Origin: Aquilaria yunnanensis
Lineage: Eukaryota > Streptophyta > Magnoliopsida > Malvales > Thymelaeaceae
Reading direction: 5' to 3'
Length of the DNA: 64,000 nucleotides
NCBI GenBank assembly: GCA_039654915.1
Contig: CM077596.1
Span: 47,552,501-47,616,500, forward strand
Shown here: positions 1-64,000 of the stretch, in pieces
How the letters are laid out: the number at the start of each line of letters is the position of its first letter
Position numbering within the stretch: position 1 is the first letter of the stretch
Program-made: the position numbers and the translations under genes
The notes under the pieces: model-generated
Told to the model about the DNA's origin: nothing
Seen by the model: only the letters and a program-made list of their open reading frames with translations
Database searches by the model: none

Positions 1-1534
1 TCAACACCGCCAACCAACCCGTTTTGTCACGTGACTTCGTGGGATAATGGGTGTAGTAAACTTGATCAGCTTGGGATGCAAGAATGAACGGGTCAAACTT
101 CCCATATCAACGACCATCACGAACCTCAACTATCCCATATTGTTGGTGAACCCGAATGCCACGATTTGGAGTAGGGTCAAACCAAGCACACTTAAACAAT
201 ACTACTTTTTTATGTGGCCACCCAGGATATTCCAGTTGGATAATTTCTTCTAACACCCCATAAAAATCACATTCAACCTCACTTGATCCTGAAGTCCTAA
301 TACATACTCCACTGTTAAATGTTGCTTTGTCGCGACCCCAGTCGCTAATGTGGAACTTGTACCCATTTATGAAGTAAACAGGCCAACTCTCAACACGACG
401 AGATGGCCCGCATGCAACATCCCACACGAAGCGGTCCGTGATAGTGTTCCTTACATCATTCACCTAGTTTCAGAAAGTCATAATATAAATATGTATTTTG
501 TTTATTTATCAAAATATGGGTAATTGGAAGTGTAAGTAACTTACATAGTTTCTAAGCCATGTCTCAAAGTTATTCTCAATGTAGACATCCAGGTCTGCCA
601 TCTGTATATTGGGTGCATGCATGCACACCTCATCAACGAACAAACTACAAGATGGCATAACAAGACGATTGTGCATAAACTGGATGAGTTTAGTAAAAAA
701 GAAGAAAAGTTTTGTTTCAGAGAAACACTCAAGTATTTAGCAATGGGTATTGTTTCACTTACTCGAGGTACGGCTTCACCTCCTTACAATTCAGTAACAC
801 ATATGCAGCTGCAACCCTCAATTCATTGTCATCAAGATAGCGATACCTTGATGCCCCATATGGTCGACCCGGGTATCTAAATATAGACCACCCCGATTCA
901 TCAAATGGTCCTTCGCCGCCATCATCATTACGAGGTACTTGAGTAGCCATATGTGGGATATGGGATTCAAAGTAGTGAGAGCAAAATGTAGAGGTCTCCT
1001 CAATTATATATGCTTCACAAATTGAACCCTCTACATGAGCCTTATTTGAAACCTTCATTTTGAGGTCATGCATACAACGCTCAAACTTGTACATCCACCT
1101 ATATTGAACGGGGCCTCCAACTTTTGCCTCGTAAGGTAGGTGAACCGGTAAATGTTTCATCGAGTCGAAAAAAGCCGGTGGGAAAATTCTTTCCAACTTA
1201 CAAAGTATGACAGGTATATTTGCTTCCAACTCGACCATGTGATTCACATCTAACTCTGGGGAGCATAAATCTCGGAAGAATTGGCTTAACTCGGTCAACG
1301 GTTTCCATATATTATCAGGCATTGCTTCAAGTGCAATTGGGAGGAGCCTCTGCATCATTACATGACAGTCATGGCTTTTCATACCCGACAGTTGACTTAC
1401 ATTACTGTCAACACACCTCGCAAGGTTCGATGCATACCCGTCTGGGAGTCTAAGTGATTTAACCCAAGTAAGCACATCAGTTCTGTGCTCTCTGTTTAGT
1501 GCAAATGTGGCTTTAGGTTTAACTACTCGGCCGT
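1..1534 (-). pseudogene. CACTA (En/Spm) transposase, 3' half, split by an LTR retrotransposon
   Basis: This is the C-terminal half of a CACTA-type transposase, read leftwards. About 762-1534 encodes a DUF4218 domain (KSHDCHVMMQRLLP, LPVHLPYEAKVGGPVQYRWM). A donor-like CGA|GTAAGTG near 760 ends it. A small exon follows at about 548-690, with donor AACTAT|GTAAGTT. The next exon, from about 463 downwards, encodes DUF4216 (DRFVWDVACGPS, YPGWPHKKVVLFKCAWFD). A TGA at 107-109 interrupts the DUF4216 frame; past it the same frame continues with KFDPFILASQ-like residues, typical of the family, and runs off the left edge. The rest of the gene is at 19401-21212, on the far side of the inserted retrotransposon. 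Across the insertion the frame joins exactly when one copy of GCCGT is removed. Such transposases excise and reinsert CACTA elements in the nucleus; this copy is broken and presumably inactive. Confidence 0.9.
1530..1534. repeat. 5-bp target site duplication, left copy
   Basis: GCCGT directly precedes the TG of the 5' LTR and is repeated at 19401-19405 directly after the CA of the 3' LTR. Five bp is the usual duplication for LTR retrotransposons. Removing one copy plus the element restores the transposase frame. Confidence 0.95.
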
Positions 1535-4043
1535 TGTTGACACCCAATTTCGTCCGGCTTAAAAATAAAAAAATTAATTAATTATTTTAAAAATTAAAAC
1601 TTATTAAAAAAATTATTATTGAATTACTTAATTAATTGATTACTTAATTAAAAAATAATAATAGTAATAATGGCAATATTATTTTAGGGACATTCTTTTT
1701 TAATTTTTATGTTAAAGAAAAAAAAAGGAAAAAAAAGAAGAAAAAAATAATAATAATAAATTAAATCTAAATTAATTAAAATTCAAAATTATTAATTAAT
1801 TAATTAATTAAAAAAAAAAAGAATAAAAAAAACAAAAATAATAATAATAATAATAAATGGGGAGGGTGGCCGACAGAGGCTCCCCCTCCCCTTATCCCTT
1901 ATCTTCTCTCGCACTCTCTAATCTTATCTTCTTTCCCTCTCACGAAATCTTATCTCTCTTTCTCTGGTAACATGAGAGAACAGAGAGACAGCTTGGAGGC
2001 AACAACTCTCTCTCTCATCTCACGGATATTTTCTCTCACCCCTACCACAGCCTAGACTTCTCTCTCCCCCTCGCTCTCATTCACTCAGCTCGTCTCCCTC
2101 TCTGGCCTCTCTCCATTCTCTCTCTCTCTGCGCTCCCCTGAGCTCTCTCTCTCATCTTACGAGCTCAGCTCACTCTTCTTCTCCTTCACTCTCTCTTTCA
2201 CTCTCACCTTCGCCAGCCACACCTGCTGCCCAAACTCCACCCGCTCCGCCCTCTTCTACGGCCGATCCGCCAGCCGTCGCCTTCTCTGTCTCCCAGTAGA
2301 CGTCGTGTCGCCGCCAGCCTTCTAGCCTGGCGGTTTATCTTCCTCCGACAGCCCATCGACGCCGTCATCTCTTCGCACTCAGCCACGCCTCTCCTGCTGC
2401 GACCACTCCCTTGCTGCGCTCAGCCACCGCCCGTCGCACTCAGGCCAGCTCCTCTGCGTCGCCTCCCCTGCTGTGACCCCTCCCTTGTCGCGCCTCCTCC
2501 CATGCTCGCGACGCTGCCAAGCTGAGCACGCCGCCGTCGCACCCATCCAGCCCGACGCCCTTCCCTTGCTGGCTGGGCCTCCTCCGCTCGCCGTCGCACC
2601 GAAAAGCTCTCACGCCAGCCTGCTGCTCTCTTTTCACCGCCATCTCCCTACAGCTGCCGCGTCCCCCTCTCCGCTGCACCACCCAGCTTCCTTCACCGCC
2701 AGTCAGATCATTCTCGCCGCCGCCCCACGCTATCGACTCCAGCCGCTGCTCTCCTTCCGCCGTCTAGCCCCGTGTCGCGCCCAGGCCGCTACTCCGCCGC
2801 GCTTACGCCTCTTCCTCTTCCCGAATAGCCTAGCCCCCCTTTTGCTTCGCCATCCCCTCGCTGTAGTGTCACTGTCGTCTCGGCATCTGAAGGAAGAAGA
2901 AGAAGTAAGAAAAACAGAACGCGAGTTGCGTATTTCGTTTTTGACCAAGTCAAAGATTTCCTGTTTGGGCATAACCCTCGTTTAGCCCTTCTAATTTTCT
3001 TTTTCATTCATACAAGTCACTAATATTCTCCCTGTTTTGCAGATTCATCACTGACAGTATTGTTTTATGTTTTTTATTTCTTTTTTTGGTTGTTGGTTTA
3101 TTATTTCGAGAATCATGAATTATTCAGTGATCAATATTACATAAAATTGCATGTTTAGGTTAGGTTAGATTATTACTTATTTATTTTATTTTAACTTTAA
3201 TAGTTAGCATAAATTTAAAATTCATGTTTTACATAACGTATCTAAAAAGATCATATTTACGAGATTCAATTCTGAGCAAATTTTAATGAAAATTAAAGAA
3301 TGAATTTAGGACGTAATAAATCATAAAATTCATATCCAGGTGATTCGGTTAGAATCCATGGTTTGGATTCTATTGATAGCAAAAAAATATATATAATAAA
3401 TAAAATTAAAATTAAAATTAAATAATGAAACCCAGATCACAAACTCAACCAGTCAACCACATTTATCTTTTTGTACAACTATTATTTAGTCCTTGATACT
3501 TTTTATTTAGTTCATTTTAGTCACTCACCGTTGTTTCTATTGTTTGTAAATTAGTCACTGGAGTTAGAAGTTTATTTTCTGGCAGTTTAGCCACTGGCTA
3601 AGACTTTTTTTTTTTTTTTTTTTTTTTTATTTTTTTTTTATTATTATTTTTTTCTTAAAATCTTTGTAATTTTGATTGAATCTATACAATGCGTTTCAAA
3701 TATCAATTTTTGAGAATTCATTCTACGTGGGTTTAATAAAATTACAGGATTGAGGAAAAAGTGGCAGCATCTGTCTACTTTCCTGGTTTAATTTTTTGTG
3801 CTCTCCTCCTCGGATATTGTTAGTCTTATTAAAATCCGTATATGAGATTGTATATATAATCTTGATTTTGGATTGAAATCAGCATGATATTTGTTTGAAT
3901 TAAAAATGGTGCTTTTCTTGTTGAAGGCCACAGAGAACAAATCGAAGAAGATGACTTGAGATGGTATTTACCTAACTTTTGGATTAATGACAAAAATGGA
4001 TCCTCTAGATTACCTTTGTGATAAATTAGGCCCTAAATTTTTA

Positions 4044-4074
<31 letters not shown>

Positions 4075-4880
4075 TGGTCATTTATAGCCTAAATAATTAC
4101 TAAATCGTTTGTTTGCCATGAAAATTTTCTGCTTTGTGTATTTCGATCACTGATTTTACTTATTTTCTTTTATGTTTGTTCATTTCATTAAAGGCATTTA
4201 TCAGCTTAGGAATTAATATTAAGTATAATTATATAATTAGATTAGATAGACTTTTTAATAATTAATCTAAAAAATTAATTTGACATATTAAAAATAAAAA
4301 TCTCATTTTTGAAAATTTCGGTCTATGTGGGCCATTAATAATTAGTTAAATAATTAATAATAAGAATTAAATAATTACGATAAATCAATTTCCATATCCG
4401 GATGATCCGGCAGGATCTACGGTTTGGAAAATATCAAACTTTTTTTTTAAAAAAAATAAATAAATTAAATAAAAAGATAAAAATCCATATTTTTACAATA
4501 TGGATAAAATTGTTTAAAATTTCACCAAAATTCCGTGTCCAAATGACTCGGCAGAGTCCATGGTTCGGAATCAAAATCTTCCGTGTCCAAATGACTCGGC
4601 AGAGTCCATGGTTCGGAAGTATAAAATTTTACCCGAATTAATTACCAAAATCCACATTTTTGACTAATTCAGTTAAAATATCTAAATTAACTGAAAATTT
4701 TTAAAAGCAAAGTAAAACAAAATTAAAATCAACTAAGGTGCCAATTTTGGGCGCTATAACAATATTGTTTTAGCGTAACCGTACTCCCGATCCCCGAACT
4801 CTCGCAGACCAATTTTAAGGTGACCAATCGACCTAGGTAAACCGATTGGTGGCGACTCCAGAAAACCCGACGTTGCCACA
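1535..4880 (+). repeat. 5' LTR
   Basis: The LTR runs TGTTGACACC...GTTGCCACA, 3346 bp. It has an AT-rich beginning, a GC- and CT-rich block (about 1860-2900) that is probably the transcribed leader, and an AT-rich tail. It differs from the 3' LTR at A1568 (G16089), T1854 (A16374) and one extra A in the A-run at 1810-1820. Short ORFs in the CT-rich block, such as the proline/alanine-rich one at 2473-2985, occur identically in both LTRs and look like composition artefacts. A hairpin ACCAATCG / CGATTGGT lies 30-60 bp before the LTR end (about 4823-4850). Confidence 0.95.
3330..3370 (+). repeat. Dispersed ~40-bp motif inside the LTR (4 copies per LTR)
   Basis: A motif of about 40 bp with the pattern CATATCC-GGTGATTCGG-TAGAATCCATGGTTTGGA appears at 3330-3370, 4391-4432, 4531-4570 and 4579-4618, and at the matching places in the 3' LTR. 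The last two copies are identical over 40 bp and lie 48 bp apart. Its function is unknown. Confidence 0.75.
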
Positions 4881-4883
4881 GCT

Positions 4884-4901
4884 TGGCGACTCCACTGGGG
4901 A
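4884..4901 (+). promoter_or_regulatory. Primer binding site, tRNA-Arg type
   Basis: TGGCGACTCCACTGGGGA begins 3 bp after the 5' LTR. It is complementary to the 3' end of a plant tRNA-Arg including its CCA tail. This primes minus-strand DNA synthesis and fits the Tat/Ogre lineage. The tRNA assignment is from memory of tRNA 3' ends. Confidence 0.85.
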
Positions 4902-5888
4902 CCCTGGTTAGTGAGTCAAGCCTAAAAGTTGATTTATTTTGTTCTGTTTGTTTATTTTTATGTGGATTTATATGTTATATTTACTTATTCTAAACATGCA
5001 TAATGCATTCACAAAATGAAGCTCTATACCCGAGCTTCCTTAAATCAAACACAATTCTTTCTAAGCGGAATTGGTGTTGTTGTCCTTGTGAGGCCATGGT
5101 CTCCAAGCCTTCACCGGTTTCAAAGTAGTAAAGTAGTGTATTGCCTCCTGAGACGGTTAGTCTCTGCATGGGCCCACGAAAAGCTACGACTCGAATTAAT
5201 CCATTCCTTACATTAACCCTAGAGGGTAAGGAATCGGGCCGTCACTATGATTTAGTGACGGGATTCGAGAACTATCCCTTGCCTTTTTGATAAACCACCT
5301 TATGCATATAGAACTCCCCACTTAACCATAGAACTGACCATAGAATTTCTACCATTTTACCAACACCATAAGTATATCCTTGTTATGCTGTGTTGTTGCT
5401 CTACACTTTTATTTTCTTCGTGTCTTATATTTATGGTTTTAACTTGTTTATCCATAATACTTCATGAGTTGTTAATTGCTATTTAACTTGTTAATAACCT
5501 TATTTTTCTTTTGTTATACTTCCGTTCTGTGCAATTATTCTTCATGCATCAAAACCACGCATCAAATTATGCTAACTTTTTGGTCTTTTTAATAATAACA
5601 AGAAGTCTTGAAGTTTCACAATAGTTGATAATCAAGCTCACTCATTGCATACATCCATTACATCAATCACATGCATATAAAATCTGATAAAAATAATCTC
5701 ATTGCATGTATTCCATTACATCAATCACGTGCGTATAAATTTTGATAAAAAAAACATAATCTCATTATGTATTGCATGCATCCATTGCATCAATCATATA
5801 CATGTAAAATCTAGTAAAATGAATCTCACTTTAAAAAGGTAAAATTGGACCTCAACACCGATATCCAACTCGGCTCCAAACAAGACTA
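4902..5888 (+). other. Retrotransposon leader, no gene seen
   Basis: This is the untranslated leader between the primer site and the gag remnant. It contains two short stem-loops: TTCCTTAC / GTAAGGAA at about 5204-5234 and GTCACTA / TTAGTGAC at about 5242-5260. A phrase of the type CATTGCATGCATCCATTACATCAATCA is repeated three times, loosely, between 5640 and 5810. The hairpins sit where packaging or dimerisation signals are often found in retroelements; that role is inference. Confidence 0.5.
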
Positions 5889-6212
5889 ATGGCAGAACAA
5901 ACCGAAGGACGTCTCATAGATATAGAGTCCAAGATAAAAAATATGGCCGGAGCAATTCCCTCCTCATTACACCAAAAAATGAAATTCATTATTGACAGAA
6001 AGTTAATCACAGTTTTGGCTGAAGAAAGCATTCTGCTATCACCTATATCAACGGTAGCAAAGACCAAGTAGCCTCATCTTCCAAGTTGGAATGACCCAAA
6101 TGCCAAATATGATTATCAAAAAGGTTCAATTGGACATTCAACTGAAAATTCTGTCATATTGAAACTCAAGGTCCAACAGTTGGTCGAGTCCAAGTTGCTA
6201 GGCCCGATGTGA
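5889..6212 (+). pseudogene. Remnant of a Tat/Ogre-like gag
   Basis: This short frame of about 107 codons is the only trace of retrotransposon structural genes in the element. It opens with MAEQTEGRLIDIESKIKNM, has an in-frame TAG at 6069-6071, then continues with WNDPNAKYDYQ, GSIGHSTENSVILKLKVQQL and VESKLLG to a stop at 6210-6212. The segment around GHSTEN...LK.KVQ.L resembles the conserved tail of gag proteins of Tat/Ogre elements, where a CEYH...GH..E.C...K.KVQ.LID pattern is common. Two of the expected cysteines are not present. It is far too short to be a working capsid protein and may survive because the RNA around it is needed. Confidence 0.6.
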
Positions 6213-9200
6213 TTGGTAATTGAAAGTGAAGATTTTGAGCTGGAATTACATTGATTTTGGAAGGGCTCCAAGTCAGATCTGACCTAACAGTCCGCACACA
6301 CTTTTGAATGACAGGGAATCCTTTGAATAAACTTGTATCTTTGAAAGCTTGCAAAAGTAATTTAATAGTAAAAATCTCCTAGATTTAGTCCAGAATCTAG
6401 GGTGTAGTCTTTGTTAAATGGACACCTGCTATTCTTTTTCTAGTACAACAAAAAGATGTAATGCGTGCATTCTACTACTTTCCATTTTTACACTCTTTGC
6501 CATTATACTATCCATTATAGCCATCACACTTTACTTTTCGACAACCGGTAATTCTTTTTGTTCTCTAACAAAAAGATGTTGCGTGTGCATTCTACCACTT
6601 TTTAATCCCATTATTACTTCTACACATTCTACCAATTTTTACCAAAAATTCAATTATTACACCTACACATTCTACCACTTCTTACCAAAAATTCCGTTTT
6701 TACATCCATCTCTCACTCCTTTCCATTATACTATCCATTATTGCTATCATACTTTGCTTTGAAAACGATACTACTCGTGGGTGAAAATAAAAAAGTTAAG
6801 GGAAATTTGATAGTAATGATCTTGAAAGTGCTGCCAAATCTAGTAAGAAAGATTTCATATGTTGCACCTCAACCCTAAAAAAGAATTCACAGTGGTTATC
6901 AACATCCTTGCAAGAAGTTTGGGGTTAGTTTCCAAACAAGGTAGCTCTCATATTAAATGACTTCAGTGGCCTCCCAATTCTCATAAATGCTCAAAAAAAA
7001 AAAAAACAAAAAAAAAAGGTTCTCAGTTTTCTGCAACACAAACTCCGAAAAGAAAAAGTTCATCCCTTCCATCAAAAAGCCATTAAAGGGAAAATCCAAA
7101 AAAAAAAAAAAAGAGAGACTGAGAAGCAAATAAAGCCACTTGAGTCATCTCATTTCAAGAAGGCTATGATCTCGGTTCTCTGTAACAAAAACTCCGAAAA
7201 GGAAAAAGTTCATCCCTTCCATCAAAAAGCCAACAAGGGAAAATTCAAAACCAAAAAGAACTGAGAACAAACACGAGCAAGCAAGGCCACTTGAGTCATC
7301 TCACTTCAAGAGAGTTATCAAGTATGTCATCACCATAGCTCACAAAAAAAAAAAAGGGAAACAAAAAAAAAAAGGAAAAGGGGCTCAAACTAGAAAAAAA
7401 AAAAAAAGAAAAAAAAAGAAAAAAGTGAGCTATGGATTCTAGACTGAAAACCTGCAAAGGCGGTTTAGAACACAAAAGCAACCCTCAAACCAAGCATGCA
7501 TAAAGATCACAATAGTTGGGGGGCAACAGATGAGGTCTAACTTTCTGGAAAGAGTGGCAAGTTGAGGTCATCACTATTGAGTTTTTCACCATAATCAAAT
7601 TTGCTCACGAGTAGTATTAAAAGACCCTTCTTCCACACCACTTAAATTTAACTTTTCTCAAACCGAACATCCTCATTCAGTTAAAAGACTATCATTGTGA
7701 ATCATGTTTCTACCTTATTTAATACTGCTCACAAGTAGTATTAAAATACCATTCTTTCACACCACTCAAACTTAACTTTACTCAGACCTAATATTTACCT
7801 CTTAATATTATTCTCATTCAGCTAAAAGACTGCTACAAAAAAAAAATATTCAAACTTAATTTTCCTCACGCCTAACAGTTACCTCTCGATATCATCCTCA
7901 TTCAGCTAAAAGGCTATCCTTGCGAATCATGTTTCTACCTTATTGCCTTGAACAGTTTATGTCTTCGAGTTGGAAAGAGAAGAATGGCAGGATATTTTAA
8001 TTAAAAACAAAGACCGTAAATTACTTTGTCAAGCTTTGCAAATTGATGAAAGTTTTTCTTTAAGGCCAAACCATTATTCATTAATGTATGTAGACTTAAA
8101 AGTGAGGAGATAGCTTGAGTCTTTCTTTAATAAGATGTGGTTCTTGTAAGAGAAATTTACAATCAAGTGCCATCACAAAGGTCTAGAAATGCTCGACCTT
8201 CTGTTAAAGGCGAGGTGATACCTTTTATCAACATAAACATCATATTCAGGGGGGCAAAGTAGTCTCTACGAAGCATAAGAGGAGTACTGCCAACAAAGAA
8301 GTTCAATAGACAAGGGGGCAAGTCTTATGGATCAAAACATGAATTCAGGGAAGAGCAATCATTCAGATTATAACATGAGGATAAGTAAATGTCGGCACGG
8401 TCACAAGAAAAGGGGCAAAGCAGACATTGAAAGTAAAGCCTTTGATGGTATCAAATCCATGACAATGGATTAGTACCCGAAAGAGATATAAATTATGAGG
8501 CAGGCAAACTTTAAAGAAATTGAGGCCAAAATTCAAGAACAAGTCAAAGAAATGGGATTTTGAAAAGAGTTGGGCTTTTGAGACAATGGACAACAGCTGG
8601 AAAGCATAAAGAGATTCAATAATAGTCCGAGAAGGAAATCACAAAGAAGATCCAGTAAAGTAAAGCAAAGACATGAAGAGCTAGATTAAAAAAAAAAAAA
8701 AAAAAAAAAACATCAGTTACACATGCCTTGCATTCATGCATTTCACATCATGCATGCATGGCTTTTACATAACAGGGATCAAATGAAAAGCATGTCCGCA
8801 GCATGATTGCAGCAGTATAAGCTGAGATCTTAATGACATCAGCTCTTACTAATTGGACGCATAGCTAATACGCTGGACCCAGCCCCATCAGGAATCCAAG
8901 GATAAAGCATACAATATCGTCAAAAGCCTGGCAATTGAGGCTACACCTAAAAGAACAGAATTGATGCCAGCTTAGCAGCATCCAAGATGAGTGATAGCTA
9001 TCGTCAAAGATAAGGCAGACATCAAGAAATATTGTCGTTGAAAATTCGTCAAAAGCGGACAATGGATTCAATAATCAAGGACTGAATCGACGTCAGCTGG
9101 ATGGAATATCTATCACATCAAAATAAAGTAGGATTCACTTTTCCGGTTAAGCGGCGGATACGGTACTCCGTGACTCTCAAGTCGGTTCTCTCAGTTGCCC

Positions 9201-9249
9201 ATAATAACTGATACCTTCACCCCTTCTTTCTTTTACTTCCTCCTAGAAA
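6213..9249 (+). other. Non-coding spacer of the retrotransposon with short repeats
   Basis: I see no convincing gene. Visible structure: a 50-bp direct repeat at about 6430 and 6550 (AACAAAAAGATGT core); a repeated block at about 7015-7130 and 7165-7270 (AAAAAGTTCATCCCTTCCAT core); degenerate repeats from 7600 to 7950 (GCTCAC(A/G)AGTAGTATTAAAA and CTCATTCAGCTAAAAG); A-rich runs at 6990-7015, 7345-7425 and 8690-8710; and three G-tracts resembling polypurine tracts (about 7517, 8250 and 8311). A 114-codon ORF at 6418-6762 lies over the first repeat and is not credible as a gene. Confidence 0.6.
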
Positions 9250-9798
9250 ATGGATCCTACTTTTTCTGCCTTGCGAAAGTATTTCCCTTCTCTCCCAATG
9301 AACATCCTAAAAAAGATCTACCGAGTTCGCTGTGAACGATTAAGAGCTCTGATGCATAAAGGAATCCCTGAAGATGTGCGGTGGTTAATTGAAGCTAAGG
9401 TTCGTCTGGCAGGCGAAATCCCAGAGGCATTTGTGTCTCACATGCCTGGCGTAGGCAAAAGCTCTTATGCCAAAAAACGAAGAGCGAGGAGACTAGGCGT
9501 CTGTCATAAATGCGGACGCTGGACCTGTAATACTAAATGTCGTTCTTTAGGGATGATCTCTGATAATCGAGAAGATAAAATACGATTCATTAAGAATGGC
9601 CTGAGTAAGGACTCATTGGATGATATCCAATTGACTCTTGAGACGCATTCTTGTGGATCCGTGCAACGTGAACTTCTCGATTTATGGAGCATTTTTCATG
9701 AAGAACGAGAACGATACAGTCCCGGGAATCTGACGTTAAACGACCCTGTTTGCCGGTTTGTAAGAAAGCTGGATGGGAAGCAGATCCTCGACTCATAG
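9250..9798 (+). CDS. Virus-type cysteine-rich / nucleic-acid-binding protein homologue, copy 1
   Basis: This is an intact, intronless 182-residue protein. Its core resembles the cysteine-rich nucleic-acid-binding proteins of betaflexiviruses (carlavirus NABP, vitivirus p10). It has KGIPEDV at residues 37-43, SSYAKKRRARRLG at 71-83 (arginine-rich, a likely nuclear and RNA-binding signal), then a zinc-finger pattern C85-x2-C88-x4-C93-x3-C97, and DKIRFIKNGL about 12 residues later. In viruses such proteins bind nucleic acid and often suppress RNA silencing; that role here is inference. The viral proteins are usually 90-130 residues, so the tail after about 118 (ending NDPVCRFVRKLDG) is extra. 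The start is preceded by a CT-rich leader shared with copy 2, 289 bp downstream. Both lie in sense orientation inside the young retrotransposon. I have not been able to search databases. Confidence 0.82.
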   Translation: MDPTFSALRKYFPSLPMNILKKIYRVRCERLRALMHKGIPEDVRWLIEAKVRLAGEIPEAFVSHMPGVGKSSYAKKRRARRLGVCHKCGRWTCNTKCRSLGMISDNREDKIRFIKNGLSKDSLDDIQLTLETHSCGSVQRELLDLWSIFHEERERYSPGNLTLNDPVCRFVRKLDGKQILDS

Positions 9799-10087
9799 AA
9801 GCCGTTAATGCCGTTACTGGACGTAAAACCAGTGGAAGATGTGAGCCACAGTCACAATTACTGTACATACAGTTTGTTATATTTGGAAAAATTTGCATTT
9901 TCTTTTGACAGATGTACATGCTCCCCTAAGTGTAATCGACACGTTATCCCTTTTCATCACTATAAATGCATGTTCTTCCTTCTGATTAAACAACAGATAA
10001 GATACCCCGTGACTTCTAAAGTCGATTACTCCAGTTTCCTGTAATAACTGATTCATTTCCCTCTTCTCTCAAATTCTTCTCTCATCA

Positions 10088-10636
10088 ATGGATTCTACTC
10101 TTTCTGTACTGCGAAAATACTTTCCTTCCCTCCCACTAAAAGTCCTTAAAAAGATCTACCTTGCTAGATGTGAAAGAATCAGAGTTTTTACACGCAAAGG
10201 CATTCCCGATAATGTGCAGTGGATAATTGAAGCTAAGGTCCGTTTGGCGGGTGAAGTTCCAGATGCATTTATGCCCCGCATGCCCGGTTTAGGTAAAAGC
10301 CGTTATGCCAAAAGGCGAAGAGCAAAGAGGCTAGGCGTCTGTCACAATTGTGGATGGTGGATTTGCGGCAATAAATGTCGTGCTCCAGGAGTGATCACCA
10401 GAAATCGTAATGATAGAATAAAATTCATCAAGAATGGCTTGCGTAAGGAATCTCTGGAAGATATCCGAGAGGTTCTTGAAGCGCATTCTTGCGGAATAGT
10501 GCAATTTGAGGTTGTTGGATTATGGATAATTCTCCAAAAAGAACGAGAACGTTACAGTCTTGGGAATCTGACCCTAAACGACCCTGTTTGCCAGTTTGTG
10601 AAAAAGCTAGATGAGATGCAAATCACTGATTCATAG
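10088..10636 (+). CDS. Virus-type cysteine-rich / nucleic-acid-binding protein homologue, copy 2
   Basis: This tandem paralogue of the ORF at 9250-9798 also has 182 residues, and about 66 percent of positions are identical by my count. All landmarks align without gaps: LRKYFPSLP at 8-16, KGIPDNV at 37-43, the basic run YAKRRRAKRLG at 73-83, zinc-finger cysteines C85, C88, C93 and C97, and RIKFIKNGLRKESL. The finger loop differs (GWWI instead of GRWT), so the two copies may bind different targets. The upstream 90 bp and downstream 60 bp also align with copy 1 (CCGTGACT...AATAACTGAT; GCCGTTACTGGACG), so the duplicated unit is about 840 bp and includes its own leader. Two intact but clearly diverged copies in a young element suggest that both have been kept by selection. 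Confidence 0.82.
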   Translation: MDSTLSVLRKYFPSLPLKVLKKIYLARCERIRVFTRKGIPDNVQWIIEAKVRLAGEVPDAFMPRMPGLGKSRYAKRRRAKRLGVCHNCGWWICGNKCRAPGVITRNRNDRIKFIKNGLRKESLEDIREVLEAHSCGIVQFEVVGLWIILQKERERYSLGNLTLNDPVCQFVKKLDEMQITDS

Positions 10637-10686
10637 AAAGCATTGAAGCCGTTACTGGACGCAAAGCCAGTAGAAGACGGAACAAG

Positions 10687-11150
10687 GTCACGATTACTGT
10701 ACGTGCTAGCTGTCGCTTTTGAAATTTTCCTCCCCTTTTGATAATAATGTATCCACTCCTGACATGAACCAAAGTCACGATTACTGTACGTGCTAGCTGT
10801 CGCTTTTGAAATTTTCCTCCTCTTTTAGCAATAATGTATCCACTCTTGACATAAGCCATAGTCACGATACTGTACATGCTAGCTGACGCTTTTGAAATTT
10901 TCCTCCCATAATGTACCCACTCCTGACATGAGCTATAATTATGACTACTGTATATACCTGCCACTTTTGAAATTTTCCTTCTCATCCGACAATCATGTAC
11001 CTACTCCTGACATAAGCTACAGCCGCGACTACTGTACATGCTAGCAGCTATTTTGAAAATTTTCCTCCTCTTTTAACGATAGTGTACCCATACCTGACCA
11101 AAGTCATACTCGTGACTACTGTGAATAGCTGGCAATAATGTATCCATTCT
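10687..11150 (+). repeat. ~86-bp tandem repeats, about six copies
   Basis: Copies begin near 10687, 10774, 10861, 10937, 11022 and 11103, each with GTCACGATTACTGTACGTGC-like sequence followed by GCTTTTGAAATTTTCCTCC and ATGTATCCACTC. The first three are close matches and the later ones decay. They fill the space between copy 2 of the cysteine-rich gene and the LOG-like gene. Confidence 0.85.
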
Positions 11151-11224
11151 TGAAAATAAAATTATTGCCTTATCTCTTCATCTCTATAACTATATCCTCT
11201 TTTCTCACAAGGGTAAGGATAGGA

Positions 11225-11854
11225 ATGGAGAAAACCCCAACTCGTAAATCCCAAAGTATTTGTGTATTTTCTGGGGCTTTTCCTGGAAAAGATGAAGAGT
11301 ATTTAAAAGCAGCCAACCATTTGGGAAGAGTATTAGCTGAGCGAAAAATACATTTAGTTTATGGAGGAGGTAGTGTCGGATTAATGGGAGGTGTAGCATC
11401 AGCAGCATCTCTAGGAGGAAGTCAAGTTCTGGGTATTATCCCTGGACCTCTGAAATTTATTTCTGGGGGCACGATTGGAGAAGAATTAGTGGTTAAAAAT
11501 TTGCAAGAGCGTGTGTTACAAATGCTTTTAAATGCTGATGCTTTTATCGCTCTACCAGGTGGTTTTGGCACATTGGGAGAAGTCTTTCAAATTGCTTCCA
11601 TGGCCCAACTTAATTTGCATAAGAAACCCATTGGGCTTTTGAATGTTAACAATTTCTTTACAGGTCTGATAGCTTTTATGGATTATGCTATGCAGAAGAA
11701 TTTTATATCAAGAGTGGCACGGCGAATCATAATATCCGCAACAACTGCTGAAGAATTGCTAGATAAAATACAAGCTTTTGTTCCTGAACCAGATCCAGCA
11801 ATGATTCAGATAGACTGGACGCGACAGTCTTTCCCGAACAGTTCGATCCCATAA
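11225..11854 (+). CDS. LOG: LOG-like cytokinin riboside 5'-monophosphate phosphoribohydrolase
   Basis: LOG enzymes remove ribose 5'-phosphate from cytokinin nucleotides to release active cytokinin in the cytosol. This intact 209-residue ORF starts at MEKTPTRKSQ; an in-frame ATG at 11138 would add 29 unlike residues. It shows SICVFSGAFPGKDEEYL at 11-27, the Rossmann-like HLVYGGGSVGLMG at 43-55, QVLGIIPGPL, ADAFIALPGGFGTLGE with the family motif PGGxGTxxE at 111-119, and KPIGLLNV. The usual MHxRK motif reads LQERV here (93-97): Arg96 is kept but the His and Lys are replaced. Length matches plant LOGs (about 200-230). Plant LOG genes normally have several introns; this copy has none, which suggests capture from a spliced mRNA. 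It lies sense inside the retrotransposon. Family assignment is secure, activity is not. Confidence 0.88.
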   Translation: MEKTPTRKSQSICVFSGAFPGKDEEYLKAANHLGRVLAERKIHLVYGGGSVGLMGGVASAASLGGSQVLGIIPGPLKFISGGTIGEELVVKNLQERVLQMLLNADAFIALPGGFGTLGEVFQIASMAQLNLHKKPIGLLNVNNFFTGLIAFMDYAMQKNFISRVARRIIISATTAEELLDKIQAFVPEPDPAMIQIDWTRQSFPNSSIP

Positions 11855-12385
11855 TAGTCCTCTACTAACCCTGTTGAAATATTGTGGAAGAAGAAGTGAT
11901 CCGATCCGTTTTGCTTGTCCTTTAGTTTTATTATCAGCATTTTCTTTCGTGTTTTAGTTTTTCTTTCAGGGAATTTCTTTTTTTATCTTATAAGATAGTC
12001 TCGTCCATGCTGATATTAAAACCATAGGACAATGCCTTTAGGTTGGAATGGCTGAGTAAAGAGTAATTTTTATTGCTCTTGAGACGCATCCTATTAGGTC
12101 TACTAGGCATAACATTTTAGGATAGTTAAGCTTCAACCTTATTTGGATGACATATCTCTCAAGCGAATCTATATTTACTAAAGAAAATATTAGATAAACC
12201 TTGGATATTGATTCCAAACATCCGTTCCCTTTACATAATTTGTTAGCAATATTGTCATCATCAAGATTCACTCATTTTATCGAAGTCTAAAATTTCGCAC
12301 TCGCCTATTATGCAAATTCACACTTTCGAAGAAAATTATTCCAATTCTAATTGCTTTCATATAAATTTCGCTCGAAGTTCAAGGA
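11855..12385 (+). other. 3' flank of the LOG-like gene, no gene seen
   Basis: This is AT-rich sequence between the LOG-like stop codon and the repeat array. There are no ORFs of note, and I could not place a polyadenylation signal with confidence. Confidence 0.5.
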
Positions 12386-15300
12386 GATTCCCTTAACCTC
12401 AAATCATCAATTTTCCTTCAAAACGATAGGAGAGTTCCTATCGTCGAGGTTCTAAGGTAGGACCCTTAACCTCAAAACAAACAATTTTCCTTCAAACGAT
12501 AGGAGAGTTCCTATCGTCGAGGTTCTAAGGTAGGACCCTTAACCTCAAAATCAACAATTTTCCTTCAAACGATAGGAGAGTTCCTGTCGTCGAGGTTCTA
12601 AGGTAGGACCCTTAACCTCAAAATCATCAATTTTCCTTCAAACGATAGGAGAGTTCCTATCGTTGAGGTTCTAAGGTAGGACCCTTAACCTCAAAACAAT
12701 CAATTTTCCTTCAAACGATAGGAGAGTTCCTATCGTCGAGGTTCTAAGGTAGGGCCCTTAACCTCAAAATCATCAATTTTCCTTCAAACGATAGGAGAGT
12801 TCCTATCGTCGAGGTTCTAAGGTAGGACCCTTAACCTCAAAATCATCAATTTTCCTTCAAACGATAGGAGAGTTCCTATCGTCGAGGTTCTAAGGTAGGA
12901 CCCTTAACCTCAAAACAATCAATTTTCCTTCAAACGATAGGAGAGTTCCTATCGTCGAGGTTCTAAGGTAGGACCCTTAACCTCATTCAAACAATTTTCC
13001 TTCAAACGATAGGAGAGTTCCTGTCGTCGAGGTTCTAAGGTAGGACCCTTAACCTCAAAATCATCAATTTTCCTTCAAACGATAGGAGAGTTCCTATCGT
13101 CGAGGTTCTAAGGTAGGACCCTTAACCTCAAAATCATCAATTTTCCTTCAAACGATAGGAGAGTTCCTATCGTCGAGGTTCTAAGGTAGGACCCTTAACC
13201 TCAAAATCATCAATTTTCCTTCAAACGATAGGAGAGTTCCTATCGTCGAGGTTCTAAGGTAGGACCCTTAACCTCAAAACAATCAATTTTCCTTCAAACG
13301 ATAGGAGAGTTCCTATCGTCGAGGTTCTAAGGTAGGGCCCTTAACCTCAAAATCATCAATTTTCCTTCAAACGATAGGAGAGTTCCTATTGTCGAGGTTC
13401 TAAGGTAGGACCCTTAACCTCAAAATCATCAATTTTCCTTCAAACGATAGGAGAGTTCCTATCGTCGAGGTTCTAAGATAGGGCCCTTAACCTCAAAATC
13501 ATCAATTTTCCTTCAAACGATAGGAGAGTTCCTATCGTCGAGGTTCTAAGGTAGGACCCTTAACCTCATTCAAACAATTTTCCTTCAAACGATAGGAGAG
13601 TTCCTGTCGTCGAGGTTCTAAGGTAGGACCCTTAACCTCAAAATCATCAATTTTCCTTCAAACGATAGGAGAGTTCCTATCGTCGAGGTTCTAAGGTAGG
13701 ACCCTTAACCTCAAAATCATCAATTTTCCTTCAAACGATAGGAGAGTTCCTATCGTCGAGGTTCTAAGGTAGGACCCTTAACCTCAAAATCATCAATTTT
13801 CCTTTAAACGATAGGAGAGTTCCTATCGTCGAGGTTCTAAGGTAGGACCCTTAACCTCAAAATCATCAATTTTCCTCCAAACGATAGGAGAGTTCCTATC
13901 ATCGAGGTTCTAAGGTAGGACCCTTAACCTCAAAATCATCAATTTTCCTTCAAACGATAGGAGAGTTCCTATCGTCGAGGTTCTAAGGTAGGACCCTTAA
14001 CCTCAAAACAATCAATTTTCCTTCAAACGATAGGAGAGTTCCTATCGTCGAGGTTCTAAGGTAGGACCCTTAACCTCATTCAAACAATTTTCCTTCAAAC
14101 GATAGGAGAGTTCCTGTCGTCGAGGTTCTAAGGTAGGACCCTTAACCTCAAAATCATCAATTTTCCTTCAAACGATAGGAGAGTTCCTATCGTCGAGGTT
14201 CTAAGGTAGGACCCTTAACCTCAAAATCATCAATTTTCCTTCAAACGATAGGAGAGTTCCTATCGTCGAGGTTCTAAGGTAGGACCCTTAACCTCAAAAT
14301 CATCAATTTTCCTTCAAACGATAGGAGAGTTCCTATCGTCGAGGTTCTAAGGTAGGACCCTTAACCTCAAAACAATCAATTTTCCTTCAAACGATAGGAG
14401 AGTTCCTATCGTCGAGGTTCTAAGGTAGGGCCCTTAACCTCAAAATCATCAATTTTCCTTCAAACGATAGGAGAGTTCCTATTGTCGAGGTTCTAAGGTA
14501 GGACCCTTAACCTCAAAATCATCAATTTTCCTTCAAACGATAGGAGAGTTCCTATCGTCGAGGTTCTAAGATAGGGCCCTTAACCTCAAAATCATCAATT
14601 TTCCTTCAAACGATAGGAGAGTTCCTATCGTCGAGGTTCTAAGGTAGGACCCTTAACCTCATTCAAACAATTTTCCTTCAAACGATAGGAGAGTTCCTGT
14701 CGTCGAGGTTCTAAGGTAGGACCCTTAACCTCAAAATCATCAATTTTCCTTCAAACGATAGGAGAGTTCCTATCGTCGAGGTTCTAAGGTAGGACCCTTA
14801 ACCTCAAAATCATCAATTTTCCTTCAAACGAGAGGAGAGTTCCTATCGTCGAGGTTCTAAGGTAGGACCCTTAACCTCAAAATCATCAATTTTCCTTCAA
14901 ACGATAGGAGAGTTCCTATCGTCGAGGTTCTAAGGTAGGACCCTTAACCTCAAAATCATCAATTTTCCTTTAAACGATAGGAGAGTTCCTATCGTCGAGG
15001 TTCTAAGGTAGGACCCTTAACCTCAAAATCATCAATTTTCCTCCAAACGATAGGAGAGTTCCTATCATCGAGGTTCTAAGGTAGGACCCTTAACCTCAAA
15101 ATCATCAATTTTTCTTCAAACGATAGGAGAGTTCCTATCATCGAGGTTCTAAGGTAGGACCCTTAACCTTAATCATCAATTTTTCTTCAAACGATAAGAG
15201 AATTCTTGTCGCAGAGGTTCTAAGGTAGGGCCCTTAACCTCAAACTTTCAACGATAGAAGAGTTCCTATCGTCGAGGTTCTAAGGAGAGTTCCTTAAACC

Positions 15301-15955
15301 TCAAACAATCAATCATCAATTTTTCTTAAACGATAAGAGAGTTCTTATCGCAGAGGTTCTAAGGTAGGGCCCTTAACCTCAAACTTTCAACGATAGGAGA
15401 GTTCCTATCGTCGAGGTTCTAAGGAGAGTTCCTTAACCTCAAACAATCAATCATTCAGTCCATCTTACAACGATAGAACCTTTCCTATCGTTAGAGGTTC
15501 TAAGGACCTTTCCTTAAACCTCAAACAAACAATCAATCATTCAGTCCATCTTACAACAATAGAACCTTTCCTATCGTTAGAGGTTCTAAGGACCTTTCCT
15601 TAAACCTCAAACAAACAATCAATCATTCAGTCCATCTTACAACGATAGAACCTTTCCTATCGTTAGAGGTTCTAAGGACCTTTCCTTAACCTCAAACAAA
15701 CAATCAATCATTCAGTCCATCTTACAACGATAGAACCTTTCCTATCGTTAGAGGTTCTAAGGACCTTTCCTTAACCTCAAACAAACAATCAATCATTCAG
15801 TCCATCTTACAACGATAGAACCTTTCCTATCGTTAGAGGCTCTAAGGACCTTTCCTTAAACCTCAAACAAACAATCAATCATTCAGTCCATCTTACAACG
15901 ATAGAACTTTTCCTATCGTTAGAGGTTCTAAGGACCTTTTCTTTAACCTCTGAGT
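12386..15955 (+). repeat. Hairpin-bearing tandem repeat array of the retrotransposon
   Basis: About 38 copies of a 73-bp unit (12390-15170) are followed by about ten diverged units of 85-105 bp (15170-15955). Each unit carries ACGATAGGA-GAGT-TCCTATCGT, a 9-bp stem with 4-nt loop, and GAGGTTCTAAGG...CCTTAACCTC, a second stem. The variant with CATTCAAACAA and CTGTCGTCG recurs at about 12985, 13567, 14077 and 14660, giving a higher-order period near 582 bp. Two rare variants (TATTGTCG at about 13388 and 14482; CTAAGATAGGG at about 13471 and 14567) repeat about 1,095 bp apart, so a 15-unit block was duplicated. Variable tandem repeats just upstream of the 3' LTR are known for Ogre/Tat elements. 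Confidence 0.95.
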
Positions 15956-16055
15956 TTAGGTAACGAGAAAATTCTCAATGCCTAGCTAAGCCGGACGAAA
16001 TTTGGTAACGACTTTGCATACATCATGTCCCATGAAGCATGCAAAGGGGGGCAGC
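15956..16055 (+). promoter_or_regulatory. Region before the 3' LTR with polypurine tract
   Basis: AAAGGGGGG at 16043-16051, followed by CAGC and the TG of the LTR, is the primer for plus-strand synthesis. The preceding 90 bp include CATGTCCCATGAAGCATGC. No gene. Confidence 0.8.
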
Positions 16056-18563
16056 TGTTGACACCCAATTTCGTCCGGCTTAAAAATAGAAAAATTAATT
16101 AATTATTTTAAAAATTAAAACTTATTAAAAAAATTATTATTGAATTACTTAATTAATTGATTACTTAATTAAAAAATAATAATAGTAATAATGGCAATAT
16201 TATTTTAGGGACATTCTTTTTTAATTTTTATGTTAAAGAAAAAAAAAGGAAAAAAAAGAAGAAAAAAATAATAATAATAAATTAAATCTAAATTAATTAA
16301 AATTCAAAATTATTAATTAATTAATTAATTAAAAAAAAAAGAATAAAAAAAACAAAAATAATAATAATAATAAAAAATGGGGAGGGTGGCCGACAGAGGC
16401 TCCCCCTCCCCTTATCCCTTATCTTCTCTCGCACTCTCTAATCTTATCTTCTTTCCCTCTCACGAAATCTTATCTCTCTTTCTCTGGTAACATGAGAGAA
16501 CAGAGAGACAGCTTGGAGGCAACAACTCTCTCTCTCATCTCACGGATATTTTCTCTCACCCCTACCACAGCCTAGACTTCTCTCTCCCCCTCGCTCTCAT
16601 TCACTCAGCTCGTCTCCCTCTCTGGCCTCTCTCCATTCTCTCTCTCTCTGCGCTCCCCTGAGCTCTCTCTCTCATCTTACGAGCTCAGCTCACTCTTCTT
16701 CTCCTTCACTCTCTCTTTCACTCTCACCTTCGCCAGCCACACCTGCTGCCCAAACTCCACCCGCTCCGCCCTCTTCTACGGCCGATCCGCCAGCCGTCGC
16801 CTTCTCTGTCTCCCAGTAGACGTCGTGTCGCCGCCAGCCTTCTAGCCTGGCGGTTTATCTTCCTCCGACAGCCCATCGACGCCGTCATCTCTTCGCACTC
16901 AGCCACGCCTCTCCTGCTGCGACCACTCCCTTGCTGCGCTCAGCCACCGCCCGTCGCACTCAGGCCAGCTCCTCTGCGTCGCCTCCCCTGCTGTGACCCC
17001 TCCCTTGTCGCGCCTCCTCCCATGCTCGCGACGCTGCCAAGCTGAGCACGCCGCCGTCGCACCCATCCAGCCCGACGCCCTTCCCTTGCTGGCTGGGCCT
17101 CCTCCGCTCGCCGTCGCACCGAAAAGCTCTCACGCCAGCCTGCTGCTCTCTTTTCACCGCCATCTCCCTACAGCTGCCGCGTCCCCCTCTCCGCTGCACC
17201 ACCCAGCTTCCTTCACCGCCAGTCAGATCATTCTCGCCGCCGCCCCACGCTATCGACTCCAGCCGCTGCTCTCCTTCCGCCGTCTAGCCCCGTGTCGCGC
17301 CCAGGCCGCTACTCCGCCGCGCTTACGCCTCTTCCTCTTCCCGAATAGCCTAGCCCCCCTTTTGCTTCGCCATCCCCTCGCTGTAGTGTCACTGTCGTCT
17401 CGGCATCTGAAGGAAGAAGAAGAAGTAAGAAAAACAGAACGCGAGTTGCGTATTTCGTTTTTGACCAAGTCAAAGATTTCCTGTTTGGGCATAACCCTCG
17501 TTTAGCCCTTCTAATTTTCTTTTTCATTCATACAAGTCACTAATATTCTCCCTGTTTTGCAGATTCATCACTGACAGTATTGTTTTATGTTTTTTATTTC
17601 TTTTTTTGGTTGTTGGTTTATTATTTCGAGAATCATGAATTATTCAGTGATCAATATTACATAAAATTGCATGTTTAGGTTAGGTTAGATTATTACTTAT
17701 TTATTTTATTTTAACTTTAATAGTTAGCATAAATTTAAAATTCATGTTTTACATAACGTATCTAAAAAGATCATATTTACGAGATTCAATTCTGAGCAAA
17801 TTTTAATGAAAATTAAAGAATGAATTTAGGACGTAATAAATCATAAAATTCATATCCAGGTGATTCGGTTAGAATCCATGGTTTGGATTCTATTGATAGC
17901 AAAAAAATATATATAATAAATAAAATTAAAATTAAAATTAAATAATGAAACCCAGATCACAAACTCAACCAGTCAACCACATTTATCTTTTTGTACAACT
18001 ATTATTTAGTCCTTGATACTTTTTATTTAGTTCATTTTAGTCACTCACCGTTGTTTCTATTGTTTGTAAATTAGTCACTGGAGTTAGAAGTTTATTTTCT
18101 GGCAGTTTAGCCACTGGCTAAGACTTTTTTTTTTTTTTTTTTTTTTTTATTTTTTTTTTATTATTATTTTTTTCTTAAAATCTTTGTAATTTTGATTGAA
18201 TCTATACAATGCGTTTCAAATATCAATTTTTGAGAATTCATTCTACGTGGGTTTAATAAAATTACAGGATTGAGGAAAAAGTGGCAGCATCTGTCTACTT
18301 TCCTGGTTTAATTTTTTGTGCTCTCCTCCTCGGATATTGTTAGTCTTATTAAAATCCGTATATGAGATTGTATATATAATCTTGATTTTGGATTGAAATC
18401 AGCATGATATTTGTTTGAATTAAAAATGGTGCTTTTCTTGTTGAAGGCCACAGAGAACAAATCGAAGAAGATGACTTGAGATGGTATTTACCTAACTTTT
18501 GGATTAATGACAAAAATGGATCCTCTAGATTACCTTTGTGATAAATTAGGCCCTAAATTTTTA

Positions 18564-18594
<31 letters not shown>

Positions 18595-19400
18595 TGGTCA
18601 TTTATAGCCTAAATAATTACTAAATCGTTTGTTTGCCATGAAAATTTTCTGCTTTGTGTATTTCGATCACTGATTTTACTTATTTTCTTTTATGTTTGTT
18701 CATTTCATTAAAGGCATTTATCAGCTTAGGAATTAATATTAAGTATAATTATATAATTAGATTAGATAGACTTTTTAATAATTAATCTAAAAAATTAATT
18801 TGACATATTAAAAATAAAAATCTCATTTTTGAAAATTTCGGTCTATGTGGGCCATTAATAATTAGTTAAATAATTAATAATAAGAATTAAATAATTACGA
18901 TAAATCAATTTCCATATCCGGATGATCCGGCAGGATCTACGGTTTGGAAAATATCAAACTTTTTTTTTAAAAAAAATAAATAAATTAAATAAAAAGATAA
19001 AAATCCATATTTTTACAATATGGATAAAATTGTTTAAAATTTCACCAAAATTCCGTGTCCAAATGACTCGGCAGAGTCCATGGTTCGGAATCAAAATCTT
19101 CCGTGTCCAAATGACTCGGCAGAGTCCATGGTTCGGAAGTATAAAATTTTACCCGAATTAATTACCAAAATCCACATTTTTGACTAATTCAGTTAAAATA
19201 TCTAAATTAACTGAAAATTTTTAAAAGCAAAGTAAAACAAAATTAAAATCAACTAAGGTGCCAATTTTGGGCGCTATAACAATATTGTTTTAGCGTAACC
19301 GTACTCCCGATCCCCGAACTCTCGCAGACCAATTTTAAGGTGACCAATCGACCTAGGTAAACCGATTGGTGGCGACTCCAGAAAACCCGACGTTGCCACA
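16056..19400 (+). repeat. 3' LTR
   Basis: This 3345-bp copy is nearly identical to 1535-4880. It starts TGTTGACACC after the purine tract and ends GTTGCCACA, followed by the target duplication GCCGT at 19401-19405. Confidence 0.95.
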
Positions 19401-21218
19401 GCCGTCACCCTGAGGAATTAAATGTAGCTCTGATCGACTGCAGAGAATCTCAAGGTCTTTACGAGCCTTCACGTTGTCCTTAGTTTTATTGGTCACATCC
19501 ATCACTGTATTCCATATATTGTCAAACACATTATTCTCTATATGCATAACATCCAAATTATGGCGGATCAAGTTAGTCTTCCAATACGGTAGCTCCTAGA
19601 AAATACTTCGTTTTGTCCAATTATGGGTTCTGCCATAACCTGGTATGGTTACAACCTGTCCATTGCGAACTACAGAACACAAATGTGCGATACGTTCAAA
19701 TATTGCTGCTGGTGGTAAACGCTCAGGAGGCAACGATTTCTCAACTTTTCCTCTCTTAAAGGAGACTCTGTTCCTTCTGTATGGGTGATCCAACTCTAGA
19801 AATTGTCTATGACAATCGAAGAATGACGTTTTCCTTCCATGCTGAAGTTGGAAAGCTTTACTATACTCCATGCAAATAGGGCACGATAACCTCCCATGAG
19901 TCATCCATCCGGACAACATCCCATATGCCGGGAAGTCATTTATGGTCCACAAAACCGAAGCACGGAGCTGAAAATTTTGTTTCAGTGAAACATCCCATGT
20001 TTCGACCCCATCCTCTCATAGCTGCTTCAATTCATGAATAAGTGGTTGTAAATAGACATCAATATTCTGACGTGGACTCCGAGGGCCAGGTATCAATGCA
20101 GTCAAAAACATATATGGCTTCTTCATACACATCCACGGAGGCAAATTATAGGGAGTTACAATGACAGGCCAACATGAGTATTGTTTACCTGAGTACCCGA
20201 AAGGCGTAAACCCATCAGAACAAACTCCAAGGCGAACATTTCGGGCCTCCGCCGCAAACCACGGGTACGTGGAATCAAAATATTTCCATGCTTCTGCATC
20301 TGAAGGATGTTTTAAAACATTTGGGTCGGATCGATGCTCACTATGCCACCGCATGTGCTCTGCAGTTGAGAGTGAAGCATATAGTCGCTGAAGGCGTGGA
20401 GTGAGCGGTAAATAGTGCATAGTCTTCCTTGCTCTATCCTTACCTCGCCCATTTGATCTCGGCTTAAACCGAGATTCACCACAAAACTTGCATTCTGAAG
20501 CATCTTCATCAGTATTCCAAAACAACATACAGTCGTTTACACAAGCATCAATTTTAAGATGGGCAAGACCTAGTTGTGAAACTAATTTCTTCGTCTTATA
20601 CCAATTCGATGGCATCTTGCTGTCACTTGGCTGCGTCTCTTTCATCAACGCTGCAATACCATCATAACACCCTCTTGGTATATGATATTCTGCTTTTAGG
20701 TTTAACAACCGAACTGCAGCAGAAAGTTCAGAATGCTTCTCACATCCATCCCAAAGAGGTGTACTAACGGAGTCCAGTAACTCAGAAAATTTTCTAAACC
20801 CTTCATTAGGTTGTTGATCCTGTTCAGTGGAATTCTGATGCATACTCGGACCCGCTGCATCAAATATCATTTGAGCATATGGGTTTATATTTGAACTGTA
20901 CTCAGACTGCTCATACACATCATAATTATGAAACGGCTGCTGCGGAGGCTCTGTAAAGGCCTCCCCATGAGCTGTCCAGTTGGTGTAATGAGGCATGAAA
21001 CCCACTTTGTATAGATGCACTCGCACGTCATCACAATACTTAAACCTCAAATTTTTACACCTCTTACACGGGCAACGTATTTTGTCTCCATCCATGTGAG
21101 CTGGGTTACTACAAGCGAATGTAACAAACTGCTCAATCCCTGTCTCCCACTCCTCTGTGTACCCAACTCGACCCGGTAAATACCGACTACTATACATCCA
21201 ACTACGTTCCATGGAGTC
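19401..21218 (-). pseudogene. CACTA (En/Spm) transposase, 5' half, two premature stops
   Basis: Translation starts at the ATG at 21212 (MERSWMYSSRYLPGR). The first about 85 residues are a transposase-associated domain with a Cys-rich core (CPCKRCKN, GFMPHYTNWTAHGE). A TNP2 transposase domain follows (NDCMLFWNTDED, CKFCGESRF, HYLPLTPRLQRLYAS, RLGVCSDGFTPFG). The frame is cut by TGA at 20016-20018 and TAG at 19596-19598; both replace a Trp codon in the family pattern. The same frame resumes after each stop (WTINDFPAYGMLSGW, CPICMEYSKAF, GYGRTHNWTKRSIF, RHNLDVMHIENNVFDN). The 3' half lies at 1-1534, beyond the retrotransposon. An acceptor AG at 21220-21219 just before the ATG, paired with a donor at 23275, suggests a long intron in the 5' UTR. 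Confidence 0.92.
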
Positions 21219-23275
21219 CTACCAATAGATTTATTTTTTTAGTTAATATAAACCATGTCATTTAAAACACAGAAACTGTAATTACTAAGTTTTTTAAAAC
21301 TGTCATTATTATTTAAAACTGTAGTTGGATAATAAGTTTAAAATAAGTATTTAAATAAGTTTGTATATATTAGTTGGATAATAAGTTTTTACTATTAAGT
21401 AATTACTACGTTCCATGCTCATACATCCAACAACAGTTTTAAATAATGACAGTTTAAATAATACTGTTTTAAAACAGTATTCCATGTCATTATTACTATA
21501 CAAGGCCATAGCCGTTGGAAAAAATAATAATACTTATTATTATTATTATTACTATTACTATTAGTACTATTTCAATATACAAATATTATTATTCATATTA
21601 TTAATAATATTCTTATTATTATTCTTCTTCTTATTCTTATTTTAATAAATTATAATTATTATTATTACTATTATTATTATTATTATCCTTCTTCTGTGAT
21701 TAATGGTAGTTAAAAGTATTATTTGTCTTCTTGGATTTATTATTGGCATACAGATTCCCAATAGTAGTAATAGTATTTCTATTACTAGAAATTTACTACT
21801 CATGTTAGAAAAGTTATTTATTGTTCCAAATACTAGAAATTATATTATTATTATTCCTATTAATATTATTATAATTGATATTAGTCATAAATGATTTGGT
21901 AGATCAGAAATAACAATACTTAATATTTATTAAAATTATTCTTACGTACTATGACAATACTACTATACATTCATAATCCCATATTTATTCTTACAAGTAT
22001 TACAAATGATTACTAATATTATTAATATTGACATATATTATTATTCAAGGTCAAACTTAATCAAATAAAATTAACTCACTAGAAATACTCTACAAATTTA
22101 TATTAATGCCAATTATGAAAACATTGTGCTCAAAATTCCAATTAATCATTGTACGTGGCATAAAAATATATTACCCAAACAATTGACTTCAAACCAAATC
22201 CATTGGTAGTTTTGAAATATACTAAATAATTTAACACACAAATATACTAATTACATAAAATTAACATCCAACTAATTATTTTCTGTTCTTAAATATACAA
22301 ACTACGTTTGACACATAAATATACTACCTAAATAATTTACATCCCACCATTAATTATTATTTTTAAATATACTAACTAACTTGAGACATAAATATACTAA
22401 CTAAACAATTTTTAAAAAAAATACGTAAACAATTTACGAAAAACAATTTTATTTTCTACTTGGAAATATATTTAAAAATATTTCGTAAACCATTTACAGA
22501 AAACAAAGAATTTTATATTTGTAAATATTTAATTACTTAGTAATTAAAATTTATTTTGTAAATATACTAACTACTTTTACACATAAAAGTACTACCTAAA
22601 CAAACCCATAAAAACTAATTTCAAACGTAAAATATACTACCTAAACTATGTACTTTAAACTATTTATTTAATATTTTTAATTATTCCAACTAATTTGAGA
22701 GATAATTATACTACCTAAACACTTTATTAAAATCAAAATTATTTCATATTTTGAAATATAATAACTAATTTCATACATAACTTTAGTAACTAAACAAGTT
22801 ACGTTTAAATAATAATTTACTAACTTTAATTATCTTAACTAACTTCACACATAAATATAGTACCTAAACAATTCAATTAACACTAATAATTTCATATTTT
22901 TTAATTCATCACGAAAATAAAAAAAAATTGTAACAAAATACACATAAATTTCCAATTGTATATATTTCCAATGGGTAACCTAAAAAATTCACAGCCAACC
23001 ATCAACAACACAAAATCACAGATATTGCATATATTTCAAACCAAATAAACAACTAAAATTTCAGATTATGTGTATTTATTGGTTTAAAAATTTAAAAAAT
23101 ATAAAATAAACAAACCTACCTCAAATCACGCTTTATGTTCGTTCAAATGGCCGAAAATAACTGCAATCATGCAATAAAACCCAAAATATTCAATCCATTA
23201 TCAACCAAAACAGTGAAACGAGGTAAAAATTGAAAAAAAAAAAATCAAAGAAATAGGAAATAAAACGCAACAAAC
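21219..23275 (-). other. Probable 5'-UTR intron of the CACTA transposase gene
   Basis: This AT-rich stretch has many ATT/ATA runs and no coding signal. Read on the minus strand, it is bounded by a donor GAAG|GTTTGTT at 23276/23275 and an acceptor GGTAG|GACTCCATGG at 21219/21218, immediately before the transposase start codon. I infer one intron of about 2 kb. The splice sites are read by eye only. Confidence 0.5.
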
Positions 23276-23460
23276 CTTCAGATCTCCCCAAATGACACCA
23301 GATCCAAGTAATACTGAGCTAGACGAAGCTGTTTCATGGTAAAATCGGAACCAAAACGTGAATGTGTGTGTTCTGTGATGAAGAGAGAAGTTTGGAGAGA
23401 GAGAGCGAATTTCAGGCTCGCTGGAGAAGACGCCTCGCGCTGGGGGGGGCCAGATTTAAA
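23276..23460 (-). promoter_or_regulatory. Probable untranslated leader exon and promoter side of the CACTA transposase
   Basis: The composition changes here to a mixed, GC-richer segment with a CT-rich stretch on the minus strand, lying between the subterminal palindromes and the putative long intron. This is the usual place for the transcription start of a CACTA transposase. No clear TATA box could be fixed. Confidence 0.35.
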
Positions 23461-23467
23461 AACTTTT

Positions 23468-24690
23468 TTTCCAACGGCTATGACCGTTGGAAACCCTAAT
23501 CCCTAAACGCACCGTTTCATTAAAGGCAAAAAAATTTGCCTTTCTATTTCCAACGGTCTCAGCCATTGGAAAACTTTCAAAATACAAATTGCATAACTTA
23601 ATTTTCCAACTGTTATAGCCGTTGGAAGAAAGAAACACAAACAATTTTATTTTCCAACGGCTTAAGCTGTTGGAAGTGTAATAAATCCAAATTCTGCAGA
23701 AAACTATATAAATAAATCCTTCATTTAGCCGTTGGAACTTTAATAAATACAAATTTCGCAAAAAAATGCATTAATTTACCCATTCTACAACGGCATAAGC
23801 CGTTGGAAGTAATATATATGCATAATTTCTTAATTTTCCAACGGCTAAAGCCGTTGGAACTAAAATAAATCCAAATTGCATAGAAAATCCATTAATTTAC
23901 CTATTATTTGGCCCATTTTCCAACGGCATCAGCCGTTGGAAGTCATATATATAATTTCCCTGAAAAAATCAATAAATTTACACATTTTCCAACGGCCTAA
24001 GCCGTTGGAAGTAATATATATAAATAATTTCTTCATTTTCCAACGGCTAAGGCCGTTGGAACTTTAATAAATACAAATTTCGCAGAAAAAATGCATTAAT
24101 TTACCCATTTTCCAACGGCATAAGCCGTTGGAAGTAATATATATGCATAATTTCTTCATTTTCCAACGGCTAAAGCCGTTGGAACTAAAATAAATCCAAA
24201 TTGCATGGAAAATCCATTAATTTACCTATTACTTGGCCCATGTTCCAACGGTTCAAGCCGTTGGAAGTCATATATATAATTTCCCTGAAAAAATCAATAA
24301 ATTTACAAAGTAATATATATAAATAATTTCTTCATTTTCCAACGGCTTTAGCCGTTGGAACTTTAATAAATACAAATTTCGCAGAAAAAATGCATTAATT
24401 TACCCATTTTCCAACGGCATAAGCCATTGGAAGTAATATATATGCATAATTTCTTCATTTTCCAATGGCTAAAGCCGTTGGAACTAAAATAAATCCAAAT
24501 TGCATGGAAAATCCATTAATTTACCTATTACTTGGCCCATGTTCCAACGGTTCAAGCCGTTGGAAGTTATATATATATATAATTTCCACAATTTCCAACT
24601 GCTGGGCAGTTGGAAAATATTTTTTCTTAATTCCAACGGTTTTGGCAGTTGGAAATTTCAAACTGTTAGGCAGTTGGAAATAAGGCAGTT
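23468..24690. repeat. Subterminal palindrome array of the CACTA element
   Basis: About 18 copies of a 24-26 bp near-perfect palindrome, arms TTCCAACGGC / GCCGTTGGAA with a 4-6 bp centre. Examples begin near 23651, 23785, 23834, 23916, 23986, 24036, 24109, 24160, 24243, 24336, 24408, 24458 and 24542. Spacing is roughly 45-85 bp. The intervening DNA repeats in larger blocks; for example the segment with CCTATTACTTGGCCCATG recurs near 24228 and 24525. The last units near the tip change to GGCAGTTGGAA half-sites. In CACTA elements such subterminal repeats are the known binding sites for the element-encoded DNA-binding protein. Confidence 0.85.
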
Positions 24691-24715
24691 GGAAAAAGAG
24701 GTTTTTTTAGTAGTA

Positions 24716-25689
24716 TGTTACCAGCATTATTATGTATTTTCTAGCCACACTTGATTGTGGTTATTTTTTTCTTTTCTGTGATTTCTTAAATTTTATAATT
24801 TTGGATTTAAATATTAGTTAGATCCGAACATATATACACCGATAAACAGAGGATCCGTGCAAAACTCTATCATATTCATACGGACCTTCTTTCATGAAGC
24901 TCTTTGATTTTCCTATATTTGTAATTTTTTTCACTATTGACAAACATATTTTGTTAGATGTGGCTATTTGAAAACATATCCAAAAAGGGTCGCACAAAAC
25001 TCGGCCGTGTTTGTGCGAATCTGTTCTCTTTTTTGTTACTGTTTGTAGGTTACTTTGTTTTCATATCTGTTATTTTTTTCTCTCTGATGGTTTTTGCGGA
25101 TCTGGTCAAATAAAATGGTCAAGTTTGCGCAGAGCTTCTCTGTTTATTTTGCACCATTTTTTGGGTTTTTTTTGTTAGTGAAGAGGGTTTTTTTCCAATA
25201 CATTTTGGCTGGTTTTGTGTTTTGTCGTTCTAGAAAAGTTTTTTCCGGGTCTTTTCTATTTCCTCAGTGGTATATTTGGATCAAAGCATTCGTGTAACTT
25301 TTTCCTTACTCCAGGTATGTATGATTTTTCAATGAAAAGGTTAATTTTCCTTGTTTCTTTTCGGGTTATTGAATATTATCAGCTTAATTTACCTTTGTAT
25401 TTTTCTACTGTGTAGGCCATTTAAACATGCCATATTTTTCATCCCGAATTGGTTAAATGTCTGACTTTATCCTCAACAAAGATAAGCCCCAACTCTTTGG
25501 TTTGATTTTATTGATTATTATATTGTTAGACAATATATTATTATTGTTATTCATTATCTTACTGATAATAGTAATAATGTCATTGTTATTCTTATTTTCA
25601 ACTTTCAAAATTTTCATTTCAAACATCCCTGCTCCATGTTGCACCTTATCTAATACGAAGATAAATAATCTCTTTACCCTGAAATTTTG
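24716..25689. other. AT-rich spacer between the CACTA element and the large inverted repeat
   Basis: T-rich DNA without a convincing ORF; the short frames at 25094-25415 and 25457-25750 are composition-driven. No repeat boundary was recognised apart from the CACTA tip on the left. Confidence 0.5.
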
Positions 25690-28290
25690 CTTTTTATTCT
25701 ATTGTTTTTTCATAATGACCAAAAATAATATTATTTTCATTGATTTTTAGCAACAGAATGCTCATGTCATAAGTGCATTATTTGCATTCCTCTTAATACT
25801 TATTTCGTGTTAGGTTAACTTTTGGATTTGGCTTTATACTGGGATGGAGCTGGCTCATACAACTTATTAGGTATGTAAATTGTTGATTTGCTTTGTTTGA
25901 TTGTTGGTTTCTTATGATTGCCATCTTTATTCAAAATGCACTAACAATAACATGCAAATATTTGAAATAGAGCACCTATAGAATAAGGAGAGTTTAGAAT
26001 GCTACTGTTCATTACTAATGTTTTCATGCATAGAAGCTTACTTTTATAAAAAAATTGCAGTCAATCTTATCAAGGCTATATTATCTTAAGAACTTGAAAT
26101 GGAGGACTGAGTATACCAACTTCATGATTTTCAGAACCCTTGATTGTGCTTATTTTCTGCTAAATGACAATCTGTAAGTAGCGGCAGGTTCAGAACATTA
26201 TTAGGGTTATGGAAAAAAAAATATAGAAATCATTGTACACTATTGTATGAGATGGCTTGTCTGCAAATTGTACCTATCGAATTAGCTGGAAAAATAGAAA
26301 TTGAGGATGTTAGATTTCTAAGTCTCTAAGATCACAAATTAAGTATATAGTTGGAATGGAATTGTTAAACATAAACCTTTGGTAAGCGAGGATAAATACT
26401 AACTATTTACCCTAGATTTTTACTTCTTATTCTATATTTTACTGTAAGGACCCATAATGATATTATTTTAATTAATTTTGTAGTATTCAGAATTCTCCTT
26501 TTCAAAATAGCTTTGCTGCGTGTTTAAATTTTCCCAGGACGAAGATCAGTATTTGTGGTTTTTGACTCTTTATTCTTTTTGGGTAACGAGAATATAGTAA
26601 CTCATTATTAATATTGTAATAGTTTTCCATTGTAGTATTTGGGCTTCTGGTTTTGAAACACGTTGTCTGCATGTTGATGTTTAACTAGGACAGAGAAAGG
26701 TCCTAACTATTTAACATGGTTAGTCCCTGTTACCCTTCTATTTCATTAAATGGTAACATAAAATTCATTAAATCGTAGAATAAAAATACAGTATAACAAC
26801 ATGGAAAGACAGAATATTTTATGTTGCCCATATAATAAGTGCATTAGTTGCATTCCTCCTAATACTTATTTTGGGCTAGCTAGGTTAACTTTTAGATTGA
26901 GCTTTATATTAGGATGAAGGTACTACATACAGCATATTGGGTATGTAAACTGTTGATTTATTTTGCTTGATTGATGATTTTTTTATGATTGTCGGCTCTA
27001 TTCAAAATACACTAATAGTATCTTGACACGATTTGAAACAGAACACTTCTATGATAAGGTAAGTTTAGAATATTACTAATCATTTCTAGTGTTTTCACGT
27101 GTAGAATATTATTGATCATGCGTAAAAGCTTACTTTTATAAAAAAATTACAATCAATCTTATTAAGGATAAAGTATCTTAAGAACTTGAAGTGGAGAAGT
27201 GAATATACTAACCTGATGATTTTCAGAACCCTTGCTTGTGCTTGTTTTCTGTTGGATGACAATCTGCAATTAAAGGCAGGGTGGAGAGTATGATTAAGGT
27301 TATGGAAAACATAATACATAAATCATTGTATATTATTGTATGAGATGACTTGCCTGCTGATTATACTTGCCAAATTAGCTGAAAAAATAGAAATTGAGAA
27401 TGCTAGTTCTCTAAGTCTCTAAGATCACAAATTTGAGATTTAGTTGTAATAAAATTGTTAAACAGATACCTTTGGTATGTTGAAGCTGGAGCATGTTTAA
27501 AGTTAGTGTAGAGTAATATATATATATATGGATGAAATATATGGGAGGGTTCATTCAGGGGTAGACCCATAAACTTTTGTTAGGAGGGGCCGACTACAAA
27601 GGCCTTAAAATATTTCAATATAATAAAAAAATCTAAAATATAGATATAACTTATTTAAATTGTACTTGTCTTTCTTGTTGGAAACTAAACTTGTCTATAA
27701 TTAGATCAGTTTCAATTTTTGCAACAAACTTATTCTCTTTATACAAACTAATACTACTACTCTATGTATTTTTTAGACTTAATGGGGGGCTGAGGCCCCT
27801 ACTAGCCCCCCCTTTGTTCCGTTTCTGGGTTCATTGGTTTGGGTATAATAAGATTTCACAATGATATAGGATATTGATTCTCTAATTAAATAGGTTTTCA
27901 ATTTAAACCCAAATCACTAATTGTGACTTTTGGAATTTTGCACATTTGTTGACTACCGTTTTGAACTTTCCACGCTTCAAGGAATTTTGTTAACATTCCT
28001 TTTTCCAACTCATGGCCGATTATGTTTCCAATACTGTAATTAGAATTTGTTTTCAAGGATTAAATAATATTACTATTTGCTTTTAAAATTTGACTGAGCT
28101 TTAAATAATATTTATAATCGGTAATATTACTAATCAATAATGTTAGGAATAAAATATTAATTAGTAATAAAAATAATATTATACCATTTATGAGTGGAAG
28201 CTTTAAATATCATGAATAATTGGTAATATTAGTAATAAAATAAACCATTATTGTATGAAAAATTATTTATATTTGGAAATATTAATTATC
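25690..28290 (+). repeat. Left arm of a large imperfect inverted repeat
   Basis: This arm matches the reverse complement of about 35150-41752 once the hAT-like insertion 35439-39668 is removed. Landmarks: AATGCTCATGTCATAA at 25758 pairs with the complement near 41680; TTCAGAACCCTTG near 26130 and 27225 pairs with sites near 41290 and 40200; GGAATAAAATATTAATTAGT near 28146 pairs with about 35310. The arm itself contains two diverged direct copies: a unit from about 25655 and one from about 26386, the second with about 340 bp extra. No ORF of note. Confidence 0.8.
27556..27827. mobile_element. 272-bp hAT-type MITE with 8-bp target duplication
   Basis: The element begins CAGGGGTAGACCC and ends GTTCCGTTTCTG. 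Both copies of the duplication GGTTCATT (27548-27555 and 27828-27835) are exact. The matching place in the right arm (near 39870, opposite strand) has a single uninterrupted copy, which is an empty-site control. It is non-coding, with a palindromic GGGGGGCTGAGGCCCC-type segment near its right end. Confidence 0.88.
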
Positions 28291-28752
28291 AATAAATGTG
28301 ATCAAAGACATTAGCTTATACAAAAATATTTACAATTAGTAATATTAATAATCAGTAATATTAACAGAATTAACAATGAATTGGCATGTGACATTTTTTT
28401 ATTTAAGGAAGTAAAGTCATGTGTTTACATTGCGCATTGACAAAAGTACCCATATGACCCTCTTAACAGAAAGTTTTATTTGTCTTTTCATTTGCCATGC
28501 TCAACGTGGGTTAGACAAGTGTAACTATTTTTCCCAATTTAATTTTTTTTCCTCAATTGCTACCATTTTACCCTTGCCAAATTATAGATTAGTGGGCTGA
28601 AATTGTTGTAAAATGGAAACATATGCTATAAATACAGTTGACTAAATTTCAAAAAAATTAATGAGTTGTAAAATATGCAGTAAATACATTTCAAACTGAT
28701 ACAGTTGCCTAAAATGTAAAGTACAAATTGATACAATTAATGAGTTGACTAA
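28291..28752. other. Central spacer of the large inverted repeat, left part
   Basis: AT-rich sequence with no gene. Together with 34629-35149 it formed the centre of the inverted repeat before the LINE inserted. Confidence 0.5.
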
Positions 28753-28769
28753 GTTATCATTCCAATATT
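28753..28769. repeat. LINE target site duplication, left copy
   Basis: GTTATCATTCCAATATT, repeated exactly at 34612-34628. Seventeen bp with an adjacent A-tail is typical of target-primed reverse transcription. Confidence 0.95.
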
Positions 28770-28908
28770 TTTTTTTTGAACGGCTACTGAATAAAATTAA
28801 GCAAAGAGAAGAGTACAGCGAGAAGCAAGCAAGAGAATACACATCTACTCTCTAAAAAGAAGAGTAGCCCAGCATCGCCTCTCAGCACTCCAGCCTACCA
28901 AACTACTT

Positions 28909-31900
28909 TCAACAAAGAGAAGCAAGAGCGGGATTGAGCAGCCAATCCACCCAGGCAAGATTAATCTTTTTGCACCTATGACTAATCCAAAAGAAAGAGT
29001 AAAATTGCACATCGCCTAACATCTGCATCTCTAAAACCTGACTGTCTCGAAAAATGCAATTATTTCTGTATTTCCAAAGGATCCAGCAAGTAGTGTAGCA
29101 TACCGCTTTCCACAGCCTCTGAATGTGGGAGGGGAGACTCTGAGCTGCTGTGTTGATTAAGGCGTCCCTGACATCTATCGGGGGCGGGCCACAGAGATGC
29201 CACCATGATCGGACTTTCTCCAAAGACGGGATGAGAGGTTACACCCAGTGAAGATGTGATCGCCTGATTCCTGTTCAGTTTTGCAAAAAGGGCAGCTGAC
29301 ATCCACAATTTCCACACCTTTAGTTGCCAGATTTAATTTGGTTGGGAGCCGATCTTGGGCCGCTCTCCAGACACACAGGTTCACTTTCTGAGGCACCATC
29401 GAGATCCAGGAAGTAGCAGTGAGTGGCGAGGTCCCCGACTGCAAGCATGCAACATCCAACAAGGAAGAAAGTTTCCTCACTGAGAATGAGCCAACGGGGT
29501 CTAGGGACCAGCTCCAATCGTCCTTTGCATTTGCTGACAAGGAAACATGGGATAACAAGGAAATGAGTTCTGTCAGTTGCTCTACTTCAGCCCCCCTTAA
29601 CCTCCTCCTCCAACTCCAATACCAGACCCACTCTGTCCCCACCCACGCGCCTTTGTTGCAAACAAGGCACTCACCATTTTCCTCTGCCCTATACAGCCTA
29701 TTGAATTTGAATTTATCTTTGAGACTAAAACTCCCTACCCAGAGATCTTTCCAAAATTTCACCTCATCCCCCCTTCCTACTTTTCTCCTAAAAGAGTTGA
29801 TAAAGTCAAGCCCTTTTTCTTCTATCTCGAAACCAACCTTTACTATATTAACCCAAACCCCTCCAGCAAGACTCTCTTCCTTAGAGTTTCCTACCCCTCC
29901 ACTCTCCCCCCAGATGGATTTAATAACCCTAACCCACATAGCTTCCCCCTCCTTCCTAAACCGCTACCACCATTTCCCCAATAAGCCCAGATTTTTTGCA
30001 ACCAAACTACCAACACCTAACCCACCCGACGCTTTGCTAGACAAATTTTTTTCCCACGCAACCCACGCAATCTTCCTATCCTCCCCTACCCCGCCCCAAA
30101 AAAAATTCAACCTTACACTTTCAATGAGTTTTATAACACTCTTCGGGGCACGGAACAAGGAGAAGAAGTATAGGGGCAAGCTTCCCAGAACGGATTTGAG
30201 AAGCGTTAGCCTCCCACCAGCTGATAGAACTTTGCACCGCCAGGGATTCAACTTCTTATTTATTTTTCCTATCACAGGCCGCCAAGCAACTGATTTGTTC
30301 ATGTTTTCCCCCACCGGGAGCCCCAAATACGTCATCGGTAATTGATCTTCCTTACATCCCACCTTACTTGCTAACCGACGGACCTCTTCTTTAGAGACTC
30401 CCACACCAATTAATCTACTCTTTGATACATTCACACGAAGACCTGAAGCCAATTCGTAGCACCTTAATAACCTCAACAGGTTCACTATATTATCCTTCTT
30501 CCAATCCGCAATAAAAATTGCATCATCAGCATACTGAAGGTGAGAAACCACCAAATTCCCATCCCCGACCTTCACTCCTGTGAAAAGATTATTTTCCACC
30601 GCTTCCAGCATCATGACATTGAGGGCTTCAGCAACAATCAAAAAGAGGAATGGCGATAAGGGGTCTTCTTGTCTCACCCCCTTCTCCATCTTGAATTCTG
30701 CTGTTGGAGAGCCATTTACCAGCACTGATACCATGGAGGACTCCAAGCAAGCTCGGATCCACCTCCTCCATTTAAGGCCGAAATCCATTTGCTGCATAAC
30801 CAAGTCTAGAAAATTCCAGCTGATGCTGTCAAAAGCTCTTTCAAAATCTACTTTGAACATTGCTACCTTGCGCCATTTTTTCTTTACAAACCTTAGCACC
30901 TCATTGATAATTAACACTCCATCCAAAATCTGCCTTCCTTTTATAAAAGCTGTTTGCACTTCACCAATCAACTTAGGCATAACCCTTTTCAATCTGTTCG
31001 CCAGGACTTTAGCCACAATTTTGTACAGGCAGTCGACCAGACTAATTGGGCGGTAGTCGGGGAGAGATGTTGGGTTTTCTCTTTTTGGCACCAGAGTGAT
31101 GAAGGAGGAGTTGCACCCTTTATTAATGACACCAGAATTTCCAAATTGATGAATCCAATTCATCACATCTCCTTTTACAGCACTCCAGAATCGCTTTAGG
31201 AAAATAAATGAGAACCCATCTGGACCCGGGGACTTCCCACCCTTACAGCTCCAGACTGCATCTTTCACTTCCTCTTCGGAGAACGAGGCTTCCAGCATCT
31301 GCTGCATATCACTGTTTAATTTAAGAAACTTGTTACTTTTGAACGACGGCTTATTCCAAAAATCCTCCTTGAACTTCCTTTGGAAAAACTTGAACACCTC
31401 TTTTTTAACTTCTATGGGGTCCTCCTTCCAAACCCCATTGATAGATAGACCGTTCAGATTATTTTTCCTAAGCCTCCCATTTATGACACCATGAAAGAAC
31501 CGAGAGTTTTCGTTGCCCTCCACTGCCCATTTCACTCTAGCTTTCTGCTTAATCACTGCATCTGTCAAGTTTTCTAGCTTGAGTAACCGGGAAAGAGTCT
31601 CCCCTCTTGAAACCAATTCCTCCTCCTTGAGATCCCTTTGCTCCGCCACTTGATCCCATCTTTCCAATTCAGCTCTTAGCTCTTCAGCTTTGTTAACTTC
31701 ATTATCCAAAACTGAGGATTTCCATCTCTTTATTGCATCTTTAAGATTTTTGAGCTTCAATTTAAAAACATAACCCGGCTGCCCCTGAACAGAATTATCA
31801 TTCCAAATGGAGTTCACCAAATCGAGTAAATCCTTCCATCCATATATCAAACAACCGAAACGGGGTTGGACCATAGTCGTGCTTATCTAGCTTCAGAATA

Positions 31901-32580
31901 ATAGGGCAATGGTCTGAGAGACATCTCCTTAGAGCGACAACCCGAGCTGTTGGCCACTGGTCTACAAAGTTAGTAGACACCAAGAATCTATCTAGCCGGC
32001 TCATTTTTGTCCCCTTAAGGTTATACCAAGTGAACTTCCTTCCTCCCATCTGAAGATCAACCAGCTCAGATTGAATTATGAAAGAGTTAAAATCTAAAGC
32101 CACTCTTGCGTCAAAACTACTACCTCTTCTCTTGTTTTCAGTTGTTACGGCATTAAAATCCCCTAGGAGAACCCATATTCCATGCCGTTTTCCCATCTCC
32201 AAATTCAACTCAACCCACAAAGCTTGCTTCTGAGCAGGGGCTTGAGGCGCATAAACATTCACCAAAATTATTAGCTCTGAACACCCGCTCCACCTACCAT
32301 AGACTCCCAAGTAACCATAACCAGAAAAATGCCCAAGCAGCTGAAAGACATTTGGGTTCCAGATAGTAAGAAGCCCACCTGACAGACCAATGGCGTCCTG
32401 CTGCACAAACCCGACCTCATCCGATCCCCAAATAGAGTTCACCGTCAGCTTGAGATCCCCACCAGAAATTGTTTCTTGCAGACCCAAGAACTCCACTTTT
32501 TCAACCCGGAAAATATCCCGAACCACCATTCTCTTCCACGACTTCCCTAAGCCTCTAATATTTACCGATAAAATTCTCAT
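28909..32580 (-). pseudogene. LINE ORF2: endonuclease and reverse transcriptase, broken
   Basis: ORF2 starts at 32580 (MRILSVNIRGLGKSWKRM). The APE-type endonuclease spans about 31830-32580 (LGLQETISGG, VNVYAPQAP, WVLLGDFNAV, SDHCPIILKL). A frameshift near 31820-31840 moves reading to the frame of 29964-31874. That frame encodes the reverse transcriptase: GKSPGPDGFSF, YRPISLVDCLYKI, KVDFERAFDSISW, GVRQEDPLSPFLF, and the active site YADD in LQYADDAIFI. A TAG at 29964-29966 (Trp expected after GKWW) and a frameshift near 29190-29220 follow. The last parts are a zf-RVT region (RLPTKLNLATKG, CPFCKTEQESGDHIF) and a tail ending at 28909. The enzyme nicks target DNA and reverse-transcribes the LINE RNA; this copy cannot make it intact. 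Confidence 0.93.
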
Positions 32581-34561
32581 AGAATAAGGGAAGACTCCTT
32601 ACCTTTAACTAAACCTTTTAGCTGCTCCACGATGTGCTCTTTCGCAGCACCCATATCAAAGCCCACCAAGTTCCCTATCTGGCATATAGAGGCTGCTTCC
32701 AGAGACACTCTGCTGGCAACAGCAGATTTTTCCTTGATTTGCTTGTCCGCCGCTAATCTCACCATATTCTGCAGGTCTGAATCCAAAAGAGACTGTCCGG
32801 CGATGTTCGCAGCATCCTCCAGTCGTTCCATCAGCCCCTGATTGTTGGAATTGAGCTTTGCCTCTCTTGGGTTGTTTATGGCAGTCAGCTGCCTCTGTCG
32901 CGCAACCTTTTTCATGAGCCGCACGCTCATCTTCCCCGCCCAGCCCCCTGTTTTCTCCATGACGTGTATAGATGCCTTGATTTGCGGTGGATCTTAATTC
33001 TCGTACCTTGCTTTTTCGGATAGCCTTTAATTCGGTGAAATTTGTTGCCAGGCATTGAGTTAATGGGCTCCCCACTCTCCAGACCTTCCAAGTCACCCTT
33101 ACAGCCCACTGCAGGCCCATCCACCAGGACCATGTTCAATTGGGCGTCAGACTTTGACTTGGACCTCAGCAGCCCGAAATTTGCCCCGTTATTGACCAGC
33201 AGACCCTCTTCAGATGACTGCGCCACAGTGGCGATGTTTGCTTCGTTGACCGAGATTTGACATGCCGACCTTTTCACAATTTGCAGCTTTTTTGCCCCCT
33301 CACGTGAAGGCATGCTCTGACCTTCCCCTGAACCAGCCGCTCCGTCAGAGAGCAACTCTTCCCAAGCATCACCTTCCCCACCGTACTCATCGTTCTCCAT
33401 GTTGGAGTCCGACAGCTCGTCCTCCTCCCCTACCGATCCTCCATTTCGACTTTCTGCATCAATATATGAAGACCCCAACTCGTCTGACTGATAACGCGGA
33501 CCGAAATCCACCTTAAGCCAAGGATCTTCTGCGACTCTAACATCCACGAAGGTGCCAGAGACCTTTACTTTGAGAACCATGGAAATCTGTTCCAAACTCT
33601 GTGTTAGAATGCATACTCTTCCAATATGAACTTGTAATTTATCCCGAATGAAATCCTCTACTACAATGATTCTTCCCCACAAACTGGCTATGGAGGCCAA
33701 ATTTTCTGCGTTCCATGTGTGCAAAGGCAGCCCTTCGATATTTAACCACACCACACGTCCGGGTGGATTCAGCTCCATCGACCAAGGCGAGATCCACTCG
33801 AACCATTGGAGGAGCCATTCCTTGCCCTCTCTAAGCATTACAGCTCTCGCCTCCTCCGAGTCACATTCCAGAAGAACTCTTAGCCCACCAACATACTTGA
33901 TAACACAAGGACCAACTCCCTCCTCATCGCAAAGATGCTGAAGAGCTTTGATAGTTTGGAAATTCTTCACCTCTCCAACCGCACAGCGTTGAAGCCACTC
34001 CAGCTCCTCCTTCCTTGTTTGGACGTCGATTACGGCCCCAACCTCCTTAGATATATAATGGGTGGCCTCCTTCTGCCCCCCATCGCTCCGACCAGCAACT
34101 ACATCCGCGTACCTTCTATCGTCACGCCCTTTTGTTCCTGAATCTTCCCCCCTCTGTCCACCCTTAGTAGTGACAGGAGCCGGAGCTACCGGAGCTGGAG
34201 CAGCTCCTCTTTGGTAACGAGATACATTCACCCTTAACTTGAACGTACCAATCCAAATCTCGCGCAACTTCCTCTCCAAATCCTCCACCGTCTCTCCGGA
34301 CTTGAATCTAACAAAACCAAACTTTTTCCCACTGGTAGCCCTCTTCCTTGCAACATAGACGTCCAAAACACGACCATATCTCTGAAATACCGGCCAGAGG
34401 AGTTTATGATCCTAATCTTCCGGAAAGTTTGTGAAGTAAAACGTCACTGCAAGTTTATCCATGACACGATCCAAATCGCGAGCGGAATTGCTTGCCCTGA
34501 AATCCTTCTCGAGTCCATGGCCCCCAACTCTCACTCTCTCTCTCTCTACCCCTCTCTCCAT
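32577..34561 (-). pseudogene. LINE ORF1: RRM-containing RNA-binding protein, broken
   Basis: ORF1 proteins of plant L1 elements bind the element's RNA. I choose the ATG at 34561 (MERGVERERVRVGG), which is in frame with the rest. An RRM follows: RNP2-like VTFYFTNF, then LLWPVFQRYGRVLDVYVARK and RNP1-like KKFGFVRF. A TAG at 34412-34414 interrupts it where Trp would be expected. Downstream are a DUF4283-like segment (RVVWLNIEGLPLHTWNAENL) and an acidic stretch (SVGEEDELSDSNMENDEYGG). Near 32930-32970 the frame shifts: the last part (MKKVARQRQLTAINNP to SSLIL) is read in another frame and ends at TGA 32577-32579, overlapping the ORF2 start as ATGA. Confidence 0.88.
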
Positions 34562-34628
34562 GACGGTAAGAATTGTGCAAAGACGGGATTTGGCGATTTG
34601 TTAGCAGGCACGTTATCATTCCAATATT

Positions 34629-35149
34629 AATCCTATAAATAGAAGCAACTGGCCATTACATTTCTTCACATTGAATTGCAAAATTACTTAATGGATGCTA
34701 AACATATCATATCTGAAAGCTATGCAAATATTGTTTGTGCTAATGGTGCGCTGCTTGTTCGGTTGCACCATTTGGAGATCAAGAATGAAGGGTTGAATCT
34801 CTTCTAAATTCAAAATGAAAGGCTCAAATGTCAAATTATAGAGCTTGAAGGGTAGCTGGTAGGTTACTGTCATATAATCATATTGTTACGCATAACACAA
34901 ACATCACATCCCTGAAAATTTTAATTACTGCATTGAAAGCACAATAAGCCATGAGTAGGAAAAAGGATTACTAATATTTTCTAAAGATGAAAGACAAAAA
35001 ATGGGTTAATATTCATACTAATTAATCTTTTATTACTAATTATTAATACTACTAATATTATTAATATTATCATTACCAATTATTAATATTATCTAAACAT
35101 TTAATAATGAAAATGGTTTAACATTATTTTATTACAAATTAAAATTTAA
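34629..35149. other. Central spacer of the large inverted repeat, right part
   Basis: AT-rich, no gene seen. It continues the pre-LINE sequence from 28769. Confidence 0.5.
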
Positions 35150-35639
35150 TTAATAATATTACTGATTGTAAATATTTTTTAGTATAAATAATTTTTCATA
35201 TAATAATGGTTTATTTTATTACTAATATTACCAATTATTAATAATATTTAAAGCTTCCACACATAAACGGTAAAACATTATTTTTATTACTAATTGATAT
35301 TTTATTCCTAACATTACTGATTAGTAATATTTTCGATTGTAAATATTATTTAAAGCGCAGTCAAATTTTAAAACTAAATAGTAATATTATTTAATCCTTG
35401 AAAACAAATTCTAATTACAGTATTGAAAACACAGTAAGTAGGGCTGAAAATGGGCCGGGCTTTATTCGGGTAGCTCGAGCTCGAGCTCGAGTAAAAGATT
35501 TTCGAGTCGGGTATTTTCGAGCTCGAGCTCGAGCTCGAGCCGAAAATTGGGCTCGAATTATTTTCGAGCCGAGCTCGAGCCCACAAATACTCGGCCCTTT
35601 AGGCCCTCGAGCTTAATAGGCTCGATTTTTAGCTTCTTG

Positions 35640-36110
35640 GGCCTTCCTCGCCCTTAGTCCCAGACTCCCAGGAGTCCACCCCTCTGGCCCTCTCTCTTCG
35701 GCCCCTTCCCCTTAACGACTTAGGTCACTTAGCCCCAGAGTCCAGACGCGTCCCTCTCTCGGCCTCTCCAGTCTCGACGACGATCTCCATTCTCGCCCTC
35801 CACCTCCAGAGCCAGTCTCGAATCTCGATCTCCACTCTCTACCTCCAGGCCTCCACCTCCAGAGCCAGTCGTATCGTCCGGCGGTCTCCCGAGTTCCGAC
35901 TCCCGTGACCCCGTCCCGGCTCTCCCCTGCTGGCTGCTGCCCTCACTCCCCACCGGCACCCAGTCCCAGTCATTTACTCGGCGCGAGTCGCCCGACGGCG
36001 TCGGCTACTCCCTTCGGCGGCGCCTTGGTAATTCCTGTCCCTCACCTTCGCTCATTCGGATTCCGTCTCGCCTCCGAGTCTCCGACGTTCCTGTAATTTT
36101 GTGGTCACTT
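35640..36110 (+). other. GC-rich, CT-rich block inside the hAT-like element
   Basis: Pyrimidine-rich plus strand with short ORFs on both strands (Pro/Ser-rich or Gly/Glu/Arg-rich readings) and no recognisable domain. Composition is like a 5' UTR or first-exon region of a host gene and very unlike the AT-rich flanks. It may be a captured promoter or leader. Confidence 0.45.
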
Positions 36111-36145
36111 ACAGGTGCTGTACATCTACTTTTTCTTTCCTACAG

Positions 36146-37559
36146 ATGGATCAGATGTAATCTGTGAGGAAGCATATCCTTGCTGGAGGACCAAGAGTCC
36201 AAGACGCCTGCCATTCACAGTTCGTCCTCTTGTTTTTTCATCTCTTAAGGTATTTTTTACTGGAGGTTTGCCTGATTTTCTATACTCAAATTCTATACTT
36301 ATGTTTAATCAAGTGAAACTAAAAATATTTATCTGATTTTTGTTAATCTTTTACCATAATCTTGTACCTTTTCGCTCTTTTTGTGCCAGCTAGTATTGAC
36401 GAGTTGCCGAATCTGGTGGAGGATATTATCCAGACATCGATAAACACAGGTCCAAGAGGTGCTATTAGGCTAGCACAGGGTATTCAAGCCGTTGTTGCAG
36501 TTGGTGGAGAATGGCTAGCTGATGTGGCACAGGTACTTGGCCTTCATTTGTTTATATTGTCCCATCTTTTGCGAATATGATCAACTTGTTCAATTGTTTT
36601 TCTTTTTTTTTTTTAATCATCCAATCAATATTTTTGATATTTTTTTGTTTAATTTAGCCTTGTCATTGCTTAATTTTATTTTAAAAACTCTTGTAAACCA
36701 TGTAAGAATTTAAGGTTTCTTCATTGAACTCACCCTTCTTTGGTTATTGCTTCAAACATTAAAAACTGCTTGTATAATCAAGATGTAACAGCATGCTAAA
36801 CAATACTCGTTGTTGCTAAAGATTCTTTGTACCCTCACTGGTTGGACATCAACATGAAGATTTCAAGGGAATAGATCTATTTTGGCCTAGAGCTCTAAGA
36901 GACGATGATTTTCTTTTTGTTGTTCCCGCTCTCAAACTTTACCCGCTTGTAGTTGTTTATAATCCTTTTCATCTTAACTGGTGGGGCAATGGGCACGAGG
37001 CTTTTGAGGAAATAAATCTATTTGGCTTCTGCTATTGAGTTATGAATTTCTGTCTCTGCATTTTTTTCTACACATGATGTACTTTTTGCAGAAAAAGATG
37101 AAAAGAAATGTAGATCCTTTTGATTATGCTCAATGTGTATCTCCTTGATATGTTTCTTTTTCTTGTCAAATTTGTCTGAATATTTTGACTAGGTTTCTAT
37201 CCTGCAACATAATTTTGCATTTTTTTGTTAGTTGGTTAGGCATTTGCAAGGGCAGGATGACAATCCTTTTGGAGAGGAAGCATCCATGCCAAAGAAAATT
37301 TTCCAGCTTTTGAACAAGGTACATCTTTAAGTCCAGAGTTATGGGTAGTTAATGTCCATCCTGCAAATGCTTGCATTATTGAATGGAATAGAAGATAGAG
37401 AACGAGAGACTGACCATAGCAATTCAGCTATTCTTTGTCCGCTCAAGTTTATTACTGAAGACTGATGACTCATTGTTCTCTGTGCTCTTCGCTGTAGAAA
37501 CTCTAGCCAACATTCCAGCTGCTGAACTGGCCTTATGCTTGTACTTGCAATGTGCTGAG
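36146..37559 (+). pseudogene. VPS35: Captured VPS35 gene fragment (three exons), interrupted
   Basis: VPS35 is the cargo-binding core of the retromer, which recycles receptors from endosomes. Exon A, 36146-36249, encodes SVRKHILAGGP and, after a small frameshift, RLPFTVRPLVFSSLK, ending AAG|GTATTT. Exon C, 37232-37318, encodes LVRHLQGQDDNPFG and KKIFQLLNK with clean AG and GT borders. Exon D, about 37498-37559, encodes ETLANIPAAELAL and LYLQCAE. These are consecutive pieces of the C-terminal half of plant VPS35 with introns kept, so capture was from genomic DNA. Between exons A and C sits an unrelated exon (36390-36532). The fragment lacks both gene ends and is frameshifted; it cannot make a working VPS35. 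Confidence 0.8.
36390..36532 (+). pseudogene. Exon of another host gene, placed in a VPS35 intron
   Basis: A 143-nt exon bounded by TGCCAG| and CACAG|GTACTT encodes SIDELPNLVEDIIQTSINTG, then PRGAIRLAQGIQAVVAVGGE and WLADVA. It looks strongly protein-like and has no stop, but it is not part of VPS35 as I know it. It may come from a vesicle-tethering or trafficking subunit such as COG7, but I cannot confirm that. It sits exactly where the VPS35 reading passes from FSSLK to LVRHLQ, so the element carries a mosaic. Confidence 0.6.
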
Positions 37560-37837
37560 GTCTCCTACAATTCTTCTGGGCGAAAAAGGTTAATTTCTTA
37601 TTAGTTTATTCTTTTGATTTATTCCCTCATATAGTAAACCATTAAATTTCTAATCTCTGCACAAACAAGATGGAGGAAACTTACGTCTCCCTTTATGAAA
37701 CAGACGCATATATTGTAATTATCAATATGTATGTTTAGTTGCATTTCTAAATTTGAACAAATTTCTTTGTATTTTTCTGTATATTTTTATAGTGATTCTT
37801 ATGCACTCCTATTTTTATCAATATGCATTTTTTACAG

Positions 37838-39176
37838 AACCATCAGACATGTTGAGTTGCATTTAACGTCTGGAGAAGATTCAAGGTAGATTTTTCTTCT
37901 GATTTTCCTTGAGAAGATTCATTCAGAGGGACTGTATTGTAAAGAGAAAAGTGATGCATTTTTATCTGCTATTACTTAAATTACAGTCAAATCATAAGGA
38001 TTGAGGGATCCAGCAGGTCATATGCACCAAGAATGTCTGTGTTCGTGATGATCTTTTCTTGCTTGTTCTCTTATTTGGCTTGTTTGTTCTCTTTTCTTGC
38101 AGGCTTGCCTTCCCTCCTCCTCGGATCTTATTTGACTCTCCACCTAGTACTCAATTTTGCTGTAAGTGAGATGTTTTTCCTTCTTTATCTTGTCGATGAA
38201 AGAAAATCAGGAATTAAATCAGTGTAGAGTTCATGGTTTCCCCTCTCGGTTTTGACTATTTCTTTCTATTTGTATAGTTTTTCTGCATGCGCTATCAACT
38301 GCTGAAAATTCCACAGCTGTAGGTTTTGATGAGAGGATGTTGTTGCACTCAAAGGTATGAATTTCCTTTTGTGTACACCTCTTAGAATGTGTGTTTGATT
38401 AGGGTTTTAATGGAAAGCCTTTCCATTTCCATTTTCTTGATCTTAGTGTTTTTTTTTTCTGAACTTTATGTTATAGAATTTTCTCTGTAATGAAATGCAA
38501 GTATTTTTCTTAGGGTCTTTACATGTGAATTGTTATGTTTGTCACAACCACTGTATGCATGAATTTTAATTTTGCTTATTTTCTCATTCTCTTTGACAAT
38601 TAAAATCCTTGCAGTTGGACAACTGAACAATAAAACTGAAGCGGATGAAACTTTATGTTGATTGAAGCAATAATAAAGATTTAAGGAATGATATTATGGC
38701 AGAAAGTTTAAGAACTCATTTCATTCATCTAAATGAAGATAACAGAAAGTATAGTTTACATCTGACTCATGGCCTTTTTATTGGGTTACTGGATTGGGTA
38801 CAATGTTGAAAGGTTGGCGGATGTAATAATGTTATATGTTCAATGCCCATAGCACAACTGTTTTGTACATTCTCTTTCTCGATCTTCTTTTGCTCAGGAT
38901 TTCCCCATGTTTGGATGTAATTGGATTTTGATGTTATTATTTGATCTGCTTTCATGGCCTTGCGGTGCTAGTTCTCTATGTTGCTTCTGCCGAATGTGAG
39001 TGTGGCTTTGTTTGCTCTCTTTTAATCTATAAATATTATCCATATATATATAAACCTTTCTGTCATTTTTGCTTGATTCCAGTGTCTCAAATTCAAGACC
39101 GATCAAGCACAGGAGGCTAAGAAGATGGAGAAACTAAACAATATATTCTTCTTTTTGATGGCAAGGGGACCTGATG
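37838..39176 (+). pseudogene. Further exon-like segments of unidentified host genes
   Basis: Several short segments have splice-like borders: about 37840-37887 (TIRHVELHLTSGEDSR, then GTAGAT), 38102-38150 (LAFPPPRILFDSPPS), 38281-38354 (LHALSTAENSTAVGFDERML) and 39083-39176 (TGTCTC start after CCAG; KFKTDQAQEAKKMEKLNNIF, ending GATG|GTAATG). I do not recognise their genes of origin. The last one is the most convincing exon. They may belong to one or more additional captured genes. Confidence 0.45.
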
Positions 39177-41752
39177 GTAATGTCTTTCAACTTTGGGATG
39201 CCTATTGTTGCACATCTTAACTTCTGTAGATACCATAGAAGAGTACATATGTAGAATAAGGTGTATTCTGGATAATTCCCAAAGTGTGTGTACTTCTTGC
39301 AATATTCATTACACATTTAGTGTTTTTTTTCAATCGGGTTATGAATAAATGAGGCTGGCTTACTTGGAGTTTGTACTTTGGAATTGCCCAAATCTACAGT
39401 CTGAGTTGATCAAAACGGTTCCTCTGCACTACAAAAGTGCGTCCATATGCCCAAGTTAGCATCGTGGACAAAAAGGTGACAGGCCACATGAGCCTGTATT
39501 CGAGCCTCGAGCATTTTCGAGCCGAGCTCGAGCCTGACTCGAGCCGAGCTCGAGCCCAAAAAACGGGGCTCGAGCAACTCGAGCTCGAGCCCGAGTAGTG
39601 CCGAATCGTGATAGGGCTGAGCTCGAGCTTGGCGAGCTCGGGCTCGGCCCGGCCCATTTTCAGCCCTAACAGTAAGCCATGAGTAGGAAAAAGAATGTTA
39701 ACAAAATTCCTTGAAACGTGGAAAGTTCAAATCGGTAGTCAACAAAGGTGCATAATTTGTGCAAAATTTCAAAAGTCACAATTAGTGTTTTGGGTTTAAA
39801 TTGGAAAACTGTTTAATTAGTGAATCAATATTCTATATCATTATGGAATCTTCTTATACCGAAACCAATGAACCTTTCCATGCATTCCATCCCTATATAT
39901 ATATATATATTACTCTATATTAACTTTAAAGATGCTCCGGCTTCAGCATACCAAAGGTATATGTTTAACAATTTTATTACAACTAAATCCCTAATTTTTT
40001 ATCTTAGAGACTTAGAGAACTAATATTCTCAATTTTTATTTCTTCAACTAATTTGGCAAGTATAATCTGCAGGCAAGTCATCTTATAAAACAATATACAA
40101 TGATTTATGTATTATGTTTTCCATAACCCTAATTATGTTCTCAACCTGCCTCTAATTGCAGATTGTCATCTAGTGCAAAACAAGCACAAGCAAGGGTTCT
40201 AAAAATCTTCAGGTTGGTATATTCACTTCTCCACTTCAAGTTCTTAATATACTCTATCCTTAATAAGATTGATTGTAATTTTTCATAAAAGTAAGCTTTT
40301 ACGCATGATCAATAGTATTCTATGCATAAAAAAACTAGAAATGATCAGTAGTATTCTAAACTTACCTTATCATATAGGTGTTTTGTTTCAAATCATGTCA
40401 TGATACTATTAGTGTATTTTTAATAGAGTCAACAATCATAAAAAAACCACTAATCAAGCAAAATAAATCAATAGTTTACATACCCAGTATGCTATATGTA
40501 GTACCTTCATCCCAGTTTAAAGCTCAATCCAAAAGTTAATCTAATCCAAAGTAAGTATTAGGAGGAATACAACTAATGCACTTATTACATGGGCAGCATA
40601 AAATATTCTGCTTTTTTATGTTGTTATACTGTATTTATATTCTACCATTTAATGAATTTTATGCTACCATTTAACGAAATAAAAGGGTAACAGAGACTAA
40701 CCATGTTAAATAGTTAGGACCTTTCTCTATCCCAGTTAAACATCAACATGCAGACGCCGTGTTTTTAAAACAAGAAGCCCAAATACTGAAAGGAAAAACT
40801 ATTACAATATTAATAATGAGTTATTATATTCTCTTTATCCAAAAAGAATAAAGAGTAAAAAACCACGAATACTGATATTTGTCCTAGGTAAATTTAAACA
40901 CGCAGCAAAGCTATTTTGAAAATGAGAATTCTGAATGCTACAAAATTAATTAAAATAATATCATTATTGGTCATTACAGTAAAATATAGAATAATAAGTA
41001 AAAATTCAGGGTAAATAGTTAGTATTTATCTTGGCTTACCAAAGATTTATGTTTAACAATTCTATTCCAACTATATCCCTAATTTGTGATCTTAGAGACT
41101 TAGAAAACTAACATTCTCAATTTCTATTTTTCCAGCTAATTCGGTAGGTACAATCTGCGGGCAACGGGGCAAGTCATCTCATTCAATAATGTACAATGAT
41201 TTCTGTATTTTTTTTTCATAACCCTAATAATGTTCTCAACCTCCCTCTACTTGCAAATTGTCATCCGGCAGAAAACAAGCACAAGCAAAGGTTCTGAAAA
41301 TCATCAGGTTGGTATATTCAGTCCTCCATTTCAGACTCTTACGATAATATAGCCTTGATAAGATTGACTATAAAAGTAAGCTTCTATGCATGATTATTAA
41401 TATTCTACACATGAAAATATTAGTAATGAACAATAGTATTCCAAACTCCCCTTATCCTATAGGTGTTCTATTTCAAATATTTGCATGCTATTATTAGTGC
41501 ATTTTGAATAAAGACGGCAGTCATAAAGAAACAATAATCAAGCAAAGTAAACCAATAGTTTATATATCCCGTAAGTTGTATGGGCTAGCTCTATCCCAGT
41601 ATAAAGCCGAATCCAAAAGTTAACCTAAATCAAAATAAGTATTAGAAGGAATGCAAATATTGCAATTATGACATGAGCATTCTATTGCTTAAAATCAATG
41701 ATAATAATATTATTATTGGTCATTATGAAAAAATAATAGAATAAAAAGCATA

Positions 41753-43936
41753 ATTGCATTATATGTAATTGCAATTAGATAAATTAAGCTATTTATTTAA
41801 TCTAATTGCTTAGGTGGTATCTTATATGTAATTGTTTTGTTCCTGCCCCACAATCCACCCACTTATATGTAATTGCATTAATCTAATTGTAATGAACATA
41901 CCCATAATATGTTATATGTTATAATTGCATTATTAAGTTATTGGCATTTAAAGTTATGAAAACCAGAGAGAAAGTGCTCCTAAGATGTATTTACCACAAT
42001 TGCATTTTTTATTTTCCTTATTAGATAAAGTTTAAAAACAACTCATACGGCCAACATGAGGAGACGAGATTGTCACACGTATGTGAAATAATTACTAGCG
42101 GCACAAAGTTCGCTCAAATAAGCATTGACTTTTAATATATTTAGTTATGTTTAATATCATATTTTCCTCAAAATTGTATGGAAAAAAGATTATGCTCATC
42201 AACTCATTGTCCTTGTTCAATATTATTTTTTACTGATTGTACATAATGACCAATATATCTAGCAATTTCATCATAGTTTCAAAAGTTTTTTTTTCTTCTA
42301 TATGAGTACTATATTTGAATGTTTTAATAATACAAGAATATAAAATCTTGTTGTGAGAAGAAAATTTTTCTTAACTAAACATGTTTATCAACTTTTCATT
42401 TTCAGAAATTTTTTCTTGTAGAAACAATTAAACTTGTTTTCTTAAAAGTATTTTAGAAACCTATATGTAAGAAATGAAGATCATAAGTAAAAAAAGAAAA
42501 GGAAAACTGTTTTCTACGTCCAAATACCATCTAAATATTCTAAACTTTAGTTGAAATTGTTGTTGTTTAATATTAACGTTCCATATCTAATTTAAATTTT
42601 CTTATAATTGTCTAAACTAATAAAAATAATGTTAGAAATTATGGTTGTTGTGATGATCACACGCTATCTAAAAAGATGAACCCTGTCATATTTTATTAGG
42701 CTATTTAAATATTTTCAGAGGAAATTGCACGCATTCCAGAGGAAGACCAAAAGGAACTTGCTATTGTCCTCTCCCATTATCTTTGCCTTCTATTTTCGTC
42801 ATCCCTTCCCTCTCTCTCTCTTGTTTGTGACAAACATCTTATTTCATTTCAAGGTGTTTTATTTTTTGGTCCAACTGCCACTGTTACTTCGCCAAAAACA
42901 CAAGTTTTGGAACATATTAGCCACTATTCTTTTTTTTTTTCTTATATAGATTTAGATGCATCATATAAGTTCATATTGAGAGATATATACTATTATAGTA
43001 ATTAAGTAAAGAGATACCAATTTTTTTTAGATCAAAATGACAATTGAATTAGCTTTTGTAAAGTATATTGTAGAAAGTGAGGAAACTAGAATTCAAACCC
43101 TTAACCTCATTTATATCCCTCTAAGCCCCTTAACTGTTAGGCCAAAGAGCTAATGATAGTCATTAGTTTTGTAATCAAATGATATTTAATTTAATTCCAA
43201 CTTATAGATTTAAACCCAAAATGCTTGCAATTTTTGAGTTATTGTAGAAATAATGTGGACCTTGAAGAAATCTATAGTCGAAACGTATCTAAGTTGAGTA
43301 TCAAAAAAAAAAAAAAAAGGGAAAACATATCTAAGTTGGGAGATATCTACTTCCACCATCACACTACTTTAAACATGAAATTCTAAGATAACTAATCACG
43401 AGTCATAAGTTATAATAGGTATAGATTGGACAACCTTTTGATAATTATCAAACACAAACTTTTGCCAAAGTCAAATGACTTGAACTTGCAATTTTCAACG
43501 TTAAGTCTTATATGCTCTGGTCGCTACGCTTCAATCAACCAACCAACTAATCATTAATTCAAACTAATTGGGGTCAACTACACATGACATATATAATTCG
43601 TTTGCATTTACAACAAAATTATTGCTACTTTTATGTTGTAATAATGGCAGGAGATTTTGAATCATTGGCTCTGTTTGCAGCTTTGATTGCCTATAGACCA
43701 AAAGGGGAAAAAAATTCAAAACAGATCAAGAAGTTGTGGAGGAAATATAAAAGTTGTATGGATTAGTTTAAGAGTTATGTTATATAATATTTTGTAAACA
43801 AATGAGTTATTTCTATCATTTATTTGTCAGTGACAAAATTACCCAAAATGAAAACATTAATAATTAACAAATTTTAAAAAATTTAATGGCATAATTACTC
43901 TACCCTATAATTTAGTGGCAAGTAAGAAATTAATAA
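41753..43936. other. AT-rich intergenic DNA before the MATE gene
   Basis: No gene is supported. From 41750 to 41940 the phrase TATATGTAATTGCA recurs in both orientations, like a decayed MITE. Around 43080-43160 and 43430-43550 are phrases of the type CCCTTAACTGTTAGGCCAA that look like remnants of a dispersed repeat. The short ORFs at 42725-42949 and 43584-43766 have no recognisable features. Confidence 0.5.
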
Positions 43937-46242
43937 CTACTTCATAACCTGTTTTGCCCAATCTGTCTTGACTGTGACAAGGAGAAACAACAAAGCTTGC
44001 ACAACAAATGCAGCAATAATGCCCAACCACAGTCCCTATACAAACATATATATAGAACATTAGGTTATTATTCCTTATAATTGGGTTTATATACACTAGG
44101 GTAATTTACATAAAAGCGAAAATAAAATTTGGCCCATGTTTTCCGAAAACATGTACGGTTAAATTTGTATTGTTATTAACACAAAATAAGGGGTAAAATT
44201 TTTAACATTTAAATAGAGCAAAAATATATGATTTAACTCATTAGCTACAAAGAAAAATAATCTCTTGTACAAGCCAAAGTTCAAAATCTGACTGGACACG
44301 TGGTATAATGGTCTGTATGCAATTAGACTAAGACCCAATCAGCAAATTAAGAATTAGAAAGTTGGCATTAGCAATTAAAAGGCAAGGTGAAAAAAGTGTT
44401 CACATACAGGGGTAAAGCGTAAAGTTTCAAAACGGGAGGGCCAAGTTATACTTTTTATGAAACCTTAAGGATATTCTTTCTTCTTTTTTTCTTTTTGGTA
44501 ATTTACCATTATACTGTTATGCATGGTACCTTTGCTTTCATATGGAGAAGAAAGCCCAGTATAACAGCAATGGGAACTCCCAGAAAATAATAAGATCCTA
44601 GATTGATGCATGCACCAATCTTCTGCCAACCGCATCCTCTGGCAATGCCTAGCACCAATATGAATAAGGCATATTAAAAATCTAACGTAAATTAAGATAT
44701 AATTGTAAGAAATCTAAAAGAAAACCATAAGATCACTTACTGTAATGGTCTATGGGCGATTTGGGTCACTCATCCATTAACCCAAATTTCTCATAGACCA
44801 TTACAGTCTGTGAGATTATAAGGGTCCAAACCTGAAACAACAGTTTGAACTCCATCTAGAAAGCTGGAACCTGCAAGAATTGGCATCATGGTTGCTACAT
44901 ATTGGACCACTTCTTTTTCATTGCTATAAACATGGCCCCAAGCTCGACGTGACCCGATCATTACAAGACCGACAATTATGCCCTCGATGACCACTAGACA
45001 AAGAACAACCGCCGATGCTAGTTTTGCTGCTTGGTGATTCCCAGCACCCAATTCATTGGACACCCTTGTGCTCACAGCAGCACCAAGCCCAAAGGGAATC
45101 ATCCAAACAAGTCCGCTTGTGTTAAGACTGTTCAAAATATACACTAATATTATTAATTAACACGTTTGAAAGATTAAAGGGAAAGGATAGTTGGGTAGTT
45201 ATGAAATAGATTACCATATCGAAAGTACTGAAGTTTCTAACTTCGCATTTGGAAGAAGGCCAGAGAAAAGAAGAACCAATTCAAAGGTCCACACTTTCAA
45301 ACTATCAGTTAAGGACATGGAAACAAAACAAAGGCATGAGACAGAGGTTATGTTATAGAATTAATCTATTTTTGTATGTAGAAACAAAAGAAAATGAAGG
45401 AAGTTGTTACCACAACATAAGAGCTGATGGAAGAGCAAGTCGAATGAAATCAAAGATCTTCGAGCAACCCTCTTTGGAGAACCCCTTCCAAGTGCTGGCA
45501 CAAGAAGAGGAAAAACTTAGATAAATCACCAACAAGATCACATTCACCCAACTCGAGACCGAATAGGCCAATGCAGCTCCTTCGGTTCCAAGCCTTGTTT
45601 TGAAGACTAGACTCCAGCACACAACAACGTGGAACCCTGCTACAATGGCAGAGCTCAGCAGCACTGGACACACATGGTTCTGTGTTTGGAAGAACTTCAC
45701 CAGGCATTGTAGAGGGCCGTACGCGAACAAGCTCGGGATCAAGAAAAGGACATATCTTCCGGCTTCTCTCGATATGTCCCTATCTTGATGTAACTCAACA
45801 AGGATGCTCTTGGTGTTTGCCCAGACTATGGCTAGAAATACGCTAGTTAGTGACAGCACCAGGATGGCTCTCTGCAGGTGCACCCCTAGCAGGTGATGGT
45901 GCTCCGCCCCATAGGACTGCCCACACAAAGTTTCCAATGCGCTAGCGAGTCCCATCTAAGCATAAATCGACGTCAATGTCCTAAGCACAGACGATGTATC
46001 GAAGAAGAAAAAATGGCGGAATAGGGCTATAAGTGATCATGAGAACTGACCAGTAAGTTGAAGCCGGTAACGGAGGCAAACGAAGTGCCGATGGAGGAAG
46101 CAGAGAGGGCGAGCTCGCCAAGATGACCGGCGAACATGAGGGAGGTAATTTGCAAGCTGTATTGCAAGAGGCCGACGGCACAGAGAGGGCCGGCAAGCCA
46201 TAGCTGCTGCTTCACTTCCTTCACAACCTCCTTCCTTCCCAT
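43937..46242 (-). CDS. MATE-family efflux transporter (DTX type), six exons
   Basis: This is an integral membrane antiporter of the plant MATE/DETOXIFICATION family, which exports or sequesters metabolites, flavonoids, alkaloids or citrate using an H+ or Na+ gradient. Exons read leftwards: 46242-46051, 45955-45411, 45301-45215, 45127-44832, 44648-44530 and 44035-43937. All introns are GT-AG and the exons sum to 1338 nt, giving 445 residues. Landmarks: QQLWLAGPLCAVGLLQYS, FAGHLGELALSASSIGTSFA, CGQSYGA at about 75-81, FFQTQNHVCPVLLSS, VWMIPFGLGAAVSTRVSNEL, GCGWQKIGACINLGSYY and the end DWAKQVMK. The N-terminus is short for the family (usually 470-500 residues), but upstream in-frame sequence has a stop and no ATG. 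No frameshift or stop is seen, so it is probably functional; the substrate cannot be told. Confidence 0.92.
44739..44807. repeat. Palindromic hairpin in an intron of the MATE gene
   Basis: ACTGTAATGGTCTATG at 44739-44754 is the exact complement of CATAGACCATTACAGT at 44792-44807. The stem extends inwards with mismatches to ATTTGGGT / ACCCAAAT. The loop is about 13 nt. It lies between the fourth and fifth coding exons, 25 bp from the donor, and could be a tiny MITE. Confidence 0.8.
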
Positions 46243-46312
46243 ATCTAATATCTTCTTGGTATTTTGCCGGCCCTTTTCTTCCCTCGTATGAGCGCAAATC
46301 CTTGAAATTCAC

Positions 46313-46849
46313 GGAATACGGAAATATGCAGGGGAATATTACGGCACCAAATTTTCAACTGGACAAGAAAATCCAATGAACTTAAACAATTAATTAAAAG
46401 AACCATATGCTTAATTCTAGCTGGTAAATGTAGGGGGTAAGGAATAATAATTGGATTTTTTGTGCATGTCGAAAACGTGGCACGAAGTGTTCGTAACGGT
46501 GGGGGTCATGTGAGTTGGATTAGCTTCAACGTATCTTTTTCTTTTGTTATAATAAGCTTCAGTGTTTCTTGAATGTTTTTTGGTTTCCCACAAATTGCTC
46601 GATTGGCCAAGAATTTGCTTGCTCTCTGTGGACCAATGGAGAGAAGAAGCAAGCAAAACCAATTGATGTTTGACTTGCATGAATTGACATCTAGCTTAAT
46701 TCTATTGGTAATGAATTTTTTGTTTTCTCTTGTAAAAAATTTATTAAGATATTGAATCCTGTGTCCTCATTCAATAAAGAAGAGAGTCAAGGGGACATAA
46801 CAGTTGCATCCAATTTTGTGCGCTACTGGACCTCCCCATAACAATTTTA
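46313..46849. promoter_or_regulatory. Upstream region of the MATE gene
   Basis: This is the intergenic stretch between the MATE start codon side and the MULE-like element. It presumably contains the promoter, but I could not fix a TATA box or start site. No gene. Confidence 0.35.
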
Positions 46850-48278
46850 GCAGAAAGTTACCAAAACTTTCTGAGGTTTAGTCAAATCTACACTTTTATT
46901 TATGTCCTCAAAGTTGACTCAGTTCTTCACTGTTACCACAGACACAGAAAAATTTTGCCCTCTTAGCCTCTTCAAATAAAATTTTACCTCACAACTTCTA
47001 CGTCTAAAGAGCTATCCTGTCACCCTTCTTCCCTTCCCACTCTCCTCCTCATCCACCTCCACCAAAGAGCTCATCTCCACTGCCATCCACTGCCTTATTG
47101 ACTGCTGCTAAGAATTAAGACTAACTTCTTCTTGGATTCAATATGTAAAGACACTCATTTTAGATTCTGCCTCAGAGAATGACCCAACTAGTCCACCGGT
47201 TCTCTTGAAAGCCGAAGCTTGAACCACCTACTTTCAACCAAGCTCCTGTAAGCCATGATATGGTTGCACTTTGAACCCTAGAATCATATTAGGTCAACCA
47301 TCAATTGGCAAAAAAACATGATGCAAAATTCTAACCAAAATCACCAAAAAGCTAGAGTGATTCTAGTAAAAAGAGGAGGCAATCTCCCAATAGCAAGGAC
47401 ACGAGGGGAATTGGCGACCGGCAGCAGAAATTGACGGGAGGCAACGAAACAATGGGGTGGAGAGAGCAAAATAGGTGGAACTTTCTCCTACTCAAGCCAA
47501 CCTCAATCCTGGTCTTAACTCGCTCGAATTCTGAATAACAACTAGGAATTGTAATATCCCTGGTTGTTAAATCTGAACTCCTATTCGTAAAAACAGAGCA
47601 ATGATTAGGAAAGGTAAGAGTAGGAAAAAACCAAAATCAGACCCGCCTCGGCCTCCATCCCTTTGGCAATCAAACGGGTGATGTTTGGAGTTCGGGTACT
47701 TGAACTTGTACCCAAATTGAAACCCATCCGAGGAAATCAACAGAATGACTGGTCGATCCAGTTTTTTTAGTTGCTGAGCTACAGTCTCAGAGACAAAGAC
47801 ATTGGAAGAGAGAAGAATGAGAGTGTGAAGATGAAACCGAAGGTGATGGCAGTAGTGAAAGTAGTGTAGGTGAGGAAAACAAGAGCAATGGTGTGTTGAA
47901 TGGAGGGGACAGAGAAGAGGGGTTCGGAGAAGGAGTAAGAAGAATGGTCGAACAAGGAGGACGAATCAACGGCAAATTTGGGTTAGGAAGAGAAACGTGC
48001 AGCTGATTTGGTTCAGGAAGAGAGACCATCTGGCTTTTAGGAATTCAATCGAACCTTGTACAAGGTAGCTCATTAGATGCGGAAGCTAGGGCTCAAATTT
48101 TTTATAAAAGAAAGAAAAAAGGGAAAATAAACATTTTCTTTTCTTTTTTTTTTTTCTTTTTGCGGTAACGAATGAATGACAAAATTAACTTTTGAGAGGG
48201 ATTAATGTAGTAATCCATATCGTGGAGATAAAAGTGCACGTTTAACTAAATCTCAAAGGGGTTTTAGTAAGTTTTCCC
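46850..48278. mobile_element. MULE-like non-autonomous element
   Basis: Terminal inverted repeats of about 90 bp: the left starts GCAGAAAGTTACCAAAACTT and continues TGAGGTTTAGTCAAA...CACTTTTAT. The right, read in reverse, gives GGGAAAACTTACTAAAACCC, TTTGAGATTTAGTTAAA and GCACTTTTAT. This CCAAAA...GTTTAGT...CACTTTTA pattern is typical of plant Mutator-like ends. Flanks show AATTTTA on both sides (46843-46849 and 48279-48285), a probable partial 9-bp duplication. The interior, with a Pro/Ser-rich antisense ORF at 47787-48029, has no recognised gene and no transposase. Confidence 0.72.
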
Positions 48279-48285
48279 AATTTTA

Positions 48286-51059
48286 AAGCCCATTTCCTAC
48301 GGTATTAGTATAGAACCTTATCTTTTAGAAAAGATAATCCATTGCTAGATAAAGCTTTATAGTAGTTTAGAAAACTAATTCCATTCATTAACAAATTATA
48401 CAAAAGGCTAATACGGCCAATCACAAAAAACTTTTCTAAACCGGATGGTTAGGCTATTTTGGTTGCTTAGCTCCAAATAAGTGCCCTATTATTCTATGGA
48501 GGACCACATATGTAACAATGTGATTGGGTCATTCAAGTTTGGACATTAGCACTGACATTACACATTCAATGATCAGATTATGTTATCCCATTACTATCTG
48601 TCACATTACAGTTTCCCCTCTTGATAACTATTGAAATCTTTTTCTAAGTTGCGTTGTTGGTTCCTGAATTATGCTTTCTATTGTAAAGAAGTCCCAGAAC
48701 TTAAAAAAAAAAAAGTGTTAGAAAATGGTCTACAAACTATCCGTCAGTAGCATGAATTGTCATTTTGCCGTGTTTCCTCCATTAGTTTGAAGCAGGCAAA
48801 TGTATAAGTTTATAAAAAACAAAAAATAATAAAGTTAGAGAAACATAAAATTTCTTACAAAGTAATTTACTCATTTAATTTTGAAAATTTACTTACTGGT
48901 ATACTAATTATTCAATGTGCTAGTATTTAGTCCTGTGATGGAACTTGTTTTATAGATAAAATAATTTTTCACTAAAAATTAATTTCATTTAATATTATTT
49001 CAAAAAAGTATCTCATAAATTTCAAATGTAAACTCCACATTTTTTCGAAGGATAGAGGTGTAGCTTCTTAGGGACGGGAGGTGGCAACCACCTGCCAGAA
49101 TTTAAAAATTTTCATTGGGTTGTTGGATATGTGATAAAATTATATAAAAAATAAAGTTAGATACTATCTATAAATTTTATAGTTAATAAGGGGCTTTGTT
49201 ATATTTTCTCCTTTTAAGGTCTTTCTTCGATCTCTAATTTTTTTTATTGAGTAAATTGTGTGATAGTCCATTAGCTTTAATTATTATTTTATTTTAGTCC
49301 CTAACGTATTGAACATTTTTTTTTGTTCTAAACTTATTAAAAATATTTTGTTTTAGTCTTAAATCTATTAAAAATGTTTCATTTTGGTTCAATTGTATAA
49401 AATTTGTTAACTCAAAGTATTTATCTAATAACAACCTTTAGATCATAATTTGAACTATCTGGAAACTGTTGTATAATAAATTTAATTTGTATAATAATTC
49501 AAACTAATTTCAAATTGAATTTTTAAATTGAACTTAATTATTGTAAACTTTTGAATTCCATATGTCTATATATATAAATTGATTATTGAATTTTAAGTTA
49601 TAAACTTTTGAAATGAACTTAATTATTGTAAACTTTTAAATCACTACAACATATATAGGCATTAGTAGCACTAAAGATGAGACAAATAACTCATATATCT
49701 CTAAAAATTACTTTTAAGAACAAATATATTATTTGCCTCAGTATGTATTTAATATGTGTTACCAATACATGGGCATTTTGAATTCTTGAAGGCAAAAATA
49801 TATTAGTTGGTAAAACTAAAATTATTTGTTGCTAAATAAAACTCGACCGCAAACCTCAAACAAACATTAACAAATAAATTTACCTATATAATGTGAAGAA
49901 TTTATTGTTATTTTATTTGAACATTATTTCAATTATTCCATACAGAGATTACACCTAAGGTTGTCAAGATTGGGTTCCTACCTTGGATCATTTTTTGTTG
50001 TATAAGATTGAGATCACAAAATCGGATTATAAATTGTAAAATCCTATCAAAATCTAAAACTTTTAATTTAAATAATATAATTCATATAAAAAATCAATTA
50101 TATTGGACACCCATGTAAAGTTGGGGTGCCATAACAATGTAAAAATTCTCATTAAAAAATTATTACCCCATGTTATTTTTCTTTCATTAATCCTTTTTAT
50201 TTTTATTTAGCTAAAGTCTTAAAAAATTATTCCCACTAATTGATTTTTTTGTTTGACTTTTGACTAGTCCTCGTTTTCTTCCCATATTTATATTTATCAT
50301 GTTTTGGGACTTGATAAAAATAAAAAAATGAAATACTACTAATTAAAGAGAGAGGGAACATGAGGGCCATTTTTTTCTCATCTTCTTATCTCTCTCATAT
50401 TATCCCCCCTTTCTCCCTCCCTCTTTTGCAGCTTTCTTTCTCTTAGACTTTCATCTTCTTATCGCAAACTCTCATCTTCCTCCCTCATTTCACCCAAATT
50501 TCTCACCCTTTAAAATTCAAACTTTGACCAACTTCGACCAAACAAGAGAAACTCAATTATTTGTCCATCCAGTGGAGAAAAATTTAGAGTGAAGTGGCTT
50601 TGATCTGTTAGTTAGAGTGACAAAGAAAGCGCAATTGCAATGGAGTAAGACGGCGAACAATTGGCTAATGATGAAACAAGACGAAACAGGGAAGCCTGGA
50701 TCAGTGGGATCTTCCTTGCCTACGATCTTGCAATTCTAAATGCGATCCTGCCGCAATCCTACTACACCATTGATCTTATTACGATTCGGATAGGTTTTTT
50801 AGATCCAAATCATAGGACTGCACAATCTTATGATCTAGATTGCATTTTTAACAACCTTGATTACATGTGCCAAAGAATTTTTTTATTCAAAAAAATTAGG
50901 CATCTGCTTCAGCTACTTCTCTGGCTTTTCAAATCCAATGTCTTCATAACAAAAAAAAATAGTCACCAAGCCCTTTGTTTGCTACTTCTCTACCTCCATA
51001 GATCTAAACACCTAAGCCTCAAATTCTTCGATTAGCTGGCGATTACTCTGCCTTTGATG
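48286..51059. other. AT-rich intergenic DNA with decayed repeats
   Basis: No gene is supported. Around 49050-49250 a phrase of the type AGAGGTGTAGC...GGGACGGGAGGTGGC...GGGGCTTTG suggests a decayed non-autonomous hAT. At 49634 a CACTACAACA sequence resembles a CACTA tip but no partner was found. From 50380 to 50510 a CT-rich leader-like stretch precedes an ORF (50661-51035) with no recognisable features; it may be a decayed gene start. Confidence 0.45.
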
Positions 51060-51079
51060 CCTCTCTCAGTCATCCATCT

Positions 51080-51662
51080 CTTCTTCTCTCGATTTTTCTT
51101 GTTGCCCTCCAACTTCAAGGCTTCTGTCACCGTCGAATGTTCCTTCTTCATTCATTTCAAATATATTAACCTTAAAAGTAGAAGAAGAAGGTTGTTCCTT
51201 CTTTAACTGTTTGAGTACCTTTTTATAATATGGATGTGCAACCATTTTGACTTCAAGAGAAGGAAGTGCAAGTTCAAACAACTTGTCAGATAAAGACTGA
51301 GTTTTAGTAGATTGGTTGTCTTCCTTTCTGGAATATAAAACATAATAATTAAATTTTCTAGAAGGTTCACCAAGAAATCCAACAAATGGATCTCTATCTT
51401 CATATCTTTGATGAAGAAGCCCTTGAGATGATTTTTTTTCTTTTTGTTCTTTTTATCCTCATCATCATTGAAGATCGTTAAGCAATCAAGACAATCACAA
51501 ACATCAAAATATTTATGACCTTTTTTTCTGAAATTGATAAATTTGAAAGCCATCAAGACCAAAAGATTCTATTAGAACACAAATTTCAAGATCTGGCTGC
51601 CGAATTATAGACATAATTGCTGTAGTGGAAAAGACATCAACATCTTGGGATGACTGATACCA
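51080..51662 (-). repeat. Terminal redundancy of the endogenous pararetrovirus, 3' copy, with primer site
   Basis: This is the second copy of the segment at 57370-57930. It additionally includes TGGTATCAG (51662-51654 on the minus strand), the start of the usual caulimovirid primer site for initiator tRNA-Met. Confidence 0.8.
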
Positions 51663-53706
51663 AATGGGTTCTGATGTAGCCAAGTGAGGAAGAAGACTTT
51701 GGTTTTCTATAGAGGAGCTCTAATGGTGATACAACTCGAGAATCATATAAAGACTTAAGCCATAAGCCCTCACAAGCTTCATTAAAGAGGCACTAAGCAA
51801 CCAGGCACTTACAGGCATTCTCAAGGCACACCACACCTTTTAGATTTAATTTAAAATACATTGAATTGATCACTTGACTATCCGGACTATATATTTGTGG
51901 TCAATTTGGGTTTATAGATATTAGGATTAAAGACAAATGTAGACTTTCAAAAAAATTTAACCTTTGTAAGTGACCTTTATCTTCAAGCTTAATAAATATA
52001 AACTTGAAGATCTTGGTTCTAAGAGAATTCATAGAGTGGCAACATAGAACATTGGTTAGAAGTTGAAAAACTAAGAAGTCTACCTCACCCTCTTACCAGA
52101 GGAAATTTAGAAAGCCATAGACAAGGAACACGAAGAGATTATTTCTAAATTGATAATTCGATGATCTTACAACAAGCAGAGACCTCTCTTATACAAAAGA
52201 GGATGCTAGGAAACAAACAAACTATTTTATACCACACTTAAATAAAGTTGAAAAAAACTACCACCAGCCAAAGTAAAAGTAAACAAAAGCAAAAAGTAAA
52301 AGATTCTAAAGTAATTGCCCTGGGCAGCTATGGGGAATTGCCATGATGGAGGTTCATATGGTAGTCTTCAGAATTGTAACTTGATGGGATTAATGGAGAC
52401 TTGTCCGGATCTTCACACCAAAAAGTAGAGTCATTAAACATGTGCCAGTGAATACAGCTGATTTCTTTATAATCACAATCTAGATTGATATACTACCTTC
52501 TTTCTTGTGTCACTAATGGCTCTTTTATGATAGTGTCAATTGGAGAGGGAGTAGGAGCAGGACAAGCAATAAGCTTTAGAGTTTTTTCTGCTCGTTCTCT
52601 TGCTTCTTTAGCTTAACAATGTTCTTCAAAGCATTGGAGAGTCTCAATAATCAATTGTCGATAATCAACCAGATAGGATGGACAGTAAGGATTGTCATGG
52701 GGCCAGACTTTAAAAGAAAAAAAATTATAATTATACTGGTAAGCTTTCTTTAGAAAATACCTATAATCATTGGGTTGTTACCATGCTAAATGAGCAAGAT
52801 TAAAGTCCAAATTTATATAATGATAGTAAATTAAACTAGGGGTGAAACGAAGGTTACCACATGATTTAGTGAAACTAATGGGATGGTAAATGAAATATAT
52901 GGCATGGGCTATCCCATAAAGCAAAGATGAATTTGATGGGAAAATATTTGATAACTCAAGGTGAATACGATAATGAGGAATAGAAAGGTTCAAACCAAGA
53001 TAGGAGGATTTGAGGGCCTTGATCTACTTAGAAAGGGGGTCAAACCAGGTAAGAAATGTGTAAAGTTCTGAAGACTTGAAATCATTTTGAAAATTCTTAC
53101 AAAAAGTGGGAAGTTGATAAAGTTGAGGAATAATGAATATTATCTTTATGGTATGGATGGAACAGAGGTACCAAAAGAAACAGATAGCTAAAGAAGAAAC
53201 TTAAAAACATTAGGGATATAAAACAGATGAGCAAAATGATAGTTAGGATGAATACCAACCAGCTTAACCAAATAGTTATCAAAACCATATTCTTCAATTA
53301 AAGAACAATGATAATGAAAGACTCGATGGCATTGGAAAAAGGTAAAATATTAGTGCTCATACCTTTCAACGTCACAAGGAAGATTGATTTTTTTGTTAAA
53401 AACAGATGGATAAGAGGAAGAAGAGGAAGAGGCCATTTTAGTGTTTAGTTTTAGAAGGCTTAGAGGATTTAGGAAGTGGCTTTAGTGGATGACTTAGAAT
53501 GTTTGCTAATGCATTATAACTCCCCTTTACATTCTTAACATCAAAAGAGAACCAGACAAACCATTGCTGTCATCTGAATAACTGAGCATTAAACAACTAC
53601 TTTCGTCGAAAGTTCAGCATTTTCAAAAAAGCTGATATATGTATTTCAACTAGGAAGTGGCACCCGACTAGATCAAATTGAAAATTTTCAATTCCTCTTT
53701 TGACAA
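51663..53706 (-). other. 3' part of the endogenous pararetrovirus, mostly unreadable
   Basis: Short open frames on the minus strand, such as 53297-53097 (hydrophobic) and 52993-52778, are separated by stops. A Met-Ala-Ser-rich start lies near 53435. I cannot assign a viral protein. It presumably covers the last ORF, the large intergenic region and the promoter. Confidence 0.4.
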
Positions 53707-53967
53707 CTAAGACTTCCTCGTATGTTGAGTGGCGGTGTTTTTCACTTTCCTTGAATTCTCCACTATTGTATCCATATATGTGTCTTTCACCTTTAATTTC
53801 TTCGAGGAGGACTGTACCTGGAATTCATTAAAGGCATCCATCTCTAAGATCAAATTTCCCTTAACAGGAATCTTTAAAGGTGGCAAAAACTGGACCACTT
53901 GCTTTAATCTGACAATTGCTTGATGTTGGCGGAAGGACCACGGGGGAAAGGCCTTCTTAAGAAACAA
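53707..53967 (-). pseudogene. Pararetrovirus RNase H region, fragment
   Basis: An open frame of 86 codons, with KAFPPWSFRQHQAIVRLKQ, LPPLKIPVKGNLILEMDA and a truncated continuation, matches the connection between reverse transcriptase and RNase H and the first catalytic strand. The rest of RNase H is not readable. Confidence 0.7.
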
Positions 53968-54029
53968 GTGTAAAGGCTAAAGAATCTTTGATAGTTGTGG
54001 GACAAATTCTCTGATATATTTACATGACC

Positions 54030-54670
54030 CTAGATTTTTTGAACTTGATCCTTTGTTAAATTATCTTTAGGAAAATCTAAGATTTTTGTTGCCACATGAG
54101 GTTGAGGATTGTATTTATTGTCCTTGATTTGTATATCAAAAAATTCAATAGATGTTTGAGCAATGACCATCTTCTTTTGGGATAACATTACACCATATTG
54201 TTTAATTATCTTTGCAAGTTGATTTAATAATTTTAGATGAGAACCTTCACAAGGAGAAAACAACAAAATAGTGTCAATATAAACAAGGGTTGAAGAGAGG
54301 ATATGTTCGAATATCTGGATCATGGTCTTTTGAAAAAGTGAGTGGGTTGTTTTAAGACCAAAAGGCATCACAAATTATTGGTAGTTTTAATCTGGGATAT
54401 AGAAAGATTTTTTATATCTGTTTGGAGGATTAATGCTCTATTGCCAAAATCCCGATTTAAGGTCAAATTTGGAAAAAAAAAATCTTGGCATTTGTGAGGT
54501 TAACAAACAAAGTGTTTTGTCTTAGTAAGGGAAATTTTACGTCGGCAAAAAATTCATTGAGGGGCATGTAGTCAATGACAAGTCTAGGTTTTTTCCTGAC
54601 TTGCTCAGAATGCTTGTTGACGTAAAAAGCTTGGCATACCCATGATGAGGTTGTGGATTATGTTAGTCCC
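54030..54670 (-). pseudogene. Pararetrovirus reverse transcriptase, decayed
   Basis: The region is caulimovirid-like. The upstream part has KKPRLVIDYMPLNEFF and a KFDLKSGFWQ segment with stops around it. The ORF at 54371-54030 has MPFGLKTTHSLFQKTM, LVYIDTILLFSP and GVMLSQKKMVIAQTSIEFF. In the active-site motif one of the two aspartates is replaced (YIDT), so this copy could not be catalytic even without its stops and frameshifts. Confidence 0.85.
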
Positions 54671-55014
54671 TAGGTTTTGAAGTCTTGGAGTTCTGATATG
54701 GCCATTTTCTTTTCTTTAGGCGTCATACCAAAATGAGTAGCCTGTGTTTGATTAACATCCTTATTCTTTTTGAATGGAAGTTCAATAAATAACATAAAAT
54801 TTTTATATATTGGGAGAAGATGCTTCTTTTCAAACTCTACATGAGATTTAGCCCAAGCTTAATCTATGATCATCTGCATAAGTGAACCAAAAACTGGATT
54901 TGATGCAGTTTAAAGCTGACTTGCAGTCAAAGCTTCTCCTTCACAGGAATATAACTTCGGAGTAGATGTCTATGGAAGGAAAAACTTTTTTATCTTCAGT
55001 CTAGTGTCAATCCA

Positions 55015-55296
55015 TTAAATAGGAAGTTTCTTGATAAGATCAAAACCTAATATCATATCTCTTCCATGTCTTGCATATCCATACATAGGAGTGACAAGAT
55101 ACTTGGCTAAAAATAGACAAATCTTGATTGGCTTACTGATTTTATCAACATAAAAAACACCATTGGCTGCCTTAAATCTTTCATTGCAGGGAAGCCACAT
55201 ATGGTTTGGTAATATCTTCAGATTAAGGATAGTATGTGTAACTATAGTATAAAATAAAGCAATAACTGGAATTGACTTGACATACTTATTAATCAA
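55015..55296 (-). pseudogene. Pararetrovirus protease region, decayed
   Basis: One open frame with NERFKAANGVFYV, KPIKICLFL and GRDMILGFDLI, a pattern of the caulimovirid aspartic protease domain. The catalytic DTG position reads YTI, so the active site is lost. Confidence 0.65.
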
Positions 55297-57369
55297 AATT
55301 ATGACTTTTTCCTGAGGGATGATTTAAGCAGCAAAAACCAAGGGATCCAATGGAGCAGGTTGTATGTATAAATAGAACCTTTATTAGTGTCTGAACTAAA
55401 GGAATATGCTTTTATGGCAAATAATGTTAAAGAGTCTTCATCCATCTCAGAAAATCTAGATTCCATATCTTCTTTGGAAAGATCTGTGCTAGTTGCTTTT
55501 GTAATTGTATGAACCATCATGGTTTTGGACTTTGAATTCTTTTGTCATCAATTTTTTACAAAATGACTTCTTTGTCTACAAATAAAATATTCCTTGAATT
55601 TCTCAGTATTTTTTTTATATCCAAAAATTCTTCTTTTCTTTCTTCATAATCTTCTAGGTTTTTTAGAAATTGAAGAAAACATTCTTCTATGATGTTTTTT
55701 CTTTGGAGAATAGTGACAAGTTTGCTTATCCTTGCATTTAATAGAAAGTTTTGGCCTTTTATATACCTTATTAAACAATCTTTAAGATTGATTTAATTCT
55801 TTGAAGAAGTTATGCATATTGCATAACTTTTGTAATGCTATCATCAAAGTTTGATGTAACCTTCCAAATGTAAAATCATTTAAGGACATGCCATTGTGCT
55901 GAATTAGCTAGAAAGTTTCTTAACCAATTGTTTCAAGGACTGGATTCAAATAAGCATGTTTGAGATTGTTATCACCAACATAACCTTTGCTAAGCAGATA
56001 ATAAAGCTTCATCATCCTTTCAAAGTGTTTTTCCAAATCTTTTCTGCTGTAAGAATAACATCTCATCTTGAAAAATTCTTCTCTAGCAATATCAATAAAA
56101 AAAGACTTATCTCCAATAAATTATGCATAAAAATTTGGATGAATAAATCAGTAGTTTGAACTTGCTGGAGTTGTAACTAGCGATATTGGTCAAGTTGTAT
56201 ATACCATTGCTTAATGGTTCCTGTCATTGCAGCAAAAAAGGCTAAAAAAACCTTTGAATCTATTGCACCTTCTTTTTACATATGAGTTTTGCACCATGCA
56301 TGCATCTCTAAAAATCTATCATGCCACATATGGGGAGGAATATCATCTAGTGTAAGTTTTATAGATGTAGAAGGAGGATGGCAGGTAGGAGAAATATTTA
56401 TAAATGAGATATCTTCACATATCACTTTAGGTTCTTAAGGTGCTTTTTGAGGATTTACAGTATGAAGAGGTGGAGGAGCTTAAGGAGAAGGCTTATTACG
56501 AACTTTAGATAATTCATATTCTTCTAGTTGGGCCATAAAAACTTGAAGATCAGAAGAAGATGTTGAAGTTAAGGATTCTTGATCAAAGTCATTATCTTCT
56601 TCTTCCGAAGAACTAGATGTTGAAGCACTATTAACCAAAGTGTCTGAAATATCTAGTTGAGCCATATGAATTTGGTGGTCCAAGAAGGAAGTAATAAGGT
56701 TGGCTTGAAGGGTCATAGTTTCATGTGATGGTTCTTAGATTTTAAGAGAAGGATTTCTAGGCTAAATAATAGGAGGTTGCTCAGGGATAGTTGGACCTTT
56801 AGGTTTTGGTTCTTTTTGTGATTTGCATTTTCGCTTAGCTTCTAGTTGGGTTTTTGTAGGTTGAATAGGCCTGGGCTTGGGCTTTGGTTGTGGGTTTAAA
56901 TGTTGATAAAGTGAAGGAGGAGTGACAAATATGTTATCCAAATGAAAAGATGGGTTTAAAGGGAATAGGTTAAAAGATTGGAACAAAGGTTAAAAAGTTG
57001 GCAGAGGAGGAGAGTATGAATTTGGAAGTTTAGGTTGCTAACTGGGTTGCAGATGCTTCAATTGTTGCTTCAAATGCACAATTTCTCTTTCTTGGGATGA
57101 AAAACTCTTATGTTGAGAAATGAGAGTTATGATCTCATTGTGAAGATAGTCAATCTTTGATGATACTTCGTTAAAGGATCAATTATAGCTTGATCGACAT
57201 TTTTCTCAAGATGAAGTTGATTATGCTCTATTTGCTTAAAAATATGATTTTGAAAAACCATATTCTCATATTACCAATTAAGTGCTTTCTTGGCAGCAGA
57301 AATATCCTTTCTTTGTCCTTTAGAATCAACACTTGTTGGCTAAGGAATCTTCCAATTGTGTTTGGTAGA

Positions 57370-57930
57370 AGAAGAATGATTCGCAAACTTGGGTGGAGGG
57401 AATTCTTCTTCATTTATTTCAAAGATATTCACCTCAAAAGTAGAATGAGAGGGTTGTTCCTTCTTTAACTGTTTGAGCGCCTTCTTACAATATGGATGTG
57501 CAGCCATTTTGACTTAAAGAGAGAGAGGTGGAGGATCAAATGGCTTGTCAGATGAAGACTTAGTCTAAGGTGATCAGATGTTTTCCTTTCTAGAATATAA
57601 AGCATACTAATCAAATTTTCCAAAATGTTCACCGAGAAGTCCAACATATGGATCTTTGTCTTCATATCTTTGATGAAGAAGCTCTTGAGATGATTTTTTT
57701 TCTTTTTTTTTCTTTTTATCCTCATCATTATCGAAGACCGTTAAGCAATCAAGAAAAACAAATATCAAAATATTTGTGAGCTTTTTATTCTGAAACTAAT
57801 AAATTGGGTAGCCATCAATAGCAAAAGATTCTATTGAAACACAGATGTCAGGATCTGGTTTTCTAAATTGTAGACATAATTGCTGGAATGGAAAAGATAT
57901 CAGCATCTTGGGATAACTACTATGTGAAAT
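57370..57930 (-). repeat. Terminal redundancy of the endogenous pararetrovirus, 5' copy
   Basis: It matches 51080-51650 in direct orientation, 6.28 kb away (for example AACTGTTTGAG...ATATGGATGTGCA near 57466 and 51207; CATCTTGGGAT near 57905 and 51640). The copies differ at many sites. The match ends at the primer-site boundary. Confidence 0.85.
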
Positions 57931-59565
57931 CTAAGTCCTAGAAAGGGGTCGGATTGGAGAAGTATTGGGACAGGTAAAAGCTTGCTTGCTTCATTCATTT
58001 TGATGCGTTTCTTGGACTTCCGTTTTCCATCGTTGTCATTCTTTTAATTATATATTGAGTTATGTAAGTATATTATATATCATTTTTTAAAATTACACCT
58101 GACAATACAATTATCTTTGAATCTCAATGAAAATTCGGAAACAATTACTCTTTGAATGGAAAGTCTAAAATTATGCCAAATAATGATTATTTTATAAGCA
58201 AATTTTGATCAACTCGAAAACTTAAAATCTAGCATTCCACATTTCTTCTTTATTGTTTCTTAACCTTTTTATATATGAGCAACCTAGGAGAGCTCGCCAA
58301 AATTTGGAAAAAAAAAAAAGAAGAAGAAGTTGTATGAATAAGTAAAGTGACAAATCTTTCGAAATACAAAAATAGAAAAAAGTGACATTTTAAGACGGGT
58401 AGTATTATTATTGGGCTTTTGCAATCTGTTTTTTTCTCGTTTCTAGTGAGAGATAGGAACATTGGCTCAAGGTTGGAAAAATAGTTAAAAGGTGATCAAA
58501 TGTAAAAAATTCTTTTATAGAAAAACGCAATAAAAAAGAATAAAAGTTACAAAATTCTTAACGAATCCTCGGAAGAACTGTAGAAGTACATGATTGGATA
58601 AAACACTCAATAACCTCATGTTCTTTTTCAGAAACAATTATTTTTCCTCATAAATAAAATTTTCTAATTTTTTATAGGATATTTGTAAAATTTTTACATT
58701 GAAGTTTTAGTAAATTTAAGAATACAGGTTTTTGTTTTTTTTGAAGTTAAAATTACTCATTCTTAGTACGAGAGGGCTACGGTCCGTGGTGGGCAAATTT
58801 CCTAATTCACTCCTTTAATAGCCATCGTACCTCAAGTTCTTGAAAATCTAAACCTTCTCTCGTCAACTGCTGCCAAAGAAAATTCCGGTGAGCTGCTCCC
58901 TCGACGATGATGTCAGATAAAGATTAAAGCCAAAGAAGACAACACATTGTGAGATCTAAGATAGAGAAGCTTGATCGAGCCGTCATCAGCAGATCCAGCT
59001 ACCACTTCACACCATTATCATCCCGAGACATCATTTTTACTGTTCAACTTTGATCCACGCTTGCTAATTCTGAAACCAGATTCTTCTGGAAACTAATGAT
59101 GAGATCGCGGTGTTGGTGATCTGTCATGCCAAAAGACCAGTTTTACATGCTACTTCAGATACTTTTAAATATTAATTTAAACATAAATTTTACTTATTTA
59201 CTTGATACACTTTTGTTTTTAAATTTAACAAATTGGCTGCATAATTTCTCAAATGTTTTTACATATTTCTTTAAGCAACTTTATATATTCATTTAGAAAT
59301 TTTTTATTTATTATTTCAGACACTTTTATTCCTTAAGATAATAAATTATTTACATATTACTCAAAAAACACTTTTACATGTTGCATTAGATACTTTTACA
59401 TATAGATTTAAAAGAATTTATTTCTAGGGAATAAAATGTCTATATTGCTTCATATGCTTTTACATGTTGCTTTAGACATTTTTACATATTTCTTTTCCAA
59501 ATTTTCACACTTTTACATATCATTTTTTAGAATAACAAATTGTTTGCATATTATTTAAATAATAT
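57931..59565. other. AT-rich intergenic DNA, no gene seen
   Basis: From about 59140 to 59520 a loose repeat of the type ACTTTTACATATT(T/A)CTTTAGA recurs roughly every 30-60 bp and resumes after the inverted-repeat element at 60180-60270. Otherwise no structure. Confidence 0.5.
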
Positions 59566-59973
59566 GGTTTTAAATTTCATACCATACCGGCCGGTATGGC
59601 GAGTATGCACTAGTACCAGTTTGGGAACAATACGAGATAACCAAGATAAAAGTTGTCTTATGTACCAAGGTGTATGGGCTATCTTGCATTGTACCGGCCA
59701 TACTGTCTTGGTATCAATCAATTTTTTTTTTATTTCAGGTTTTGGTATTTTTAATTGAAATATATTATAAGTTTGTATAATTATTAATTTTATAACAAAT
59801 ATTTATCAACATTTGAAAGAAAACTTGTACTTTCATTTTTTTATGCATTAAAAATTATGATTTTATTGAATATATGGATTGTTTATATTAGAAAAACTCT
59901 TAATAATCTATAAACGTATAACGTACACTTTACACTCTTAGAATCTCAAATTTGGGTATGTTCTGTGTGTTGC

Positions 59974-60011
<38 letters not shown>

Positions 60012-60153
60012 ATATATATATATTGATTTTCACATATGCATATATGTTTAAACTATTTAAATTTGGTACATCTGAGATGGCATGATACCAATATCAATAT
60101 TGTGCCATACCATTAAAAAAAATGGCATACCATCTGGTATGAAACTTAAAACC
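59566..60153. mobile_element. Candidate TIR element (588 bp), non-coding
   Basis: GGTTTTAAATTTCATACC at the left is matched by GGTATGAAACTTAAAACC at the right, 16 of 18 positions complementary by eye. Next to each end are GGTATGGC / GGCATACC phrases. The interior has a TA microsatellite (59980-60015). No clear target duplication. It interrupts the degenerate ACTTTTACAT repeats on both sides, which supports an insertion. Confidence 0.55.
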
Positions 60154-61222
60154 TTCCTGAAAAGAACAAATTGTCGGCATGTTGTTACATACACTTTTAC
60201 ATACTTCTTTAAATATTTTTACCTATTATTTTAGATATTTATGCATCTTCACCTAGACACTTTCATGGACTATTTTAGCAAATAGTCTGTTGGCATAGAT
60301 AAGGGAGAATGGCCTAACGACAACCTAGAGTAACAGTCACCAAGTGGAATGGGAGTTAGAAACGGCACAAACTTGAGGTGATAACCAACATGACCTAAGG
60401 GCAATGACCAGCGGATCTAGAGGCAAGTGATAATGGCACACTTGGTGGGCAAGGCAATGATCGGACATGATCCAAGAAACAAGTGGCTATAGTAAGATCC
60501 CAAAGGCAAGCAACGATCGATGCGATTTGAGGGTGGGCGGTATGATTCGAAGGCAAGTAGGGGTGGCAAGATCTAGAGGTGAGGGGTGACGGTACTATCC
60601 AAAGGCGAGCAACAATGGTGAGATTTGGGGATGATGATCTATCAGAGAAGGCATAATCTGGAGCTGGCGATTGGATTGAAAGGCTTCAATTTAGAGGCAA
60701 TGACAATCCAACAATGGTGGTAATGGTGGTGAAAATAACTACTGAGGTAGAATTTCTAGTGGTGAAGGGAGAGTTTTTGTTTAGAGGTAATTTGGTCAAA
60801 TTTTGAGCTGGATTGTGGGTTATATATAGAAAATTAGAAGTGGATTAATATGTCTAATTAGACATATTACTACTATATATTAAAGTGAATGGCCCGATTT
60901 ACTGTTTATGAACAGTAAATGACACAATGTCATTTTGTTCACTTTTTCTTTTTTTCTTTTTTCATGGTTCAAGGTCAAACTCCTTGTTCATTGCTATGAA
61001 TGCATCCATGTGCATGAATCACAAACCTAGTTTTTATAATATAATAAGTATTCCTAGTACATGTACCCATGTACATGCTTCTCTTCCACCAATAAAATAA
61101 AGCCCAAAGCTCAAATTTTACATGGGGCTAGTTCCAATAAGCCTAAAATGTCGAAGACCAATAAGCGGCCTCCGAATCCAAAGTTCAGAATTTTTCTTAT
61201 AATTTTGTTTTTACATAAAGAA
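60154..61222. other. Intergenic DNA with G-rich degenerate repeats and two palindromes
   Basis: Positions 60350-60700 carry loosely repeated phrases of the type GGCAAG-CAATGATCG without an open frame. A perfect 24-bp palindrome lies at 60846-60869 and a 10-bp stem with TATG loop at 60897-60920. CTACTATATATTAAAG between them recalls Helitron ends, but no complete Helitron could be delimited. Confidence 0.4.
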
Positions 61223-63310
61223 GGGGTAATTTACTATGGAATAGACTTGCGTTCACCAGGCTTATGTGTGAGCCCGGACATGAAAATCACTACTTATATA
61301 TTTTTGGCAAAGTTTTGTAAGATATAGAGCTTTGATGGGAGTGACAATGTGTTGCTTGTAATAGCAACACGCATGTGTTTGAATCTCGCTCATTGCTTTT
61401 CTTTTCTTTCCTTTTCCTTTTCTAGTTTGTTTCTTTCCCGGCTAAAGCTCTGTGTTTTTTTTTTTTTTTGCCAGATATGCTTCTTTGTTTTGTCTTTTGT
61501 TTGGTGTCGTTCCAATTCTCTTTTGCTTTTCTTTTTCCGGTTTGTTTCTCTCTTTCATCTTAGCTCCACCACCCCCCCCCCCCCCCCCCCCTTTTTCTTT
61601 TGCGGATTTTGTTTTTATTTTATTTTATTTTTTCGTTTTTATTTTTTTATTATTCCAGTTTTTAAAAAAATTTCCTTTTTCTGTTTTTTACTTTTCCTTT
61701 TTTAAACTGATAAAAAATTTAATTTTTTTTTCACCCAGCTATTTTATTTTATGGGCATGTATTCGTTCTTTTATTTGTTCATATTTTTTTCTTTAAATAA
61801 ATTTATTGTTTGTTCATTTACTAGTAGCTATTTGTATTTTTTAGTAACAATTAATTCTTCTATCAGTTCCTTCTTATTTTTTTAGAGACACTAAATTTTT
61901 TAATCCCTTGGTACTAGTTGTTTGTATTTTTTATTAGTAACTCTTTATTTTTTTATTATTAGGTGTTTTTTTTTGTTCGTGTTTGTTCTTTTATTAGTAG
62001 TTATTTATTCTTTTATTAGTATACGTTTGTTCTTTTATTAGTATGTGTTTGTTCTTTTATCAGTTCATCATCGTTCCTTTAGATGAATTTGATATTTGTT
62101 AATTTATTAGTAGCTCTTTATTCTTTTATTAGCAAGCCTTTGTTCTTTTATTAGCATTTGGTTTTTCTTTTGTTGGTTCATATTTGTTCCTATAGGTTAA
62201 CTTGATGAGCAAATAACTACTGATAAAAAAAATAATTATTAATAAAAGAATAAATAGCTAATTTTTCTAAAGAATAAATATGAATTGATAAAAGAACAAA
62301 TACTTACTGATAAAAAAACAAACAGCTACTAATAAAAGAACAAAACTAATTTATCCAAAAGAACAAGCAAAAATTGATAAAAAAAAAGCTGCCAGTAAAA
62401 TAAAAACAATATAACAAAAAATAAGAGATAGATAATTAAGAAAAAAAGAACAAACAACTGCTAGTAAAAAACTAAATAATTACTGATTAATAAACAATTA
62501 ACTAATGATAAAAGAACAAATAACTAATTTATCTTAAGAACAAACAAGAATTGATAAAAGAACAAACAAGTACTGATAAAAGAATAACTAATTACTAATA
62601 AAAAAAGCAAACAATTAATTATTTAAAGAACAAGTAGAAACTGATAAAAGAACGAATAATTGTGAGTAAAATAAAAAATAATTACTGATAAAAAAACAAA
62701 CAATTACTAATAAAAGAATAAAAACTAATTTATCTAAAAGAACAAGGAAAAATTTATAAAAAAATAAAAGCTACCATTAAAAAAATAAAAATAGAACTAA
62801 AAATAAAATATAGAACATTGTAAAACAAAAAAAAAGATTAAAATTGGAAACAAAACATCAGACAAAACTGGAAATAATGCAGAAAATGAAAAAGAAAACA
62901 GAAAACTGGAAAAAGATGAGAAAATGAAAAAAAAAATAAAAGTGAAAAAATTAAATATAAAAAAATGATATAAGAAAATAAAAATGAAGAGGTGCAAGAT
63001 AAATAGAAAGAAAAACTGGGGAAAAATAGAAAAAAAAAAGTGAAATGGACCTAAAAATAAAAATAGAAAATGTAGGAGAGGAAGTGAGGCCTTTCAAGAC
63101 TCGGACCCAGGCGCCTGCCCCTCTCCCACCCCCTCAAAATCGCTCGCTAATCGAGTAGCCACTCCGCCTAATCCGAGAGTTTTTCTGTAGCACGTAAAAA
63201 TGATAAATTGTTTATACTCGTGGGTTCAAAATGAGAACTTTTGAATTTTTCAGGGACGGTGCATGTCATTAGCCGGGCTCACGGAAGACGAACTCATTTA
63301 CTGCTACCCC
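61223..63310. mobile_element. Long inverted-repeat element with mirrored minisatellite
   Basis: The ends are GGGGTAATTTACT and, in reverse complement, GGGGTAGCAGTAAATG; both carry TGAGCCCGG about 40-50 bp further in. Each arm then has a GGAGTG... start with a box resembling the tRNA B box (GTTTGAATCTC near 61377; GGTCCGAGTCT on the minus strand near 63100), then long T-rich (left) or A-rich (right) stretches, then a minisatellite: GTTCTTTTATTAGTAG types at 61780-62180 and the complement CTACTAATAAAAGAAC types at 62220-62790. The centre is near 62210. No ORF is credible. No target duplication was found. Confidence 0.55.
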
Positions 63311-64000
63311 ATAACTATATATTTATATAATAGTATTATTTGGAGATATAGACTTCCTCTTCTTTTCAACAGCAATTTTTACTTTTGAACTAGTGGCCTT
63401 CTTCGCCCTAGACGATGCGAAGCACATCCTCTCTAATAGGGAGGGCTCAAATCTTGTGTACCAATCCCTCAGAATCCATCACCTCCTTCTAATTTATGCT
63501 TTATACCCTGTTTCGATCCTGCTCTGCTTTGCCGTTGGACTCTAAGCTGGGAATTACGTTTGTCCAATCCAACAGAGATGGATGGTTCTTCCAGGATTTG
63601 TACCGGTTTCTAGTTGGCCGATCACATAATCCCAATCTCTTCGGGCCCCTTTTTTTTTAAGGAAACGGTTCGCCTTGTCTTCTACTATTGATGCTTAAGT
63701 ACTTGTTTATTCTCTGCTTTTTGTCTCATTGGAGTTCCCATTGCAGTCTCATAACTTGTCTGTATATTTGTATGTGTTATCTTTTCTTGCTCTCGTATGC
63801 TTTGGTGAGTTACCTGGGTGATTAAAGTACCACTAGAGTTTGTATTGCTGAAGTGGCTAGCTGGGTAGTGGTGTTCTTCAGTCGGTTTCAATCCTGCTGT
63901 TGGTTTTACTGTTTTAATCATGAAGGTGATCCTGGGTTTCTCTGTTCTGTTGGTTCTGGCTCCTTCTTGGAGAAGCTTAGGACGTGGTCGTTGTTTTTTA
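63311..64000. other. Right edge of the window, no gene assigned
   Basis: Composition is more balanced than to the left (GCGAAGCACATCC, GGAATTACGTTTG), so a gene or another repeat may begin here, but no long ORF, splice pattern or known domain is visible before the window ends. Confidence 0.4.

What the first reader, a model, noticed from the sequence alone, without database searches (positions are those of the whole stretch)
9250..11854. A plant LTR retrotransposon carrying two virus-type cysteine-rich proteins plus a LOG cytokinin enzyme
Three intact sense ORFs lie inside one young LTR retrotransposon that has no recognisable pol. Two resemble the cysteine-rich nucleic-acid-binding proteins of betaflexiviruses, which commonly act as silencing suppressors. 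The third is a LOG-like enzyme that would release active cytokinin. Seen: intact frames, motifs and nesting. Known: the viral protein class and the LOG reaction. Inferred: the element uses virus-like accessory genes to weaken host silencing or to favour dividing cells.
Basis: partly seen in the sequence, partly recalled or inferred. Interest (0 to 1): 0.96.

Follow-up and report, generated by a model that had tools for sequence, protein, structure and literature searches.

The report
Jumping gene carrying virus-type silencing suppressors
A very recently inserted plant retrotransposon without reverse transcriptase carries two intact copies of a protein related to plant RNA-virus nucleic-acid-binding proteins, which would likely blunt small-RNA silencing, and a gene of the cytokinin-activating LOG family that lacks residues a tested bacterial relative needs and so probably does not make hormone in the usual way.

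Summary
The three ORFs are real and lie in one LTR retrotransposon (1535-19400) with a perfect 5-bp target duplication; its LTRs differ at 2 of 3345 aligned positions. Six-frame Pfam scans of 4881-12391 find only two virus-type nucleic-acid-binding proteins (NABPs) and LOG, no gag-pol. Both NABPs pass Pfam's gathering scores for Viral_NABP and Carla_C4; Foldseek ranks betaflexivirus suppressors first, with weak scores. The NABP family is large (143 sequences in hand). In an independent contig it follows a Ty3/gypsy integrase, leader and 3' flank conserved, so it is an accessory gene of an integrase-bearing lineage (Athila-like by recalled motifs). NG86 dN/dS of 0.17-0.28 indicates purifying selection; one ML estimate disagrees. 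LOG in LTR elements was reported before; my searches found no report of the NABP. The LOG reading weakens: catalytic Arg, Thr and Glu remain, but a Lys essential in a tested bacterial LOG is gone (one loss on a 42-row tree), and the window copy also lost the neighbouring acidic residue. Best mechanism: a non-autonomous element moved in trans, its NABPs likely countering siRNA silencing, its LOG likely a changed nucleotide enzyme. No function was tested.

The parts
1535..19400 (+). Whole non-autonomous LTR retrotransposon, 17,866 bp
   Evidence: paired LTRs, TSD, PPT; PBS-like TGG sequence
1530..1534 (.). Target-site duplication GCCGT, left copy
19401..19405 (.). Target-site duplication GCCGT, right copy
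1535..4880 (+). 5' LTR, TG...CA, 3346 bp
4884..4901 (+). Putative primer-binding site (TGGCGACTCCACTGGGGA); the tRNA was not identified
   Evidence: sequence 3 bases behind the LTR end
9139..9884 (+). NABP cassette 1 (leader, ORF, 3' flank) that matches L001 at 73.5% over 773 aligned positions; the match ends at these borders
9147..9215 (+). Conserved non-coding leader of cassette 1
   Evidence: 44 of 72 alignment columns invariant among three copies, two of them paralogues in this element
9250..9798 (+). NABP1, 182 aa, Viral_NABP/Carla_C4, basic stretch and C-x2-C-x4-C-x3-C
9980..10702 (+). NABP cassette 2, 75% identical to cassette 1
10088..10636 (+). NABP2, 182 aa, the more diverged paralogue
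10683..11098 (+). 87-bp tandem repeats beginning in the 3' flank of NABP2
11138..11854 (+). LOG-family ORF (probable start 11225); R125, T145, E148 kept, V126 and G147 changed
12390..15383 (+). 73-bp tandem array, about 39 copies, followed by 86-bp repeats to 15950
16043..16051 (+). Polypurine tract AAAGGGGGG
16056..19400 (+). 3' LTR, 3345 bp

Best explanation
A very recent, gag-pol-less LTR retrotransposon carries a duplicated betaflexivirus-type nucleic-acid-binding protein and a LOG-family protein, and it likely moves with enzymes supplied in trans by an integrase-bearing Ty3/gypsy relative while its NABPs are predicted to weaken siRNA-based silencing of the element. Shown: element borders and recent insertion; no pol found; intact ORFs; NABP homology above curated cut-offs; purifying selection on NABP; the same NABP cassette behind an integrase ORF on another contig. 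Inferred: trans-mobilisation; NABP action on siRNA silencing and host transcription, as reported for the carlavirus protein p12; expression from a spliced or internal RNA. The LOG is inferred to keep a phosphoribose-nucleotide site with changed base recognition rather than ordinary cytokinin activation.
For: Element. No pol. NABP family: Pfam (of 81 members, the 2 window proteins included, 70 hit PF05515 and 68 PF01623 at E<=0.001). Foldseek of the L001 NABP model against BFVD: 15 of 23 matches with E<=10 come from viruses that I know as betaflexiviruses, 13 of them named suppressor, nucleic-acid- or RNA-binding; the 15 include ranks 1-4 and 6-10; the NABP1 model put two such proteins first and second of 30. 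Cassette behind integrase: L001; Rhamnella gene model P0055 joins an integrase end (70% identical to L001's over 111 aa) to a NABP. Selection: NG86 dN/dS 0.28, 0.17, 0.22; upper 97.5% bootstrap bounds 0.42, 0.26, 0.38. Each gene has its own closest relative: NABP1-P0206 95%, NABP2-P0001 80%, LOG-P0080 90%; NABP2+P0001 form a starred pair, and these two with NABP1 and P0206 a starred set of four. LOG with NABP elsewhere: Rhamnella P0060 has a NABP (52% identity over 98% of the query, precomputed PF01623) and a LOG domain; two contig lengths over 4 kb recur in both hit lists. Carlavirus p12: transcriptional activator and silencing suppressor; 24-nt small RNAs led in the control but not with p12 (PMC7588395, abstract and part 1 of section 2). 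LOG residues: with passages of PMC5379747 and PMC4979012.
Against: No function was tested. Foldseek matches are individually weak (best E 0.11 and 0.16, low TM-scores) and use amino acids as well as shape; the NABP models are middling (pLDDT about 70). The window copy is so young that its intact frames alone prove little. One dN/dS method (ML, NABP1 against L001) gave about 0.9, YN00 failed for two of three pairs, and two NG86 dS values exceed 1, near saturation. No second copy from the same genome could be searched (genome search did not complete). No direct sign of trans-mobilisation. Contig sharing of NABP and LOG rests on equal contig lengths, not on sight of the contigs; one search reported no NABP domain for P0060 at E<=0.1. 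The siRNA size shift seen with p12 was also seen with the unrelated suppressor HcPro.
Confidence: 0.5

Rival explanations
1. The NABPs are not mainly suppressors: they act as RNA chaperones or nucleocapsid-like proteins that bind the element's own RNA and steer it into particles made by a partner element that supplies gag.
For: No gag found; the conserved basic stretch and Cys motif suit RNA binding; conserved leader and 3' flank could be binding sites.
Against: L001 has the NABP as a separate ORF behind integrase, where it would be an extra to the partner's own gag (not seen on that 3.3-kb contig); the one structure count on three sequences does not stand out from its shuffles (164 of 500 as high).
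Confidence: 0.2
2. One reading: NABP plus LOG push cells towards division: LOG frees cytokinin, and NABP acts as a transcription factor like carlavirus p12, favouring cells that transmit new copies.
For: p12 acts in the nucleus as a transcriptional activator that reprograms the host (PMC7588395); LOG family membership; catalytic Arg, Thr and Glu kept.
Against: Window LOG has V126 and G147; the equivalents K156A and D177A caused complete and almost complete loss in CgLOGII (PMC5379747 passages). The Lys is missing in 105 of the 112 LOG relatives where the site could be read.
Confidence: 0.15
3. The ORFs are passengers: captured sequences that look intact only because this copy inserted tens of thousands of years ago.
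For: LTR divergence of 2 in 3345 corresponds to about 23,000-43,000 years at assumed rates; one ML dN/dS value near 0.9.
Against: NABP1 and NABP2 differ at 134 of 546 bases with no stop or indel (random substitution keeps the frame open in 0.4% of 3000 runs) and the other dN/dS estimates are well under 1; relatives keep the frame over about 50% divergence.
Confidence: 0.08

Closest known systems
Ty3/gypsy elements with extra ORFs, including LOG-type (YgdH) domains reported in LTR elements of Citrus and Populus (PMC9289625, section 12, citing Steinbauerova et al. 2011; Athila-like per recalled abstract)
   Same: LOG-family ORF in an LTR element; an extra sense ORF behind pol in the relative L001
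   Different: No pol in this copy; a duplicated virus-type NABP accompanies LOG; NABP is not named in the sections and passages I read
Betaflexivirus nucleic-acid-binding or cysteine-rich proteins (Pfam PF05515, PF01623), such as chrysanthemum virus B p12
   Same: Viral_NABP match over 86-89 residues, basic stretch followed by a Cys motif, best-ranked viral fold matches
   Different: 182 aa instead of 77-144 in the viral matches (some are fragments); compact C-x2-C-x4-C-x3-C finger; encoded in a nuclear retrotransposon
Orchid Ty3/gypsy elements with an AlkB-type RNA demethylase (PMC9289625, sections 12 and 17)
   Same: LTR element that keeps an accessory gene whose domain also occurs in Betaflexiviridae (section 17)
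   Different: Other protein; those elements keep gag-pol; the enzyme was assayed there
Large retrotransposon derivatives (LARDs; label recalled)
   Same: Long LTRs and a long internal region without gag-pol
   Different: LARDs are described as non-coding (recalled); this one has three coding ORFs

Membership tests
LTR retrotransposon | Paired LTRs TG...CA, TSD, PBS, PPT | tested here: met
   the primer tRNA was not identified
LTR retrotransposon, autonomous | gag-pol | tested here: not met
   six-frame Pfam scans of 4881-12391, tblastn with L001 integrase
Athila lineage | RT/RH/INT phylogeny within Athila | not testable with these tools
   no pol in the window; L001 integrase carries rve and H2C2 domains, the Athila label is recalled
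Athila lineage | ATHILA ORF-1 domain (PF03078; in 16% of Athila elements per a passage of PMC6317226, so not strictly defining) | tested here: not met
   not found in the six-frame scans
Viral_NABP / Carla_C4 (betaflexivirus NABP) | Profile score above the curated gathering score | tested here: met
   70 and 68 of 81 members at E<=0.001
Viral_NABP / Carla_C4 (betaflexivirus NABP) | Fold like viral members | tested here: inconclusive
   best-ranked but E 0.11 or more
RNA silencing suppressor | Suppresses silencing in an assay | not tested
   bench work needed
LOG cytokinin-activating enzyme | PGGxGTxxE motif with catalytic Arg and Glu | tested here: met
   R125, PGGFGTLGE, E148
LOG cytokinin-activating enzyme | Lys after the catalytic Arg and acidic residue before the catalytic Glu (needed in CgLOGII) | tested here: not met
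   V126 and G147; PMC5379747 passages

The most novel reading that the evidence does not exclude
A silencing-suppressor gene family shared with RNA viruses has been a standing accessory gene of a Ty3/gypsy lineage across eudicots, conserved together with its own leader and 3' flank; non-autonomous derivatives such as this one dropped gag-pol, doubled the suppressor and added a captured LOG whose base pocket was rebuilt, so that it acts on nucleotides other than cytokinin precursors, perhaps nucleotide immune signals. The parasite then spreads by anti-silencing and nucleotide tampering rather than by its own replication enzymes.
Probability: 0.25. Interest if true: 0.93.

Novelty: new variant of a known kind. 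Interest (0 to 1): 0.82.

Why it matters
How plant retrotransposons escape siRNA silencing is an open question. A gene family shared between RNA-virus suppressors and retrotransposons would give a direct, testable answer, and shows gene traffic between RNA viruses and nuclear elements in one direction or the other. The LOG clade offers a natural experiment: a residue essential in a tested relative is gone while the rest of the site is kept, which points to a changed nucleotide activity. Some database entries name such proteins as ordinary LOG genes or hypothetical proteins, so hormone-gene counts in plants may include them.

Tried and rejected
Host LOG capture with normal activity: no longer the default after the residue comparison. 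A minus-strand ORF (10623-10985) with a DUF1836 hit below its cut-off lies in tandem repeats: ignored. RNA hairpins around NABP: one hairpin with one paired change, not above shuffles; Rfam gathering scan of the window found nothing. PDB sequence search (E up to 1) gave no NABP match, and the PDB fold search gave only E 1.4 or worse. Two IMG/VR scans gave no relative. Splice-acceptor-like sites before the ORFs were listed and are used only for an inferred step. An earlier, quick LOG tree of 63 rows left out the Xanthoceras models by length; the 43-row tree replaced it.

Searches were aimed at NABP or betaflexivirus sequences in retrotransposons or plant genomes; none listed a paper whose title or abstract start reports a NABP in an LTR element, and the passages I saw of PMC3136472 report a betaflexivirus replicase-like insert in cucumber, not a NABP. 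The library lacks most subscription journals, and supplementary files could not be read. Steinbauerova et al. 2011 is known to me by recall and by its citation in PMC9289625; Lukhovitskaya et al. 2013 and 2014 only by titles in a reference list. PMC9289625 was seen as outline, passages and sections 12 and 17; PMC7588395 as passages and part 1 of section 2; PMC7264820, PMC6317226, PMC11963269, PMC3136472, PMC4979012, PMC8234997 and PMC5379747 as passages only.
Full report
The element. The stretch 1535-19400 is one LTR retrotransposon: LTRs of 3346 and 3345 bp, TG...CA ends, a perfect GCCGT duplication on both sides, a TGG-starting primer-site-like sequence three bases inside the 5' LTR and a polypurine tract before the 3' LTR. 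Over 3345 aligned LTR positions there are 2 mismatches, plus 1 gap, about 23,000-43,000 years at the two rates I assumed. BLAST over slightly wider ends counted 4 mismatches and 1 gap. The flanks hit DUF4218 and Transposase_21 (tnp2) domains, which I know from CACTA transposons, and joining them across the insertion gives a 321-residue open stretch on the minus strand, so the element sits inside such a transposase gene.

What it encodes. In 4881-12390 three sense ATG-ORFs of 182 residues or more exist, against 2 of 1000 shuffles with any. Six-frame Pfam scans of 4881-12391, stops as X, find NABP and LOG domains; the one other hit is a sub-threshold bacterial domain at E 0.86. The rest of the interior, 12392-16055, is mostly tandem arrays of 73 and 86 bp, was not scanned with Pfam, and has no ORF of 80 aa or more. 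The related integrase ORF finds nothing in the window better than E 0.91.

The NABPs. Both match Viral_NABP and Carla_C4 above gathering scores. A database search gave 79 relatives from 139 candidates; a profile search gave 615 at E<=0.01 among 7996 scored, of which 120 were listed. Of the 143 distinct relatives in hand, 69 are exactly 182 aa and 116 hold C-x2-C-x4-C-x3-C; fragments are counted in the 143. Plant sources named among the listed hits are Xanthoceras, Acer, Rhamnella and Populus x canadensis; no virus species is named among them, though one source calls its protein 'Viral nucleic acid binding' (P0200). Hmmscan of 81 members (79 relatives and both window proteins): 70 hit PF05515 and 68 PF01623 at E<=0.001. 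AlphaFold models of NABP1 and of the L001 NABP (best of five each) are all-helical with pLDDT near 70. Foldseek with the window NABP1 model lists two betaflexivirus proteins first (E 0.11, 0.19; 30 matches). None passes 0.001; the consistent ranking is the evidence. PDB searches found no relative.

The cassette in an integrase-bearing element. One scan of bacterial and archaeal genome contigs found one locus, L001, a 3330-base contig binned as Candidatus Nomurabacteria. I take it for plant DNA because it holds an integrase ORF of retrotransposon type (rve, Integrase_H2C2) followed about 200 bases later by a NABP 70% identical to NABP1 (I used the ATG at 1799, the listed ORF starts 4 codons earlier). 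Nucleotide similarity to cassette 1 covers 9139-9884 (73.5% over 773 aligned positions) and includes about 110 bases before the ATG and 86 behind the stop. The Rhamnella model P0055 independently joins an integrase end to a NABP, though gene models can join over a distance. So the gene occupies the slot behind pol in an integrase-bearing lineage; I call it Athila-like from recalled integrase motifs, no call tested that.

Selection and age of the set. NG86 dN/dS: NABP1-NABP2 0.206/0.740; NABP1-L001 0.194/1.161; NABP2-L001 0.302/1.347, bootstrap 97.5% bounds 0.417, 0.256, 0.379 (4 of 300 resamples failed for the last pair). ML agrees for two pairs and not for NABP1-L001 (0.193/0.212); YN00 gave 0.223/0.622 for NABP1-NABP2 and failed for the other two. 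NABP2 pairs with P0001 (100 starred), and these two with NABP1 and P0206 make a starred set of four (98, 97 chosen rows), so the two copies probably parted before those relatives did. The LOG has its own 90% relative P0080. LOG selection could not be measured: no second DNA copy was at hand.

The LOG. It aligns to Arabidopsis LOG3 and LOG8 (3e-51, 6e-47). Passages of PMC4979012 name Arg99 and Glu122 as proposed catalytic and Met96, Lys100, Glu121 as adenine-binding in CgLOG; passages of PMC5379747 say that R155A, K156A, T175A and E178A abolished and D177A almost abolished CgLOGII activity on AMP. The window LOG has R125, T145, E148 but V126 and G147. Among 120 listed relatives the site could be read in 112: Arg in 108, Lys next in 7, Met/Leu/Ile after Arg in 101; the final Glu was found in 110 of 120. 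On a tree of 43 chosen rows, 39 element-type rows form one clade (98/95) and the Lys state of 42 rows needs one change; six Xanthoceras rows (cut from five models) and P0151 keep Lys. Only three canonical plant LOGs and one bacterial one stood outside, so host genes inside the clade are not excluded; some of its members are named LOGL10 in Populus. That these relatives sit in elements is supported for few: Rhamnella P0060 has both parts in one model (one search reported only the LOG domains for it), two contig lengths above 4 kb recur in both hit lists (12 LOG and 17 NABP lengths, of which the script held 16), and LOG-type domains were reported in LTR elements of Citrus and Populus (PMC9289625 section 12). 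Effects of Val, Met, Leu or Ile in a plant-type LOG are untested.

Mechanism. The carlavirus p12 protein is described as a nuclear transcriptional activator and cytoplasmic suppressor; 24-nt small RNAs led in the control, 21-nt ones with p12 and also with the suppressor HcPro (PMC7588395, abstract and part 1 of section 2). 24-nt siRNAs guide DNA methylation of plant transposons (general knowledge). I therefore commit to: transcription from the LTR, NABP made from a spliced or internal RNA, NABP weakening siRNA silencing, and movement by a partner's enzymes. All these steps are inferred.

Distribution. Named hosts of NABP or LOG relatives include Malvales, Sapindales, Rosales and Lamiales; for Reevesia and Paulownia only the LOG was seen. 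Direction of transfer between virus and element is open.

Noticed in passing
window 12068-12093: A 27-nt stretch 92.6% identical to part of the L001 NABP coding sequence (E 3e-4) lies behind LOG: perhaps the remnant of a third NABP copy.
   Followed up: partly
window 6418-6762: 114-aa ORF inside the element, rich in Cys and with hydrophobic stretches, no Pfam hit.
   Followed up: partly
window 29964-34366: Non-LTR (LINE-like) element on the minus strand: RVT_1, endonuclease and DUF4283 ORFs.
   Followed up: no
window 25680-27555 and 39867-41758: Inverted copies of about 1.9 kb, 87.9% identical.
   Followed up: no
window 44791-45955: Two pieces of a MATE transporter gene on the minus strand, probably host exons.
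   Followed up: no
L001 1-3330: Plant-type retrotransposon contig binned into a Candidatus Nomurabacteria genome: likely contamination of a public bacterial assembly.
   Followed up: partly
P0083, P0084 (Xanthoceras): Gene models with two LOG stretches around a segment that looks like a Ty3/gypsy polyprotein piece (recalled resemblance); above Pfam's cut-offs only LOG domains are seen.
   Followed up: partly
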